Shown in pieces: positions 1 through 64,000 of a DNA stretch of 64,000 nt. The position numbers and the translations under genes were made by a program. The notes beneath the pieces are model-generated. The model made no database searches. It worked only from the letters and a program-made list of their open reading frames with translations, and had not been told where the DNA came from. This DNA comes from Methanosarcina barkeri 3 (lineage in GTDB: Archaea > Halobacteriota > Methanosarcinia > Methanosarcinales > Methanosarcinaceae): NCBI RefSeq assembly GCF_000970305.1, contig NZ_CP009517.1, positions 3,596,001 through 3,660,000 of the forward strand. Reading direction: 5' to 3'. Position 1 is the first letter of the stretch. Each line of letters starts with the position of its first letter.

Positions 1-1052
1 TGAACTATATGTGAAAAAACTAAGTTAGTGTTTATAGATTCGGGTTTTTCAATAAAACTTATTTAAATACTAGCCTTCAATCTCTTTGTGTTATTAATTG
101 TTAATAATTATACTTTTTATTCATGTTTAAAACGGGGGATTATGTAAATGTTTGTTACCAGAATCAAATACGAATTCTAAAACAAAAGCTATCCTTAACG
201 TAAATATATAATTGAAAAAATAATATAGAATATATAAATATATGGCGAATAAATAAATGGAAAAATATTTATAGGCTTAGCATTGTCATACGGCTTTACA
301 CAGTAAACGCCGTAAACTATTTTTGTATTTTCACAGGAGATACATAAATATGATACCCCTAATTGAATATTAATTGATATATCTTCCAATATAAATATTA
401 TACTTTTGAATAAAAACAGCATTGATCCGTTTTCAACAATTTCACTCTTGAATATGATCATTCTTGAACATAATCAGAGTACCTCTCCAGTAACTGGTTT
501 ACTCTTCTCGTCGACCTTTAAATTCCGATTTATATTATCAAAGGTTTTGATGATGTGAAATTGACTTATTTAATAACCTCTGAAAAACGGAATTGAATTA
601 TAAGTAAGGTAAACGTCTAAGCCATAGTATCCGGAAAATTTACTGGCTTACATATAATTTACAGGTTTACATATATTTACTGGCTTACATGTAATTTACT
701 GGCTCATATATAATTTACTGGCTTACATACAAATCACTTAAGTAGGCACTTAATTAATGTATAGGCAGTTCTTAAAATTAAGAGTTGATTCTTAGAGTTA
801 AGAGATTTAAAGTGAGATAAATATCAATGATCAATTCAATGAAAACAATATCATCAATATCATTCTACCTAAGATTCTTCATTTTGGTTACAGGTAAGAT
901 ACTCTAATCACCTCAAATTTAAAGCAGTGTTATATGAGATAAAATTAGAGAACATTTAGAACATAAATTGGAGATTAATTGGAATATAAACCGGAGAGTA
1001 GTTGGAAATATGTTTGACCTTAATGCAGCTTACATCCATGGAGGTGAAGCAA
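1..1052. other. AT-rich spacer before rhomboid gene
   Basis: About 1 kb with no gene I can support. It is very AT-rich. It contains an 88-codon minus-strand open frame (195-461) without a ribosome binding site and a tandem repeat at 639-735. The last 100 bases presumably contain the promoter of the rhomboid operon, but no clear TATA box stands out. Confidence 0.6.
639..735. repeat. Tandem repeat, about 19-20 nt unit, about 5 copies
   Basis: Imperfect copies of TTTACTGGCTTACATATAA follow one another. The variants change TGGCTTACAT to AGGTTTACAT or TGGCTCATAT. The same TTACATATA core reappears in spacers between the aglB genes near 51.2 and 57.5 kb. No function is visible. Confidence 0.75.
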
Positions 1053-1676
1053 GTGGCAAGTAAAGATTCTATTTTCGCAAGCCCGTCCATAGTAATCATT
1101 GCTCTTTGCACACTTTCATTCTTCTTGGAAATGGTTCCGGGCATAGGCGATGTCTATTTTAACGCTTTTTATTTCGACCCTAATTATCTTGTAACAAAGC
1201 CGTGGACGCTTATTACATACATGTTTCTACATAACGGTTTGTTTCATCTTTTGTTCAATATGCTCGTCCTATACTTCTTCGGAACTGCACTTGAGCGGCG
1301 GGTCGGGAACAGACAGCTTCTGGCAATTTTCTTCACTGCAGGGATTCTATCGGCAATAGGATATACCTTTTTAACCCAGCCGATTTTCAATATATCTCCT
1401 GGCCCAATGGTTGGCGCAAGCGGAGCAATCTACGGAGTCTTTGCAGCCCTCACAATACTTGAGCCGGATATCCGCGTCTATGTCTACTTTGTCCCGATGA
1501 AACTAAAACATGCACTGGTGCTTTTTGCTATCTTTGACTTTCTTATGATCAACTCATCGGATATGATAGCCCATACAGCTCACCTTAGCGGTCTCTTCGT
1601 CGGCCTTTATATGGGTTTCCGCATAAAGAAAATTCAGGAAAACGCTCAAAGATCCAGATACATTGGCAGGTGGTAA
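1053..1676 (+). CDS. Rhomboid family intramembrane serine protease
   Basis: Predicted polytopic membrane protease that cleaves transmembrane substrates within the bilayer. The serine is in GASGAIYG (about residue 123) and the histidine in HTAHLSG (about residue 177). HLLFNM (His65, Asn69) supplies the conserved L1/TM2 residues. About six hydrophobic segments span 207 residues, a minimal rhomboid core. I chose GTG at 1053 because GGAGGTG lies 6 nt upstream at 1040-1046. An in-frame ATG at 1038 and a longer frame from 1002 exist but have no such site. The next gene overlaps its stop codon, so the two are probably co-transcribed. The substrate is unknown. Confidence 0.9.
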   Translation: MASKDSIFASPSIVIIALCTLSFFLEMVPGIGDVYFNAFYFDPNYLVTKPWTLITYMFLHNGLFHLLFNMLVLYFFGTALERRVGNRQLLAIFFTAGILSAIGYTFLTQPIFNISPGPMVGASGAIYGVFAALTILEPDIRVYVYFVPMKLKHALVLFAIFDFLMINSSDMIAHTAHLSGLFVGLYMGFRIKKIQENAQRSRYIGRW

Positions 1677-2092
1677 CCCTGGAAGGGAAGGATCTTCCAG
1701 AAGGCACATACTACTATCCGAGACCCGATCCAGGAGAGAAGATTCCTATTATGGTTTTGAATTTCAGGAGACTATTTGCAGCCTGGTCTCCAGAGCTAAA
1801 AAAGACCCTGTACTTTAAAAAACCGCCTGAGAATGAGAACTTGAAAAGAGTAAGGGAAATTACCCTCCTTCAAATATATGATTGGCTTGCAGGCAGGGAA
1901 GGAGTGATAGAGCTTACTGATCCGGAGTTTAAGCAGTTTATGGAAGTTTATGAAGCTTTTCTGGAGAAACTGGGGGAAATCCAGTACCTCAGACGCAAAA
2001 TAGGAAGAAAAACAGAAAATGTTTTTGAGCTTAAGGAATCTCCATATGTTATTCGGGAAGTAAAAAAGGGACCCTTTTCAGACAATTTATAA
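1670..2092 (+). CDS. Conserved hypothetical protein, 140 aa
   Basis: The frame starts at a GTG that overlaps the rhomboid stop codon by 7 nt, which suggests translational coupling. The product is soluble, charged, lacks a signal peptide, and looks helical in its second half (residues 60-120). It opens with a proline-rich stretch (PEGTYYYPRPDPGEKIP). I do not recognise a domain. Position suggests a role linked to the rhomboid protease, but that is inference only. Codon use looks normal for the region. Confidence 0.75.
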   Translation: MVTLEGKDLPEGTYYYPRPDPGEKIPIMVLNFRRLFAAWSPELKKTLYFKKPPENENLKRVREITLLQIYDWLAGREGVIELTDPEFKQFMEVYEAFLEKLGEIQYLRRKIGRKTENVFELKESPYVIREVKKGPFSDNL

Positions 2093-2497
2093 ATAAAATT
2101 ACTACGTTTTAGAGATCTGCATTTTATGGATATGGATTTTTATTTTGCCGGATTTTCTTACTGTTTGCAGGAAGATTTTCGGTTTTCAATCCAATTATTC
2201 ATAAAAGGATAGAGTTGCAAATTCTGATTGCCTTAATTATGCAAATGTTTTACTACAGAAAAGCAGATATAATGTATCATCGGATTGAATGCAAAATTGC
2301 GGTATCAAGATATATATCTTAGAAATTCGGAACTTTAAACCTCAAAAGCTGATTGCGGAAGCATAAACTCTGTACCAGCAGATTGGAGGGCTGCTGGAAG
2401 TGTAGCTTCCCCCCCAGAATTAGTGCTGTATGGTCATATGGCACAAACAAACAAGGTACAGGTTCCGTGAACTGCAAGATCACAGAGGACATTGATA
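2093..2497. other. Spacer between hypothetical gene and NYN gene
   Basis: About 400 nt. Short open frames on both strands (2319-2534 minus, 2353-2619 plus) are mutual shadows and overlap the NYN gene, so I do not call them. No terminator or repeat stands out. The end contains GAGGAC, the ribosome binding site of the next gene. Confidence 0.5.
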
Positions 2498-3082
2498 ATG
2501 AAACCTGTAAAAAGCGGAATAGACTCAATATCAAAATACCTCCGCTCGAAAAAAGAAGTTGGCAGGCGGAAAATCGGACTTTTAGTGGACGGCCCGAATA
2601 TTCTCAGAAAAGAATTTGATGTAAATCTTGAGGAGATAAGGGACGTCTTGAAAGACTATGGAAATATCAAAATCGGGCGCGTTTTCCTTAACCAGTACGC
2701 CTCTGACAAGCTTGTTGAAGCTATAGAAAATCATGGACTTGAACCTATAATTTGTTCGAGCGATGTTGATGTGCGCCTCGCGGTAGAGGGTATGGAGCTA
2801 GTATATAACCCCAATATTGACACTCTTGCAATCGTTACAAGGGATGCAGACTTCAAGCCGCTGTTAAACAAAGCAAATGAGCACGGCAAAGAGACTATTA
2901 TTTTTGGAGTTGAGCCCGGTTTTTCCACAGCGCTAAAGAATTCTGCGGACTATGTTATTCTTATGAAGAAAGACAAAATGAGCAGTTATGACGAGTCCGA
3001 TGGAATGGCATCAGGTGGAGGAAAAATTGATGCATCGGAATATCAGGATAGTATGTATGAAGAATCCGTAGAAAAGACCTGA
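2498..3082 (+). CDS. NYN domain protein (TIGR00288-like), probable nuclease
   Basis: NYN domains are PIN-like RNases. The acidic residues expected for metal binding are visible: LLVDGPN near residue 31, SSDVDVRLAVEG in the middle, and TRDADFKPLL near residue 110. The family is widespread in methanogens but its RNA substrate is not known. Length is 194 residues, with a low-complexity tail rich in Ser, Gly and Asp. The track-style start would be TTG at 2492; I prefer ATG at 2498 because GAGG sits 9-10 nt upstream. It is monocistronic and converges on the gene at 3118-4095. Confidence 0.85.
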   Translation: MKPVKSGIDSISKYLRSKKEVGRRKIGLLVDGPNILRKEFDVNLEEIRDVLKDYGNIKIGRVFLNQYASDKLVEAIENHGLEPIICSSDVDVRLAVEGMELVYNPNIDTLAIVTRDADFKPLLNKANEHGKETIIFGVEPGFSTALKNSADYVILMKKDKMSSYDESDGMASGGGKIDASEYQDSMYEESVEKT

Positions 3083-3117
3083 CATACTGTCCTTTTTTGA
3101 TATTCCGTCCTCACTTT

Positions 3118-4095
3118 TTAAGGATAGTTAACTTCTACACCGAGGATTTCTTTTTCTCCTTCAAAAACATCCCGTGCGATCTCGGCACAGCCTATTGCAG
3201 CATGCCATTTTCCGAGAAACTGGCACTCTTGCCCCAAATGGGCATGAATTTTTTTCTGCACATATTCAAATTCTCCTATGGACCCTGCAAGAAAAACCTC
3301 TCCTGCAGTCCCATAATCTTTAAGAAGAAGTTGCATTGACGTAATTTCCATGGCTGCAAACAGCGCAATAGTATCAAGAGCCAGGAGAGCAGGACTTTCT
3401 CTTTTTTCGGCTGCAAGGAGTAGTTCTTCCCTATCTTTATATGGAGTCATTCTTAGAGCTCCTGCCTTTATAAAAGCCTGGTTTGCAGTGCAGTATCCGT
3501 TATCCACATCCCTGATAGCTTGCAGGTCAAGGGGTCCATGATGAACACCTGGAGCAAATATGCAAGCATCGATTGCCCCAATTACTTTCCCATCGGCAAC
3601 GGCAAGAGTAACAGTATTTGAACTTATGTCGGAAACCACAAAGTTATTATAACCCAGGCAGAGGATGTGGTAAGCAATTCCCAGCTTCTCAGGACTCGTA
3701 AGATGGGAAAACACCTTCATTCTGGAATCTACCTTACTCTCCGTATGAAGGCCAGGGATTGCTATTGCCGGAATTCCCGAATTCCGAATGGCATCAAAAA
3801 CTTTTGTGCCTCCTCCTGTCTTTTTTCCTGCTCCTTCAGTACTCTTGAGTCCCCTTCCTTCCAGGCTCCTGACATCCTTAATTGTAGAAAAACCATCTCC
3901 CATTGAGTACGTCAAAGCGACAAGGTCGATTGTCTCACGTTGAATTCCAAAGTGTTCCTCAAGTGAAGTAAGGATCTCATTTTCGGACATGGCTGCTGCA
4001 TCGGTCCTCTCAAGTTCAAAAGTAAGAGTACTTTCTCCGTCTATAAGAGCAAAACGCATCGCAGTTGTACCATGATCAATACCTATAAACCCCAA
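3118..4095 (-). CDS. Methanogenesis marker protein 12
   Basis: A 325-residue protein of the set found across methanogens (TIGR03281 type, related to the actin/sugar-kinase ATPase fold). The start GIDHGTTAMRF is a phosphate-1-like ATPase loop. Later segments include VSDISSNTVTLAV and a Gly-rich stretch near LAGSIGEF. Its biochemical role is not established; family knowledge links it to methanogenesis by co-occurrence. Translation probably begins at TTG (4095) with GGAG about 10 nt upstream. It lies 22 nt downstream of the DUF2103 gene, so the two form an operon on the minus strand. Confidence 0.85.
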   Translation of the reverse strand: MGFIGIDHGTTAMRFALIDGESTLTFELERTDAAAMSENEILTSLEEHFGIQRETIDLVALTYSMGDGFSTIKDVRSLEGRGLKSTEGAGKKTGGGTKVFDAIRNSGIPAIAIPGLHTESKVDSRMKVFSHLTSPEKLGIAYHILCLGYNNFVVSDISSNTVTLAVADGKVIGAIDACIFAPGVHHGPLDLQAIRDVDNGYCTANQAFIKAGALRMTPYKDREELLLAAEKRESPALLALDTIALFAAMEITSMQLLLKDYGTAGEVFLAGSIGEFEYVQKKIHAHLGQECQFLGKWHAAIGCAEIARDVFEGEKEILGVEVNYP

Positions 4096-4117
4096 TTACT
4101 TGTCTCTCCTTAGCGCC

Positions 4118-4480
4118 TCAGAGGGCAGTTTTTAAGATTTCGTTTAGTTCGTCCATAATTCTATCTCCCTCTTCAGCGGTTCCAACTGTTGTTACCAATC
4201 TTATTTCCTGAAAACTTCTGCCTTCAGAGAGTAATAGCCTCAAGTTCCCTCTCGCGTCCGCACGCAGCACCTTTCCGGTCAGGCTTCCTCCTGCAATGCC
4301 TTTTACGGAAATTACGGTTGGGATTACTTTCTTTACTTCAGGGTGCTGGGTCACAAGTTTTACAAGTTTTTTACCAGCTCGTCCCCCGATAATTGTTGTA
4401 TGGGCTCCACCAAGCTTGTTTTTATAGGAACTTTGCGAGCTCTCATGTAAGTTATTTTTATTTACCTTCATTGTAGTCAA
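4118..4480 (-). CDS. DUF2103 family protein
   Basis: A 120-residue protein dominated by the conserved DUF2103 core: HTTIIGGRAGKKLVK, then VIPTVISVKG, and LRADARGNLRLLLSEG. Members are annotated as putative metal-binding proteins in methanogens without experimental function. Start choice is uncertain: TTG at 4480 lies about 13 nt after AGGGG, while ATG at 4471 is also in frame. It is the first gene of a two-gene operon with methanogenesis marker 12. Confidence 0.75.
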   Translation of the reverse strand: MTTMKVNKNNLHESSQSSYKNKLGGAHTTIIGGRAGKKLVKLVTQHPEVKKVIPTVISVKGIAGGSLTGKVLRADARGNLRLLLSEGRSFQEIRLVTTVGTAEEGDRIMDELNEILKTAL

Positions 4481-4728
4481 ACCGGTACCTGTTCCCCTGG
4501 CAACTTTTCATTGTTCTATATATATTTTTTATATTTATTATGTATATATCCGGTTAGAATCCAAAGAAGTATTGCAGGCCATAAACCCACTTATCAAGGT
4601 TTTACCCTGAAGCCATATGCTGCAAAAATAAACCTTTCCAGAATTCCAGGCATAAAAATAACCGAATTCTGGATCGTTTCGCCTTTTTTAAAAACGCTTT
4701 CTTCTGAAAAATCCGTTTTTTCGTAAAA

Positions 4729-5166
4729 TCAGATCTTTTCAAGTTCCTTCATGCTTATTAGCTTGATATTATCCTCTTCAAGTGTTTTAATTGCCTTTTC
4801 AATGTCATTGACTCTGACTATTAAAAGGGCTTTCTGATCCCTGGTGACAAAGGCATATGCATAGTCAATGTTGATCTTGGCTTTTCCGAACACTTCTGCA
4901 ATACGGGACATACTACCAGGGACATCATCCATTTCGATTCCCAGAACATTTGTTTCGGAAACGGTAAACCCTGCATCATGGAGTATACTGTGAGCATAGT
5001 CGGACCTGTCCACAACCATACGGATTATTCCGAAGTCTCCTGATTCGGCAATGGTAAATGCTCTGATGTTTATGCCGGCGCTTTTCAATTTGTTTGCGAC
5101 GTTTGCAAGTCTGCCAGGTTTATTTTCCGCAAAAAGGGAAATCTGCTTTATAAATTTATCTTCCAT
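4729..5166 (-). CDS. Tandem ACT-domain protein
   Basis: Two ACT folds fill the 145 residues: residues 1-70 (QISLFAENKPGRLANVANKL) and 71-145 (VLGIEMDDVPGSMSRIAEVF). Each carries the Gly-Arg-Leu or Gly-Ser-Met turn that contacts amino-acid ligands in this family. There is no catalytic domain, so it is probably a stand-alone amino-acid sensor. Such proteins often lie next to archaeal PaaK-type ligases, as here (paaK is upstream on the same strand, though separated by about 500 nt with repeats). The likely ligand is aromatic, by context only. Confidence 0.85.
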   Translation of the reverse strand: MEDKFIKQISLFAENKPGRLANVANKLKSAGINIRAFTIAESGDFGIIRMVVDRSDYAHSILHDAGFTVSETNVLGIEMDDVPGSMSRIAEVFGKAKINIDYAYAFVTRDQKALLIVRVNDIEKAIKTLEEDNIKLISMKELEKI

Positions 5167-5261
5167 TCCAGCACCCGTATCCTTATATTGCTTATTCTAT
5201 GTTTTTATGCTGTTTATTCTTGTTCTCTCTTACTTTTTGTAATCTTTTACCAGAATACAAC

Positions 5262-5405
5262 AGTATAAGTCTCTACTATGCCAAGTATAATATAAATCTC
5301 TATATCAAAGTATATTATAAGTTTCTATGCCAAAGTATAATATAAGTCCCTACTATGCCAAAGTATAATATAAGTCTCTATATCAAAGTATAATATAAGT
5401 CTCTG
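5262..5405. repeat. Tandem repeat of about 24-27 nt, about 6 copies
   Basis: Repeated variants of CAAAGTATAATATAAGTCTC alternate with CTATATCAAAG or CTACTATGCCAAAG. The array lies in the 5167-5684 spacer between the ACT gene and the paaK stop. Each unit contains TATAATATAA, so it offers many TATA-like boxes on either strand. Apart from the array I see no gene in the spacer. Confidence 0.8.
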
Positions 5406-5684
5406 TTTATATTTTCAGCTTACATACAGTGGTTAAGATTATAAACAGTTATGATCAACTAAGCAACTGGCTGCCTTTTAGAGTGTTATTTACCAGCATT
5501 ATTCCTGTTTACAAACCTAATATTTTCTGCATTAGTTATTTTTATATTATGTATGAGAACTTACTTTACATCTGGCTTAATATTAAAAAGAAACTTCTCA
5601 TTAAAAAATTGAGAGATCAGTCTCAAAAAAATGAAACCTGCAGGCTTTTAATATTGCAGGTTTTGTTTTCGCTCTTTGAAAAAT

Positions 5685-6989
5685 TCAAATTTTTCGATTG
5701 TCGATAACTTTCTTTGATTTTCCTTCCGAACGGGGCAGAGAGCCGTGTTCTACCAGTTCTACCTCGACTGCAAGGTTCAGTACGCTTTTAAGTGCACTAG
5801 AAACCTTTCTTTTAAGTGCCATCATATCTGACATTTTATCACTAAAGGCAGATTCCTGCATTTCGATCTGGACTTTCATTGAGTCAAGGGGTCCAATCCT
5901 ATCTACAATGATCATGAAATGGTTTCCAACTTCAGGAATATTCAGAAGGACAGATTCGACCTGTCCTGGGAATACATTGATTCCGCGCACGATAATCATA
6001 TCATCCGAGCGACCGCTAATGCGTGTAATCCTGGGATGGGTTCTTCCGCACACGCAGGGCTCCGAAAGCTTTCTAGTAAGGTCCCTTACTCTGTAACGGA
6101 TTAGAGGGAAGGCTTCTTTAGCAAGAGTCGTAATTACGAGTTCTCCGATCTCGCCGTCAGGAACAGGCTCACCGGTCTCAGGATCAAGGATCTCCACAAG
6201 GAATTTGTCTGCCCAGATGTGAATCCCGCACTGTTCTGAGCATTCGGTAAAAAGAGGACCACTCATTTCCGACGTTCCGTAAATATCAATAGCTTTGATC
6301 CCTGATTCGTCTTCTATACGTTTTTTGAGCTCTTCGGACCAGGGTTCTGCCCCGAAAAATCCCATCTTTAATTTGGTGTCGTCCCTGATACTGATGCCTT
6401 CTTTCCTTGCAGTCTCAATCAGATAAAGGAAGTAAGAAGGCGTGCAGGCTATAGCAGTGACGTCAAGGTCTCTCATAAGCTCAAGCTGGCGCTCGGTGTT
6501 TCCTGAACTTGTAGGAAGTACGGTTGCGCCCAATTTTTCGCTTCCGTAATGTGCACCAAGCCCACCTGTAAAAAGCCCATACCCGTAACTTACCTGAAGG
6601 ATATCGTTTTTCCCCAGTCCAACAGAAGTAAATCCTCTCGCAAGAGACTCGGCCCACTCATCAATATCATTCTGGGTATATCCTACAACTATAGGTTTGC
6701 CTGTTGTACCTGAAGAAGCATGGAACCGAGCTAGTTTTGAGTTTGAGACGCAAAACATGCCAGTTGGATAGGTATCTCTGAGATCCTGTTTAACTGTAAA
6801 AGGCAACTTTCTGACATCTTCAAGAGTTTGGATGTCTTCCGGCTTAACCCCGTGTTCATCAAACTTTTTTCTATAAAAAGGAGAGTTTTCATACACATAA
6901 TGTACAAGTTGCTTCAACTTTTCTTCCTGCAGCTTGTTCAAGTCTTCTACAGGCATTGTCTCTATCTCAGGGTCCCAGTATTCTGGCAT
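5685..6989 (-). CDS. Phenylacetate-CoA ligase family (aryl-CoA ligase)
   Basis: An AMP-forming adenylate ligase of 434 residues, the normal PaaK length. The P-loop is FHASSGTTGKPIVVGYT, the second core motif is DIYGTSEMSGP, and LIRYRVRDLT followed by GRSDDMIIVRGINVFP marks the hinge and C-terminal domain. It activates aryl acids such as phenylacetate or indoleacetate to CoA thioesters. In methanogens this is linked to salvage of aryl acids into aromatic amino acids through 2-oxoacid:ferredoxin oxidoreductases. No oxidoreductase is nearby here. The neighbouring ACT protein suggests amino-acid control. Confidence 0.92.
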   Translation of the reverse strand: MPEYWDPEIETMPVEDLNKLQEEKLKQLVHYVYENSPFYRKKFDEHGVKPEDIQTLEDVRKLPFTVKQDLRDTYPTGMFCVSNSKLARFHASSGTTGKPIVVGYTQNDIDEWAESLARGFTSVGLGKNDILQVSYGYGLFTGGLGAHYGSEKLGATVLPTSSGNTERQLELMRDLDVTAIACTPSYFLYLIETARKEGISIRDDTKLKMGFFGAEPWSEELKKRIEDESGIKAIDIYGTSEMSGPLFTECSEQCGIHIWADKFLVEILDPETGEPVPDGEIGELVITTLAKEAFPLIRYRVRDLTRKLSEPCVCGRTHPRITRISGRSDDMIIVRGINVFPGQVESVLLNIPEVGNHFMIIVDRIGPLDSMKVQIEMQESAFSDKMSDMMALKRKVSSALKSVLNLAVEVELVEHGSLPRSEGKSKKVIDNRKI

Positions 6990-7508
6990 TATTTCACACT
7001 CTTTATATTATGTATTCTGGGCTCTCAATATCAGGCCCGGTATTTTCAAGCTTTTTTCCTATGAATCTCATTTCATGCCGCTTTAAGGCCATGTTTCGGT
7101 TCTCTTTATCTCGCTAACGTTACTTTCTTACTCTGTTGCTTTCTTTCTCCAGAGTTTATTATTTTCTAATTATTATTTTCTAGTTTATTATTTCAACGGA
7201 GATATACTTCCGGCAAATACAATATGAAGATTAGCTGGATTAATATGAAGTTTAAGCTAGATTCTCATATAAATATTAGCTGTTAGGCAGAAAAAAGATT
7301 TTGTGAGTAAACCCGAAAGCTGGTTACATAAAAGGATAAAGTTCATAAAATGATTAGATATGGATTTTAGATAAGCTGGAATGTTTACTCATAATCGGCA
7401 AATTTTATAAGTATGGAGTCAATAATTAGGGTTCAGTTACTGAATTATATACTTGTAAAAATAAAGTGAGATTTTAAGTATAATACGAAGTAAGGGATTT
7501 TTTGAAAT

Positions 7509-7565
7509 ATATTCTGAATAACGAAACCTCTTTTGACCATATTCTGAATAACGCAAACCTCTTTT
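7509..7565. repeat. Two-copy direct repeat, 30 nt spacing
   Basis: ATATTCTGAATAACG followed by AAACCTCTTTT occurs at 7509-7534 and again at 7539-7565 with one inserted C. It lies just downstream of the DHH gene stop, in the 6990-7576 spacer. The rest of that spacer is AT-rich and would hold the paaK promoter; I see no gene in it. Confidence 0.7.
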
Positions 7566-7576
7566 TACTTAAGAAA

Positions 7577-8581
7577 TCACTCATTTTCAAGCTCTTTGAT
7601 ATCATCAAAAGAGATCTCTTTTGACGTTTCCCCCAGAGAAGCTTCAAGAATTTTCTTTGTTCTTTCCCTGCATTTATCCAGAACTTCTTTCATGTCACCG
7701 ATCACATCTATTCCGGCAGCTCCGGAATGTCCGCCACCTGTGCCGCTGTATTCGTTACTTATATCTTCCATCAGCTGGCCAAGATTAACTCCGGCACTTA
7801 CAGCATCACGCTTTGCTCTTGCACTTATCCTGACGTTTTCACCTTTGGCTGTGCCGACAAAAGCGATATCTGCCCCAATATTAATTAGCATGGAAGATGC
7901 AGAACCTCCGAAAGAGCTGACGTGGGAAGATGCTATCAACATATCCTGTACTCTATCGAGCTCGACACGGCTTGCGGCTTTCAGAATAGCTATACGCATG
8001 GAAATATCCTGTGGGGTAGCAGCCATAAGGTCCAGCACTTCCCCGTACTCAACACCACTATCCTCAATAATTTTGGATACTGTCCGGAAAGTGTCCGCAG
8101 ATGCATGTTTGAAATGCCCGGTATCCGTTACGATTCCCGTGAGCATCCCTATCCCCACTCGCCTGTTAATAGGTGCTCCCATTGCTTTCAAGATATCGTA
8201 AACTATTTCTACGGTAGAGGTACTGTTCCTGTGCAGATAGAATTCGGCATTCTCTGTCAGAGCAGTAGTTGTATGGTGATCGATTACACAATACCTGGTA
8301 AGCTCCAGATCATTTAATTGTGCTTTTGTTGATGTATCAACCACGACGACAAAACTGTAATCAGCCGGATTGGGTTTGTCCACAACTTCAATGCCAAGTC
8401 TCTCTATAAGTACAGCAGCTACACGGTTACAGCCGTCTACAAGTCCGATAGTGCCTCCGATAGATTCCGAAAGGGCAAAAGCACTGCTAACAGCGTCCGG
8501 ATCTGCATTCCGGTGACACAAATATAAAATATTTCGATAGTCAAGGAGCCGGTTGAAAAACTCCGCTTCATCAACTTCCAT
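7577..8581 (-). CDS. DHH family phosphoesterase (RecJ/NrnA-like)
   Basis: The full DHH-DHHA1 layout is present in 334 residues. HRNADPDAVSSA (His23, Asp27, Asp29), VVVVDTST, VIDHHT and a TDTGHF motif provide the metal site, and GTGGGHSGAAGI near the C-terminus is the DHHA1 substrate-binding signature. Members hydrolyse short RNA or DNA oligonucleotides or cyclic dinucleotide products. The size fits nanoRNase/NrnA-like proteins rather than full RecJ. It follows prefoldin beta by 138 nt on the same strand and is probably expressed with it. Confidence 0.9.
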   Translation of the reverse strand: MEVDEAEFFNRLLDYRNILYLCHRNADPDAVSSAFALSESIGGTIGLVDGCNRVAAVLIERLGIEVVDKPNPADYSFVVVVDTSTKAQLNDLELTRYCVIDHHTTTALTENAEFYLHRNSTSTVEIVYDILKAMGAPINRRVGIGMLTGIVTDTGHFKHASADTFRTVSKIIEDSGVEYGEVLDLMAATPQDISMRIAILKAASRVELDRVQDMLIASSHVSSFGGSASSMLINIGADIAFVGTAKGENVRISARAKRDAVSAGVNLGQLMEDISNEYSGTGGGHSGAAGIDVIGDMKEVLDKCRERTKKILEASLGETSKEISFDDIKELENE

Positions 8582-8719
8582 TGTCCACTCTGGCTATCGT
8601 TTTAAGAGGTATCGATCTCCATAGATTCAAGAGCTTCGAGATTTTTGCATAACTGCTTTATAAGTTTTGGCAAGACTGCACTTTATTTAATATTCCTTAT
8701 GCGGGAATGAAAAATAAAA

Positions 8720-9073
8720 TTATTGTGCTCTAGTGCCTAAAGCTTGTTGAATCTGCTCCTGAAGCTGTTTAAAGCGAGATGTGAGCCTTTCTTCCTGTCT
8801 GGAAATAGACTGAAGCCTGAGTGAGAGAGTTTCTTCCCTGTCTTTAAGTTTTGTAATGGACTCTCCCTTATTCGTTTTTATTACTAACTCCCCTACATTG
8901 CGGTAGACTACTGCGTCGTCAGCGAGTCTTTCTAGCTCATCAAGAGCCATTTTGGACTCTTTTTGCATAGCTTCAATCTGTGATTTTTGCATAGCCAGAG
9001 CCTGTATCTGCTGCTGTATTTGCTGAAGCTGTGCTATCTGATTCTGAACTTGAGGAGGTAATTCTGCAGTCAT
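8720..9073 (-). CDS. Prefoldin subunit beta
   Basis: A 117-residue chaperone subunit made of two long coiled-coil helices (residues 1-50 and 75-112, Gln-rich) joined by a beta-hairpin segment (DDAVVYRNVGELVIKT). Archaeal prefoldin has two alpha and four beta subunits and hands unfolded proteins to the thermosome. The size and the ELPPQVQNQ start fit the archaeal beta family. AGGTGA lies 10 nt before the ATG. It is the first gene before the DHH phosphoesterase. Confidence 0.95.
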   Translation of the reverse strand: MTAELPPQVQNQIAQLQQIQQQIQALAMQKSQIEAMQKESKMALDELERLADDAVVYRNVGELVIKTNKGESITKLKDREETLSLRLQSISRQEERLTSRFKQLQEQIQQALGTRAQ

Positions 9074-9337
9074 ATGATTTTCACCTGAGTCCTCAATAAA
9101 CCTGAAGGGATTTTAATGTTTCTGTCCTTACAGCCTTCGAAAAATCTCTCTTCGCCATCAAAAATTAATCTGAGACCTTCTGCCAGAAACTTAAATAACA
9201 GTTAGTCATAATAACTAAACAGTATGATATTTGTTGGCCTGAGGTGGAGATAACTTAGCTATCTCCAACACGATGATTTAAGAAAAATAACCTGGTAAGG
9301 AGTAATTATAAAAAAATAGTTATAAAAAAAGATATAT

Positions 9338-9402
9338 TAAAAAATTATTTGCCAAAAGTCAAAAAATTATTTACTAAAAGTTAAAAACCATTTATCAAAG
9401 GG
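9338..9402. repeat. Three-copy AT-rich repeat of about 22 nt
   Basis: AAAAATTATTTGCCAAAAGT is followed by two diverged copies (ATTATTTACTAAAAGTT and CCATTTATCAAAGGG). It lies in the 9074-9529 spacer between divergent prefoldin and M42 peptidase genes, which must contain both promoters. I see no gene in the spacer. Confidence 0.55.
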
Positions 9403-9529
9403 TCATTGCAAGAAACATTTAATAAAGGGGAATAATAAGGAGATAATTATAATTAATTAGATTAGAATATAATCGATCTCATTCAGACTAATTTAGACTT
9501 TAAATTAACTATTCAGGAGATATTCGAAA

Positions 9530-10612
9530 ATGGAAAAAGGCGGAAACCTTAGAGAGATAAAATCTCTGCTTGAAAAATTCACTAATGCCCATGGGATCTC
9601 AGGCTTTGAGGATGATATCCGAGAGCTTCTTGAAAAGGAACTTGAACCTTATGTTGATACCATGCGCAGAGACTGCATGGGAAACCTCATAGCTCTCAAA
9701 AAAGGAGAAGGCCCTTCCATAATGCTGGCTGCCCACATGGACGAAATCGGGCTCATGGTCAGGTATATTGATGATAACGGCTTCCTCAGGTTTGTCGGGA
9801 TCGGAGGATGGTTTGACCAGACACTTCTTAACCAGAGAGTTGTGCTTCACGGTAAAAAAGGTTCAATTCCCGGAGTAATCGGATCAAAGCCTCCTCATGT
9901 AATGAAAGATGAAGACAGGAAAAAACCAGTGAAACTGGATGACATGTTCATCGATATAGGAGCAAAAGACAGGGAAGACGCTGAGAACCTCGGAATTGAG
10001 ATAGGTACGGTAGCGTCTATTGACCGGAACTTTGTTCCCCTGGCAAACGGGAAAGTGACTTCAAAAGCCTTTGACAACCGTGCAGGCATCGTTATCCTTA
10101 TTGAAGTTATGAAACGGCTTTCAAAACACAAAATCGAAGCAAATGTCTATGCCGTAGGTACCGTGCAGGAAGAGGTGGGACTTAAGGGAGCAAGAACCTG
10201 TGCCTTTGGAATTTGTCCAAATGTTGCGCTTGCTCTTGACACAACTATTCCCGGAGACCATCCCGGTATAAATAAAACCGATTCTTCCCTGGAACTCGGA
10301 AAAGGCCCTGTGGTTACTGTAGCCGATGCGTCCGGAAGAGGTCTTATAGCTCATCCGCAAGTTCTTAAGTGGCTTAAAGAAACTGCTGCTGAAAATGATA
10401 TACCCTATCAGCTTGGAGTCGGTTCCGGAGGCACAACCGATGCAACCTCAATACACCTTACAAAAGAAGGTATCCCTACAGGTACGGTCAGCATAGCCAC
10501 CCGATACATCCATTCCCCTGTTGAGGTCCTGGATACGGCAGATATTGAAGCATGCGTTTCCCTCATTGTAAAAGCAATAGAAAGGGTAGACAAATACTTT
10601 GAAAACTGTTAA
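9530..10612 (+). CDS. M42 family metallo-aminopeptidase
   Basis: A 360-residue cytosolic dinuclear zinc peptidase of the TET/deblocking aminopeptidase type, often misnamed endoglucanase. Metal ligands and catalytic acids are visible: AAHMDEIGLMV (His69), AFDNRAG (Asp182), TVQEEVGLKGA (two Glu), LDTTIPGD and RYIHSPVEV near the C-terminus. An internal beta-barrel domain separates the first two motifs, as in TET peptidases. AGGAGA lies about 10 nt before ATG. It is monocistronic and followed by a strong hairpin. Confidence 0.93.
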   Translation: MEKGGNLREIKSLLEKFTNAHGISGFEDDIRELLEKELEPYVDTMRRDCMGNLIALKKGEGPSIMLAAHMDEIGLMVRYIDDNGFLRFVGIGGWFDQTLLNQRVVLHGKKGSIPGVIGSKPPHVMKDEDRKKPVKLDDMFIDIGAKDREDAENLGIEIGTVASIDRNFVPLANGKVTSKAFDNRAGIVILIEVMKRLSKHKIEANVYAVGTVQEEVGLKGARTCAFGICPNVALALDTTIPGDHPGINKTDSSLELGKGPVVTVADASGRGLIAHPQVLKWLKETAAENDIPYQLGVGSGGTTDATSIHLTKEGIPTGTVSIATRYIHSPVEVLDTADIEACVSLIVKAIERVDKYFENC

Positions 10613-10635
10613 GAGGAAACTCTATGTAATTTCAG

Positions 10636-10690
10636 GCAAGAGTTACCACTTTGTTCCGCATGTGCGGGAAAAACTCTTGCAGTTCTATTT
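10636..10690 (+). terminator. Long hairpin after M42 peptidase
   Basis: GCAAGAGTT (10636-10644) pairs perfectly with AACTCTTGC (10672-10680). Inside it CCGC-ATGT-GCGG forms a second short stem. A T-rich tract follows within 20 nt. It starts 23 nt after the stop codon and best fits a transcription terminator. Confidence 0.7.
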
Positions 10691-10907
10691 ATCTGACTTT
10701 TTCTCATATTTTTTCTTATCTTCTATTTTTCTCTCTTTTATTTCCCTAACCTCTTTACTATCTTTATTTTTGATGTTTTGAAGTGATGTTTTGAAGAAGT
10801 GATCGTAGAAAGAGATGGTTTCTTCTAAAGTAGGATATATTGTTAACTGGAAACTAAAAATACTATGGTCTACTTATTGAGGAAAAGTTTCAGAGAGCCA
10901 CGGCGTA

Positions 10908-10938
10908 AACTCGGAGATCTTCCTGAAAAAGCCGAGTT
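10908..10938 (+). promoter_or_regulatory. Hairpin upstream of isopropylmalate synthase homologue
   Basis: AACTCGG (10908-10914) pairs with CCGAGTT (10932-10938) across a 17-nt loop. Flanking TTTCAG and CTGAGAA can extend it imperfectly. It lies about 150 nt before the coding region, upstream of AT-rich sequence (11000-11035) that could be the promoter. It could therefore be a protein-binding palindrome or part of a leader, depending on the transcription start. Confidence 0.4.
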
Positions 10939-11089
10939 CCTGAGAAAAGATATATGTAATATTTGTATTAATACATTGGAACTTGTAAAATAGGACATAA
11001 TATTATAATATAATGAGTATATTATTTTTAATATTATTTCCTAAATTGCGAAAGAACCTATCTAATAAAACAAAGACTGAGGGATTATA

Positions 11090-12574
11090 TTATTCGAAAA
11101 TGTCCGCTTTCTGGATACCACTTTGAGAGATGGTGAACAAACACCTGGTGTTGCCCTTACAAAGGACAAGAAACTCTTAATCGCCCAAGCACTTGATGAG
11201 ATTGGAGTCTCAATAATCGAGGCCGGTTCTGCAATCACTTCCGAAGGTGAAAGGGAGTCTATCAAGGCTGTTGCAAATGCAGGTCTTGATGCTGAAATTT
11301 GCAGTTATTGCAGGATTGTAAAGTCCGATATTGACCGTGCTCTGGAATGTGACGTTGACTCTATCCACCTTGTAGCACCTGTTTCGGACCTTCATATAAG
11401 GACGAAAATCAAAAAGGATAGGGATTCAGTACGGCAGATCGCAGCTGAAGTAACCGAGTATGCCAAGGATCACGGCCTGATTGTGGAACTGAGCGGAGAA
11501 GATGCTTCGCGTGCAGACCCTGAATTTCTAAAGGCTATCTATGCCGACGGAATAGCTGCAGGTGCTGACAGGTTATGCTTCTGTGATACTGTAGGCCTTC
11601 TGGTACCTGAAAGGGCAAAAGAAATTTTTAGGGATCTATCTTCCTCCCTGAAAGCTCCTATCAGCATTCATTGTCACAATGATTTCGGTTTTGCAACTGC
11701 AAATACGGTTGCTGCCCTGGCTGCAGGAGCAAAACAGGCCCATGTAACTATTAACGGGTTAGGAGAAAGAGCTGGAAACGCATCCCTTGAAGAAGTAGTA
11801 ATGAGCCTGGAATGGCTCTACAAGTACGATACAGGTATCAAACACGAGATGATCTACCGGACTTCAAGGCTTGTAAGCCGGCTTACAGGAATTCCCGTAT
11901 CGCCAAATAAGCCTCTTGTAGGCGGAAATGCGTTCACTCACGAAGCAGGAATTCATGTTCACGGTCTTCTGGCTGATAAGGCAACCTATGAGCCTATGAG
12001 CCCTGAATACATCGGAAGGCAGCGTCAGATCGTACTTGGAAAACATGCAGGACGTAGCTCGGTTACCCTTGCCTTAAAAGAAATGGGGCTTGCAGCTGAC
12101 GATACCCAGATCGAAGAAATTTTCAACCGGGTCAAGCAGATTGGTGACCAGGGAAAACATATAACCGATGCTGACCTCCAGACTATCGCGGAAAACGTAC
12201 TTGATATCTACAAAGAACCCCTGGTAAAACTGGAAGAGTTTACAATTGTATCCGGGAACCGGGTGACTCCAACGGCGTCGATAAAACTTAACGTAAAAGA
12301 TAAAGATATAGTACAGGCAGGAATCGGAAACGGACCTGTAGATGCCGTAATCAACGCAATCCGGAGAGCTGTAAGTTCCTGTGCGGAAGATATTATTCTT
12401 GAAGAATACCACGTAGACTCGATCACTGGCGGAACCGATGCCCTTGTAGAAGTAAGAGTAAAACTTTCCAAGGATGGGAAGGTAGTTACCGCAAGCGGAG
12501 CCAGGACGGACATTATTATGGCGTCGGTAGAGGCTGTAATGAACGGTATGAACCGCCTTATACGAGCTGAGTGA
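11090..12574 (+). CDS. 2-isopropylmalate / (R)-citramalate synthase family
   Basis: An acyltransferase that condenses acetyl-CoA with a 2-oxoacid, feeding leucine or isoleucine synthesis. The catalytic domain starts with [15 protein letters not shown] and contains [14 protein letters not shown] and [13 protein letters not shown]. The C-terminal regulatory LeuA domain (about the last 120 residues) carries the leucine or isoleucine allosteric fold. The conserved N-terminus begins before the first legal start codon (TTG 11123): upstream in frame there is only ATT, ATA and TTA. TTA at 11090 has the best spacing (7 nt) from GAGG. Sequence alone does not separate LeuA from CimA; a homocitrate synthase is less likely because of the BCAA neighbours. 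Confidence 0.85.
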
Positions 12575-12606
12575 TTTCAAAAAAATGAACTTTAAAGATT
12601 TCTCAG

Positions 12607-12660
12607 GAGGGCGTATAGTTACTTATTTATTCCTGTGCCCTCTCTTCTTTTTCCTTCTGG
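12607..12660 (+). terminator. Probable terminator after isopropylmalate synthase homologue
   Basis: GAGGGC (12607-12612) pairs with GCCCTC (12637-12642), followed by a T/C-rich tract (TCTTCTTTTTCC). The loop is long (24 nt). It lies 33 nt after the stop codon. Confidence 0.5.
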
Positions 12661-12806
12661 AAATTTTTGAAATCACGTACTGACGATGTTTCTGGATCAG
12701 GAAAAAACCTTATCCATATATACATGATCTATTATGATATATTTACAAAATTAATAACAAGAAATTGTGAGTGTGAGAGATAAATATTTTTAATGACACA
12801 CCCTTA

Positions 12807-12840
12807 CTGGAAACACACTCATCTTCAGGTGAGTGTCCAG
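12807..12840 (+). promoter_or_regulatory. Hairpin in ilvB leader
   Basis: CTGG plus ACACTCA pairs with TGAGTGT plus CCAG around a small loop, with AAAC bulged on the 5' side. It lies 37 nt before the first ilvB start codon, between the AT-rich promoter region and the AAGGAG ribosome binding site, so it is probably in the untranslated leader. Confidence 0.5.
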
Positions 12841-12876
12841 TTAAATCACCGTTAAGAAATAAAAAGGAGTTAAATA

Positions 12877-14643
12877 ATGACAACCGGGTCAACAGAAAAA
12901 GTTAATGGCGCAAGGGCTCTGATAAAGTGCCTGGAAGAAGAAGGGGTTGATACCATCTTCGGATATCCGGGAGGGCAGATCATTCCCTTCTATAACGAAC
13001 TTTATGATTCGAATCTGCGCCATATACTTGTGCGCCACGAACAGGCAGCAGCTCATGCTGCGGACGGGTACGCCCGTGCAACTGGAAAGACCGGGGTCTG
13101 CGTATCCACCTCAGGTCCCGGAGCAACCAACCTGGTAACAGGGATTGCTACCGCATATATGGACTCAGTACCTGTTGTAGCCTTAACAGGGCAGGTCCCG
13201 ACGTTCCTGATAGGAAATGATGCTTTCCAGGAAGCCGACATTACGGGAATTACCCAGCCCATTACCAAGCACAATTATCTCATACAGGATGCAAAAGAAC
13301 TCCCGAGAGTTGTAAAAGAAGCCTTCCATATCGCTTCTACCGGAAGGCCTGGCCCGGTATTAATTGACCTTCCAAAGGATGTACAGAACGCGGAGATTGA
13401 CTTTTACTATCCTGACAAAGTAGAACTTAGAGGGTACAAGCCAACTTACAAAGGTAATACTCAGCAGATCAAACGCGCTGCCGAGGAAATCGCAAACTCC
13501 TGTATGCCTATAATTTACGCAGGCGGTGGAGTGATAAGTTCTAATGCAAGCGCCGAGCTTGTGGAACTGGCTGAAACAATCAATGCTCCGGTTACAACCA
13601 CCCTCATGGGAATAGGCTCAATTCCAACAGAACATCCACTATATGTCGGAATGCTTGGAATGCACGGGAGTAAATACGCAAACTATGCTATTCAGGAATC
13701 GGATCTCATCATCGCTGTGGGTGCAAGGTTCGATGACCGCGTGACCGGGAAACTCGAATCCTTTGCTCCCAATGCCAGGGTTATCCATATCGATGTCGAC
13801 CCTGCAGAGATATCCAAAAATGTAAAGGTTCACATCCCAATAGTCGGAGATGCAAGGCAGATACTCAGATCTCTGAATAAACATATCAAGCGTTGTAATT
13901 CCGAAAAATGGGTCGAAAAGATAAAACAGTGGAAGAAGGAGTATCCGCTCACCTATAAACAGATGTCACCTGATATTATAATGCCTCAGTTTGTTATCGA
14001 GCAGATCTCTAAGGCCTGTAAGGATGCAATTATAGTTACCGAAGTCGGTCAGCACCAGATGTGGGCTGCTCAGTTCTTCAAGTATAAAGAGCCACGCACT
14101 TTTATTACATCAGGCGGACTCGGAACAATGGGATACGGTTTCCCGGCAGCTATAGGAGCAAAGGTCGGAAAGCCGGATAAAACGGTTATCAACATTGCAG
14201 GGGACGGGTCTTTCCAGATGAACTCTCAGGAGCTTGCAACGGCAGTCCAGAATGATATCCCGGTTGTTTCCGTAATTCTGAATAATGGTTATCTGGGCAT
14301 GGTAAGACAGTGGCAGGAACTCTTCTATGATAGAAGATATTCTCATACTTACATCAAAGGTAGTGTTGACTTCGTCAAACTTGCCGAAGCCTACGGAGCC
14401 CTTGGACTGCGTGCGGAAAAGCCTTCCGAAGTAAGGCCTGCAATTGAAGAAGCTGTCAGGTCATGTATGCCCGCTGTTGTTGAAGTCATTGTTGAGTGCG
14501 AGGCAAATGTCTATCCTATGGTACCGGCAGGAGCTGCAATCAATGAAATCCTTGACATTGAAGAGCACGCAGATACTCCCTGCCCTATGCCCAATTTGCG
14601 TAAGGTAAAAGTTGATGGAGTTCTCGACCTGGAGGAACAGTGA
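12877..14643 (+). CDS. Acetolactate synthase large subunit, copy 1
   Basis: Thiamine-diphosphate enzyme that makes acetolactate or acetohydroxybutyrate, the first common step of valine and isoleucine synthesis. Residues 5-170 are the pyrimidine domain with the catalytic Glu in [17 protein letters not shown] middle FAD-binding-type domain follows, then the PP domain with GDGSFQMN and [12 protein letters not shown]. Length 588 is typical; the C-terminus has about 25 residues more than copy 2. AAGGAG precedes the ATG by 8 nt. The stop overlaps the ilvN start (TGATG). Two stretches are identical at nucleotide level to copy 2. Confidence 0.96.
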
Positions 14644-15128
14644 TGAAACACACACTTGCAGTTCTTGTGGAAAATAAGTCTGGAGTTCTCTCAAGGGTAG
14701 CCTCGCTTTTCTCAAGACGAGGATATAATATCGACAGCCTGGCTGTAGGAGTTACGGAAGACCCTGAGATTTCCAGAATGACTATTGTGGTTCAGGGAGA
14801 CGATCAGGTCCTCGAGCAGGTTACAAAACAGCTGAACAAGCTTGTAGATGTTATTAAGGTCTCGGATATCGGAGTTGATGATGCAGTTGAAAGGGAACTT
14901 GCTCTCATCAAAGTATCTGCTGACGTAACTGCAAGAGCTGAAATTATCCAGATTGCAAATATATTCAGGGCAAGAATAGTGGACGTTGCTCCCAAATCCA
15001 TAACTGTTGAAGTAACAGGAGATGAAGGAAAAATCGATGCAATTGAAAAACTCCTTCGACAGTTTGGGATCAAAGAAATGGTCCGAACAGGCAAGATTGC
15101 CCTGGTTCGTGGTCCAAAGAAGGTCTAA
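14643..15128 (+). CDS. Acetolactate synthase small (regulatory) subunit, copy 1
   Basis: About 161 residues with an N-terminal ACT domain ([19 protein letters not shown]) that binds valine for feedback inhibition, and a C-terminal ALS_ss_C domain (residues 85-160). I use ATG at 14643, preceded by GGAGG with 7-nt spacing, rather than the in-frame GTG at 14640. It overlaps the ilvB stop by one base, so the subunits are made in a coupled way. A near-identical paralogue lies at 17137. Confidence 0.95.
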
Positions 15129-15206
15129 ACCACAAAAATTACAGTAATAATTCAGCGGATTTAAAAAGAATCTATATACACTGATGAATTGTCAAAAATA
15201 CTCGGT

Positions 15207-15327
15207 TATCAGCCTGTGAAAAATTTAAAACACGATTATAACCAGCAATTATAAAAGTATGGGCTTTGAATTTTTGCCCTAAGATCTGAACTAAGATGGG
15301 AATGAAAGTGTTCTACTCAGGCTGATA
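15207..15327 (+). promoter_or_regulatory. Structured spacer between the two ilvBN pairs
   Basis: TATCAGCCTG (15207-15216) is perfectly complementary to CAGGCTGATA (15318-15327). The enclosed 101 nt contain another stem, GGGC (15261-15264) with GCCC (15276-15279). A T-rich stretch follows. It may be a leader or terminator structure that sets expression of the second ilvBN pair. No gene is present in 15129-15448. Confidence 0.45.
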
Positions 15328-15448
15328 GTTGCTGTTTTTAATTGACTTCTTTTTTCCGATTTTAGACCACATTATAGTTTGGACACAAATTATGGTTTGA
15401 AAAATAGGTTGAGAGGTTTCTATCTAAGATTACTTAAGGAGATTTATA

Positions 15449-17140
15449 ATGACAATAGGGTCACTAGAGAAAGTTACCGGCGCCAGGGCTTTGATAAAAG
15501 GCCTTGAAGAAGAGGATGTTACCACTATGTTTGGTTATCCTGGCGCAGCACTGCTCCATATATATGACGAACTTTATGATTCTAATCTTCGTCATGTACT
15601 TGTACGACATGAGCAGGCAGCTGTACATGCTGCAGACGGATATGCTCGTGTAACAGGCAAAACTGGAGTATGCATGGCTACCTCTGGCCCCGGAGCAACC
15701 AACTTAGTAACCGGAATTGCAACTGCTTATATGGATTCGATACCGATAGTCGCACTTACCGGACAGGTCCCTCACTCTATTATCGGGAACGATTCCTTTC
15801 AGGAAGCCGACATCACCGGAATCACTCTTCCCATTACAAAACACAGATATCTCGTACCTGAAGCAAAAGATCTGCCGCGAATAGTAAAAGAAGCCTTCCA
15901 CATAGCCTCTACCGGAAGGCAGGGACCTGTACTGATCGATATGCCAAAGGATGTAATTAACGGGGAATTTGAATGCAATAGTATTGAAACCGTTAAACTT
16001 CAAGGGTATAAACCTACATATCGTGGAAATGCTCAGCAGATCAAAAAGGCAGCCGAAGAAATCGCAAATTCCTGTATGCCTATAATTTACGCAGGCGGTG
16101 GAGTGATAAGTTCTAATGCAAGCGCCGAACTTGCGGAACTGGCTGAAACCTTGATGGCACCAGTAACTACGACACTTATGGGCATAAGCTCGATTCCTGC
16201 CGAACACCCTCTGAACCTTGGAATGCTGGGAATGCATGGAAGCAAGTATGCAAACTACTCGGTTCAGGGGTCCGACCTTATCATCGCTATCGGTGCCAGA
16301 TTTGATGATAGAGTTACTGGAAAACTCCAGTCCTTTGCTCCGAATGCGAAAATTATCCATATTGACATTGATCCTGCTGAGATCTCAAAGAACGTGCCTG
16401 CACATATTCCTATAGTAGGGGACGCAAAAATAGTTCTTAAGTCTCTGATTAAACATGTAAAACAGTGCAATTCCGAAACCTGGCTCGAGAAGATAAATGA
16501 GTGGAAGCGGGAATATCCTCTTACTTACGAGCAGGGAAAATCCATAAAACCTCAGTTTGTTATCGAACAGATTTCTGAAGCCTGTAGCAATGCAATTATA
16601 GTTACCGAAGTCGGTCAGCACCAGATGTGGGCTGCTCAGTTCTTCAAGTATAAAGAGCCACGCACTTTTATTACATCAGGCGGACTCGGAACAATGGGAT
16701 ACGGTTTTCCGGCAGCTATAGGAGCAAAGGTCGGAAGGCCGGATAAAACGGTTATCAACATTGCAGGAGACGGGTCTTTCCAGATGAACTCACGGGAGCT
16801 TGCAACTGCAGTCCAGAATGATATCCCGGTTGTTTCCGTAATTCTAAATAACGGTTATCTGGGCATGGTCAGACAGTGGCAGGAACTTTTCTACGATAGA
16901 AGATATTCTCACACCTGCATAAAAGGCAGCGTGGATTTTGTCAAACTTGCCGAAGCCTATGGTGCTCTGGGACTTAGGGTGGAAAAACCGTCCGAAGTAA
17001 GGCCTGCAATCAAAGAAGCTATTGCATCAGGGCGTCCATCAGTTATTGATATTACTATCGAATGTGAAGAAAACGTGTCTCCCATGGTGCCGGCAGGAGC
17101 AGCAATCAATGAATTCATTGGCCCGGAGGGAAACAAATGA
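15449..17140 (+). CDS. Acetolactate synthase large subunit, copy 2
   Basis: A 563-residue paralogue of the gene at 12877 with the same motifs: [19 protein letters not shown]-type middle domain, GDGSFQMN and [12 protein letters not shown]. It is likely catalytically competent. It differs most in the region of residues 155-185 and at the C-terminus, which is shorter. AAGGAGAT precedes ATG. The stop overlaps ilvN copy 2 (ATGA). It could have a different preference for pyruvate or 2-oxobutyrate, or answer to a different feedback ligand, but nothing in the sequence decides this. Confidence 0.95.
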
Positions 17141-17625
17141 AAAAGTATACCCTTGCGGTCCTGGTTGAAAACAAATCTGGAGTCCTGGCAAAAGTTGCCG
17201 GACTCTTTTCCAAGCGTGGATACAATATTGATAGCCTTGCCGTAGGCGTTACTGAAGACCCTGAGATTTCCAGAATGACTATTGTGGTTCAGGGAGATGA
17301 TCAGGTCCTCGAACAGGTTATAAAACAATTTAATAAGATTATTGATGTGATCAAGGTTTCGGATATTGAAGAAGATGATACTGTAGAGAGAGAACTTGCT
17401 CTCATCAAAGTGACAGCCGATATGACGACAAGGGCCGAAATTATCCAGATTGCAAATATATTCAGGGCTCGAATTGTAGACGTTGCCCGCAATTCAATAA
17501 CCGTTGAAGTAACTGGGGATGAAAGCAAGATACAGGCAATCGAAAAACTTCTCCGGCAGTTTGGTATCAAGGAAATGGCCCGAACAGGCAAAATTGCTCT
17601 GGTTCGCGGCCCAAAGAAGGTTTAA
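17137..17625 (+). CDS. Acetolactate synthase small subunit, copy 2
   Basis: A 162-residue ACT plus ALS_ss_C regulatory subunit, very close to copy 1 in both halves. Differences cluster in the linker between domains ([17 protein letters not shown]) and near residue 130. GGAGGG lies 7 nt before ATG, and ATGA overlaps the ilvB stop. It probably partners the adjacent large subunit, although cross-assembly with copy 1 is possible. Confidence 0.95.
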
Positions 17626-17661
17626 ATAATAAGGGCAGGTAAAGAAAGGTAGCTGCTTAAT

Positions 17662-17751
17662 AATCTTTAATAGATTGGGGCGCCTAGAGGCGTTTTGAAA
17701 CCCGAGAGGTTTCATTAAGGCAGTCACCTGCTGAAACTTCAAAACTACCCC
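17662..17751 (+). ncRNA. Candidate structured leader RNA of ilvC
   Basis: Hairpins follow one another almost without gaps: AATCT-TTAAT-AGATT (17662-17676), CGCC-TAGA-GGCG (17681-17692), GAAACC-CGAGA-GGTTTC (17697-17713) and GCAG-TCAC-CTGC (17720-17731). GGGG (17677-17680) can pair with CCCC (17748-17751) and close the last three into a multibranch fold. TTTTGAA (17693-17699) can alternatively pair with TTCAAAA (17738-17744), and GTTTC can pair with either of two GAAAC copies. This implies two competing folds. It ends 139 nt before the ilvC start. I do not recognise it as a known riboswitch. Confidence 0.5.
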
Positions 17752-17890
17752 TCTATGGATAAGCAACTTTTAAAAATTGATTCAAGTCAAATTAATTCTC
17801 AGGGAAGTTAATTGATTTCATAACTATAGTCTTCCCCTAAAAAATAGGAGCTTTACTCAAAAACTGAAAAATTTATCAGGAGAATCAAAC

Positions 17891-18898
17891 ATGGCAACTA
17901 TAATTTATGATAACGAAACTACTTTTGATGCACTTAAGGACAAAACTATTGCAATAATGGGCTATGGAAGCCAGGGCCATGCTCACGCCCGCAACCTCCA
18001 TGAGTCAGGGCTTAATGTCATTGTCGGGCTCAGAAACGGCAGTTCAAGCTGGGCAAAAGCCGAAAGTGACGGCCTGAAAGTTATGACAGTGGCAGAAGCT
18101 GCAAAAGCCGCGGATGTTATCATGATCCTCCTTCCGGACGAAAAGCAGGCCTCTGTGTATTATTCTGAAATCGAGCCAAATCTGAAACCCGGTAACGCAC
18201 TTGCTTTCGCACATGGTTTCAATATTCACTATAGCCAGATCGTCCCCCCAAAGAATGTTGATGTTTTCATGGCTGCCCCCAAAGGCCCTGGTCACATTGT
18301 AAGAAGAACCTATACCGAAGGCATCGGAGTGCCGGCTCTGATTGCAGTCTACCAGGATGCAACCGGAAACGCCAGGGAAATTGCTCTTTCATATGCCAAA
18401 GGGATCGGTGCAACCAGAGCAGGTGTCTATGAAACTACATTCCGTGAGGAAACCGAAACCGACCTTTTCGGAGAACAGGTTGACCTTTGCGGAGGACTTG
18501 CATCTCTGATCAAGACCGCTTTTGAAACGCTTGTTGAAGCAGGATACCAGCCCGAAATGGCCTATTTCGAAACCTGCCATGAAGTCAAGCTCATTGTGGA
18601 CCTTATCTATGAAGGCGGACTTGAGAGAATGTGGCACTCTGTTTCCAATACTGCAGAATACGGAGGCATGACAGTCGGCCCCAGAATTATTAATGATGAG
18701 TCTCGTAAAGCCATGCAGGAAGCCCTGAAGAGAATTCAGAACGGAGAGTTTGCCAAGGAATTCGTGCTCGAAGGCATGGTCAACCATCCAGTACTCAAAG
18801 CCATGGAACGCCAGGAAAAGGAACACCAGCTTGAAGTCGTCGGAAAGCAGATCCGTGCAAACATCCCCTGGCTCAACAAGAAGATTGATGATGACTGA
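17891..18898 (+). CDS. Ketol-acid reductoisomerase
   Basis: Short class I enzyme of 335 residues that isomerises and reduces acetolactate with NADPH and Mg. [17 protein letters not shown] (about residues 24-40) is the nucleotide-binding loop. [10 protein letters not shown] and [12 protein letters not shown] are conserved. The knotted C-terminal domain has EQVDLCGG and [13 protein letters not shown] with metal-binding acids. AGGAGA precedes ATG. It follows both ilvBN pairs but has its own structured upstream region. Confidence 0.97.
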
Positions 18899-18974
18899 TT
18901 CTATAGTAGTTGACATCCTGTAGACAGAACATTCATAAATCTGGAAGTATAAAACTCAATCCGGAGGGGAAGTA

Positions 18975-19517
18975 ATGCCATTAAAAGGAGAAAGCAAAGT
19001 TATTAACACTATCCTTAATAGACGGAGTGTCCGGGAGTTTACGGACAAACCTGTTAGCAAGGAAGATATCAACATAATCCTGGACTCAGGGCACTGGGCT
19101 CCTTCCGGATTGAATAACCAACCCTGGCGTTTCATTGTCATCCGGGACCAAGAAACCATCCAGAAACTCTCGGAATGCACGCATTACTCGGGTATCGTGG
19201 CAGGAGCTCCTCTGCTTATTGCTACTTTTCTGAACAATGAAACTTCTTACAACAGGACAAAAGATCTCGAGGCAATAGGAGCTGCAATCCAGAACATGCT
19301 CCTTACCTGCTGCGAACTTGGCCTTGGCGGGGTTTGGCTCGGAGAAATCCTGAATCAAAAAGAGAAAGTCAATTCCATTCTTGAATGTCCTTCCGATCTT
19401 GAGCTGATGGCAGTTCTTGCAATAGGAGAACCGGTTCCAAAGGAAAGAACTTCAACACGCAGAGGACTTTCCGAAATAGTATTTGATGAAAAATACGGCC
19501 AGAAATGGGGAGAGTAA
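18975..19517 (+). CDS. Nitroreductase family flavoprotein
   Basis: A 180-residue FMN-dependent oxidoreductase. The FMN phosphate contact RRSVREFTDKPV is at residues 13-24, WAPSGLNNQPWRFIVI binds flavin, and GLGGVWLGEILN and AIGEPVP are typical late motifs. Substrate is unknown; family members act on nitro-compounds, flavins or quinones. GGAGGGG lies 6 nt before ATG. It is 76 nt behind ilvC and could be read through from it. Confidence 0.88.
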   Translation: MPLKGESKVINTILNRRSVREFTDKPVSKEDINIILDSGHWAPSGLNNQPWRFIVIRDQETIQKLSECTHYSGIVAGAPLLIATFLNNETSYNRTKDLEAIGAAIQNMLLTCCELGLGGVWLGEILNQKEKVNSILECPSDLELMAVLAIGEPVPKERTSTRRGLSEIVFDEKYGQKWGE

Positions 19518-19686
19518 ATCTATCCTGAAATTTTCAGGCCAAGTTCCTTTTAATAAATTGTAAATAATTTGAGATGTTTTAATATAATTAGGGATTAAGT
19601 TTATAAGCTATTTAGCACTATAACCAGCCAGTTAACTGATAACAATTTTATCTCTTAACGGACTGATCTTAACTTTTTCATAATGA

Positions 19687-19758
19687 AGGTCTGTAGTGTA
19701 GAGGATATCACTGGAGCCTCCGGAGCTCCGAACCTGGGTTCGATTCCCAGCAGACCTG
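19687..19758 (+). tRNA. tRNA-Arg (anticodon CCG)
   Basis: A complete 72-nt cloverleaf. The acceptor stem AGGTCTG pairs with CAGACCT over all 7 bp. The D arm is GTG-loop-CAC with GG in the loop. The anticodon arm is GGAGC-CTCCGGA-GCTCC, which places CCG at 19720-19722 after T33. The T arm is CTGGG-TTCGATT-CCCAG. The discriminator is G, and CCA is not encoded, as in many archaeal tRNAs. There is no intron. Confidence 0.95.
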
Positions 19759-19882
19759 TTTATTAAAACATTAGGGTTTAAGGAATAGTTTTATTTTTAT
19801 ATTATTCTTATTATAAGGGTATAAAGACAGAAAGTAAATAACAAAATATCAAAAACAGAATCGGTTTTAAAGGTGCTTATAT

Positions 19883-20062
19883 ATGTCTAGAGGATTAAAT
19901 CGTCGCTTCTTGCGTGCTGGAAGAAGGATATCTTTGGTTCAGCTAATTCTCATAGCAATAATACTGTACTTTTTACTGCGTATCCTTTTGCCGCTTTTGT
20001 GGACCCTGTTTTTGATCGTAGTTCTGATTATACTCTTGAAAGTAGTGCTGGAAAACTTCTAA
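19883..20062 (+). CDS. Small membrane protein, 59 aa
   Basis: Begins MSRGLNRRFLRAGRRI, a strongly basic N-terminus, then two hydrophobic runs (residues 18-37 and 38-55) and ends LENF. AGGTG lies 7 nt before ATG. It is too short for usual ORF cut-offs but has clear coding character. A decayed copy of its 3' end lies at 22992-23045. Function is unknown. Confidence 0.65.
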   Translation: MSRGLNRRFLRAGRRISLVQLILIAIILYFLLRILLPLLWTLFLIVVLIILLKVVLENF

Positions 20063-20097
20063 TTAATTTTTGATGTATTTTCCCTGTTCTATATTTT

Positions 20098-20206
20098 CAC
20101 TGCTTTTGTTGCACTGGTTTTGTTGTACTGCTTTTGTTGCACTACTTTTGTTGTACTGCTTTTGTTGCACCACTTTTGTTGTACTGGTTTTGTTGCACCG
20201 CTTTTC
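20098..20206. repeat. Tandem repeat, 14-nt unit, about 7.5 copies
   Basis: Copies of CACTGCTTTTGTTG with C/T and G/A variants (TACTGC, CACTAC, CACCAC, TACTGG). It starts 35 nt after the small membrane protein gene. The 14-nt period is not a multiple of three. The remaining spacer up to 20690 shows no gene. Confidence 0.85.
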
Positions 20207-20690
20207 AATAACTTTTTAAAATAACAACAAATTTTCCTGTAATTTCCTATTGTCCAGTTGAAATTTTGGCTTAAATTACTTTAGAATTTTACAATGCATT
20301 TTTTAGGTATGTTGAATGTGAGGCGATAACTCATATATGTTCTCTATGAAATTTTTGAACAATCGCAGATCATAAAATAACTGTATGATTAAAAATCAGT
20401 ATCAAAATCGCATACTTTGAGAGTTTTGCATAGAGTTTTATAGCTTCTTCGCAATAAATAATTTTAGTAAGTTCGATGAACTTTCCAACGTTACCCAAGC
20501 TCCATAAAACACGCTTATAACAGTATGATTACGTCAGCCTTGTACATATTTAAGCTTGTTTATTCTACCTTCAGAGTAAGATTTACAGGAATGAAATATA
20601 AAGCACGATAAAACAACGACATAAGTAAAAAGTTCTTCACTCAGACGGTATAGCAAACACCTGATATGTTTATCTTTAAAAGGTGATGAC

Positions 20691-21332
20691 ATGAATAAAA
20701 GCATAAAATTTATGATCGCTTTTGTTGGAGCAGTCTTTTTGATAATGTTTGGTGCTCTAGCGTTGTCAGGCTCGCAAGATGGTATTAAACTTGCAAATAA
20801 TTCCTCACAAGATAATACAAAACTTGCAAATAATGATATGCCTTTATACGGCGAGACAAGTGCATCACTTGTACCACTAAGTCCTGAAGAATTAAACAAT
20901 GACTCTTATACGATTATAATAGGTACAGTGAAGGAAATAAATCCAAGCAAATGGAATTCTATCGACGGAAAAAGGCCCGATGGGGTTGATTCATTTAGCC
21001 TGGAGAATTTTATCTATACAGATATCACCATAAGCGTAGACGAATATCTCAAAAACCCATTGTCATCCAAAGAGGTTACGGTGAGAGTGGATGGCGGAAC
21101 AGTTGGAAACGATACTTTAGAAGCTAATCATGAACCGAGTTTCAAAACTGACGAAAAGGTTCTACTCTATCTGACGAATGACCTTGCCAACCACAGTAAG
21201 GACATTAAGCCGGAACACTTCAAAGTTACAGGATGTATGCAGGGTAAGTTCACATTGACTGATGACGGGAAAGCTGTAAGACGTGGTAAAACTGTTAGTC
21301 AGGAGGAATTGTTGAGTACAATTAAAGAATAA
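20691..21332 (+). CDS. Secreted or membrane-anchored hypothetical protein, 213 aa
   Basis: An N-terminal hydrophobic segment (residues 6-26) acts as signal or anchor. It is followed by a short internal duplication, SQDGIKLANN and SQDNTKLANN, then a soluble domain rich in beta-strand pattern (TIIIGTVKEI, YTDITISVDEYL, KEVTVRVDGG, KVLLYL). I do not recognise the domain. AGGTGAT sits just before ATG. A hairpin with T-tract ends the unit. Confidence 0.8.
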   Translation: MNKSIKFMIAFVGAVFLIMFGALALSGSQDGIKLANNSSQDNTKLANNDMPLYGETSASLVPLSPEELNNDSYTIIIGTVKEINPSKWNSIDGKRPDGVDSFSLENFIYTDITISVDEYLKNPLSSKEVTVRVDGGTVGNDTLEANHEPSFKTDEKVLLYLTNDLANHSKDIKPEHFKVTGCMQGKFTLTDDGKAVRRGKTVSQEELLSTIKE

Positions 21333-21447
21333 ACGCGACTTATTTAATGAGTAACATGTAGGTAGTATAACCACATTTTTGAGGAAGCAAATTAGGTTGA
21401 AAGAATCTGTTTGTAATCTACGAATACTCTATTTAGAGTACTATCCT

Positions 21448-21475
21448 CCATGAATATTTTCATGGTTCTTTTTTC
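21448..21475 (+). terminator. Hairpin terminator
   Basis: CCATGAA-TATT-TTCATGG is a perfect 7-bp stem with a 4-nt loop followed by TTCTTTTTTC. It lies about 115 nt after the secreted protein gene. A second small hairpin ACTCT-ATTT-AGAGT precedes it. Confidence 0.7.
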
Positions 21476-21602
21476 AGGTTATCCCATAACTGATTTATCT
21501 GCATATCAATAAGAGTCTTAAACTCATTTAATAATCGGAAGATCGATTGACTATTAAAAATTAGAAATTTAAGGGTATAATTATAGTTTTGGAACGGATC
21601 AT

Positions 21603-22865
21603 ATGAACATCCCAAATATATTCAACTTAACAGCACAGGATGCATTTAATTATGTCTCAAGCAAGGTGTTCGCAGATCAGCAACTTTGCATGGTTCTAAA
21701 GTTGAGCGGGCAAGTTGATGAGACTTCCTTTGCCAAAGCGCTGCGTCTGACGTTAGACCAGGAACCTGTGCTGGGCTCCAGGTTTGTCGAGAACTGCGGC
21801 AACCCTTATTGGGGACGCAGAGATAATCTGGAAAAAATAATGATATGCTCCATGATTAAAACCCCATCCCCGGAGCAAGGAATAATGACGTTTGTTAACG
21901 AGGCTTTGCATGCAGATACGGATCCCCTGGTAGTATCAAGAATCTTCAGAGAGAAAGATGCGGATACGATCTGCATCAAAGTAAATCACTCTGTCTGTGA
22001 TGCCGGCGGGCTTAAAAAATATGTATCGATATTGTCTGACGTATACAGTAAGCTATGTGAAGATCCGAGATATTCCGTTAGTCCGAATTTATGCGGTAAA
22101 AGGGATCAAAGTCAGGTCTTTAAGCATATAAAAGATTTTAGTAGTATCGAACCAAAGGGTGGTCCAGAACCAACCTGGACGCTCCCTCAAAAAGGCGGAG
22201 TTTCACCAATGCGTTCCATCAGGCATATCCCGAAGGAGCGATTCGTTGCAATTAAAGAGTATGCCCACGATAAGAAAGCAACTATAAACGACCTGCTCCT
22301 GACTGCATTATACAGGACGCTTTTTGAGATAAACAATACAGAGTATAAAGTGCCCATGACTATCCAGGTGTCCATAGACCTGCGAAGATATTGCCTGGAT
22401 AATGAAGCGGAAGCAATATGCAATCTTTCAGGAGCACTGTATCCTGGCGTTGAAAGAATACAGGGAGAAGTATTTGAGAAAACCCTTGAAAGAGTTATCT
22501 TTTTTATGAGAAAATTGAAAGATAATTACCCAGGAATCGAGAGCGCAAAAGGACTGGAATACATGTACGAGCAAGGTTATCCTGCTATGGAGAAGTGGAT
22601 AATAGATTCAGGCGTACTAAGTAAGAAACACAACTTAACGTATCCACTGCTCTCAAATTTTGGGGTCTTGAAGGAATATAACTTTGGAGGGTTGCTTACA
22701 GTAAAAGGGTATATTACAAGCCCTATCATGTATCCACCTGGGTTTATGCTAGGAGTTTGTACTTATAATGAGGAGATTACACTCTCTATTGGATACTGCG
22801 GGCAAGAAAACCATAGGCTTGTAGAGAGCTTCCTGGACATCTATTTGGAGGAGCTTCCAAAATAA
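21603..22865 (+). CDS. Condensation-domain-like acyltransferase
   Basis: A 420-residue protein of the CoA-dependent acyltransferase superfamily (NRPS condensation, PapA and alcohol acetyltransferase relatives). The active-site HHxxxDG motif appears as NHSVCDAGG near residue 127, so the first His is Asn while the catalytic His and Asp remain. A late segment LSNFGVLKEYNFGG resembles the DFGWG region. It is stand-alone, with no carrier protein or adenylation domain in the window. The substrate is unknown. Transfer is possible but not shown by codon use. Confidence 0.75.
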   Translation: MNIPNIFNLTAQDAFNYVSSKVFADQQLCMVLKLSGQVDETSFAKALRLTLDQEPVLGSRFVENCGNPYWGRRDNLEKIMICSMIKTPSPEQGIMTFVNEALHADTDPLVVSRIFREKDADTICIKVNHSVCDAGGLKKYVSILSDVYSKLCEDPRYSVSPNLCGKRDQSQVFKHIKDFSSIEPKGGPEPTWTLPQKGGVSPMRSIRHIPKERFVAIKEYAHDKKATINDLLLTALYRTLFEINNTEYKVPMTIQVSIDLRRYCLDNEAEAICNLSGALYPGVERIQGEVFEKTLERVIFFMRKLKDNYPGIESAKGLEYMYEQGYPAMEKWIIDSGVLSKKHNLTYPLLSNFGVLKEYNFGGLLTVKGYITSPIMYPPGFMLGVCTYNEEITLSIGYCGQENHRLVESFLDIYLEELPK

Positions 22866-23185
22866 GATCCCACACGGGGAAAGTCAAAAGTGAAATTAAA
22901 AAAGAGAAAGTCGGCTAAGTGACTGTAAATCTTATTTTTCCAGGATGTATAGTATTCTTCAGTAAGTTTCTTTTTTCAATTTTATCGAGTAATTATACTC
23001 TTGAAAGTATTGCTGGAAAATGTTTAATTAATTTTTGATTTATTTCAAAGATTTCTGAACTTCTGGATATTGGAATATTTTATATAAACAGAAGTAAATT
23101 AGTAATATACACTGAGCAGTTACTATTATTTTTCTTAGTTGTATGATGAAAGAAAGTCAAAATATTCAAATTGGGAAGATCATCA
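22866..23185. other. Spacer with a decayed gene end
   Basis: Apart from the fragment at 22992-23045 I see no gene. It separates the acyltransferase from the convergent toxin gene. Confidence 0.5.
22992..23045 (+). pseudogene. Decayed duplicate of small membrane gene 3' end
   Basis: About 49 of 54 positions match 20027-20080, covering the last codons, stop region and downstream sequence of the 59-aa membrane protein gene (ATTATACTCTTGAAAGTA, then TGCTGGAAAA, then TAATTAATTTTTGAT). The frame is broken. Its presence 2.9 kb away suggests the 20.1-22.9 kb block was inserted or duplicated. Confidence 0.6.
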
Positions 23186-23446
23186 TTAATAGACTTCGTC
23201 ATGATGGCCGTAATATTCCAGAATAACAATTTTTTCCTTTTCATCTATAGAGAAAATCAACACAAAATGAGAGTCAATATGAACTCTTTTCCAGTGATTG
23301 AGAGGAGACCTCAAATTTTTATATCTATGTGGGTCCTGAAGAATCTCATTTACCTTATTAAATATAATTTCAACTTGCTTCTTATCCTTTTTTGCCAGCT
23401 TCTCAACAACTTTTTGAACTTCGGGTTTTACCTGTAACCGATACAT
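23186..23446 (-). CDS. RelE/ParE-type toxin
   Basis: An 86-residue protein with the compact RelE fold pattern: VKPEVQKVVEKLAKKDKKQ helices, then NLRSPLNHWKRVHI and FVLIFSIDEKEKIVILEYYGHHDEVY. The last His-Asp-Glu-Tyr end is usual in RelE/YoeB-like mRNA interferases. It lies 6 nt after the DUF2683-like antitoxin on the same strand, the normal antitoxin-first order. Confidence 0.8.
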   Translation of the reverse strand: MYRLQVKPEVQKVVEKLAKKDKKQVEIIFNKVNEILQDPHRYKNLRSPLNHWKRVHIDSHFVLIFSIDEKEKIVILEYYGHHDEVY

Positions 23447-23452
23447 GTCAGA

Positions 23453-23692
23453 TCAGGAATTAAGCACTTTTTTCCAGTTCTCAATTGTTCCGACATCTAT
23501 AGGTTCCTGTTTCATGATTTCCTGGGCTTTTTCAATAAATTCAGGCCTAAGCTCAGGTTCCATGAGTTCTTTTTCATATTCAGCAGCCATATGCATGATA
23601 GCAGCACTTTTGTCTTTTAAGCCGTATTTGGCTTTTATGATATTGAGAACCCTATTTGTTTTTTCATCAATTCGAATAACTGCTTGAACCAT
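23453..23692 (-). CDS. DUF2683-like antitoxin
   Basis: From the ATG at 23692 the protein is 79 residues and starts MVQAVIRIDEKTNRVLNII, a ribbon-helix-helix-like N-terminus, followed by a charged C-terminal half that would wrap the toxin. A longer frame to 23737 lacks a binding site, whereas GAGGT is 7 nt before this ATG. It directly precedes the RelE-type gene. Confidence 0.75.
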   Translation of the reverse strand: MVQAVIRIDEKTNRVLNIIKAKYGLKDKSAAIMHMAAEYEKELMEPELRPEFIEKAQEIMKQEPIDVGTIENWKKVLNS

Positions 23693-23703
23693 AATGTATA
23701 CCT

Positions 23704-23737
23704 CATATATACATGGAATAATTTCATATATATACAT
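23704..23737 (-). promoter_or_regulatory. Candidate operator of DUF2683/RelE module
   Basis: CATATATACAT (23704-23714) and CATATATATACAT (23725-23737) are direct repeats 21 nt apart, two helical turns. They lie just upstream of the antitoxin start and overlap the ribosome binding site region, as expected for an autoregulated toxin-antitoxin promoter. Confidence 0.5.
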
Positions 23738-23943
23738 AATGTTGAAGCAATTTTAGAGGTTCCGTTGCAAAAAATTTGATTATTTTACTTGATTATGTCA
23801 GATTAGACAGTTATTCCATTGCAGTTATTGATTTCACTACAAACATATACTTGAGATATGAGATCTATGATGATGTTTTACTTTGTAATGTGACATAGTC
23901 AAGTTAATTAACCTGATACACTTTCAACTTGCTGACTCACAGG

Positions 23944-24130
23944 TCAAATCATGGTCGTATTCTCAGGCTCACTGTTTGACTTTTAGAATATGTCCTTTTA
24001 CATCTGATTTTAAAAAATGTCTCAAAGCGATTTAGAATGATAGGCGTTTTTACTGCTAATGGAAACACAAAAACGCGATTAGAAATGAATACAGGAAAAT
24101 ATAAAAAGTGCAGTATGTTTTCCTTAAAAT
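23944..24130. repeat. Dispersed non-coding repeat, copy 1
   Basis: Similar over about 190 nt to 26175-26365: ATGGTCGTATTCT, AGGCTCACTGTTTGACTTTT and AATGGAAACACAAAAACGC are shared. In this copy GCGTTTTT (24049-24056) and AAAAACGC can pair around a 17-nt loop. No coding frame is conserved between copies. Confidence 0.75.
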
Positions 24131-24263
24131 AATTGCAGACCTATAGCTCCCTTTATTATTTAGTTTTTATAAACAATATGCTGTTTTTATGGAGTCGAGA
24201 AGAATTGTATAAGATTGAACACAAAACCAAACTTATATATACTGTTTCATTTAATATAAGGGA

Positions 24264-24420
24264 ATATTACTAAAAAGTATAGAAATATTACTAAAAGATG
24301 CAAGGAAAAACTTTTTCTGAATCAAAATCGCGGAATACAGATCAACCTGTATAAGAACTAGTTGTTCTTGATCCTTTAGTATACAAATTTGGAGAAGGGA
24401 TATTATTCCCTTCTCTTTTT
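24264..24420 (+). ncRNA. Candidate small RNA with own promoter and terminator
   Basis: A TATA box CTTATATATA (24232-24241) lies about 24 nt before the proposed start. The segment contains small hairpins GAAAA-ACT-TTTTC, ACAG-ATCAAC-CTGT (24337-24350) and AGAAC-TAGTT-GTTCT (24354-24368), then a perfect 9-bp terminator. No open frame with a ribosome site exists. It sits in a 1.5-kb gene-poor region. Methanosarcina species are known to make intergenic sRNAs; I cannot match this one to a named RNA. Confidence 0.5.
24392..24420 (+). terminator. Perfect 9-bp terminator hairpin
   Basis: GAGAAGGGA (24392-24400) pairs with TCCCTTCTC (24407-24415) around a 6-nt loop and is followed by TTTTT. No annotated gene ends here, which is the main evidence for the small RNA above. 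Confidence 0.75.
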
Positions 24421-24712
24421 GCGCCAATACAACTGTTTTTTAATGTTCCTAAAGAGCTAGTACCAGACATCTCGTTTTTGGTACCATGTGGGGTTTCCTT
24501 TTAATATTGGTTGGTATCGTTTTTAAAGCTCTTCTCAAATAAGATGAGCTTTAATAATAATATACACTTTCTATATTATATACTTTATTACATTTAATAA
24601 TTATATATTAAATTTTTATTAATATTATTCTTTTTTAATATTACTATTACTGCACCCATTAGCGTTTTAGTTAATCTGTATTAATGTACAGGTTAAACAA
24701 TATGCATTACAA

Positions 24713-24774
24713 TTTTTAAAAAAGAAGAGGTTTAGAGGACCCTGGAACTGACCTTCCGCAGATATCTTCAAAAA
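24713..24774. repeat. Direct repeat arm, left of GNAT module
   Basis: Matches 26093-26154 at about 56 of 62 positions (AAAAAAGAAGAG, TTTAGAGGA, TGGAACTGACCTTCCGCAGA). The two arms are 1380 bp apart and bracket the small protein/GNAT pair. Confidence 0.75.
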
Positions 24775-25263
24775 AATTTCATAAACATAGTTTTTCTCAA
24801 AAACTCTGCATTTTGTTTTTGGATTAACCAAATTTCACCCAATTTCGGCAGTGTCGCGAATTTTCTGTAAATTCAAAGTCAATTTTTTGGACAAGGCATG
24901 TGAAACTCATTTACTGATCTCGAATTTTTGACTCAAAAACATATTAAATTTGTAATTTTGTAGAAAAAATTTTCACACTGTCCAATTTCCCCTTAAAACT
25001 CCTCGGAAATACGTAGTTTTTAGCATATAACCTATGCATTTTGCTCACATATCTGTGAATATATTAACAAAAATCGGATTTAAAAATCACATTTGTTCAT
25101 GGGCTTTACCTAAAAACCTATGCACACGGTGTAAAGTGAATTTACAGAAATTTTATTACACTATCATTTTTACTGAAAAATTAAAACATTGCAAAAAAGA
25201 TTCCACAATAATAATATATAATCCTAAACAGATAATTCAATCACATAAAGGAAGGTAATTACC

Positions 25264-25410
25264 ATGGCAAAACCTATAGAATTAGGGCTTGTTCTTGAAG
25301 GAGAAGACGCAAAGGAGTTTTTCAGGAACGAAAAAAATCCTATAGTTTCAAAGAAACTCGTTGAAATGTTCAAGCGTGCAAAGAAAATAAATGAGCAAAA
25401 TAGGTCTTAA
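25264..25410 (+). CDS. Small protein, possible antitoxin, 48 aa
   Basis: Begins MAKPIELGLVLEGEDAKEFF and ends KKINEQNRS; hydrophilic and helical. AGGT lies 9 nt before ATG. Its stop is 2 nt before the GNAT gene start, the order and spacing of a GNAT toxin-antitoxin pair. It lacks an evident DNA-binding domain, so it may be a short neutralising partner. Function is inferred from position only. Confidence 0.65.
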   Translation: MAKPIELGLVLEGEDAKEFFRNEKNPIVSKKLVEMFKRAKKINEQNRS

Positions 25411-25412
25411 GC

Positions 25413-25964
25413 TTGAACTCTATAATTCCAGATTCCGAGCTCCGGACAATACCACTTAATAAAACTCATAATCTTTCTTCTTTTAGTTGTTTGAGTCAGG
25501 AATTAAATGATTTTCTTAAAAGCGATGCGTTGATTGATCAGAATAATATGATTAGTCGAACTCGTTTGTGCTTTTGGAATAAAGAATTGGTAGGATTTTT
25601 TACTCTTATTGCAGATACAATTGAAGCTAAAGCCGTAATAGATGGGCTTGAGCATTATGAATACCGTAAATATCCTGGCGTTAAAATTGCAAGATTGGCA
25701 GTTGATTCCAGATTTAAACGAAAAGGAATAGGAACATATCTATTACTAGCAGCAATAGGCAAAACCTTATCAGTTTGTGAAAATATAGGATGTAGATACA
25801 TTCTAGTTGATTCAAAAAAAGAATCAATCGGCTTCTATCAAAAAAATGAGTTTAAACTTGTAGAAAAATATAAAGATCGCCAATTTGTTCCTATGTATCT
25901 TAACATACAGCCTATAATTGCCGAAAGTGGAAGTTTTGACTCTAATGATTTTGTTTTATCCTGA
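25413..25964 (+). CDS. GNAT family N-acetyltransferase, possible toxin
   Basis: A 183-residue GNAT protein. Motif A, ARLAVDSRFKRKGIGTYLLL (about residues 92-111), binds acetyl-CoA pyrophosphate. YILVDSKKESIGFYQKNEF is motif B with the conserved Tyr. TTG start with AGGT 7 nt upstream. Such pairs with a small upstream gene resemble TacT/AtaT-type toxins that acetylate aminoacyl-tRNA, but an ordinary metabolic acetyltransferase cannot be excluded. Confidence 0.8.
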   Translation: MNSIIPDSELRTIPLNKTHNLSSFSCLSQELNDFLKSDALIDQNNMISRTRLCFWNKELVGFFTLIADTIEAKAVIDGLEHYEYRKYPGVKIARLAVDSRFKRKGIGTYLLLAAIGKTLSVCENIGCRYILVDSKKESIGFYQKNEFKLVEKYKDRQFVPMYLNIQPIIAESGSFDSNDFVLS

Positions 25965-26092
25965 GAGCCTATCCCAAAAGCCATTTAGTTCTTAATCATC
26001 AAGAATTTTCAGGATTGTTGTCATGATCAGAAACTTGAGTGATCATTCGAAATACAGGATTCAGAGAAGCAATTTTTAGTTTTAGGATCAGC

Positions 26093-26154
26093 TCTTTAAA
26101 AAAGAAGAGATTTAGAGGATATTGGAACTGACCTTCCGCAGATGTCTTCAAAAA
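26093..26154. repeat. Direct repeat arm, right of GNAT module
   Basis: Partner of 24713-24774. It is directly followed by the second dispersed repeat copy, whereas the left arm lies after the first copy in the opposite order, so the locus has been rearranged. Confidence 0.75.
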
Positions 26155-26174
26155 TAACATTTTTCTGTTATCGT

Positions 26175-26365
26175 TTCAAATATGGTCGTATTCTTAGGCT
26201 CACTGTTTGACTTTTAAAATATGTCTTTTTACATCTTATTTTAAAAATATCTCAAAGCAGCCTAGAATTATAAGCTTTTTTACTGTTAATGGAAACACAA
26301 AAACGCAGAGAGAAAGGGATCTCAGAAAATTTAAAAATGAAGTAATTTTCCCAATAAACAACTGA
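26175..26365. repeat. Dispersed non-coding repeat, copy 2
   Basis: Partner of 23944-24130. The GCGTTTTT arm is degraded here to GCTTTTTT, while AAAAACGC is intact. Confidence 0.75.
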
Positions 26366-26481
26366 GTAACATAAAAAAATATGTGCCCTGCATATCCGGA
26401 TAACAGTTTTGTTTTTTATTATAGTACATCGATAAATCAAAAGAGTTAAGCTGTATAAGATGTTAAACAGTGATTGATACA

Positions 26482-26931
26482 ATGAGTGATTCAATGATAA
26501 AAAACCGAACAGTTGCTATCTTTGTAGCTATATGTTTAATCTTGGGAACCGTCCCTTTTGCGTTAGGTGCTACATCTCAAACAAGTAGTTCAACCTCCAA
26601 CACAGTTTATATCAGTGCTTTGGATGTTGGTGCTCCTAAGGAAACTGCAAATCAAGAGTATGTTAAAATTACAAATAAAGGAACAAAAGCAGTAAGCATG
26701 AAAGGTTGGAAAATCACAGATAAAGGCGCTAAACATACCTATAAATTCTCGTCTTCTTATACCTTGAAAGCTAAGTCTACAGTGACTCTTTATACTGGAA
26801 AGGGTAAAAACACTGCAACCAAGCTGTATTGGGGAAGAGTAGCACATGTATGGAATAACGAAGGAGATACAGCATATTTGTATAACGCTCAAGGAAAATT
26901 AGTTTCTTCGAAAACTGTAAAAGTGAAATGA
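26482..26931 (+). CDS. Secreted lamin-tail-domain (LTD) protein
   Basis: A signal peptide (KNRTVAIFVAICLILGTVPF, cleavage near ALGA) precedes a Ser/Thr linker and an LTD-type beta-sandwich: VYISALDVGAP, EYVKITNKGTKAVSMKGW, VTLYTGKG, and a terminal WNNEGDTAYLYNAQGKLV. LTD modules occur in exported proteins and often bind surface polymers or nucleic acid. Start is uncertain among GTG 26470, ATG 26482 and ATG 26494; I prefer 26482 because GTGATT is 6 nt upstream. Confidence 0.8.
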   Translation: MSDSMIKNRTVAIFVAICLILGTVPFALGATSQTSSSTSNTVYISALDVGAPKETANQEYVKITNKGTKAVSMKGWKITDKGAKHTYKFSSSYTLKAKSTVTLYTGKGKNTATKLYWGRVAHVWNNEGDTAYLYNAQGKLVSSKTVKVK

Positions 26932-26950
26932 GAATTATCTCATTTCTATT
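26925..26950 (+). terminator. Terminator overlapping the LTD stop codon
   Basis: GAAATGAG-AATTAT-CTCATTTC is a perfect 8-bp hairpin that includes the TGA stop (26929-26931) and is followed by TATTTATT. The coding region therefore ends inside the terminator stem. Confidence 0.7.
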
Positions 26951-27090
26951 TATTCCGAGTTTGACAGTTTGATTTTATGTTTAAAGACTGTTTTCATATT
27001 CGTTGGCATAAGTAATATTATTTCAACAAATTTTTGCCCATTCTTACGATTCAATTTGGCAGATGATTCTCTTTCTCTTGATGTCTATTT

Positions 27091-27372
27091 TTATGATTTA
27101 TGATCAAATTTCTGGTACAGAATTTGACAGATAGCATGAATCTCAGATAAAATATAGATACTATCCAAAAAGTCAGGTGCCAAAAGTGATAAAATGGGAC
27201 AAAAATCGCCTACACAAAGCCGATAGACTGTTTTATGACTTCCTTTTACTTCTTTTTTGTTTCCCCCTGGCAAAGGGTCTTTTAGTTCTCGAAGAGCCTC
27301 TTTTAGTTGATCTCTACGATCTACAGGGACCTTTTCGAACACTTTAGGGTGGAGCAGGACTTTAAAGTTCAT
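27091..27372 (-). CDS. RelE-like toxin, divergent C-terminus
   Basis: The first 57 residues match the RelE family (KVLLHPKVFEKVPVDRRDQL, KEVKGSHKTVYRLCVGDF). After VGDF the usual Arg-rich catalytic strand is replaced by CPILSLLAPDFLDSIYILSEIHA, lacking the expected basic residues, so RNase activity may be reduced or lost. It overlaps the antitoxin by 11 nt on the same strand. Confidence 0.65.
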   Translation of the reverse strand: MNFKVLLHPKVFEKVPVDRRDQLKEALRELKDPLPGGNKKEVKGSHKTVYRLCVGDFCPILSLLAPDFLDSIYILSEIHAICQILYQKFDHKS

Positions 27373-27556
27373 CGATGTTCACAAACTCGTCACGATGTTC
27401 TCTTATGAGCTTATCGCCTTCGTCTATAAGTTTATTGCAGTTGTGTTCATGGATCAATTTTCGTATAACGGTATTGTAGTCATCACCCATTTTTCCAATA
27501 GCTTTTAACTCATCACGGGTGTCTTTAGATATCTGTATAGTTGTAGTTTCTGACAT
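27362..27556 (-). CDS. Ribbon-helix-helix-like antitoxin
   Basis: A 64-residue protein, MSETTTIQISKDTRDELKAI, typical of the VapB/RelB-like RHH N-terminus, with a Glu/Asp-rich C-terminal tail. ATG at 27556 is preferred; GTG at 27565 is also in frame. It overlaps the RelE-like gene, the usual coupled order. Confidence 0.75.
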   Translation of the reverse strand: MSETTTIQISKDTRDELKAIGKMGDDYNTVIRKLIHEHNCNKLIDEGDKLIREHRDEFVNIDEL

Positions 27557-27564
27557 AATAGTCA

Positions 27565-27593
27565 CTATAGCTATTATGGTATTTATAGCTATA
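27565..27593 (-). promoter_or_regulatory. Candidate operator of second toxin-antitoxin module
   Basis: CTATAGCTAT (27565-27574) and TATAGCTATA (27584-27593) are palindromes 18-19 bp apart just upstream of the antitoxin start. This fits binding of RHH dimers for autoregulation. Confidence 0.5.
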
Positions 27594-27845
27594 TCAAGTA
27601 AAAAATGATAAAGTTATTCATGCTTTTACTTTTTCAGTTTTAATAACCTGCTTAGAATGTGCTTTTCTTAACTCGAGTACTTCGGACACTATAGGAAATA
27701 TCAAGTTTTGACCGATTATTGCCACCTATCAAAAGTAAAAAAAGTATGAAATACAAATAAGGGAATTTTTATATCTCTTTTGTTGGCGTTTTTACCCACT
27801 CGAGAGTATATAAAAATATGATTTAATGGTTTTTAAACTAAAAAA

Positions 27846-27867
27846 GAAACCAGAATATTCTGGTTTC
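27846..27867 (-). terminator. Palindromic terminator at end of gltA-like gene
   Basis: A perfect 22-nt palindrome (GAAACCAGAA, TA, TTCTGGTTTC) is followed on the minus strand by TTTTTT. The gltA stop TGA (27868-27866) overlaps its first bases, as at the LTD gene. Confidence 0.75.
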
Positions 27868-29275
27868 ACTGTTCTTTCAAATACTCATCAATTGCCTTTG
27901 CCGCTTTCTTGCCAGCACCCATTGCGCTGATAACGGTTGCTGCGCCTGTGACAACATCTCCGCCTGCAAAGACTCCGCACTTGGAGGTTGCACCGGTTTC
28001 TTCATCTGCAATAACAGTGCCCCTTTTGTTCTGATCAAGGCCTTCCGAACCCTTGAAGATCATGGGGTTAGGGGATGTGCCGATTGCAATAACAACAACG
28101 TCGGCAGGAATAGTGAATTCCGAACCTTCTACAGGGACAGGGCTTCTTCTGCCGGACTTGTCAGGCTCACCGAGTTCCATTTTAATGCATTCGACTGCAG
28201 TAACATTGAATTTCTCGTCGCCAAGGATGCGGACAGGGTTTGTAAGGAGCCTGAAGGTTATGCCTTCTTCTTTAGCGTGCTCGATTTCTTCCCTGCGGGC
28301 TGGCATCTCGTCTTCCCCACGGCGATAGACTATGCTGACTTCATCAGCGCCAAGGCGGAGGGCTGAGCGAGCGGCGTCCATTGCCACGTTTCCGCCTCCG
28401 ACCACCACAACGTGCTTTCCCAGCCTGACTCTGGTATCATATTCAGAGTCATAGGCTTTCATAAGGTTTACACGGGTCAGGAACTCGTTTGCAGAATATA
28501 CGCCGTTGAAATTTTCGCCCGGAATTCCCATAAAGCTTGGAAGACCTGCACCCGTGCCCAGGAAAATGGCATCGAATTCGTCACAGAGCTCGTCTAAAGT
28601 CTTGATCCTGCCGATTATATAATTGGGCTTGAACTCGACTCCAAGCTGCTCAATATACTCGACTTCCTGACGCACAATTTCCTTTGGCAGCCTGAACTCG
28701 GGAATGCCGTAACTCAAAACTCCGCCGGCTTTGTGGAGGGATTCAAAAACTGTTACTTTGTGGCCCAGTTTTGCAAGGTCTGCTGCGGCAGTGAGGCCAG
28801 CAGGCCCTGAACCAACAACAGCTACTTTTTTTCCTGTAGGCTCTGGAATTTCAGGAACTTTTACCCCTTGCTTGCGTTCGTAATCTGCACAGAAGCGTTC
28901 GAGCCTTCCGATAGCAACTGGCTGTCCCTTCTTTCCAAGTACGCAGAGAGCTTCGCACTGAGTTTCCTGAGGGCAGACGCGACCGCATATTGCAGGAAGA
29001 GTGTTTGTGCCTTTAATCTTCTCTATTGCCCCTGAGAAGTCTTCCTCACAGACGAGCTTGATAAAGCCTGGAATGTCCACATTCACAGGACAGCCTTCAA
29101 CACATTTTGGTTCCTTACAGGAGAGACAGCGGGAAGCTTCGGCAAGAGCATCTTCTTTTGCATAGCCAAGAGCTACCTCATTAAAGTTCTTTTTGCGCTC
29201 TTCAGCAGGCTGTTCTGGCATCGGGGTCCTTTCTTTCTTTACTTTTGAGGTTTTTTCACCATTCAGTTCTTGCAT
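27866..29275 (-). CDS. GltA-like NADPH flavoprotein (NfnB/SudA type)
   Basis: A 469-residue pyridine-nucleotide-dependent flavoprotein. The N-terminus binds Fe-S clusters (CLSCKEPKCVEGCP and CGRVCPQETQCEALC). FAD binds at VVGSGPAGLTAA and NADPH at VVVGGGNVAMDAA; FAGGDVVTGAATV is the late FAD motif. Often annotated glutamate synthase small subunit, but with the adjacent PyrK-like protein it fits the NADH-dependent ferredoxin:NADP oxidoreductase or sulfide dehydrogenase heterodimer. GGAGGGG precedes ATG. It is the second gene of a two-gene operon (17-nt gap). Confidence 0.9.
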   Translation of the reverse strand: MQELNGEKTSKVKKERTPMPEQPAEERKKNFNEVALGYAKEDALAEASRCLSCKEPKCVEGCPVNVDIPGFIKLVCEEDFSGAIEKIKGTNTLPAICGRVCPQETQCEALCVLGKKGQPVAIGRLERFCADYERKQGVKVPEIPEPTGKKVAVVGSGPAGLTAAADLAKLGHKVTVFESLHKAGGVLSYGIPEFRLPKEIVRQEVEYIEQLGVEFKPNYIIGRIKTLDELCDEFDAIFLGTGAGLPSFMGIPGENFNGVYSANEFLTRVNLMKAYDSEYDTRVRLGKHVVVVGGGNVAMDAARSALRLGADEVSIVYRRGEDEMPARREEIEHAKEEGITFRLLTNPVRILGDEKFNVTAVECIKMELGEPDKSGRRSPVPVEGSEFTIPADVVVIAIGTSPNPMIFKGSEGLDQNKRGTVIADEETGATSKCGVFAGGDVVTGAATVISAMGAGKKAAKAIDEYLKEQ

Positions 29276-29292
29276 TTTTCATCCCCTCCATA

Positions 29293-30138
29293 TTAGTGCA
29301 GTCCGCACCTGCATTCTTCATCGTACTTTTCCACGGCTTTTGTCTCTTCACCGCGGTACATTGCAAGCCTATTCATGAGTTCTACGAAGTCGACTTTTCG
29401 TGCATCAAACTCAGGCCCGTCAACGCAGGTAAATCTGGTTTTTCCGTCAACTGTAACCCTGCAGCCTCCACACATTCCGGTTCCGTCTACCATAATGGAG
29501 TTCAGGCTGACCAGAATTTCAACGTCATATGGAGAAGCTACTCCGGTTCCGACTTTCATCATTATTGGGGGCCCGATGATCACAACTCTTGCAACCTTCT
29601 CTCCACTGTCCAGAATCTGCTTCATTATATCAGTCACAAACCCGTGATGCCCTTTTGAGCCGTCATCGGTCGCAATGTACAGTTCAGAACTGGCATTCTT
29701 CATCTCGTCTTCAAGAATAAGAAGATCCTTGTTTCGGGCTCCGATAATGGAAATTACTTTATTGCCCGCTTTACTATATGCCTTTGCCTGGGGATAAGCC
29801 GGGGCGACTCCTACTCCTCCACCTACAAGAATAACGGTACCAAGTTTCTCGACGTCTGAAGGAGTGCCAAGAGGTCCGACAAAGTCTTCCAGAAACTCGC
29901 CTGCAGAAAGCTTTGCAAGCTGTTTTGTAGTCTTGCCCATTTCCTGAAAGATTACAGTTACCGTGCCATTTTCTTTTTCAAAATCGGCAATCGTAAGGGG
30001 AACCCTTTCCCCCTTTTCATTAATTCTGAGGATTATGAACTGTCCGGCTTTTGCAGCCTTTGCAACGTCAGGGGCGTCTATTACCATCCTGTGAACTGAC
30101 GGAGCGATTTCTTCCTTTTCCAGTATTTTGTATGCCAT
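29293..30138 (-). CDS. PyrK/NfnA-like FAD/NAD-binding iron-sulfur subunit
   Basis: A 281-residue ferredoxin-NADP-reductase-fold protein. FAD contacts lie in residues 30-60 (GQFIILRINEKGERVPLTI), NAD(P) binds at VILVGGGVGVAPAYPQAKAY, and a [2Fe-2S] cluster is held by GMCGGCRVTVDGKTRFTCVDG. The C-terminus ends in CRCGLH. It pairs with the downstream GltA-like gene to move electrons between ferredoxin, NAD(H) and NADP(H). It starts at ATG 30138, preceded by GTGATCC. Confidence 0.9.
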   Translation of the reverse strand: MAYKILEKEEIAPSVHRMVIDAPDVAKAAKAGQFIILRINEKGERVPLTIADFEKENGTVTVIFQEMGKTTKQLAKLSAGEFLEDFVGPLGTPSDVEKLGTVILVGGGVGVAPAYPQAKAYSKAGNKVISIIGARNKDLLILEDEMKNASSELYIATDDGSKGHHGFVTDIMKQILDSGEKVARVVIIGPPIMMKVGTGVASPYDVEILVSLNSIMVDGTGMCGGCRVTVDGKTRFTCVDGPEFDARKVDFVELMNRLAMYRGEETKAVEKYDEECRCGLH

Positions 30139-30559
30139 AGGATCACATTTTCCTGAGTAAAAGCAATTCTTTGAACAAATGAATCGATAAGTTTTGATAT
30201 GGCGGATTTACACAAGGATTTTCGTGTTCCTGAGCTTTTCCGCCTGGACGTTCTCCTTATACTGATTAATGGAATAAATATTCTCCCAAATAATTTTAAT
30301 TATTTTGTCTATCTTGATGATTTTTGTCGAATTATATGTGCCAGCTCTTTCAACGCTTTCCTTTTAAAAGGAGCCGGAGTATTCTTCAACTTTTTGACCG
30401 TTGTTGCAATAATTTAATAAATCTAGTGAGTATAATAAATTAAGGGGTAATCCCTGAAAGGCTCAATCAGGAAGTTGATTGGTGAGAGGAGGGATAAAAC
30501 AAACTCGGTACAAACTGTAGCCATGCATCTGAACTATAACCAGATATATAACCAAATTT
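30139..30559. other. Spacer upstream of flavoprotein operon
   Basis: Contains the promoter of the minus-strand operon. A 72-codon plus-strand frame (30199-30417) has no ribosome site and is not called. Nothing else is visible. Confidence 0.5.
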
Positions 30560-30721
<162 letters not shown>

Positions 30722-30736
30722 ATGGGGGTTAAACAA

Positions 30737-30877
30737 ATGCCTGAAGAAAGAAGAGAAGGTACAAAGGGAGAAAAGGTAGAGGAAAAAGAAGGAGAACAAG
30801 TAGCTGACGTTGATCCGATCCACCCTACCGAAGCCAGAGGTGGCAAAAAAAGATCACTCCTGGACACCTGTAAATAA
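30737..30877 (+). CDS. Small charged hypothetical protein, 46 aa
   Basis: Begins MPEERREGTKGEKVEEKE, with a Lys/Glu-rich half, then DVDPIHPTEARGGKKRSLLD. GGGGGTT lies 7 nt before ATG 30737; an earlier in-frame ATG exists at 30722. No domain is recognised. Confidence 0.5.
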   Translation: MPEERREGTKGEKVEEKEGEQVADVDPIHPTEARGGKKRSLLDTCK

Positions 30878-30886
30878 TCTTACTTA

Positions 30887-30956
30887 CTTTTTACTTTTTA
30901 CTTTTTGCTTTTTGCTTTTTGCTTTTTGCTTTTTGCTTTTTGCTTTTTGCTTTTTT
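30887..30956. repeat. Heptanucleotide repeat, about 10 copies
   Basis: Two CTTTTTA units then eight CTTTTTG units, directly after the 46-aa ORF. On the plus strand it could also act as a T-rich terminator tract. Confidence 0.85.
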
Positions 30957-31009
30957 GCCGGGATATTTAAGAGGCTGAGAGATTGAAAGACTTATAAAAG
31001 TGAACATTT

Positions 31010-31132
31010 ATGGTACAGAAAACTGATACTGAATCTCCGGTTCAGGGAAAAGATGTAAGGATAAGGAAAAAACCTATCATAAGCTACGACAAATACGGTG
31101 AGGAAGAGCAAAAGACCTTTTATGGGGAATAA
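31010..31132 (+). CDS. Small hypothetical protein, 40 aa
   Basis: Begins MVQKTDTESPVQGKDVRIR and ends EEEQKTFYGE. Basic middle, acidic end. The upstream signal is weak (GTGA). The 31133-31560 spacer after it is AT-rich with no gene; it would hold the manC promoter. Confidence 0.45.
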   Translation: MVQKTDTESPVQGKDVRIRKKPIISYDKYGEEEQKTFYGE

Positions 31133-31560
31133 AAAAAGGTAGACGTTATAATTGGAATATCACGATAGATTGTGTTTCTCAAGCAGTTTAAACATTTATT
31201 TTTGTTGGAAATTGGTTAACATATGATCCAAATCTCGTATGTAATCCATTTTGAAATGATTTTAGCATCCGAAGTAATGTGTTTTCAGCAAAAACACTAT
31301 TAGAAAAAATACTATGAAAAAAATTACGTTGAATAAGAAAGAGCGATTACTCACTTCCTTTTTCTAGAACCGCATATTAGGACCCGAGTAGGCTCAACTC
31401 TTCCTGGGCAAAGCTTATTTAACAACTTTTATTATATATTGCTCTGACTCGTGTTTTCAACATATCTGTATACTATTATCCTACTATTATCCAGAAACCA
31501 ATCTATATACCTTCAGTTCGATTATTAAGATACGTCCGTTTTAACCAATATCTAAAGGAG

Positions 31561-32937
31561 ATGACAGGTATAAAATCAATAATTCTTGCAGGCGGTTCAG
31601 GAACACGACTCTGGCCTCTTAGCCGGGAAATGTATCCCAAGCAGTTTTTAAAGTTCGGAAGTAAGTCTCTTTTTCAGGAAACCGTCCTCCGGTGCCTTGA
31701 AGTGTCTGATATTTCCGAAATTTTCGTTGTAACAAACGAAGCTCAAAAATTTTTCGTAATCGGACAGATTGAGGAAATAGGATATTCAATCCCTCCAGAG
31801 AATGTCTTAATTGAGCCTGAAGGCAAGAACACTCTCCCTGCAATCTTTTTCGGGATGAAAGAAATTGAAAAAAAATATGGGCATTCCGTAGTAGGAATCT
31901 TTTCTTCGGACCATGTCCTTGATAAAGTTGCAATGCAAACAATTTCTTCAGCTGAAGAGCTTGCTTCGGATTATCTAGTTACTTTCGGGGTTGTTCCGGT
32001 TTTTCCTCATACGGGATATGGTTATATTAAACCCTCAGAAACCTGTGGGCCAGGTTACAGAGTTTCGGAATTCAGAGAAAAACCGGATAGGGAAACCGCA
32101 GATAAGTATATTCAGGAAGGCTGTCTCTGGAACAGCGGGATGTTCCTTTTCGATACAGAGCTTTTCTTCAACGAAGTTAAAAAATATGCCCCTTCTGTTT
32201 TCGCCTGTTTTGAAAACGGAAAGGATGTTAATGAGATTTATTCATGTGTGGATAAGATTTCCGTTGACTATGGAATAATGGAAAAATCCGATAGAGTCGC
32301 AGTTGTAAAACTTGAGCAGAAATGGAGTGATCTGGGAAATTTTGCAGCAATTTATGACGAGTTTGAAAAGGACCCTGTAGGAAACGTAGTCCATGAATGT
32401 GATCCTCTAATGCTGAATTCCGATGGAAATCTCGTATATTCAAGTTGCGGTAAGCTTGTTTCACTCATTGATATTAAGGATATGGTTATTGTTGACACCA
32501 GTGACGCTCTATTAGTCTGTCCTAAATCCAGCAGCCAGAAGGTAAAGGATATAGTCTCAACCCTTAAACACAGGAATGACGAAAGGGCATACATAGGGCA
32601 AACTGTTTACAGGCCCTGGGGCTCTTATACCTTACTTGAAGCTTCTCCGGAACATAAGATTAAAAATATCACAGTACTCCCTGATCATAAGTTAAGCCTC
32701 CAGCTGCACTACCATCGCAGTGAGCACTGGGTGGTTGTTAAAGGTATGGCCTGCGTGGAAGTAGGCGGACAGCAGTTTTTCCTGAGACCTGGCGAGAGTA
32801 CCTTCATCAGCGCAGGAGAGAAACACAGATTGTCCAATCCCGGAAAAATTCCGCTTGAAATTATTGAAGTACAGTTAGGGGAACTTGTAGACGAAGCGGA
32901 CATTGTCAGGTTTGACGATGTCTATGGAAGGAGCTGA
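31561..32937 (+). CDS. Mannose-1-phosphate guanylyltransferase / mannose-6-phosphate isomerase
   Basis: Bifunctional ManC/AlgA-type enzyme of 458 residues that supplies GDP-mannose. The nucleotidyltransferase signature IILAGGSGTRLWPLSREMYPKQ is at the N-terminus, and EKPDRETADKY and NSGMFLF follow. The C-terminal cupin isomerase domain has YRPWGSYTLLE, LQLHYHRSEHWVVVKG and HRLSNPG with metal-binding His and Glu. GGAG abuts ATG 31561 with no spacing; ATA at 31570 (giving the usual short start KSIILAGG) has 9-nt spacing. It opens the glycan locus. Confidence 0.93.
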   Translation: MTGIKSIILAGGSGTRLWPLSREMYPKQFLKFGSKSLFQETVLRCLEVSDISEIFVVTNEAQKFFVIGQIEEIGYSIPPENVLIEPEGKNTLPAIFFGMKEIEKKYGHSVVGIFSSDHVLDKVAMQTISSAEELASDYLVTFGVVPVFPHTGYGYIKPSETCGPGYRVSEFREKPDRETADKYIQEGCLWNSGMFLFDTELFFNEVKKYAPSVFACFENGKDVNEIYSCVDKISVDYGIMEKSDRVAVVKLEQKWSDLGNFAAIYDEFEKDPVGNVVHECDPLMLNSDGNLVYSSCGKLVSLIDIKDMVIVDTSDALLVCPKSSSQKVKDIVSTLKHRNDERAYIGQTVYRPWGSYTLLEASPEHKIKNITVLPDHKLSLQLHYHRSEHWVVVKGMACVEVGGQQFFLRPGESTFISAGEKHRLSNPGKIPLEIIEVQLGELVDEADIVRFDDVYGRS

Positions 32938-33028
32938 GAAAACTCACAATTGGACAAGAAATTAAGGCTCTTCGCTATTTCGAGTGTGTTAACTTACATT
33001 TAGCTCCTAAATGTTAAGTAGCGTATCT

Positions 33029-33073
33029 AATTAGAAACCTTAGAATTAGAAACCTTAGAATTAGAAACTTTAT
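33029..33073. repeat. Three-copy 15-nt tandem repeat
   Basis: AATTAGAAACCTTAG twice, then AATTAGAAACTTTAT. It lies in the 32938-33368 spacer between manC and the flippase gene. Otherwise that spacer shows no gene. Confidence 0.85.
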
Positions 33074-33368
33074 AACTAGAGACACTTATGATTGAAAATC
33101 ACATTCAAGTCTGATGTTTTTGTTTTAGATCTGAGTGCTTTCTAATTAAGTAATTATTCTAATATAACAAGTCAATATTTTTAATATATACGGACAGCGA
33201 AGAGCCAAAATTAATATGTGATACCAAATCTGTGAGCATGGGGAACATTAGGAAAAATCATATATGTATAAACAGTAGTAAAAAGAAATCATATAGTATT
33301 AACAATAGTGAAAAGAAATGTTTGAAAGCTCCAGGAATATAATAAAAACATAAATGATGTTTTAGACC

Positions 33369-34853
33369 GTGCTCAAGATAACTACTATTTTCTCAAATAT
33401 CTTAAAAATCGATCCTATTCAACGCCAGAGCATAATTTCATTGTTCTGGCAGGTCTCATTCACAGCCATAGGCTTCCTGAGCACCATGTATTTCGCACAT
33501 ATGGCAGGTGCTTCAATTCTCGGTTCATATTTCCTGTTTTTAGCATACTATGGAATTTTTGGCATGGTTACTGATGGAGGATTTGGTGGGGCCGCAGTTA
33601 AGCGCATCAGCGAAGGTGAAGAGCCCGATGCGTATTTCAGTGCATACTTTGTACTCCGACTAGTGTTTACGATAACTGGAATACTGGTTTTGCTAATTTT
33701 TAAAGACTACTTTGTGGACCTTAATAAATCAGGCATGTTTGCCTGGCTGTTGTTATTGTTATTAGTCTCGGCGATTGCAGGACCAATATCAAGCGGTGTT
33801 ACCGGCAAAAGCAAGATGGGAATACGTAATACCTGTGAAGGAATAAGCAATATTTCACGCGTAATGGTTCAGGTCCCGGCAATATATCTTGGGTATGAAA
33901 CGGCAGGTCTGGCCGGGGGCGTGGTAGCTGGTGTAATCTTAGCAGCAATAATTGAATTCCGTTTTTTTGACTTGCATTTAGTACGCTTCAAATGGAAGCA
34001 TATAAAGAGTTTATCTGTATTTTCATTCTGGCTATTTTTAACATCTAGTGGAGTGCTAGTATTTTCACAGGCAGATACTGTCCTTATAGGTTACTTTATG
34101 AATGTTGAAAATGTAGGTATTTACAGAGTAGTACTCCAGTTCACGGGAATTGCCACATTTAGCTCAAATGCACTGAGAATGACACTCTGGCCCAAAGTCA
34201 GCCAATGGGGTAAATCCAAGGAGATCTATCTTGTGGAAGAATCACTGTCCCGTTCGATCAGTTACTCATTGATACTGGCAATTCCGGTACTCGTTGGTGG
34301 TATATTACTGGGAGATCGTCTTCTATATTTGTTCTACGGTACAGACTTTGCCCAGGGTTATTATGTATTGATAATATTACTTGCTGTACAGGTGATCAAT
34401 GTATTTCAATACTTTTTCACGATGTATTTGGATGCTCTGGATCACCCTCAAGAATCATTTAAGGTTACGGCAGTTGGTGTCGGAGCAAACATTGCATTGA
34501 ACATAATACTTATCCCGATCATAGGTATAGACGGAGCAGCAATAGCAACACTGGCAACAATGACTTTGAATGCTTTACTTGCCTGGCGTGCTTTATCCAG
34601 ATATATGACAATAAAACTGGAGCATCAAAGTCTATTTAACATTACAATATCTTCGGTTGCAATGGGAGTGCTTGTTGGTGTATATCGTTTGTTTGTACCA
34701 CTTTCCAATGTGTGGATTACACTACTGGCAGTTGCTTTAGGTGGGATGATATACGGTTTTTTGATATTGAAGTTTGATAAAAAAGTGTACACTGAAATGA
34801 AAGATATAGTAGAGAAGGTTGGAATTGGCTTTGTTTGGCCACGCTGGTTGTGA
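33369..34853 (+). CDS. Polysaccharide flippase (Wzx/MATE-like)
   Basis: A 494-residue membrane protein with about 12-14 hydrophobic helices and the RfbX/Wzx layout. The N-terminal IISLFWQVSFTAIGFLSTMYF and the loop GILVLLIFKDYFVDLNKSG fit O-antigen flippases. It probably turns lipid-linked sugars to the outer face of the membrane. GTG start at 33369 with a weak upstream site. It precedes gmd and fcl, but is separated by a spacer full of hairpins. Confidence 0.85.
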   Translation: MLKITTIFSNILKIDPIQRQSIISLFWQVSFTAIGFLSTMYFAHMAGASILGSYFLFLAYYGIFGMVTDGGFGGAAVKRISEGEEPDAYFSAYFVLRLVFTITGILVLLIFKDYFVDLNKSGMFAWLLLLLLVSAIAGPISSGVTGKSKMGIRNTCEGISNISRVMVQVPAIYLGYETAGLAGGVVAGVILAAIIEFRFFDLHLVRFKWKHIKSLSVFSFWLFLTSSGVLVFSQADTVLIGYFMNVENVGIYRVVLQFTGIATFSSNALRMTLWPKVSQWGKSKEIYLVEESLSRSISYSLILAIPVLVGGILLGDRLLYLFYGTDFAQGYYVLIILLAVQVINVFQYFFTMYLDALDHPQESFKVTAVGVGANIALNIILIPIIGIDGAAIATLATMTLNALLAWRALSRYMTIKLEHQSLFNITISSVAMGVLVGVYRLFVPLSNVWITLLAVALGGMIYGFLILKFDKKVYTEMKDIVEKVGIGFVWPRWL

Positions 34854-34897
34854 GCTAGTACTTATATTCGGTAAGTATAGTATGAATTTTAATATTT

Positions 34898-35022
34898 AGT
34901 TTTAGATGAGCTCATCCTAAAACTAATATTGGTTTCTGAATTTGAAGTTTAGAATCTCAGTACTTAGATTCTAAACTTCAAATTCAGAATCTTAGTGTTG
35001 ATATCTAAATTATAGATTTAGA
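34898..35022 (+). promoter_or_regulatory. Three consecutive hairpins between flippase and gmd
   Basis: First: AGTTTTAG and CTAAAACT enclose the palindrome ATGAGCTCAT (34898-34924). Second: a perfect 24-bp stem, 34934-34957 with 34966-34989, loop CAGTACTT. Third: TCTAAAT-TATAG-ATTTAGA (35004-35022). No T-tract follows, so a simple terminator is unlikely; the second could be a transcript-processing site or a cruciform. Confidence 0.6.
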
Positions 35023-35207
35023 ATTATCAGTAGAACATTAAATAGTATAATATATCTGTTATATTGGTAATAAGGTAAAAGAAAATCTATTCCTGCTAAA
35101 GTTCAGGTTGTCCAAGTTTATAAGATCAAAAATAAACCTCTAATCCTAATAAAATGTCTTAACTTTGATTTTATTCAGGATATTTTGTGACGTAAAAACA
35201 TAACGGA

Positions 35208-36272
35208 GTGAAAAAATTGCCTAAAGTTGCATTAATTACTGGAATTACAGGTCAGGATGGAGCTTATCTGGCTGAGTTTCTTCTTAATAAAGGATACACC
35301 GTACATGGTATAAAACGAAGGTCTTCTTCATTTAATACTGCAAGAATCGATCATCTATATAAAGACCCTCACGAAAGAAATGTAAATTTTTTTATGCATT
35401 ATGGTGATCTTACGGATTCTTCCAACCTTATCCGCATAATACAGGAAACCCAGCCGGATGAGATTTACAATCTCGCTGCTCAAAGCCATGTACAGGTATC
35501 CTTTGAAACTCCGGAATATACGGCAAACTCCGACGGACTGGGAACATTGCGCCTTCTTGAAGCCATTCGAATTCTGGGCCTTGAGAAAAAAACAAAGTTC
35601 TACCAGGCTTCAACCAGTGAACTTTACGGACAGGTAAAGGAAATTCCCCAGAAGGAAACAACTCCTTTTTACCCTAGAAGTCCATATGCGGCAGCTAAGT
35701 TATACGCATACTGGATTACTGTTAACTACAGGGAAGCATACAAGATTTTTGCATGTAACGGTATTTTATTCAATCATGAGTCCCCAATTCGAGGAGAAAC
35801 ATTTGTCACCAGAAAAATTACAATGGCGGCCACAAAGATAAAACATGGATTGCAGGAGAAGCTTTATCTAGGGAACCTTGATGCAAAAAGAGATTGGGGA
35901 TTCGCAAAAGATTATGTGGAAGCAATGTGGCTGATCCTCCAGCAGGAAAATCCGGATGATTATGTAATTGCTACAGGAGAGACTCACTCGGTAAGGGAAT
36001 TTACGGAATTAGCGTTTAAGGAAGTAGGGATCGATATTATATGGAAAGGCAAAGGTAGTGAAGAATATGGAATAGACTCCAGTACAGGCAAAGTCTTAGT
36101 AGAAATAGATCCCAGATATTACCGGCCTACCGAAGTAGAGATACTGATCGGGGATCCCTCAAAAGCAAAGGAAAAACTTGGCTGGAAGCCTAAAATAAAA
36201 TTGGAAGAACTAGTAAAAATTATGATAAAAGCTGACGAAAAAGCTGTAGAGCAAAATCACTCTTTTGAATAA
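35208..36272 (+). CDS. GDP-mannose 4,6-dehydratase
   Basis: A 354-residue short-chain dehydrogenase that makes GDP-4-keto-6-deoxymannose. NADP binds at [17 protein letters not shown]. The catalytic triad appears as STSELYG and [10 protein letters not shown] (YxxxK), and [18 protein letters not shown] is a GMD hallmark. GTG 35208 gives the longest frame, but TTG 35217 has better spacing from GGAGTG. It overlaps fcl's open frame. Confidence 0.95.
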
Positions 36273-36291
36273 TAAGGTAAAGGTAATGATC

Positions 36292-37230
36292 ATGGATAAA
36301 AAATCAAAGATTTACTTAGCTGGTCATAGAGGTCTTGTAGGTTCAGCCATTAAAAGAAAACTTGAATCAAAAGGCTATTCCAATCTGATCTTCCGCACCC
36401 ATGGAGAACTCGATCTGACAAACCAGCAGGCGGTCAATGAATTTTTCGAACGGGAAAAACCGGAATATGTTTTTCTAGCTGCTGCAAAAGTGGGTGGGAT
36501 CCTTGCCAATAACACTTATCCCGCCGAATTTATCTATGAAAATCTTATGATCGAAGCAAATATTATTCATGCTTCGTATAGAAATGGCGTAAAAAAATTA
36601 CTTTTCCTTGGCTCTTCATGTATTTATCCTAAACTCGCTCCACAGCCCTTAAAAGAAGAATACTTATTAACCGGCCCCCTGGAAGAGACAAACGAAGCCT
36701 ATGCAATCGCAAAGATTGCCGGCATCAGACTTTGCAAACATTACAATCAGCAGTATGGAACTAATTTTATCTCGGTAATGCCGACCAATCTTTACGGGCC
36801 TAATGACAATTTTGATCTTGAGACTTCGCACGTAATGCCTGCGTTAATCAGGAAGTTTCATGAAGCTAAGGTGAAAAATGAGCCTGAAGTTGTAATATGG
36901 GGTACTGGAAAACCTCTCCGAGAATTCATGCACGTGGACGATATGGCTGATGCATGTGTTTATTTGATGGAAAAATTTAATACATATGATATTGGAGAAT
37001 TTGTCAATATCGGGGTAGGAAAAGATATTACAATAGGTGAATTATCTGAATTGATCAAAGAGATTGTCGGGTTTGAAGGTACAATTAGAAAAGATCTCTC
37101 AAAACCTGATGGCACTCCACAGAAACTGCTTGATATTACTAAATTAAGCTCACTTGGATGGAAAGCTAAAATCTCATTGAAAGAGGGGATTAAACAAACC
37201 TATGATTGGTACCAAAGCCAAAATAAGTGA
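36292..37230 (+). CDS. GDP-L-fucose synthase
   Basis: A 312-residue epimerase/reductase that converts the GMD product to GDP-L-fucose with [15 protein letters not shown] binds the nucleotide; [13 protein letters not shown] and [11 protein letters not shown] (YxxxK) form the active site; THLYGP-like [10 protein letters not shown] follows. I chose ATG 36292 with AAGGT about 8 nt upstream rather than the TTG at 36265 that overlaps gmd. The pair gmd-fcl points to fucosylated surface glycans. Confidence 0.94.
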
Positions 37231-37336
37231 AGAGTTTAAGAAGTATAAAAGAATAAAAAACTCAAAAAATAAATGGCTTGAAATATTTGTTAGCTATCTA
37301 AAGGAACGGCATGGATCCATAGCTAAAAACAGGTAA

Positions 37337-38185
37337 ATGTGTCCTTCTATGACTGAACATTCAACTGATTACAAACTGGTTATTCGCCCTAAATATGGGC
37401 TTCTGGATCTGAACTGGCAGGAACTCAAGGAGTATAGAGAACTTCTGTTCTTTCTTGCCCTGAGAGAAATCAAGATCAGGTATAAACAGACAATGATGGG
37501 AGCATCATGGGCATTACTGCAACCTTTTTTTACAATGATAATATTCACTCTTATATTTGGCAGGCTTGCGAAGATGCCTTCAGATGGAGTTCCCTATCCA
37601 ATATTTTCATACTCCGGTCTTCTCCTCTGGACTTATTTTTCCAACGCACTTACCCAGTCAAGCAACAGCCTTGTTGAAAATGCTCCTCTCCTCTCAAAGG
37701 TTTACATGCCCCGGATATTCATACCTACTGCACCATGTCTTTCAGGCTTTCTTGATTACATAATTGCTATGAGTATCCTTGCTGTTATGATGGTTTACTA
37801 CCGGTTTATGCCTGGGATTTCAATACTCCTGCTGCCGTTGATTGTACTCTTGACATTCATGCTTGCATCAGGAGTTGGTTACTGGCTCTCGTCAATCTGT
37901 GTGAAATACAGGGACGTGAAATTCGTTCTTCCTTTCTTTGTTCAGCTCCTTATGTTTGTATCGCCTGTAATCTATCCCGTAAGCATTATAAGTGGAAAAC
38001 TTCAATGGCTGCTCTACTTAAATCCCTTGACAGGTTTAATGAATGCTCACCGTGCGTGTTTGTTAGAGCATTCTCCTGTAGATTTTATCGGGCTTTCAAT
38101 CTCGGCACTGATAACGATAGTGATATTTTTAAGTGGAATACTTTATCTCAGGAGTACGGAAAAGTACTTTGCGGATTTGATTTAA
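37337..38185 (+). CDS. ABC-2 polysaccharide export permease (Wzm-like)
   Basis: A 282-residue permease with about six membrane helices. The cytosolic start ELLFFLALREIKIRYKQTMMGASWALLQP is the conserved ABC-2 coupling region, and YPVSIISGKLQWLLYLNPLTG is the late conserved loop. Together with the adjacent ATPase it exports glycans across the membrane. ATG 37337 or 37349. It is immediately followed by the ATPase gene. Confidence 0.92.
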   Translation: MCPSMTEHSTDYKLVIRPKYGLLDLNWQELKEYRELLFFLALREIKIRYKQTMMGASWALLQPFFTMIIFTLIFGRLAKMPSDGVPYPIFSYSGLLLWTYFSNALTQSSNSLVENAPLLSKVYMPRIFIPTAPCLSGFLDYIIAMSILAVMMVYYRFMPGISILLLPLIVLLTFMLASGVGYWLSSICVKYRDVKFVLPFFVQLLMFVSPVIYPVSIISGKLQWLLYLNPLTGLMNAHRACLLEHSPVDFIGLSISALITIVIFLSGILYLRSTEKYFADLI

Positions 38186-39478
38186 ATGAGTTCACTAAAA
38201 AGAGAAGAACCGATAATCAGTGTAAAACATCTTTCTAAAGAGTATAATATCGGTATAGATAAAACGTATAAAACTTTATCCGGCACGTTTACTTCCGCTA
38301 TAAAACATCCGTTAAAAACACTAAAGGATTCTCGTAAACCCTGTAGTACTTTTTGGGCACTTAAAGATGTAAATTTTGACGTTAAAAGTGGAGAAGTAGT
38401 TGGAATTATCGGCAGAAACGGTGCAGGTAAGAGTACACTCCTTAAGGTTCTCTCACGCATTACCTTTCCTACTGAAGGCGAAATTAAAATGTTTGGACGT
38501 GTAGGCAGTCTTCTAGAAGTAGGTACTGGTTTCCATCCCGAACTTTCCGGACGCGAAAACATCTACTTTAATGGTGCAATCCTGGGAATGAAAAAAAGAG
38601 AAATCGATGACAAATTTGATGAAATTGTCAAATTTTCAGGTGTCGAGAAATTTTTGGATACGCCTGTTAAGAGATATTCAAGCGGAATGCAAGTCAGGCT
38701 TGCCTTTTCAGTAGCTGCAAATCTGGATCCTGAAATCCTGGTTATTGATGAAGTACTTGCTGTAGGTGATGCAGCTTTTCAGAAAAAATGTTTGGGAAAA
38801 ATGAAGGCTGTCTCCGAGGATGGAAGGACTGTTCTTTTTGTCAGTCACAATATGAATGCAGTTGAAAACCTCTGTACGAGAGCAATTATGTTAAACAGCG
38901 GAAAGCTTACGTTGGATGGCTATGACACAAGAGAGATAATTAACAAGTACTTGACAAGTAACGATCAAGAGAATAAAAACTGCACCTGGACTAACAAAGG
39001 AAATGAGTATCTAAATGCCTGGTTTGCTCCGGAAAAAGCTTATCTTACTGATGAGCTTGGTAACACTATTGATAATGGACAGTTTCACAATAAAGTTAAT
39101 CACTATTTTAATCTTCATGGTACTATAAAAGAAATTGATCCTGCTTTACAGGTGGGTTATGCCCTGTATGATGAAAATAACAATTTGTTATACTGGACCA
39201 ATTTCAACGATACCACTGAAGAAGAATGGCCTCAACTCTCGAAAGGTAAATTCTGCTTTACTGGTTTGATCCCAAAGAGATTTTTGAATGAGGGACTGTA
39301 CAGGATAGAGCCAATGGTTTCTATGTACTTCCGTGAATGGATTATTCAGCCAGGAGTTAACGCGCCAATATTATATTTTGAAGTTAAAGGCGGTCTGAGT
39401 GATTCTCCCTACTGGCTAGCTCGAAGGCCAGGAATTTTAGCTCCTTTACTAAAATGGAACGTTGAAAAAGTTGACTGA
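38186..39478 (+). CDS. ABC polysaccharide export ATPase (Wzt-like) with C-terminal extension
   Basis: A 430-residue ATPase. Walker A GRNGAGKST is at 76-84, the signature is YSSGMQVRLAF, Walker B is ILVIDEVLAVGD and the H-loop is FVSHNMNAVE. Residues 285-430 form a Wzt_C-type beta-sandwich that in bacteria recognises the end of the glycan to be exported. Start ATG lies one codon after the permease stop. Its partner genes suggest export of a finished, capped chain. Confidence 0.92.
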   Translation: MSSLKREEPIISVKHLSKEYNIGIDKTYKTLSGTFTSAIKHPLKTLKDSRKPCSTFWALKDVNFDVKSGEVVGIIGRNGAGKSTLLKVLSRITFPTEGEIKMFGRVGSLLEVGTGFHPELSGRENIYFNGAILGMKKREIDDKFDEIVKFSGVEKFLDTPVKRYSSGMQVRLAFSVAANLDPEILVIDEVLAVGDAAFQKKCLGKMKAVSEDGRTVLFVSHNMNAVENLCTRAIMLNSGKLTLDGYDTREIINKYLTSNDQENKNCTWTNKGNEYLNAWFAPEKAYLTDELGNTIDNGQFHNKVNHYFNLHGTIKEIDPALQVGYALYDENNNLLYWTNFNDTTEEEWPQLSKGKFCFTGLIPKRFLNEGLYRIEPMVSMYFREWIIQPGVNAPILYFEVKGGLSDSPYWLARRPGILAPLLKWNVEKVD

Positions 39479-39511
39479 GCATATCAGAGAACTAAGCTGG
39501 CAATAAGGGAT

Positions 39512-39652
39512 AATAAGAATAAGAATAAAAATAAGAATAAGAATAAAAATAAGAATAAGAATAAAAATAAGAATAAGAATAAAAATAAGAATAAGAATAA
39601 AAATAAGAATAAGAATAAAAATAAGAATAAGAATAAAAATAAGAATAAAAAT
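39512..39652. repeat. 18-nt purine tandem repeat, about 8 copies
   Basis: Near-perfect copies of AATAAGAATAAGAATAAA. It lies in the 39479-40087 spacer, which also holds a 23-nt two-copy repeat near 39828-39880 (GTTAATTGATCTTCTAAGAT) and GCTGATTCATCTG repeats near 40000. No gene is supported there. Confidence 0.9.
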
Positions 39653-40087
39653 ATATGAGACTGCCTTTTATAATGTCAAACATAGATTATGATCTGTGTC
39701 TCCTCCACAAGCAAGCTTGGAAATTATATAAAATACGAATATTTATAAGATAGAGTTTGCAACAACTTAAGCCACGATTAAAACAGTAAAAGTCTATGAG
39801 TACATAGTGATTAATTTTAGTTAATTGATCTTCTAAGATTAAGTTAATTAACCTTCTAAGATTGATTAATTTTAAATTGTTTGATAACCCGTTTACTATA
39901 TAATGAAGTTTTAACAAACCAACTGCGAGAAAATGATAATGATCTCAAGTTGATTCAGGAAAAAAGGTAAAAGACAGTCTCTCTGATTGATTCGGCTGAT
40001 TCATCTGGCTGATTTATCTGAGAGTGAACTAAGACTTCTATTTCTGTGATGACCGAGTATGGAAAACAGATAAGAAACTGTGAAAAA

Positions 40088-40912
40088 ATGACTAAAATCA
40101 GTGTTATTATCCCAACGTGGAATCGAGAAGAGACATTGGGTAAAGCTATTAAAAGTGCCTTGAACCAGACTTTTCCTCCTTTTGAAGTTATCGTGTGTGG
40201 TGTTGATGGTTCCCCAGATCAAAAAGTTGTTAACTCTATAAACGATTCTAGAGTACGATGGATAGAGGGAGGATGTGATGGGCTTGCATCAATTCCTCGC
40301 AATAGAGGGATTAAAGCCAGCAGAGGAGATTGGTTAGCTTTTCTTGACAGCGATGACGAATGGCTGCCGGACAAACTTGAAAAACAACTCAAATTTGTTA
40401 ACAAGACGGGATGCAGTGCTGCATGCTCTGATGCAATAAGGTCTATTCCATCTCAGGGATATAAAGGAACAATACTTAACGGAAATGTTTTTGAAGACTT
40501 AATATCTTTCCCGCTACTTACCAAAGATAATTATATAGTTTGCAGTTCGGTTTTGATAAAGAAAGACATTATAGAAAAGTGCGGTGGTTTTCCAGAAGAT
40601 AGATCCCTGAAAGTTGGAGAAGACTATGCACTGTGGCTACGCGCATCTACATTTACAAATTTTGCCTTTATAAAAGAACCATTATTAGTTTATAAAGATG
40701 AACCTGAGACAAGCATAAGAGCTTTTACTCCTCCTATTTGGGAGTTAAGACGCAATGTTTTTAAGTCATTTATCGTATGGGCAAATAACAAAGAACACAG
40801 TATAAATGACAAGGAATACATTGGCCTGGCAAAAAAACTGCTTTTTCAAGCTCGTGTAAGAAAAATTGTATATAACATTGTTAGAAATATAAAGATGATG
40901 TTTGAGAAATAA
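40088..40912 (+). CDS. Glycosyltransferase family 2
   Basis: From ATG 40088 the protein starts MTKISVIIPTWNREETLG, the classical GT-A beginning, and has 274 residues. The metal-binding DXD motif is FLDSDDEW (Asp87, Asp89); GEDYALWLRAS contains the catalytic-base ED. A longer frame from 40046 adds 14 unlikely residues. It transfers an unknown sugar in glycan assembly. Confidence 0.9.
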   Translation: MTKISVIIPTWNREETLGKAIKSALNQTFPPFEVIVCGVDGSPDQKVVNSINDSRVRWIEGGCDGLASIPRNRGIKASRGDWLAFLDSDDEWLPDKLEKQLKFVNKTGCSAACSDAIRSIPSQGYKGTILNGNVFEDLISFPLLTKDNYIVCSSVLIKKDIIEKCGGFPEDRSLKVGEDYALWLRASTFTNFAFIKEPLLVYKDEPETSIRAFTPPIWELRRNVFKSFIVWANNKEHSINDKEYIGLAKKLLFQARVRKIVYNIVRNIKMMFEK

Positions 40913-41109
40913 TCCGTAATAACCCGCAAAGATAGAAACAAAAAACAAAACATAAACTGCGATAACTGAACTCTACCATTCCCCTGGTGGGGGGCTCACA
41001 ATAAGTGATAAGGCAACTTTCAGATTATGTGTATGTTATGACTTATTTGCATGTGAAACAATCTTAAAAAAACGTAAGACTCTTGTCTAAAACCAATAAG
41101 TGATTACAA

Positions 41110-42312
41110 ATGAGAATCTTTTATGCTTCTGATACAACTCCGAACTCTTCTTTCCAGTCAAATCTCTGGCGCAATAATTTATATCAGCCACTTGTAGATT
41201 TAGGGCATGATGTGATAGAGTTTCAATACGAGTTAAGAGAAACCTTTCAAAATCTTGACATTTCAGATCCCAAGCAAAGATCTTTTATTTCAAGGAACAG
41301 ACCAAAAGTAAGTAAAGAGTTACTTCGACAGATTAAGGCAGCTCATAAAGAAAAACCTGTAGATCTTTTTTTTAGTTATTTCTATGATGCCTGCGTAATG
41401 CCTGAAGCAATAGATGAAATAAAAGCCATGGGAATAAAAACTGTCAATTGGTACTGTAACGGATCTTATCAGTTGCATCTGGTGTCTGACATTTCTCCCC
41501 ACTATGACTGGTGTTTAGTTCCTGAAAAGTTCAGGATTAAGGACTATTTAAAAATTGGTGCTAATCCTATTTACTGTCAGGAAGCAGCTAATCCTAAAAT
41601 ATATAAGCCATACGACTTACCTGTCGAATTCGACGTCACCTTTGTAGGACAAGCATACGGAGATCGACCAGCTATTATCAAGCACCTGCTGGATAACGAA
41701 ATCAATGTGCGTGTATGGGGATGGGGATGGGATAAGTATTCTTCTGAAGCAAAGGCAAAGAAGGACTCTCTACTCCATAACCTTAGAGGTTGCACATCTC
41801 GGGCTTGTAAAAAGCTCCTGAAACCAACAGGCTGGAAAGTAGAAGGATCGGAAAATCAGATCCCTGCAGAGAATAAAGAATCAGCAATAGCACTTCCAGC
41901 GTCAATGCTGGGAGGGGTATTGACTGATGAGCAAATGGTTAAGATGTTCAGTCGTTCTAAAATAAATTTAGGTTTTTCTACATGCTGGGGTACTGACGAA
42001 ATCGGAAATCGTGTATTACAGGTGAGGCTTAGAGATTTTGAAATTCCAATGAGCTGCGGTTTTTATATGGTAGAATATATGGAAGAACTTGAGGAATTCT
42101 TTGAAATAGGAAAAGAAATTGTTTGTTATACTGATAAAGAAGATATGGTTAACAAAATAAAGTATTATTTAAAACACGATGACGAACGTGAGAAGATTCG
42201 TCAAGCTGGATATAAACGTTGCTTACAGGACCATACTTGGCATAAACGTTTTGAGATGGCTTTCCATGAGATGGGAATGAATAACTTGGTAGATCTGAAA
42301 ATTACAGTTTAA
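41110..42312 (+). CDS. CgeB-like glycosyltransferase
   Basis: A 400-residue GT-B-type protein. The first half (residues 1-200) resembles DUF3880/CgeB, with DLFFSYFYDACVMPEAIDEI and VNWYCNG. The second half has FDVTFVGQAYGDRPAII, VWGWGWDKY and the C-terminal RLRDFEIPMSCGFYMVEY typical of Glyco_trans_1_2. Spore-coat and Lps-type relatives add sugars to surface polymers. ATG start after a 197-nt spacer. Confidence 0.8.
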   Translation: MRIFYASDTTPNSSFQSNLWRNNLYQPLVDLGHDVIEFQYELRETFQNLDISDPKQRSFISRNRPKVSKELLRQIKAAHKEKPVDLFFSYFYDACVMPEAIDEIKAMGIKTVNWYCNGSYQLHLVSDISPHYDWCLVPEKFRIKDYLKIGANPIYCQEAANPKIYKPYDLPVEFDVTFVGQAYGDRPAIIKHLLDNEINVRVWGWGWDKYSSEAKAKKDSLLHNLRGCTSRACKKLLKPTGWKVEGSENQIPAENKESAIALPASMLGGVLTDEQMVKMFSRSKINLGFSTCWGTDEIGNRVLQVRLRDFEIPMSCGFYMVEYMEELEEFFEIGKEIVCYTDKEDMVNKIKYYLKHDDEREKIRQAGYKRCLQDHTWHKRFEMAFHEMGMNNLVDLKITV

Positions 42313-42375
42313 CGCAAGTTTATACAGGAAAAAACCATCACTTAAAAGAGTGAGCTATGAATGCCAAGTATTACA

Positions 42376-42460
42376 TATAAAAACCTAAAGGATTATATAT
42401 AAAAATCTAAGGAATTATATCTAAAAATCTAAGAAATTATATCTAAAAACCTAAGGAATT
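42376..42460. repeat. About 22-nt tandem repeat, 4 copies
   Basis: Variants of AAAAATCTAAGGAATTATAT follow one another in the 42313-42702 spacer. No gene is seen in that spacer. Confidence 0.8.
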
Positions 42461-42702
42461 CGAAAAGTAATGAGTAGAAATATTTGGTAAAATATAGAAA
42501 AATGGCCTTCCGAAGTACAATAAAGTAGAACTAGATTGAGAGTTGTAAGTAATTTATGGAACAGTAAAAGAAGCACCATTGAATGAAGCATAGAGTTACT
42601 TCGTTATTATTCACTTTGAGTGTTAAAATTAACCTTCAGAACATATTACCTTTAGATTGACTCAGAAAAGTAAATTCATGTTATATTAAGGTGGCCTATT
42701 GT

Positions 42703-43893
42703 GTGGAAAAAAATGTTTTATATACTAAAGTTAAGCCCATTATGGAAAAATTGGTCCAATATTCAGAGAAACCACTTGTAATAACCGGTAAATTTGCAGG
42801 CTCATTCTTTGCATCATACTTTAGATCAAAACTTTTTTTCTTTTTTCCTTATTACCATATCGGAGGAGCCGAAAAGGTTCATGTTAAAATTACTTCTTGT
42901 CTAAAAGAGTACAGCCCTATAGTATTTTTTGCGAATAAATCAAAAAGCTCCGCATTAAAAGAGCAATTTATGCAAAGTGCTAAAATATTTGACATAGGTT
43001 ATTTAAACAACCCATTGTTAATTTACTTTTGGGCTGGTGTGCTATCCACAGTTGTAAATTATAATAAAAATTGTGTCGTTTTTGGATGTAATAACATACT
43101 TTTCTACAAACTAATTCCTTACTTAAAACCTGATATTCGTTGTATTGACCTCATACATGCTTTCGGGGGTGGGATTGAAAACGTTAGTCTAACCTATGTA
43201 AACAGGTTAGACAAAAGAGTCGTAATTAATTCACAGACATTGAAGGATATTAAGAAACAATATAGTTTGAATGACATTTCTGAAAAAATGAATGACAGGG
43301 TCTTTTTAATTGAAAACTGTGTACAAATTCCGGAAAGAATCATAAGAAAGAATAACGGGTCTACTTTAAGAATTCTGTATGTAGGGCGTGGTTCAGAAGA
43401 AAAGAGAGTACACCTTATAGGAAAAATATCTCGTATTTGCCATCAAAAAAATATGCCAGTTGAGTTTGTGTTAGTCGGGGACGTTAAGAACTCGATTCCC
43501 GAACAAGATAGAATTTATTGTAATTTCTTAGGCGAGATCGTAGACGAAAAAAGGCTCTCGGAAGTGTATAATAGTTCTGACATATTACTGCTTGTATCGA
43601 GTAGTGAAGGTTTTCCTTTAGTCATAATGGAAGCAATGGCATATGGCCTTGTAACTATAAGCACGGATGTAGGAGGTATTTCAGAACATGTTCATAATGG
43701 CTATAACGGTTTTCTTGTAAAAGACGATAGTGAAGATCTCATAATAAAAAATACATGTGATATTATAAGTGAACTTGCCTCAAACAAAACTTTGAGGGAC
43801 AAAATATCAACAGAAGCTTATGAATATGCAAAGATGAACTTTAACTGTAAAGACTTCTGTATGAAATATAGAAAGCTGATCTATGGAAAATAA
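42703..43893 (+). CDS. Glycosyltransferase family 4
   Basis: GT-B protein. IGGAEKVHVKI is the N-terminal acceptor-side motif. The C-terminal half has RILYVGRGSEEKR, VEFVLVGDV and the nucleotide-sugar motif SSSEGFPLVIMEAMAYGL (E-x7-E). I prefer GTG 42703 with AAGGTGG 7 nt upstream over GTG 42691. Length about 396 residues. Confidence 0.88.
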   Translation: MEKNVLYTKVKPIMEKLVQYSEKPLVITGKFAGSFFASYFRSKLFFFFPYYHIGGAEKVHVKITSCLKEYSPIVFFANKSKSSALKEQFMQSAKIFDIGYLNNPLLIYFWAGVLSTVVNYNKNCVVFGCNNILFYKLIPYLKPDIRCIDLIHAFGGGIENVSLTYVNRLDKRVVINSQTLKDIKKQYSLNDISEKMNDRVFLIENCVQIPERIIRKNNGSTLRILYVGRGSEEKRVHLIGKISRICHQKNMPVEFVLVGDVKNSIPEQDRIYCNFLGEIVDEKRLSEVYNSSDILLLVSSSEGFPLVIMEAMAYGLVTISTDVGGISEHVHNGYNGFLVKDDSEDLIIKNTCDIISELASNKTLRDKISTEAYEYAKMNFNCKDFCMKYRKLIYGK

Positions 43894-44002
43894 TTAATTC
43901 AGATCAGGAGAAAAAGAGGAGAAAATAGAAAAGGAATAGAAGAGGAATAGAAGAAGAATAAAAAGGACCGGAAAAAGGACAAAATTCAATTTTGAAATTT
44001 AT

Positions 44003-44851
44003 TTAAGAGCTTTTGGAAAAGAGATTATTAACAAATATCCTACGGCTAAATTCTATCAAGAAAAAAGGTATCATATATATCGATCTGATTCCGAAGTTCC
44101 TCAGTAAAAAGACAATATGATTTCTAGCATAATAATAGGTCTGTTTCAGGCGTCCGGATAGCCTGCAACCACCTGTACTGACTCTATTATGATCTGCTAC
44201 TGCAGCCGGTTGGAAATAAAATTTAAATCCCAGGTTAATGAGTCGCATGTTCAGATCACTTTCTTCACGGCAGTAAGTGCCCTTATAGGCTTTTTCCTCA
44301 TATCCACCTATGTTCCTTAACTGATCGACTGGATACAAACAACAGGCGTGTCCCATATCTACTTTTAAAACACTTCCAGGGTCTTGCCCATAGTTGTTGA
44401 AAATTTCGCCAGTGAATTTATTTACATAAAACGGGACATTACGCCTGACAGCTTCTTCATCCGGGTCTGTGTTTTCTATCAACCTCGGAACAATTACAAT
44501 ATCGTTCGTGGCAAAAGAATTGTAAGTACTGACAAGTTTTTCTAAACAGCCCTGATGCAACACCAGATCATCTTCAATGAAGAACACCAGTTGACCCTTA
44601 ACTTCGTGGAGAGCTGCATTCCTGTTGCGTGGGAGACCCAGATTGTGTTCATGAGTCTTACCATTTATTCTTGAATCGTGGACCATGTAATAATTTATGA
44701 CCTCTATAGTGTTGTCAGTTGAACAATCATCAGAAATCAAAAGTTCCCAATTGGTATATGACTGGTTTAAGACGGATTCAACACAGACCCCAAGAACCGA
44801 TGCTCTATTATATGTCGGTAAAATTATTGATACTAACGGTTTTTTACTCAT
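44003..44851 (-). CDS. Glycosyltransferase family 2
   Basis: A 282-residue GT-A enzyme: VSIILPTYNRASVLGVCVES, ISDDCSTDNT and the metal site VFFIEDDLVLH (EDD in place of DXD). REESDLNMRLI provides the ED base. A hydrophobic C-terminal stretch (residues 245-265) may anchor it to the membrane. It is on the opposite strand to the genes before it; a purine-rich spacer (43894-44002) separates the convergent ends. Confidence 0.88.
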   Translation of the reverse strand: MSKKPLVSIILPTYNRASVLGVCVESVLNQSYTNWELLISDDCSTDNTIEVINYYMVHDSRINGKTHEHNLGLPRNRNAALHEVKGQLVFFIEDDLVLHQGCLEKLVSTYNSFATNDIVIVPRLIENTDPDEEAVRRNVPFYVNKFTGEIFNNYGQDPGSVLKVDMGHACCLYPVDQLRNIGGYEEKAYKGTYCREESDLNMRLINLGFKFYFQPAAVADHNRVSTGGCRLSGRLKQTYYYARNHIVFLLRNFGIRSIYMIPFFLIEFSRRIFVNNLFSKSS

Positions 44852-44976
44852 AAACTATTCACCAATTTTAGACTATAGAGTCTGCCGGCGACCAGATATG
44901 GTTATTTCTGCTAGTTAAATTGGAAAAACCAACAACTTAGTAATTTTGATCAAAAGAAGACTTTGCAGGACTGCAG

Positions 44977-46032
44977 TCATAGCTCTTTATATATTTTTAA
45001 AGTTTTTTTTGCCGAAATGTCCCAGCTAAACATTTTTGACCTTTTCAGTCCTTTTCTGATCATTTCTTCTTTGAGTACCTCATTTGTTAATATTTCATAC
45101 ATTTCTTCAGCAAATTTTTCAACATTAAAAGGATCTGCCTGAACTGCAGCATCTCCGACAACTTCCGGCAGTGAGGAAGTATTTGATGTTATTACGGGGG
45201 TTCCGCAAGCCATTGCTTCTAGAGGAGGTATCCCGAACCCTTCATATAAAGAAGGAAATACGAACAGGTCCACAGCATTGTATATCTCTGCCAATTCGGT
45301 CTCTGAGACATACCCCGTAAAGATAACGTCATTCTGTAAATTCAGAGCCTTTATCTGTTCAAGGAGCTTTTTCCTTACGAACAGGTAATTTGGTGTCCCG
45401 GCCTTTAATAATTTTATATGTGGTATTTTATTTTTCAATTTGCTAAATGAATTTATTAGAAACTGAACATTTTTTCTAGGTTCTTCAGCTCCAACATATA
45501 AGATTACCTTTTCATCGTTTCCAATGCCATATTTTGATAAACACTTTTTACTACTATTGGGGAAGTATAAGCTGTGGTCTACGGCTGGGGTTATGATCTC
45601 TATATTTTCTTCGGGATATTTTATATACTTGCTAATGTCCTGTTTGGAGAACTCGGATACCGTAATTATTTTTTCTGCTTTTCTTAATCCTTTTGCGTTA
45701 AGTTTCCAGAGAGGACTTCGAGTCTTGTAATACGCTATAGGAATAATATCGTGGCAGGTAACAATAGTTTTTTCTAAGTCAGTTAGTTCAAGGAGAAATG
45801 CCAGATCCTGACGAGTTATATGTTTAATATTATTCTTATTTACTTTCTTCTTCACAATAAATGGATAAGCAAAATACTCAACAGCCTTGTTAACTCCGGC
45901 GACTTTTGACAAATTAGGATATTCTATCTTATTTAATTTGATATTGTTTAACCTGCTATGAATCTCACTTTGATACTTTGACATTGCGAATATTTCATCT
46001 GTTTTGAGACCATTTATATAGTCAATTACCAT
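44977..46032 (-). CDS. Glycosyltransferase family 4
   Basis: A 351-residue GT-B protein with [12 protein letters not shown]-like ILVTCHD segment ([13 protein letters not shown]), [21 protein letters not shown] and [21 protein letters not shown], the mannosyltransferase-type E-x7-E loop. The N-terminus lacks the usual Gly-Gly loop, as in related Wbp/MtfB-type enzymes. Expressed on the minus strand with its neighbours. Confidence 0.88.
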
Positions 46033-46128
46033 ACTTCAGTTCCCCAAAAACCCGGAATGATTTATAAACCTCATAATTTAGAGTAATTTATTATTTCTAC
46101 TATATAATTTGTTTTTTATCCGAGTAAC

Positions 46129-47223
46129 TTAATTTTTGTCCTTTATGTACTGCTTCTCAATTCTGGCTGAGACTTCATTCCAATCCATTATATTTTTGTC
46201 TATACCTGAGTTTTCTTTTTTTCCTTTTTTCTTAATTTTCATCAGTATTGGGGCAACTTTTTCTTTCGAAACCGGGTTCTCAATCCCAATACAGTTCCTT
46301 CCATCTACAAACTCCTCAAGTGCACTCCCTTTTGCCACTATACACGGAGTCCCCGCAGCCAACGCTTCCGCAACCGTTATACCATATGCTTCATGAGAAG
46401 AAAGCATCAAAAATATATCCGCATCTGCATAGCACTCAAGTAGTTCTTTTCTTGACAGATCTTTTAACCATTCAACCCTTTCTTCCACCCCTAAACTTTT
46501 CGCCATATTGCGAAGTTCAGCTTCGTAAGGCCCCTTTCCAATGATCCTCAACCTGAAACCCTGAAGTTCAGGCAAACTCTGGATAATATACTGTACCCCC
46601 TTATATTCCTCCAGGCGGCCCACATAGAGAAGAAGCTTTTCTCTTCCGTCATCCTTATTTGAGCTTTTTCCCGGCTGCCTCAAATCCTTGAACTCTTTAA
46701 GGTTTAGTCCGTTAGGGATTTTCACGGTTTTTGCGGCAACCTCAAAATCTGATTCTATAAGTTTCTTTTCATATTCTGAGACACATATTACGGAATCTGC
46801 CCTGGAGAAGATTATTTTCCCTAGAAACCTGTACGGCTTGTGCAGTAAGTCTCTGAATGCAGTATGGCCATGCCTGTGATAATGCGGTGTAAATACAAAT
46901 GTTGCATTGCGCCTGCCCAGAGATGCAAAGAATGCAGGAAAAGCGTGATAACTGTGCGCATGAATTATATCATAGTCGTGCTTTTTGAGATAAGTATAGA
47001 TCTGGGGAGCAAGGTAATACGCATTTCCAGGAGCAAAAGATCTGAACCTTATAACCTTTACTCCGTTCATTATCTCTTGCCTTTTCAATTTACCCGTAGG
47101 ATCGGTGGTTATAACCTCCACATCGTGCCCTGCTTTAACCAGCCTTTCACTAATTTCTTTGACATGAGTTTCCACTCCACCTATGTCGGGAGAATAACGG
47201 GGACATATCTGGGCTATTTTCAA
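46129..47223 (-). CDS. Glycosyltransferase family 4
   Basis: A 364-residue GT-B enzyme: MKIAQICPRYSPDIGGVETH at the N-terminus, HAHSYHAFPAFFASL, then LLYVGRLEEYKGVQYIIQ and LSSHEAYGITVAEALAAGTP with the E-x7-E motif. It closely resembles PimA/PimB-like mannosyltransferases. It is divergent from the GT4 gene at 47303, with a shared 79-nt promoter region. Confidence 0.9.
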   Translation of the reverse strand: MKIAQICPRYSPDIGGVETHVKEISERLVKAGHDVEVITTDPTGKLKRQEIMNGVKVIRFRSFAPGNAYYLAPQIYTYLKKHDYDIIHAHSYHAFPAFFASLGRRNATFVFTPHYHRHGHTAFRDLLHKPYRFLGKIIFSRADSVICVSEYEKKLIESDFEVAAKTVKIPNGLNLKEFKDLRQPGKSSNKDDGREKLLLYVGRLEEYKGVQYIIQSLPELQGFRLRIIGKGPYEAELRNMAKSLGVEERVEWLKDLSRKELLECYADADIFLMLSSHEAYGITVAEALAAGTPCIVAKGSALEEFVDGRNCIGIENPVSKEKVAPILMKIKKKGKKENSGIDKNIMDWNEVSARIEKQYIKDKN

Positions 47224-47302
47224 GGCTTAACCTCTCTCATACTGGGATCTATGTGGAGTAATGCATTAGTTTAATATAAAGATAATGTGATAGTTAAAGC
47301 AA

Positions 47303-48457
47303 ATGACATCTAATAAAAGCGTTTGCATAGTCGGACCTTCGAAACGTTTTTTGAGCGGTATCAGTTATTATACTATCCGTCTGGCAAATGCTATGCCTAT
47401 GGAAAAGGAAGTATCAGTAGTTTGCTTTCGGCAGTTGCTTCCAACTTTTCTTTTTCCTGGAAGATCCCATGTCGGAAAAAATATTTCCGACTTGAATTTT
47501 TCACCCAGGATTCCTGTCTTTGACGGCATGGACTATAACAATCCACTGACCTGGATTCAAGCATACCGCTTTCTTAAAGCACAAAAACCTGATATTATAG
47601 TTTTGCAATGGTGGACTTCCTCGGTTGCGCATATGCAGCTTCTGCTAAAGATATTTGCAGGTTTACTGAATAAACCAAAATTAATTATAGAGTTTCATGA
47701 AGTCGTAGATCCTTTTGAAGAGTCAATACTTCCTATCCGTTTATACTCAAAAATAACAGGAAAATTACTGCGTAAAAACCTTGATGCATATATTACTCAC
47801 TCCGAGTCCGATAAAGAGCTTGTTGCAAAAAGATACTCTATTTCCCCTGAAAAAATTCATGTGATCCCACATGGACTTTACGACCAGTACGGAAAATTGC
47901 TTGATATAAAAGAAGCGAGAAGAGATCTCTCGATAAAGGACGATTTCGTTATACTTTCTTTCGGCTTAATTCGAAAATATAAGGGAACTCCCTACCTTAT
48001 CAGAGCCTTTGAACAGCTACCCTCCAAAATTCTCGAAAAAAGCAGGTTATTGATTGTCGGGGAAATCTGGGAAGACCGCAAGGAATTATTTGACCAGATT
48101 AAAGCTTCTCCTTATCATGATAAGATTACACTGGTAGATGAATATGTTCCTGATGAAAAAGTAAATCTGTATTTCAGCGCTGCAGATGTGGTAGTCCTGC
48201 CTTATCTGAGAGCTTCTCAGAGTGGAATCGCTCACATTGCCATGTCTTTTGGAAAACCTGTTGTTGTTTCCGAAGTAGGTGGCTTAAAAGAATCAATGGC
48301 TAACTATGAAGGCACTTTTTTTGTACCCCCGGCTGACGTCGATTCTATCAGGGAGGCTATTCTCAGCCAGTTTGGAGAGAGAAATCATTATGAAGCTCCT
48401 GATCAGAAATGGGATAGAATTATAAACTGTTATACAGAATTAATACAATCCATTTAA
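47303..48457 (+). CDS. Glycosyltransferase family 4
   Basis: A 384-residue GT-B enzyme with FLSGISYYTIRLANAM, an HPEVV-like EFHEVVDPFEESI segment, VILSFGLIRKYKGTPYLIRAF and LPYLRASQSGIAHIAMSFGKP. It lies directly before the first aglB gene (57-nt gap), so it may act in the lipid-linked glycan used by AglB. Confidence 0.88.
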   Translation: MTSNKSVCIVGPSKRFLSGISYYTIRLANAMPMEKEVSVVCFRQLLPTFLFPGRSHVGKNISDLNFSPRIPVFDGMDYNNPLTWIQAYRFLKAQKPDIIVLQWWTSSVAHMQLLLKIFAGLLNKPKLIIEFHEVVDPFEESILPIRLYSKITGKLLRKNLDAYITHSESDKELVAKRYSISPEKIHVIPHGLYDQYGKLLDIKEARRDLSIKDDFVILSFGLIRKYKGTPYLIRAFEQLPSKILEKSRLLIVGEIWEDRKELFDQIKASPYHDKITLVDEYVPDEKVNLYFSAADVVVLPYLRASQSGIAHIAMSFGKPVVVSEVGGLKESMANYEGTFFVPPADVDSIREAILSQFGERNHYEAPDQKWDRIINCYTELIQSI

Positions 48458-48514
48458 TATTCTTTTTCATAATTCTATCTTAACTTACAATGTTTAATTT
48501 ATAAAGGGGATACT

Positions 48515-51040
48515 ATGAGTTCTCAGGATCGTTCTGTATCGTCATTCAAAGATAAAATCAGATCCAGTTGGCCTTATACTCTGGCAGTTGCGATAATTGT
48601 TTTTATGTCTCTATGGATCAGAATACTTCCTTCGGATAATGTTCTTTTACCTGGCGGAATTGTGAAGTTCACAACCAATGATGCCTGGTACCATATGCGT
48701 ACCTTAAAGGTTCTACTTGAGAACTACCCCCACAGGATGTTTTTCAATCCCATGACCAACTATCCTAACGGGAGTTACATACATTTCGGCCCATTGTTCG
48801 ATCAAATAATGGCTATTACCTCCCTGTTTCTTGGAATGGGGCATCCAAGTTCTCATCTTGTTGATACTGTTGGAGCCTATTTCCCTGCAGTACTAGGGGC
48901 TCTGACTGTCATTCCGGTTTACTACATAGGAAAATATCTTGGAGGACATAAAACCGGAATTCTGGCTGCAATTTTAATTGCGTTTGCACCAGGGGAGTTT
49001 CTGTCCCGTTCAATGATTGGCTTCACAGACCATCATGTTGCAGAATCACTTTTCAGTACACTCTTCATGATGTTCTTCATGCTGGCTTTGATTTCGGCTA
49101 AGGAAAGAAAGCTGCGTTTTGAAGATGTGTTTAATAAAAAATTCAGTGTCCTGAAAGAGCCTTTTATATACTCGGTTCTGGCTGGTGCAATGTATTCAGC
49201 ATACCAGCTTTGCTGGCCAGGAGGATCGCTTTTCTTATTCATCGTTCTTGTTTACGCAATGTTCCAGTACATTCTGGACAATTTCCGGAATGAGTCAAGC
49301 GACTACCTTGGGTTTACAGGCGTAGTCACCTGCCTGGCAAGTACAATACTTATCCTTCCTTTTGTCCATCCGGATATGGGCTTTTCTCTTTATTATTACT
49401 CATGGTTCCATGTTGTCACTGCTATTGGGGCAATGGCAGGTTTTGCGGCTTTGAGTCTTATTGAAAGGGAATTCAAAAGAAAGAAAATGAGAGCTTATTA
49501 CTACCCTCTCCTTATCCTCGGAGCAGGAATTCTCGGACTTATAATTATCAAAATCGCATCTCCACCCCTTTATTCTCTGATTATACATGCGCCGAGCACT
49601 GTTTTTGAAATTCAAAAGGGAGGACCTTCCACAATAGAAGAAGCTTCTTCTATGTTCTACCGTGGTGGCGTCTTTACCCTATCTAAAGCTTTTTCAAATT
49701 TCACTACTATGGGATTTCTTGCTTCTTTGCTCGGCATGTTAGTTCTGGCTGCAAACCTGTTCAGAAGACCAAAACCTCAAGAACTGCTGGTTCTTGTTTG
49801 GAGTTTCTTAATTCTCCTTGCAATTTACGGCCAGATTCGTTTTGCATATTACTATTCAATAAACGTTTCAATCCTGAGTGCATATCTGGGAGGACTGTTA
49901 CTTGAAACAGTAAAATGGAGTGAACTTGACCAGAAGTTCAAAAGTAGTGTAAAATCGCCAGCAGATATCCCGAAGGCATTGAAACTTGTCAAAATAGAGC
50001 AGGTTTTTGCAGTCCTGCTTATAGTGGTGTTTCTGATTTATCCAGTATACGGATCTGCAATACCGGATACAAAAATGGTATATGGCCAGCCCATCCAGCC
50101 CTGGGAAGAAGCTTGTACCTGGCTTAGCTCAAACACCCCTGACCCTGGTATGAACTACAATGCAGTTTACGAAGCTCCGAAAGACGGAGAAATGTTCCAG
50201 TATCCAGATACGGCATACGGTGTTATGTCATGGTGGGACTACGGGCACTATATAGAAACAATAGGCCACAGGATGCCAAATGCAAACCCCTTCCAGGCCG
50301 GAGTAGGAGGACGCAGAGTAAGCATTAACGAGACAAACCAACCAGGTGCTACAACCTTTCTCACAGCTCCATCTGAAGAAGAAGCAAGTGCAGTGCTTGA
50401 AGCCATAGACCCTAGGCCCGAAAAAGCAGGTGCACGTTATATAATGTCCGATGCCAGAATGGCTACAGATATATTCATTTCAATTGCTACCTGGACTCTT
50501 GATACTAATGGTTACTATCAGGCTTACTGGATAGGTAAAGAATATAGGTCACTGCCTGCTACTCGATATTTCAATTCCATGGAGGCAAGGCTGCATACTC
50601 TTGACGGAAATGGCTTGAAACAGTACCGTATGATTCACGAGACTGAAGCTTACCAAACAAGTGAGTTATTGTACAAACAGGTCTACAATCGCTTCCATGG
50701 AGGTAAACTCCCTGAGGTATATACAGGTTATGTCAAGGTCTTCGAGTATGTTAAAGGCGCAAATATAACAGGAACGGCTTCTCCCAATGAGAGTGTTAAA
50801 ATAAACACGACAATCCTTACAAATCAGGGAAGAACCTTTGAGTACTCGCAGTCAACTACTGCAGACTCTCAGGGAAGGTACGAATTTACAGTGCCTTATT
50901 CAACAGAAGGTCCGATTGCAGGCCAAACACAATTTGATACTGCACCTTCAGGACCCTATGTGTTGAGTTATGGAGATACGACAAAAGAAGTAAAAGTAAG
51001 TGAAGAAGCCGTATTGAAAGGAGAAGAGATAAAGGTCTGA
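48515..51040 (+). CDS. AglB oligosaccharyltransferase, copy 1
   Basis: STT3-type protein N-glycosyltransferase, 841 residues. About 13 membrane helices (residues 20-520) carry TTNDAWYHMR (Asp56) and GFTDHHVAESLF (Asp172, Glu177), the metal and glycan-binding acids. TIEE (373-376) is the TIxE external-loop motif; WWDYG is at 573-577. A soluble domain and a C-terminal beta domain (GANITGTASPNESVKI) follow. The loop after TIEE reads MFYRGGVFTLSK, and the linker before WWDYG is the short QPIQPWEEAC form. AAAGGGG precedes ATG. Confidence 0.96.
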   Translation: MSSQDRSVSSFKDKIRSSWPYTLAVAIIVFMSLWIRILPSDNVLLPGGIVKFTTNDAWYHMRTLKVLLENYPHRMFFNPMTNYPNGSYIHFGPLFDQIMAITSLFLGMGHPSSHLVDTVGAYFPAVLGALTVIPVYYIGKYLGGHKTGILAAILIAFAPGEFLSRSMIGFTDHHVAESLFSTLFMMFFMLALISAKERKLRFEDVFNKKFSVLKEPFIYSVLAGAMYSAYQLCWPGGSLFLFIVLVYAMFQYILDNFRNESSDYLGFTGVVTCLASTILILPFVHPDMGFSLYYYSWFHVVTAIGAMAGFAALSLIEREFKRKKMRAYYYPLLILGAGILGLIIIKIASPPLYSLIIHAPSTVFEIQKGGPSTIEEASSMFYRGGVFTLSKAFSNFTTMGFLASLLGMLVLAANLFRRPKPQELLVLVWSFLILLAIYGQIRFAYYYSINVSILSAYLGGLLLETVKWSELDQKFKSSVKSPADIPKALKLVKIEQVFAVLLIVVFLIYPVYGSAIPDTKMVYGQPIQPWEEACTWLSSNTPDPGMNYNAVYEAPKDGEMFQYPDTAYGVMSWWDYGHYIETIGHRMPNANPFQAGVGGRRVSINETNQPGATTFLTAPSEEEASAVLEAIDPRPEKAGARYIMSDARMATDIFISIATWTLDTNGYYQAYWIGKEYRSLPATRYFNSMEARLHTLDGNGLKQYRMIHETEAYQTSELLYKQVYNRFHGGKLPEVYTGYVKVFEYVKGANITGTASPNESVKINTTILTNQGRTFEYSQSTTADSQGRYEFTVPYSTEGPIAGQTQFDTAPSGPYVLSYGDTTKEVKVSEEAVLKGEEIKV

Positions 51041-51538
51041 ACAACTTAGATGTGAAATTAAGTTAGTTTCATACCTTTCTCTTTTTCTTCTTTTTTATCT
51101 TTATTTTCGTTTTATCCCCCTAGAAAGGCTTATCTTTGAGATTTTGAAGTAGCCCTCTACTTTTCCAGAATGTTTGTTTTTTTATATATTTCCAGGTTAC
51201 ATATAATTTTATATACTATTGATAAAGTTATTTTATATGTCAAAGAGTTTTCTTAAAATGGAACTAGAACATTGCCACGTCTTTTAGAAAACATACTGTT
51301 GGTCGAAAATCTTAAAGAACTGAGAGCCAGGGAAGAAAAGTAAAACCGAGAACACTGGATCTCTTGAAGAATGTCCTGACCGATTCAGTATGAAAGATGC
51401 ATGAGGTTCCTGAAGATAAATAAGGTAGAATTATAAATAATTAGACTAAGTTGGCTGCATAGGATAATAACATCTTATTTGATTTTCTTCGTTCATGAAT
51501 TATATTTATTTGAAAAAATCACCTTCGAAGGGATTATT
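51041..51538 (+). other. Spacer between aglB copies 1 and 2, with relic coding frame
   Basis: Homologous to the two later spacers. Around 51274-51342 one frame reads LPRLLENILLVENLKELRA then REEK and a stop, with good coding character but no start codon. In the next spacers the same segment is frameshifted. A T-rich terminator-like tract follows the gene. TATA-like sequences near 51200-51235 are shared among spacers. Confidence 0.45.
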
Positions 51539-54085
51539 ATGAGTTCTCAGGATCATCCTGTATTATCATTCAAAGATAAAATTAAGTCCAGCTGGCCTTA
51601 TACTCTGACAGTTGCGATAATCGGTTTTGTGTCTCTATGGATTAGAACAGGTCCTTCAGATACGGTATTCTTATCCGATGGGTCCGTAAGGTTTATGACC
51701 AATGACGCCTGGTACCATATGCGTACTTTAAGGGCTCTGCTTGAAAACTACCCCCACAGGATATTCTTCGACCCAATGACCAATTATCCTAATGGGAGTT
51801 ACATACATTTCGGCCCATTGTTCGATCAAATAATGGCTATTATCTCCCTGATTCTTGGAATGGGACATCCAAGTTCTCATCTTGTTGACACTGTTGGAGC
51901 CTATTTCCCTGCAGTGCTTGGAGCTCTGACTGTCATTCCGGTTTACTACATAGGAAAATATATTGGAGGACATAAGACAGGGATTCTGGCTGCAATTCTG
52001 ATTGCGTTTGCTCCGGGACAATTTCTGACCCGTTCAATGATTGGTTTTACAGACCATCATGTTGCAGAATCATTGTTCAGTACACTTTTCATGATGTTCT
52101 TCATGCTGGCTTTGATTTCGGCTAAGGAAAGAAAGCTGCGTTTTGAAGATGTGTTTAATAAAAAGTTCAGTGTCCTGAAAGGGCCTTTTATATACTCGGT
52201 TCTGGCTGGTGTAATGTATTCAGCATACCAGCTTTGCTGGCCAGGAGGATCGCTTTTCTTATTCATCGTTCTTGTTTACGCAATATTCCAGTACATTCTG
52301 GACAATTTCCGGAATGAATCAAGCGACTATCTTGGATTTACAGGCATAGTCACTTGTTTAGTAAGCACAATACTTATCCTTCCGTTTGTCCATCCTGACA
52401 TGGGCTTTTCTCTTTATTATTACTCATGGTTCCATGTTGTCACTGCTATTGGGGCAATGGCAGGTTTTGCGGCTTTGAGTCTTATTGAAAGGGAATTCAA
52501 AAGAAAGAAAATGAGAGCTTATTACTACCCTCTCCTTATCCTCGGAGCAGGAATTCTCGGACTTATAATTACCAAAATCGCATCTCCATCTCTTTATTCT
52601 CTAATAATAAACGCACCAAATACCGTTTTCGGAATCCAGCAGGGAGGACCTTCCACAATCCTGGAAGCTTCTTCTATATTTTATGAAAGTAACAAATATA
52701 GAGTCTTTACCTTATCGAAAGTCTTTCTACATTTCACCCCTATAGGATTCCTTGCTTCTGTAATAGGAATATTAATTCTGGCTGCAGGTCTATTCAGAAA
52801 ACCAAAACCTCAAGAAGTGCTACTTCTTATCTGGAGTCTCTTAATTCTTTTTGCAATTTACGGCCAGAATCGTTTTGCATATTACTATTCAATAAACGTT
52901 TCAATCCTGAGTGCTTACCTTGGAGGTCTGCTGCTTGACACAGTTAAATGGAAAGAAATTGACCAGAAATTCAAGAGTAGTGTAAAATCGCCCGAAGATG
53001 TCCCGAAAGCCTTTAAACTCATCAAAGTACAGCAGATCTTTATAATCCTGGCAATAGTATTATTTTTGATTTATCCAGTGTATGGATCTGCAATGCTATA
53101 TTCAAATACGATAAAGTCAACTGGCTCAAACGAACCCAATCAACCGTGGATGGAAGCTTGTGACTGGCTACGTTCAAATACTCCAGACCCTGGTATGAAC
53201 TACAATGCCGTTTACGAAGCTCCGAACAGCGGAGAAATGTTCCAGTATCCAGATACGGCATATGGTGTTATGTCATGGTGGGACTACGGGCACTATATAG
53301 AGATAATTGGTCACAGGATGCCAAATGCAAACCCCTTCCAGGCCGGAGTAGGAGGACGCAGAGTAAGCATTAACGAGACAAACCAGCCAGGAGCTGCAAC
53401 CTTTCTCACAGCCCCATCTGAAGAAGAAGCAAGTGCAGTGCTTGAAGCCATAGATCCAAGGCCTGACAAAGCAGGTGCACGCTATATAATGTCTGATGCT
53501 AAAATGGCTACAAGTATATTCGGATCAATTACTACCTGGACTCTTGATACTGAAGGGTACTACCAGGCATACCGGACAGGTAGCCAATATCAGAGCATAC
53601 CTACTGCTCGATATTTTAATACCATGGAAGCAAAACTGCACATTTTTGACGGAAATGGCTTGAAGCAATACCGTATGGTTCACGAGACTAAGGCTTACCA
53701 AACTGACGAGTTGGGGTACAAACAGGTCTACAATTATTTCTACGGAGGTAAACTCCCTGAGGTATATACAGGTTATGTCAAGGTCTTCGAGTACGTTAAA
53801 GGCGCAAATATAACAGGAACGGCTTCTCCCAATGAAAGTGTTAAAATAAACACAACAATCCTTACAAATCAGGGAAGAACCTTTGACTATTCACAGTCAA
53901 CAACTGCAGATTCCCAGGGAAGATACGAACTCACAGTGCCTTATTCAACAGAAGGTCCGATTGCGAATCAAACTCAATTCGATACTGCACCTTCAGGACC
54001 CTATGTATTGAGTTATGGAGATACGACAAAAGAAGTGAGAGTAAGTGAAGAAGCCGTATTAAAAGGAGAAGAGATAAAGGTCTGA
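51539..54085 (+). CDS. AglB oligosaccharyltransferase, copy 2
   Basis: An 848-residue paralogue with MTNDAWYHMR, GFTDHHVAESLF, TILE (from residue 373) and WWDYG at 580-584. The post-TIxE segment is longer (IFYESNKYRVFTLSK), and the linker before the soluble domain carries an insert (SNTIKSTGSNEPNQPW) shared exactly with copy 4. ATG 51539 is the homologous start; the frame extends upstream to 51479 but those residues are not shared. It shares a 172-nt identical tract with copy 1. Confidence 0.96.
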   Translation: MSSQDHPVLSFKDKIKSSWPYTLTVAIIGFVSLWIRTGPSDTVFLSDGSVRFMTNDAWYHMRTLRALLENYPHRIFFDPMTNYPNGSYIHFGPLFDQIMAIISLILGMGHPSSHLVDTVGAYFPAVLGALTVIPVYYIGKYIGGHKTGILAAILIAFAPGQFLTRSMIGFTDHHVAESLFSTLFMMFFMLALISAKERKLRFEDVFNKKFSVLKGPFIYSVLAGVMYSAYQLCWPGGSLFLFIVLVYAIFQYILDNFRNESSDYLGFTGIVTCLVSTILILPFVHPDMGFSLYYYSWFHVVTAIGAMAGFAALSLIEREFKRKKMRAYYYPLLILGAGILGLIITKIASPSLYSLIINAPNTVFGIQQGGPSTILEASSIFYESNKYRVFTLSKVFLHFTPIGFLASVIGILILAAGLFRKPKPQEVLLLIWSLLILFAIYGQNRFAYYYSINVSILSAYLGGLLLDTVKWKEIDQKFKSSVKSPEDVPKAFKLIKVQQIFIILAIVLFLIYPVYGSAMLYSNTIKSTGSNEPNQPWMEACDWLRSNTPDPGMNYNAVYEAPNSGEMFQYPDTAYGVMSWWDYGHYIEIIGHRMPNANPFQAGVGGRRVSINETNQPGAATFLTAPSEEEASAVLEAIDPRPDKAGARYIMSDAKMATSIFGSITTWTLDTEGYYQAYRTGSQYQSIPTARYFNTMEAKLHIFDGNGLKQYRMVHETKAYQTDELGYKQVYNYFYGGKLPEVYTGYVKVFEYVKGANITGTASPNESVKINTTILTNQGRTFDYSQSTTADSQGRYELTVPYSTEGPIANQTQFDTAPSGPYVLSYGDTTKEVRVSEEAVLKGEEIKV

Positions 54086-54612
54086 ACAACTTGAGATGTG
54101 CAATTAAATTAATTTCACACCTTTATTTCTTTTTCCTTCTTTTCTGATCTTTATTTTCATCTTATTTTCCTGAAAGGCTTATTTTTGAAATTTTTGAAGT
54201 CGCCTCCTACCTTTCCAGAATGCTTCTTTTTTATAAATTCACAGGCTACATATACTTATATATACTGTTAATAAAGTTATTTTATATGTCAAAAGCTTCT
54301 AAAAGTGGAACCAGAACATTGCCGCTTCTTTAAAAGACATTACTGTTTCGAAGTAGAAAGTCTTAGAGAACCTGAGCGCCAGGGAAGAAAAACAAAACCG
54401 GGAATACTAACTCTCTTGAAGAACTTACAGATTGAGCCAGTATGAAAAATTCAGAAGGTTCCTAAAAATAAATAATGGAATCTTGAATATAAATAAAATA
54501 GAATTGCAAATAATAAGGCTTATTCGTCTGCGTAGGAAAATGTTATCTATTTGACTTTTTTCTTTCACAAATTACAGATTTAATTACAAAAATTACCTCC
54601 GAAGGGATTATT
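54086..54612 (+). other. Spacer between aglB copies 2 and 3
   Basis: Homologous to 51041-51538. It keeps the GAACATTGCC and TACTGTTTCGAAG landmarks and a broken form of the relic frame. No gene is supported. Confidence 0.5.
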
Positions 54613-57135
54613 ATGAGTTCTCAGGATCATCCTGTATCGTCATTCAAAGATAAAATCAAATCCAGCTGGCCTTATACTCTGACAGTTGCGATAATCGGTT
54701 TAATGTCTCTATGGATAAGAACATATCCTTCAGATACGGTGTTCTTATCCGATGGGTCTGTAAGATATACGGCTAATGATGCCTGGTTTCATATGCGTAC
54801 CTTAAGGGTTCTGCTTGAAAACTACCCCCACAGAATGTTTTTCGATCCCATGACCAACTATCCTAACGGGAGTTATATCCATTTCGGCCCACTATTTGAT
54901 CAAATGATGGCAATTACTTCCCTGATCCTAGGTATGGGTCATCCCATTTCTCATCTTGTTGATACTGTTGGAGCTTACTTTCCTGCAGTGCTCGGAGCTC
55001 TGACTGTCATTCCGGTTTACTACATAGGAAAATATATTGGTGGGCATAAGACAGGGATTCTGGCTGCAATTGTAATCGCATTTGCTCCAGGACATTTTCT
55101 ATTACACTCAATGATTGGCTCTACAGACCATCATATTGCAGAATCGTTGTTCAGCACTTTCTTCATGATGTTTTTCATGCTTGCCTTGATTTCGGCAAAG
55201 GAGAAAAAGCTGCGTTTTGAAGATGTGTTTAATAAAAACTTAAAAGTCTTGAAAGAGCCTTTTATATACTCGGTTCTGGCTGGCGTAATGTATTCAGCAT
55301 ACCAGCTCTGCTGGCCAGGAGGCTCGCTTTTCTTATTGATCGTTCTTGTTTACGCCGTATTCCAGTGTATCTTAGACAATTTCCAGAATGAGTCAAGTGA
55401 CTACCTTGGGTTTACAGGCATAATCACATGTTTGGTAAGTACAATACTCATCCTCCCGTTTGTCCATCCTGACATGGGATTTTCACTTTATTATTACTCC
55501 TGGTTCCATGTTATTACTGCTATTGGGGCAATGGCAGGCTTTGCGGCTTTGAGTCTTATTCAAAGAGAATCAAAAAGAAAGAAAATGAAAACTTATTATT
55601 ACCCACTTATAATCCTTGGAGCTGGTATTCTTGGGTTTATATTTATTAAAGTTTTATCTCCATCACTTTATTCTCTAATTATAAACGCACCAAGCACTAT
55701 TTTTGGAATTCAACAGGGGGGACCCTCTACAATTGGTGAAGCTTCTTCTATGTTTCGCATAGGTGATAAAATCGTCCTGTCGGAAGCTTATAAATATTTT
55801 ACTCCTACAGGATTTCTTGCTTCTTTACTGGGGATAGTTATTCTGGCTGCAAATCTATTCAGAAAACCAAAACCTCAGGAAGTGTTACTTCTTATCTGGT
55901 GTCTTTTAATTCTTTTTGCAATTTACGGACAGAACCGCTTTGCATACTACTATTCTATAAATATATCAATCCTGAGTGCCTATCTTGGAGGTCTGCTGCT
56001 CGATAAAGTGAAATGGAACGAACTTGACCAGAAGTTCAAAAATACCGTAAAATTGCCCGAAGATATTCCGAAGGCTTTTAAATTCATCAAAGTACAGCAG
56101 ATATTTGCAGTCCTGGCCATAGTATTATTTTTGATCTATCCTGTATACGGATCTGCAATTTTATATACAAAAATTTCGAACGGTACACCTGATCAGTGGG
56201 TGGAAGCCTGTGACTGGCTCCGTTCAAACACCCCAGACCCTGGTATGAACTACAATGCCGTTTATGAAGCCCCGAAAAACGGAGAGATGTTCCAGTATCC
56301 TGATACGGCTTACGGTGTCATGTCATGGTGGGACTACGGGCACTACATAGAGACAATAGGGCACAGGATGCCAAATGCTAATCCGTTCCAGGCAGGAATA
56401 GGAGGCCGAAGGGTAAGCATCAACGAGACAAACCAGCCAGGTGCAGCAACCTTTTTCACAGCCCCATCTGAAGAAGAAGCAAGTGCAGTTCTTGAAGCCA
56501 TAGACCCGAGGCCTGACAAAGCAGGTGCACGCTATATAATGTCTGATGCCAGAATGGCTACAGTTATGTTCTCGGCAATACCTAAATGGACTCTTGATAC
56601 TGAAGGGTACGAGCAGGCTTACTGGATAGGTAACCAATATCAGAGCATACCTACTGCCCGATATTTCAATACCATGAAAGCAAAACTTCACATTTTTGAC
56701 GGAAATGGCTTGAAACATTACCGTATGGTCTACGAGACTGAAGCCTACCAGAGTAACGAAGTCGCATATAAACAGGTTTACAACTACTTCTACGGAGGCA
56801 AGCTCCCTGAGGTAGATACAGGTTCTGTCAAGATATTCGAGTACGTCAAAGGTGCGAATATAACAGGAACGGCTTCTCCTAACGAAACTGTTAAAATAAG
56901 TACTACAATCCTTACAGATAAGGGACGGACCTTTGAATACACTCAATCAACAACTACAGACTCTCAGGGAAGATACGAATTTACAGTGCCTTATTCAACA
57001 GAAGGTCCGATTGCAGGCCAAACACAATTTGATACTGCACCTTCAGGACCCTATGTATTAAGTTACGGCGATACCACAAAAGAAATAAAAGTAAGTGAAG
57101 AAACTGTATTAAAAGGAGAAGAAATAAAGGTATGA
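54613..57135 (+). CDS. AglB oligosaccharyltransferase, copy 3
   Basis: An 840-residue paralogue and the most diverged of the four. Motifs are TANDAWFHMR (Tyr replaced by Phe), GSTDHHIAESLF (Phe to Ser), TIGE and WWDYG at 572-576. The post-TIxE segment is MFRIGDKIVLSEAYKYFT, and the linker is ILYTKISNGTPDQW. These changes sit in the parts that face acceptor peptide and lipid-linked glycan in known structures, so specificity may differ. It starts at ATG 54613 after GAAGGG. Confidence 0.96.
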   Translation: MSSQDHPVSSFKDKIKSSWPYTLTVAIIGLMSLWIRTYPSDTVFLSDGSVRYTANDAWFHMRTLRVLLENYPHRMFFDPMTNYPNGSYIHFGPLFDQMMAITSLILGMGHPISHLVDTVGAYFPAVLGALTVIPVYYIGKYIGGHKTGILAAIVIAFAPGHFLLHSMIGSTDHHIAESLFSTFFMMFFMLALISAKEKKLRFEDVFNKNLKVLKEPFIYSVLAGVMYSAYQLCWPGGSLFLLIVLVYAVFQCILDNFQNESSDYLGFTGIITCLVSTILILPFVHPDMGFSLYYYSWFHVITAIGAMAGFAALSLIQRESKRKKMKTYYYPLIILGAGILGFIFIKVLSPSLYSLIINAPSTIFGIQQGGPSTIGEASSMFRIGDKIVLSEAYKYFTPTGFLASLLGIVILAANLFRKPKPQEVLLLIWCLLILFAIYGQNRFAYYYSINISILSAYLGGLLLDKVKWNELDQKFKNTVKLPEDIPKAFKFIKVQQIFAVLAIVLFLIYPVYGSAILYTKISNGTPDQWVEACDWLRSNTPDPGMNYNAVYEAPKNGEMFQYPDTAYGVMSWWDYGHYIETIGHRMPNANPFQAGIGGRRVSINETNQPGAATFFTAPSEEEASAVLEAIDPRPDKAGARYIMSDARMATVMFSAIPKWTLDTEGYEQAYWIGNQYQSIPTARYFNTMKAKLHIFDGNGLKHYRMVYETEAYQSNEVAYKQVYNYFYGGKLPEVDTGSVKIFEYVKGANITGTASPNETVKISTTILTDKGRTFEYTQSTTTDSQGRYEFTVPYSTEGPIAGQTQFDTAPSGPYVLSYGDTTKEIKVSEETVLKGEEIKV

Positions 57136-57924
57136 AACCAGTACGGAATGTGAGATTGTTCACACTACTGCACCTTTATTTCTCCTTTCTTCTTCTTTTT
57201 TAGTTTTGTTTTTACTCTTCCAGGAAATATTTCTTCTAAGGTTTTCTTAAGAGACTGCTATTTTTTCAAGAAAATTAGTAACTACCCAACCTATGTAAAA
57301 CAGGATCAATAGCCATATTTATTAAAACTCAATCGACGAATTTCTGTAAATTGATTCTTAATCTGTTACCAATTGATTCCGTTTCTTCCTTTTTCACAGG
57401 TTATTTCTTGGATTCCTTGTTTTCGATATAATCAATATCGATAGACACGTTGGGTATGCTGAATAGTTACAAAAATTATTTATATATATCCGTCAGTTAC
57501 ATATACTTTTATTTATATCCGACACTTACATATACTTTTATTTATATATCCGTCAGTTGTATACTCTTATATACTGTTAACAAAGTAGTTTCACATCTCG
57601 AAGGGATTTTCAAGGTTGAACCAGAAGCATTGCCACGTCTTTTAGCAGAACTATTACTGTTTCCGAAGTAAATAGCTTGAGAAACCTGCCACCATGAAAA
57701 ATAAGCAAAAACCCCCTCAGGCAATAGTAGGTATCTTGTAAATTGTCCAGATCGATCTAATATGAAAACTGCATGAAGTTTCTGAACAGAAATAAGGTAG
57801 GATTATAAATAATCGTACTGAGTAGCCTGCGTAGAATAATATTATCTAATATTATTTATTTGATATTATTATTCCATAAACTATATATTTGATTGAAAAA
57901 ACTTACCTCTTAAAGGGGATTATT
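57136..57924 (+). other. Spacer between aglB copies 3 and 4
   Basis: About 790 nt, longer than the other two. It adds a three-copy repeat (57477-57570) and a further 200 nt before the shared landmarks. The relic frame is present as ALPRLLAELLLFPK then stop near 57626. No intact gene is supported. Confidence 0.5.
57477..57570. repeat. About 30-nt tandem repeat, 3 copies
   Basis: Units of ATTTATATATCC, GTCAGTTACATATACTTTT with small variations. The unit resembles the TTACATATA sequences before the other aglB copies, so it may be an expanded promoter element. Confidence 0.75.
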
Positions 57925-60462
57925 ATGAGTTCTCAGGATCATCCTGTATCATCATTCAAAGATAAAATCAAGTCCAGCTGGCCTTATACTCTGGCAGTTG
58001 CGATAATCGGTTTTATATCTCTATGGGTTAGAACACTTCCTTCAAATACGGTGTTCTTATCCGATGGATCCGTAAGGTTCGCGACCAATGATGCCTGGTA
58101 CCATATGCGTACCTTATTTGTCTTGCTCGAAAATTACCCCAATAGGATGTTTTTCAATCCCATGACCAACTATCCTAACGGGAGTTACATACATTTCGGC
58201 CCATTGTTCGATCAAATGATGGCTATTACCTCCCTGATTCTTGGAATGGGACATCCAAGTTCTCATCTTGTTGATACTGTTGGAGCCTATTTCCCTGCAG
58301 TGCTAGGGGCCATTATCGTCATTCCGGTTTACTACATAGGAAAATACCTGGGAGGACATAAAACCGGAGTTCTGGCTGCAATTTTAATTGCGTTTGCTCC
58401 GGGACAGTTTCTAACCCGTTCAATGATTGGTTTTACAGACCATCATGTTGCAGAATCACTGTTCAGTACACTTTTCATGATGTTCTTCATGCTGGCTTTG
58501 ATTTCGGCTAAGGAAAGAAAGCTGCGTTTTGAAGATGTATTTAATAAAAAGTTCAGTGTTTTGAAAGAGCCTTTTATATACTCGGTTCTGGCTGGTGTAA
58601 TGTATTCAGCATACCAGCTGTGCTGGCCAGGAGGATCGCTTTTCTTATTCATCGTTCTTGTTTACGCAATATTCCAGTACATTCTGGACAATTTCCGGAA
58701 TGAATCAAGCGACTACCTTGGATTTACAGGTGTAGTAACCTGTCTGGTAAGTACAATACTTATCCTTCCATTTGTCCATCCGGATATGGGCTTTTCTATG
58801 TATTATTACTCATGGTTCCACGTTATCACTGCTATTGGGGCAATGGCAGTTTTTGCGGCTTTGAGTCTCATAGAAAGGGAATTCAAAATAAGGAAAATAA
58901 ATACTTATTATTACCCTCTGCTGATTCTTGGAGCAGGAATTCTCGGACTTATAATTACCAAAATCGCATCTCCATCCCTTTATTCCCTAATTATAAATGC
59001 TCCAAGCACTGTTTTTGGAATTCAACAGGGAGGACCTTCCACAATTGGTGAAGCTACTTCTATATTCTACCAGAACGGCGCCTTTACCCTGTATAAAGCT
59101 TTTTCAAATTTCACTACTACGGGATTTCTAGCTTCTATACTCGGGATGTTTGTTCTGGCTGCAAACCTGTTCAAAAGACCAAAGCCCCACGAATTGCTTG
59201 TTCTTGTCTGGAGCTTCTTTATTCTCCTTGCAATTTATGGCCAGAATCGTTTTGCATATTACTATTCAATAAACGTTTCAATCCTGAGTGCCTACCTTGG
59301 AGGCCTGTTACTTGAAAAAGTAAAATGGAACGACCTTGACCAGAAGTTCAAAAGTAATGTAAAGTCACCTTCAGATGTCCCAGGTGCATTGAAACTTGTC
59401 AAAATCGAGCAGGTTTTTGCAGTCCTGTTTATATTGATATTTCTGATTTATCCCGTATATGGATCTGCAATGCTATATTCAAATACGATAAAGTCAACTG
59501 GCTCAAACGAACCCAATCAACCGTGGATGGAAGCTTGTGTCTGGCTCCGTTCAAATACTCCTGATCCGGGAATGAACTACAATGCCGTTTACGAAGCTCC
59601 GAAAAACGGAGAAATGTTCCAGTATCCAGATACGGCATACGGTGTTATGTCATGGTGGGACTACGGGCACTATATAGAGACAATAGGCCACAGAATGCCA
59701 AATGCAAATCCCTTCCAGGCAGGGGTAGGAGGACGCAGAGTAAGCATTAACGAGACAAACCAACCAGGCGCAGCAACCTTTTTCACAGCCCCATCTGAGA
59801 AAGAAGCAAGTGCAGTGCTCAAAGCTATAGATCCAAGGCCTGACAAAATGGGTGCACGTTATGTAATGTCTGATGCCAAAATGGCTACAAGTATATTCGG
59901 GGCAATGCCTGCCTGGACTCTTGATACTGATGGGTACTATCAGGCTTACTGGACAGGTAGCCAATATCAAAACATACCTTCTACCCGATATTTCAATTCC
60001 ATGGAATCAAGACTGCAGATTTTTGACGGAAACGGCTTGAAGCAGTATCGTATGGTTTACGAAACTGAGGCCTATCAAACTGACGAAGTAGGGTATAAAC
60101 AGGTCTATAATTACTTATACGGAGGCAAACTCCCTGAGGTAGATACCGGCTATGTCAAGATCTTCGAGTACGTTAAAGGTGCAAATATAACAGGAACGGC
60201 TTCTCCCAATGAGAGTGTTAAAATAAACACGACAATCCTTACAAATCAGGGAAGGACCTTTGAGTACTCGCAGTCAACTACTGCAGATTCTCAAGGAAGG
60301 TATGAATTCACAGTGCCTTATTCAACAGAAGGTCCGATTGCAAATCAGACTCAATTCAACACTGCACCCTCAGGGCCCTATGTGTTGAGTTATGGCGATA
60401 TGACAAAAGAAGTGAAAGTAAGTGAAGAAGCCGTATTGAAAGGAGAAGAAATAAAGGTATGA
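57925..60462 (+). CDS. AglB oligosaccharyltransferase, copy 4
   Basis: An 845-residue paralogue. Motifs are ATNDAWYHMR, GFTDHHVAESLF, TIGE and WWDYG at 577-581. The post-TIxE segment IFYQNGAFTLYKAFSNFTT resembles copy 1, while the linker insert is identical to copy 2 over 82 nt. This mosaic fits gene conversion. One EAE-to-KEAS change occurs in the soluble domain (APSEKEAS). ATG 57925 is the homologous start, preceded by AAAGGGG. Confidence 0.96.
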   Translation: MSSQDHPVSSFKDKIKSSWPYTLAVAIIGFISLWVRTLPSNTVFLSDGSVRFATNDAWYHMRTLFVLLENYPNRMFFNPMTNYPNGSYIHFGPLFDQMMAITSLILGMGHPSSHLVDTVGAYFPAVLGAIIVIPVYYIGKYLGGHKTGVLAAILIAFAPGQFLTRSMIGFTDHHVAESLFSTLFMMFFMLALISAKERKLRFEDVFNKKFSVLKEPFIYSVLAGVMYSAYQLCWPGGSLFLFIVLVYAIFQYILDNFRNESSDYLGFTGVVTCLVSTILILPFVHPDMGFSMYYYSWFHVITAIGAMAVFAALSLIEREFKIRKINTYYYPLLILGAGILGLIITKIASPSLYSLIINAPSTVFGIQQGGPSTIGEATSIFYQNGAFTLYKAFSNFTTTGFLASILGMFVLAANLFKRPKPHELLVLVWSFFILLAIYGQNRFAYYYSINVSILSAYLGGLLLEKVKWNDLDQKFKSNVKSPSDVPGALKLVKIEQVFAVLFILIFLIYPVYGSAMLYSNTIKSTGSNEPNQPWMEACVWLRSNTPDPGMNYNAVYEAPKNGEMFQYPDTAYGVMSWWDYGHYIETIGHRMPNANPFQAGVGGRRVSINETNQPGAATFFTAPSEKEASAVLKAIDPRPDKMGARYVMSDAKMATSIFGAMPAWTLDTDGYYQAYWTGSQYQNIPSTRYFNSMESRLQIFDGNGLKQYRMVYETEAYQTDEVGYKQVYNYLYGGKLPEVDTGYVKIFEYVKGANITGTASPNESVKINTTILTNQGRTFEYSQSTTADSQGRYEFTVPYSTEGPIANQTQFNTAPSGPYVLSYGDMTKEVKVSEEAVLKGEEIKV

Positions 60463-60635
60463 AACCAGTACGGAGTGTGAGATATTCACACTACATCTTT
60501 ATTTCTCCTTTTTCTTGTGTCTTTGTTTTTAATTTTATGCTTTCAAACTTATTCTTAAACCAGAACTGCAGATTTTTACTTCATTTTTCCGTTATCTAGA
60601 TATACTATTAAAAAAGCCTACCTCGCAGGTGAAGT

Positions 60636-61136
60636 ATGATGAAAAACCCTATTATAGGTCGAGTCTGGAAATTCGGAGACGATGTCGACACAGATGTAAT
60701 CATTCCCGGAAAATACCTGCGGACCAAAGATATGCAGGTTTTTGCAGCTCATGCAATGGAAGGCATTGACCCCGAATTTGCAAAAAAAGTGAAACCGGGA
60801 GATATCATTGTAGCAGGCAGCAATTTCGGCTGCGGCTCTTCAAGAGAACAGGCTCCCCTTGCTTTAAAACATGCAGGTATAGCATGTATTGTCGCAAGAT
60901 CTTTTGCAAGGATCTTTTTCAGAAATGCAATTAATGTAGGGCTACCTCTTATTGAAGCCGATATCGAGTGTCAGGAGGGCGACGAAATAAAGGTTGACCT
61001 GCTAAAAGGCGAAGTTACAGTTTCAGGAAAAACCACTTACGAAGGAAATAAACTACCGGATTTTCTTCTCCAAATACTTGCTGACGGCGGGCTTGTAGCT
61101 CACAGAAAGAAAATCCAGATCGAGCAAAGGGAATAA
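60636..61136 (+). CDS. Homoaconitase/isopropylmalate isomerase small subunit (HacB type)
   Basis: A 166-residue swivelling domain of aconitase-family enzymes ([34 protein letters not shown]). The specificity loop reads YLRT (residues 27-30). In methanogens YLRT marks the homoaconitase small subunit of coenzyme B synthesis, whereas isopropylmalate isomerase has YLVY-like loops; this is known from work on the MJ1271 protein. Start could be ATG 60636 or 60639; AGGTGA favours the second. The large subunit is not in the window. Confidence 0.85.
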
Positions 61137-61195
61137 TTTGATACAATAATTATGGAAAAAAACCGGAAAATAAATCATAAAGTACTGGGAGTATA

Positions 61196-62263
61196 TTGAG
61201 AAATGTATCAAAAAACATACCAAAGTACACTGGAAAACATACCGGAAACAAATTTAATTTGACAACAACCAAAATAAGAAGAATAAGAAAAACAAGAAGA
61301 ATAAGAAAAACAAGAAGAATAAGAAAAATAAGAAGAATAAGAAAAACAAGAAGAATGAACTCAGAATCCATATTTCAAAAAAATCATCCAAAACAACCGA
61401 TAATTATGCTTTTTCCTGATGAATATAAGCATGTAGGTGTAACAAAATCCTTCTGCCCGGACACTGAGGAACCTATCTATTTCCTGACTGACTACCTGAT
61501 TACAGAAAAGGGAAGTCCTCAGACAGACGGCTGCGAATACGCAGTCTATTACGTGAGAAAAAACGGAGAGGGCTTGCTCAGAAAAGTTGAGTCTCTCGAA
61601 ACAATAGCCTCAGGAGAAGAGGTGGTAAAATATGACAGAGAGTTGAATATAAAAGACCGTACACTCCTGATCGAGACTGCAGAAAAACTCTGTACCGGCA
61701 AAGTGAACACGGTAATTTTTACAGGTATGGATAAACACGTCACATTTGTTCACGCCCCAGATCTTGCAAGCATTCTTGACTTAGAAATCCTTGACGTTGC
61801 TCCCCCTTATCCCTCCTGGCTTTCCCTTGTTGTAAGAAGACTCGAAGCCAGTGGAATTTTCGGGGATCTCCAGGTCAGGTTTACTGAAAAAGTAATCGAT
61901 TTAAGACGTTTTGAAGGAAAAAACACCGTTTTTCCATGCAGCGCGTCTGGACTGGAAGGTAAATGCCTGGACTCGGATGTGCTCACGGAAAACGGACATT
62001 TACTTGTAGGATGTGAAATTTCAAAGACTCTTTTTGAAATGCGTTTTCCTGAACTTGAGTATTCCTTTATAAACATCTGTCCTTTCAAGTCCGAAATAGT
62101 TGTACCCTCAAAATCCTTTATTACTCGCTGCTGCAGGTCTGAGAATTCAGGGCTTGTAAATATTTCGGGTTTTGATGGAGCTGTAGTCCACTGGGGAGCA
62201 TCGGAGTACCAGGTTGCTGAAGCTATCCGAAAACTTGTAAACAGACTGAGAAAGAATGAGTAA
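61196..62263 (+). CDS. Hypothetical protein, conserved core with repeat-encoded N-terminus
   Basis: The open frame from TTG 61196 (GGGAG 4 nt upstream) encodes 355 residues. Residues 27-53 are an RRIRKT repeat from an 18-nt DNA array; the folded part begins near MLFPDEYKHVG (ATG 61406) and continues to the end with regular alpha/beta pattern and several Cys (PFCSASG-like FPCSASG, RCCRSENSG). I do not recognise the family. True start may be 61355 or 61406, but neither has a good ribosome site. Confidence 0.7.
   Translation: MRNVSKNIPKYTGKHTGNKFNLTTTKIRRIRKTRRIRKTRRIRKIRRIRKTRRMNSESIFQKNHPKQPIIMLFPDEYKHVGVTKSFCPDTEEPIYFLTDYLITEKGSPQTDGCEYAVYYVRKNGEGLLRKVESLETIASGEEVVKYDRELNIKDRTLLIETAEKLCTGKVNTVIFTGMDKHVTFVHAPDLASILDLEILDVAPPYPSWLSLVVRRLEASGIFGDLQVRFTEKVIDLRRFEGKNTVFPCSASGLEGKCLDSDVLTENGHLLVGCEISKTLFEMRFPELEYSFINICPFKSEIVVPSKSFITRCCRSENSGLVNISGFDGAVVHWGASEYQVAEAIRKLVNRLRKNE
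61276..61356. repeat. 18-nt tandem repeat, about 4.5 copies, in coding frame
   Basis: Copies of AAGAAGAATAAGAAAAAC, one with AAT at the end. Being 18 nt, length changes preserve the frame and only change the number of RRIRKT units. Confidence 0.9.
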
Positions 62264-62318
62264 TCTTACATTTTTTCTTCAAAAGTCTATTCTGGTATTT
62301 TCTATGATTAGTGTTCTA

Positions 62319-62444
62319 TTATATTAAATCAAAACTATCCCTAAATTCAAACTCCCCAGCTAATGCTTTTTTCTGATTATCGGCTTCAATTTCAAGTTCC
62401 TTCTTAACTTTTGCTTTTATCTCCCTGTAATGAGCTAAAATACG
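62319..62444 (-). pseudogene. Possible 5'-truncated gene remnant
   Basis: A 41-codon open frame without a start reads ILAHYREIKAKVKKELEIEA then DNQKKALAGEFEFRDSFDLI and a stop. Charge pattern and third-base use look coding, but upstream there is a stop codon. GGAGG lies about 30 nt upstream in another frame, so a frameshift is possible. The rest of 62264-62678 shows nothing else. Confidence 0.3.
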
Positions 62445-62678
62445 TTAAACTTGCTTGAATCTCTCCTCCGAGTTTAGTAAACTTGATTATATAATATAAA
62501 ACTTTTCTATGAATTAGAAAACTCTATTATCTATGAGAGATATAGTTTTAAAGGATCGACCTGCCAGCGACGCTCACAAATTAAGGGGATTTGAGAGAGA
62601 TACCGAAATAAAGTGACTTTAGACAATCGGAAACGGGCAGCAGATTATAAAACAGTATTAAACCTGGGGGGTAATAAT

Positions 62679-63080
62679 ATGATTTTACTCATAACTGCAT
62701 GGATTGTTGGATTTGTTGCTGGAGTTTTCTTGATGAAGTTCTTGTTTGTAACGATTGCAGTAAAGGCTTCACTTGTTTATAACACAATCATCGGGCATAA
62801 TATTCATGAGAAGTATCAACAGGTTAACATGATACCTGATTGGGTTAAAACTCTCGCAGACAACAATATATACCAGCGTTACTCGCTTGAACCACTGCGT
62901 ATTGTAAAATATCCGGCATTCTACAGAAAAGGATTTAAATTTTTTGAAGAAAGTCAGTATAAATATGCCGTTTTCTATGAAGGCAATGGTAAGTATACCG
63001 CATATAGAAAAGTGAGGGCAGGAATATCGGGAAATAAAACAAAGACAGTGGTTGAAGAAAAGTCTGAAATTAAAGTATGA
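62679..63080 (+). CDS. Hypothetical membrane-anchored protein, 133 aa
   Basis: From ATG 62679, with GGGGGT 6 nt upstream, it begins with a single hydrophobic helix (ILLITAWIVGFVAGVFLMKF) and continues as a soluble, Tyr/Lys-rich domain (YQRYSLEPLRIVKYPAFY, YAVFYEGNGKYTAY). A longer frame from 62613 adds unlikely residues. Family not recognised. The 3' end is partly duplicated at 63235-63268. Confidence 0.7.
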   Translation: MILLITAWIVGFVAGVFLMKFLFVTIAVKASLVYNTIIGHNIHEKYQQVNMIPDWVKTLADNNIYQRYSLEPLRIVKYPAFYRKGFKFFEESQYKYAVFYEGNGKYTAYRKVRAGISGNKTKTVVEEKSEIKV

Positions 63081-63159
63081 GCAAAATAAGATGTGGGCAG
63101 TTATTTAACTGAAAAGTGGTTAGAACCGTGCTAATATATATGAGCAAAACTGAAGTATG

Positions 63160-63237
63160 AACAAAGTGAAAGTATCCAACAAAGTGAAAGTGTCCAACAA
63201 CGTAAAAGTGTCCAACAACGTAAAAGTATCTAACAAA
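63160..63237. repeat. 18-nt tandem repeat, 4 copies
   Basis: AACAAAGTGAAAGTATCC and close variants. It lies in the 63081-63713 spacer. No gene is seen there before mntP. Confidence 0.9.
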
Positions 63238-63268
63238 GACAGTGGTTGAGGAAAAGTCTGAAATTAAA
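63235..63268 (+). pseudogene. Duplicated 3' end of the 133-aa gene
   Basis: 33 of 34 positions match 63041-63074, the last codons of the upstream gene (AAAGACAGTGGTTGA, AAAAGTCTGAAATTAAA). It directly follows the 18-nt array, so array and duplicate probably arose together. Confidence 0.7.
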
Positions 63269-63713
63269 CATAGTACTTTAATTTAAACACTGTCCGTTTT
63301 AACTGTGTTACATAGACCTTTTGAGTTTATTCTGCCTGGAGTTTGAAGAGCTCTTCTCATCCCTTTCCTTTCAAAAAAGCATTTTTTATCTGTGACCTTT
63401 ACAGAAGACATAGTTTTAAATCTGATTGTAGATTATTGGGTCAACAAATAATAACCATATACATAGACATTTTGAGGACCTCAAGTCTTAAATGTCGACA
63501 TGTATAAAAGCTCTAATGATTCCTAAATCGTATGTTAAAACTCCAATTATCCTAAACCATATACATAAGACTTTAGAAAATTTCGATAAATATCAAAGTT
63601 TAGCGAGTCCTTTACATTTAGTATACAACAATTTATTAAAAAATTGAATTTATTGAAACGCTCTTAATTACCTTGGCAAAATCTGTTTATAAAACGAAAT
63701 TGAGGTTGACCTA

Positions 63714-64000
63714 ATGCCTTTCCTGACTAGCTTTCTTTTAGGGCTCGGGCTTTCAATGGATGCATTTGCAGTTTCCATGTCCAGCAGTACTACGATACGG
63801 CCTTTTCATCTAAAGGATGCGCTGAAACTTGCTTTCTTTTTTGGAGGATTTCAGGCTTTCATGCCTGTGCTTGGCTGGCTTGGAGGGAACGCAGTGAGCA
63901 GCTTTGTATCAAACTATGCTCCCTGGATTGCTTTTGGGCTTCTGGTCTTTATCGGAGGCAAAATGATTTATGAGGCTCTTTACGAAGATCCGAATGCGAA
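63714..64000 (+). CDS. MntP-family manganese efflux pump, 5' part
   Basis: The first 95 residues of a small multi-helix exporter, cut by the window end. MPFLTSFLLGLGLSMDAFAVS has the conserved Asp of helix 1; FFFGGFQAFMPVLGWLGG is helix 2, and LLVFIGGKMIYEAL is the start of helix 3. GAGGT lies 7 nt before ATG. Expected full length is about 185 residues. No riboswitch is visible upstream. Confidence 0.9.
   Translation, partial: MPFLTSFLLGLGLSMDAFAVSMSSSTTIRPFHLKDALKLAFFFGGFQAFMPVLGWLGGNAVSSFVSNYAPWIAFGLLVFIGGKMIYEALYEDPNA

Follow-up and report, generated by a model that had tools for sequence, protein, structure and literature searches.

The window analysed here, a stretch of 64,000 nucleotides from Methanosarcina barkeri 3, carries a head-to-tail array of four intact aglB open reading frames on the forward strand, extending from 48515 to 60462. 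Copy 1 (48515-51040; 841 residues) is identified by ORF call, profile matches and an AlphaFold2 model, copy 2 (51539-54085; 848 residues from its ATG) by ORF call and profile matches, and copies 3 (54613-57135; 840 residues) and 4 (57925-60462; 845 residues from its ATG) by ORF call and catalytic residues. The TTG starts listed for copies 2 and 4, at 51479 and 57889, extend the frame upstream of the MSSQ start. Pairwise amino acid identity among the four copies ranges from 81.7 to 87.3%. An earlier note on this DNA described four tandem, full-length copies that keep the acidic loop residues, TIxE and WWDYG, none with a frameshift, and closer analysis bears this description out. Every copy exceeds the cut-off of the STT3 model PF02516, with no internal stop in the match. 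The catalytic and metal-binding set D56, D172, H174 and TIxE Glu376 (copy 1 numbering), corresponding to D47, D161, H163 and TIXE Glu360 of the Archaeoglobus fulgidus enzyme AfAglB, is found in all four copies, as is WWDYG. The two motifs fall at 49631-49642 (TIEE) and 50231-50245 in copy 1, 52655-52666 (TILE) and 53276-53290 in copy 2, 55729-55740 (TIGE) and 56326-56340 in copy 3, and 59041-59052 (TIGE) and 59653-59667 in copy 4.

Further profile results agree with this assignment. Copy 1 also matches the AglB core and AglB_L1 profiles, and copy 2 scores 863.6 bits against TIGR04154, the model for archaeosortase A-associated oligosaccharyltransferase, which has a cut-off of 450. The AlphaFold2 model of copy 1 (pLDDT 86, pTM 0.85) has the GT-C fold, with 13 transmembrane helices and a C-terminal globular domain. 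In a fold search its top PDB match, and the closest solved structure, is the A. fulgidus AglB-L structure 7e9s (TM 0.85, about 30% identity), a ternary complex of AfAglB with bound peptide and dolichol phosphate. The four copies are thus predicted to be single-subunit archaeal oligosaccharyltransferases (OSTs), AglB of the AfAglB-L type, which would move lipid-linked oligosaccharide onto Asn-X-Ser/Thr sites in the surface proteins of this methanogen. The array is real and unusually large; the enzyme itself is already known.

The earlier note also placed seven glycosyltransferases and fucose synthesis genes beside the array, and these are indeed present. A GT4 glycosyltransferase, recognized by profile match and synteny (47303-48457, forward strand), ends 57 bp before copy 1, and six further glycosyltransferases of GT2 and GT1/GT4 type, recognized by profile matches, lie on both strands from 40046 to 47223. 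Genes for GDP-mannose 4,6-dehydratase (GMD) and GDP-L-fucose synthase (35208-37230, forward strand) score above the cut-offs of the NCBIfam equivalog models TIGR01472 and NF047922, and mannose-1-phosphate guanylyltransferase/mannose-6-phosphate isomerase (ManC; 31561-32937, forward strand) above that of TIGR01479. The downstream border, conserved in relatives, is formed by genes for a LeuD/HacB-type small subunit and a DUF7714 protein (60636-62263, forward strand). Among the glycosyltransferases, only the GT4 gene is regularly kept beside the array; it is the most regular upstream neighbor of aglB in related genomes, even if missing upstream of some single-copy aglB loci, and the remaining glycosyltransferase content differs between species. 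Among the sugar genes (33369-39478) are those for a flippase-like protein and an ABC exporter of Wzm/Wzt type; with such an exporter, the cluster may produce a polysaccharide for export besides, or instead of, an N-glycan. Farther away, a 420-residue ORF at 21603-22865 shows a weak match, below the Pfam cut-off, to an NRPS condensation domain.

The spacers that precede copies 2, 3 and 4 measure 498, 527 and 789 bp and are rich in T close to the stop codon of the copy before. Each holds, on the forward strand, a promoter-like element followed by a leader: TTTATATACTATTGATAAAG at 51208-51227 with the conserved leader of copy 2 (together 51208-51541), the element at 54257-54276 with the leader of copy 3 (54257-54612), and the element at 57566-57585 with the leader of copy 4, a region that opens with tandem TATA-containing repeats (57479-57924 in all). 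The TATA-containing element TTTATATACTRTTRAYAAAG has four matches in the window, where 0.12 would be expected, and lies 332, 354 and 357 bp from copies 2, 3 and 4, respectively. In this clade, non-first copies are preceded at a distance of 332-373 bp by this element or by a version of it that keeps the TATA motif; no such promoter-like element was seen upstream of first copies in the window or in related genomes. The leader, about 330-370 nt long, can be aligned as far as genomes G005 and G029. From this arrangement, copies 2 to 4 are probably transcribed separately, and copy 1 together with the glycosyltransferase gene. The repeats ahead of copy 4, about 30 bp each (57479-57585), occur in M. 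spelaei as well. The leader was also considered as a structured RNA, an idea rejected on a consensus energy of -1.25 kcal/mol, little covariation and the absence of Rfam hits at E<=1. A scan for sigma-70-type promoters, which are not the archaeal promoter type, gave results near chance.

A survey of 86 Methanosarcinaceae genomes, 31 of them Methanosarcina, found STT3 matches in all 31 of the latter. The better Methanosarcina genomes have one lone distant copy plus an array of one to four copies; a lone distant aglB is found in most Methanosarcina genomes searched. Here the fifth, solo aglB lies about 150 kb from the array, outside the window (G000:C1:3805318-3806115; locus L113), shows 31-33% identity to the array copies, and has a pocket of the Lys type discussed below. 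Other genera of the family have two STT3 matches at most, and among the 86 genomes tandem arrays were seen in Methanosarcina alone. Where flanking sequence was captured, the aglB site is bounded by the GT4 gene and the leuD-DUF7714 pair. The window array is the largest in the survey; most relatives manage with one or two copies. The earlier note had suggested a search for the same four-gene array in other Methanosarcina; relatives proved to have one to three copies at the same site, although M. spelaei probably carries a similar array, with the assembly broken there. One M. spelaei contig has a complete orthologue of copy 3 (94.3%), together with the final part of one further copy and the start of a copy-4-like gene (96.7% at the nucleotide level), and another holds a copy-1-like gene (96.6%). 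The aglB sequence of this species is split over loci L141 and L142, on one of which a single aglB stands between GT4 and leuD. Collapse of a repeat probably explains that single-aglB contig, and numbers of copies taken from draft genomes should accordingly be read as minima. An apparent swap of an EL5 cassette in M. spelaei was set aside, as repeat copies may have been collapsed in its contig.

Loci L116, L122, L132 and L138 hold truncated remnants of copies that have been lost. At L132 (5016-5317), all that is left of a first copy is about 130 bp of its 5' end fused to about 160 bp of its 3' end, upstream of the single remaining aglB. At L116 (7551-11217), some 1.1 kb containing a transposase-like ORF (7805-8797) breaks a copy-3 orthologue close to its 3' end, so copy 3 can be dispensable. 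A second transposase-like ORF, of 556 residues, lies between two aglB copies at L144 (8118-9788), upstream of the leader of the second. Together, the remnants and the transposase insertions at L116 and L144 show that copies are born and lost.

Differences among the four copies in the window are concentrated in a few segments. Of 848 aligned columns, 222 are variable. The variable share reaches 69% in the EL5 segment after TIxE, 55% in TM13 and the linker before the soluble domain, 38% in the kinked-helix/IS segment, 35% in EL1 around the first catalytic Asp and 32% in TM10-12, which adjoin EL5, and falls to just 10-16% in TM2-8, WWDYG and the C-terminal blocks. The earlier note, which located the main differences just after TIxE and in the linker, had picked the two most variable segments and omitted EL1 and the kinked-helix/IS segment. 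The sequon is recognized by EL5/TIXE, and alanine changes at AfAglB L356-F365 sharply reduce activity (PMC8342417); in PglB, R331 reads the -2 residue (PMC7226087). In our alignment to AfAglB, the hypervariable stretch starts at about residue 366. The emphasis of the earlier note on EL5 therefore needs adjusting: by analogy, the hypervariable part would cover the stretch about 12 residues past the catalytic Glu, the place of R331 in PglB, but it begins just beyond the essential L356-F365. By comparison with solved OSTs, EL1, EL5, TM13/linker and the kinked helix/IS would form the sites for acceptor peptide and lipid-linked glycan.

We took these four segments as patches and the remainder as backbone, with borders defined on the window copies and then applied to other genomes. 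Between copies 1 and 2, dS is low in TM2-8 (0.21) and around WWDYG (0.24), and rises to 1.32 in EL1 and 0.72 in TM13/linker. Of the 28 pairs of copies from the same genome, to which the window contributes six, 24 have a higher dS in the patches than in the backbone; in 14 of 16 between-genome pairs of same-position or single copies, patch dS is the lower. Trees built from the two parts differ. In the patch tree, first-position copies from eight genomes form one group (support 99.6/100) and the first copies of G005 and G029 are paired (100/100), whereas the backbone tree groups copies by genome, as for G008 (99.4/100), G004 (99.2/100), G029 (98.4/91) and others. AU tests on the patches reject genome-wise groups in several independent genomes (p from 4e-6 to 2.7e-3), and AU tests on the backbone reject both a first-position clade (p 5e-5) and an Ile-type clade (p 1.8e-4), although not the pairing of the G005 and G029 first copies. 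The conflict between trees and these rejections indicate that the scaffold is converted and that the patches keep copy identity across species: judged from the sequences, gene conversion homogenizes the TM, WWDYG and C-terminal blocks, and the four patches escape it. A literature search found no paper on aglB gene conversion. Scaffold conversion with protected substrate patches is one of the new features here. The patches could have stayed free of conversion through selection, or through a simple recombination barrier raised by existing divergence and indels. Whole-gene dN/dS is below 0.25 in pairs of copies with paralogues and with orthologues, and no segment shows dN/dS above 1 among pairs with reliable dS, so the pattern reads as constraint and not as demonstrable positive selection. 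EL1 has no indels and dN/dS of about 0.1-0.14, so it is constrained. The suggestion in the earlier note that the array is not a matter of simple dosage gains support from two sides, as copy-specific patches common to several species escape conversion and each non-first copy is preceded by a promoter-like element of its own.

One residue within the kinked-helix patch, a position that the earlier note did not remark on, deserves separate treatment. In the kinked helix of AfAglB, the DK motif is marked by the signature residues Glu613 and Lys618, and Lys618 lines the pocket for Ser/Thr at +2 (PMC3703281). In a gapless alignment (SD-x-x-MA-x-x-[K/I]-F), the Lys618 position holds Ile653 in copy 1 (ATA at 50471), Ile in copy 2 (ATA at 53516), Met in copy 3 (ATG at 56566) and Ile in copy 4 (ATA at 59893), and the Glu613 position holds R, K, R and K, respectively. 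With both residues replaced, none of the four copies has the variant DK pocket E<>KXXX(M/I/P). Nor do they have the bacterial-type MI pocket MXXIXXX(I/V/W), since their spacing is MXXX(I/M), although its hydrophobic character is matched. All four do carry the relaxed DK motif of older sequence-based schemes, DXXMXXX(M/I) (PMC5131992), as DARMATDI, DAKMATSI, DARMATVM and DAKMATSI in copies 1 to 4. Under either the variant or the relaxed DK reading, the predicted pocket in these copies is without Lys. Array copies examined across genomes have Lys in 14 cases, Ile in 29, Met in six, and Val and Phe in one each, and the solo copies examined have Lys in six of six. Five sister genomes (G006, G008, G015, G020 and G022) combine Lys-type and Ile-type copies within one array. 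Most AglB proteins of sister genera read EMATGKF, with Lys, but the Methanolobus genomes G080 and G063 (L216 and L219), with a single STT3 match each, have an Ile-type AglB reading GRMAYTIF, which argues that the Ile form is functional. According to PMC3703281, OST paralogues within one organism always share a pocket type, and three M. mazei proteins are listed in its variant-DK alignment. The predicted switch from Lys to Ile or Met, with both pocket types in one organism, is new and goes against that one-type rule. In PglB, the pocket Ile (MXXI) touches the methyl group of Thr at +2, explaining lower efficiency with Ser (PMC7226087), and because of this contact a preference for Thr over Ser at +2 is predicted for the array copies. 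As an indirect test of the switch, sequons were counted in the major S-layer protein: NXT and NXS sites number 86 and 53 in genomes with an Ile-type array copy and 13 and 15 in Lys-only genomes, a difference short of significance (Fisher p=0.14, with species not independent).

The best reading of these results, held with moderate confidence, is that the four copies are isoenzymes with different preferences for acceptors and perhaps for glycans. Each combines an intact catalytic apparatus and a homogenized scaffold with copy-specific patches, and these patches, predicted to face the substrates, would give the copies different preferences for acceptor sites and possibly for glycan donors. Copy 1 would be read with the preceding glycosyltransferase operon and copies 2 to 4 from their own promoters, and, compared with the solo paralogue and its Lys-type pocket, the hydrophobic Ile/Met pocket common to all four would favor Thr over Ser at +2. 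Counting against this reading are the absence of patch dN/dS above 1, the chance that divergence and indels alone keep conversion out of the patches, the start of the hypervariable EL5 stretch beyond the essential segment, the disrupted copy-3 orthologue, the nonsignificant sequon comparison and the small arrays of most relatives. The main rival, which we consider unlikely on balance, is a neutral birth-and-death array, in which unequal crossing-over multiplies interchangeable AglB proteins that matter through dosage or redundancy, and divergence and indels block conversion in the patches. A copy number that varies from one to four across the genus, the remnants at four loci, the transposase inside a copy-3 orthologue and patch dN/dS below 1 are all what such an array would leave behind. 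It accounts poorly, however, for patches that are copy-specific and yet common to several species, for an EL1 patch that is constrained and free of the indels supposed to block conversion, and for the rejection of genome-wise patch grouping in several independent genomes.

That the copies are instead the same enzyme under different regulation, with equal specificity and expression under different conditions, appears improbable. The separate arrangements of copy 1, 57 bp behind a glycosyltransferase gene, and of copies 2 to 4, with their own element and leader, fit this idea, as do the repeats ahead of copy 4 and the detection of MM0647 alone from M. mazei in a concanavalin A proteomics set (PMC4350412), but regulation by itself fails to explain distinct protein patches beside a uniform rest of the gene. 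Least probable by far is a recombination reservoir, in which EL5 and linker segments are shuffled among copies to vary surface glycosylation. It would explain the mosaic pattern, including the common linker and different EL5 of copies 2 and 4 in the window, and the copy-2-like EL5 in a copy-1 relative from M. spelaei; that relative, however, lies on a single-aglB contig, with the other copies on a separate contig, and might therefore be chimeric through misassembly. The search also turned up no silent cassettes, and the patches are mostly stable by array position. Extending the isoenzyme reading to the genus is a tentative step, which we regard as quite possible and somewhat doubtful: aglB arrays in general may be sets of diversifying isoenzymes, with a converted scaffold and patches held apart by selection. 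With the Ser/Thr pocket changed from Lys to Ile/Met in most copies, one cell would then have two chemically different pockets for reading sequons, which might divide Asn-X-Thr from Asn-X-Ser sites, or sites by their -2 residue, among the enzymes.

These arrays form a natural series, with one to four close copies at one chromosomal site and differences confined to named patches and one pocket residue. Methanosarcina genetics is workable, and series and genus together make the choice of sequon and glycan by an OST experimentally testable. Little is known of why archaea have multiple AglB enzymes (PMC3703281), and the mixed pocket types challenge the rule of one Ser/Thr-pocket type per organism.

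Among the closest known systems is M. mazei, with the aglB set MM0646, MM0647 and MM2210 (Magidovich and Eichler 2009, cited by PMC4350412): two consecutively numbered genes plus one separate, the same two-plus-one layout as in searched genome G008. The window differs in having four tandem genes plus one solo gene, and an array without a Lys-type member, unlike the G008 array, where a Lys-type copy stands beside an Ile-type one. Archaeoglobus fulgidus likewise has several AglB paralogues per genome (AglB-L, S1 and S2; 3waj, 5gmy and 7e9s), but these are one long and two short proteins, all with the variant DK (Lys) pocket, rather than close tandem copies with Ile or Met at the K618 position. 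Campylobacter PglB, with its MI motif, shares a hydrophobic Ile lining the Ser/Thr pocket, but at the MXXI spacing instead of MXXX(I/M), and its identity to copy 1 in the fold search is merely 12-14%. The best functional analogue is Trypanosoma brucei, which also has several single-subunit OST paralogues in one organism; STT3A, STT3B and STT3C have distinct donor and acceptor specificities (as cited in PMC3703281 and PMC5131992). There, in a eukaryote, the specificities were measured; for the array in the window, comparable specificities are suggested by sequence.
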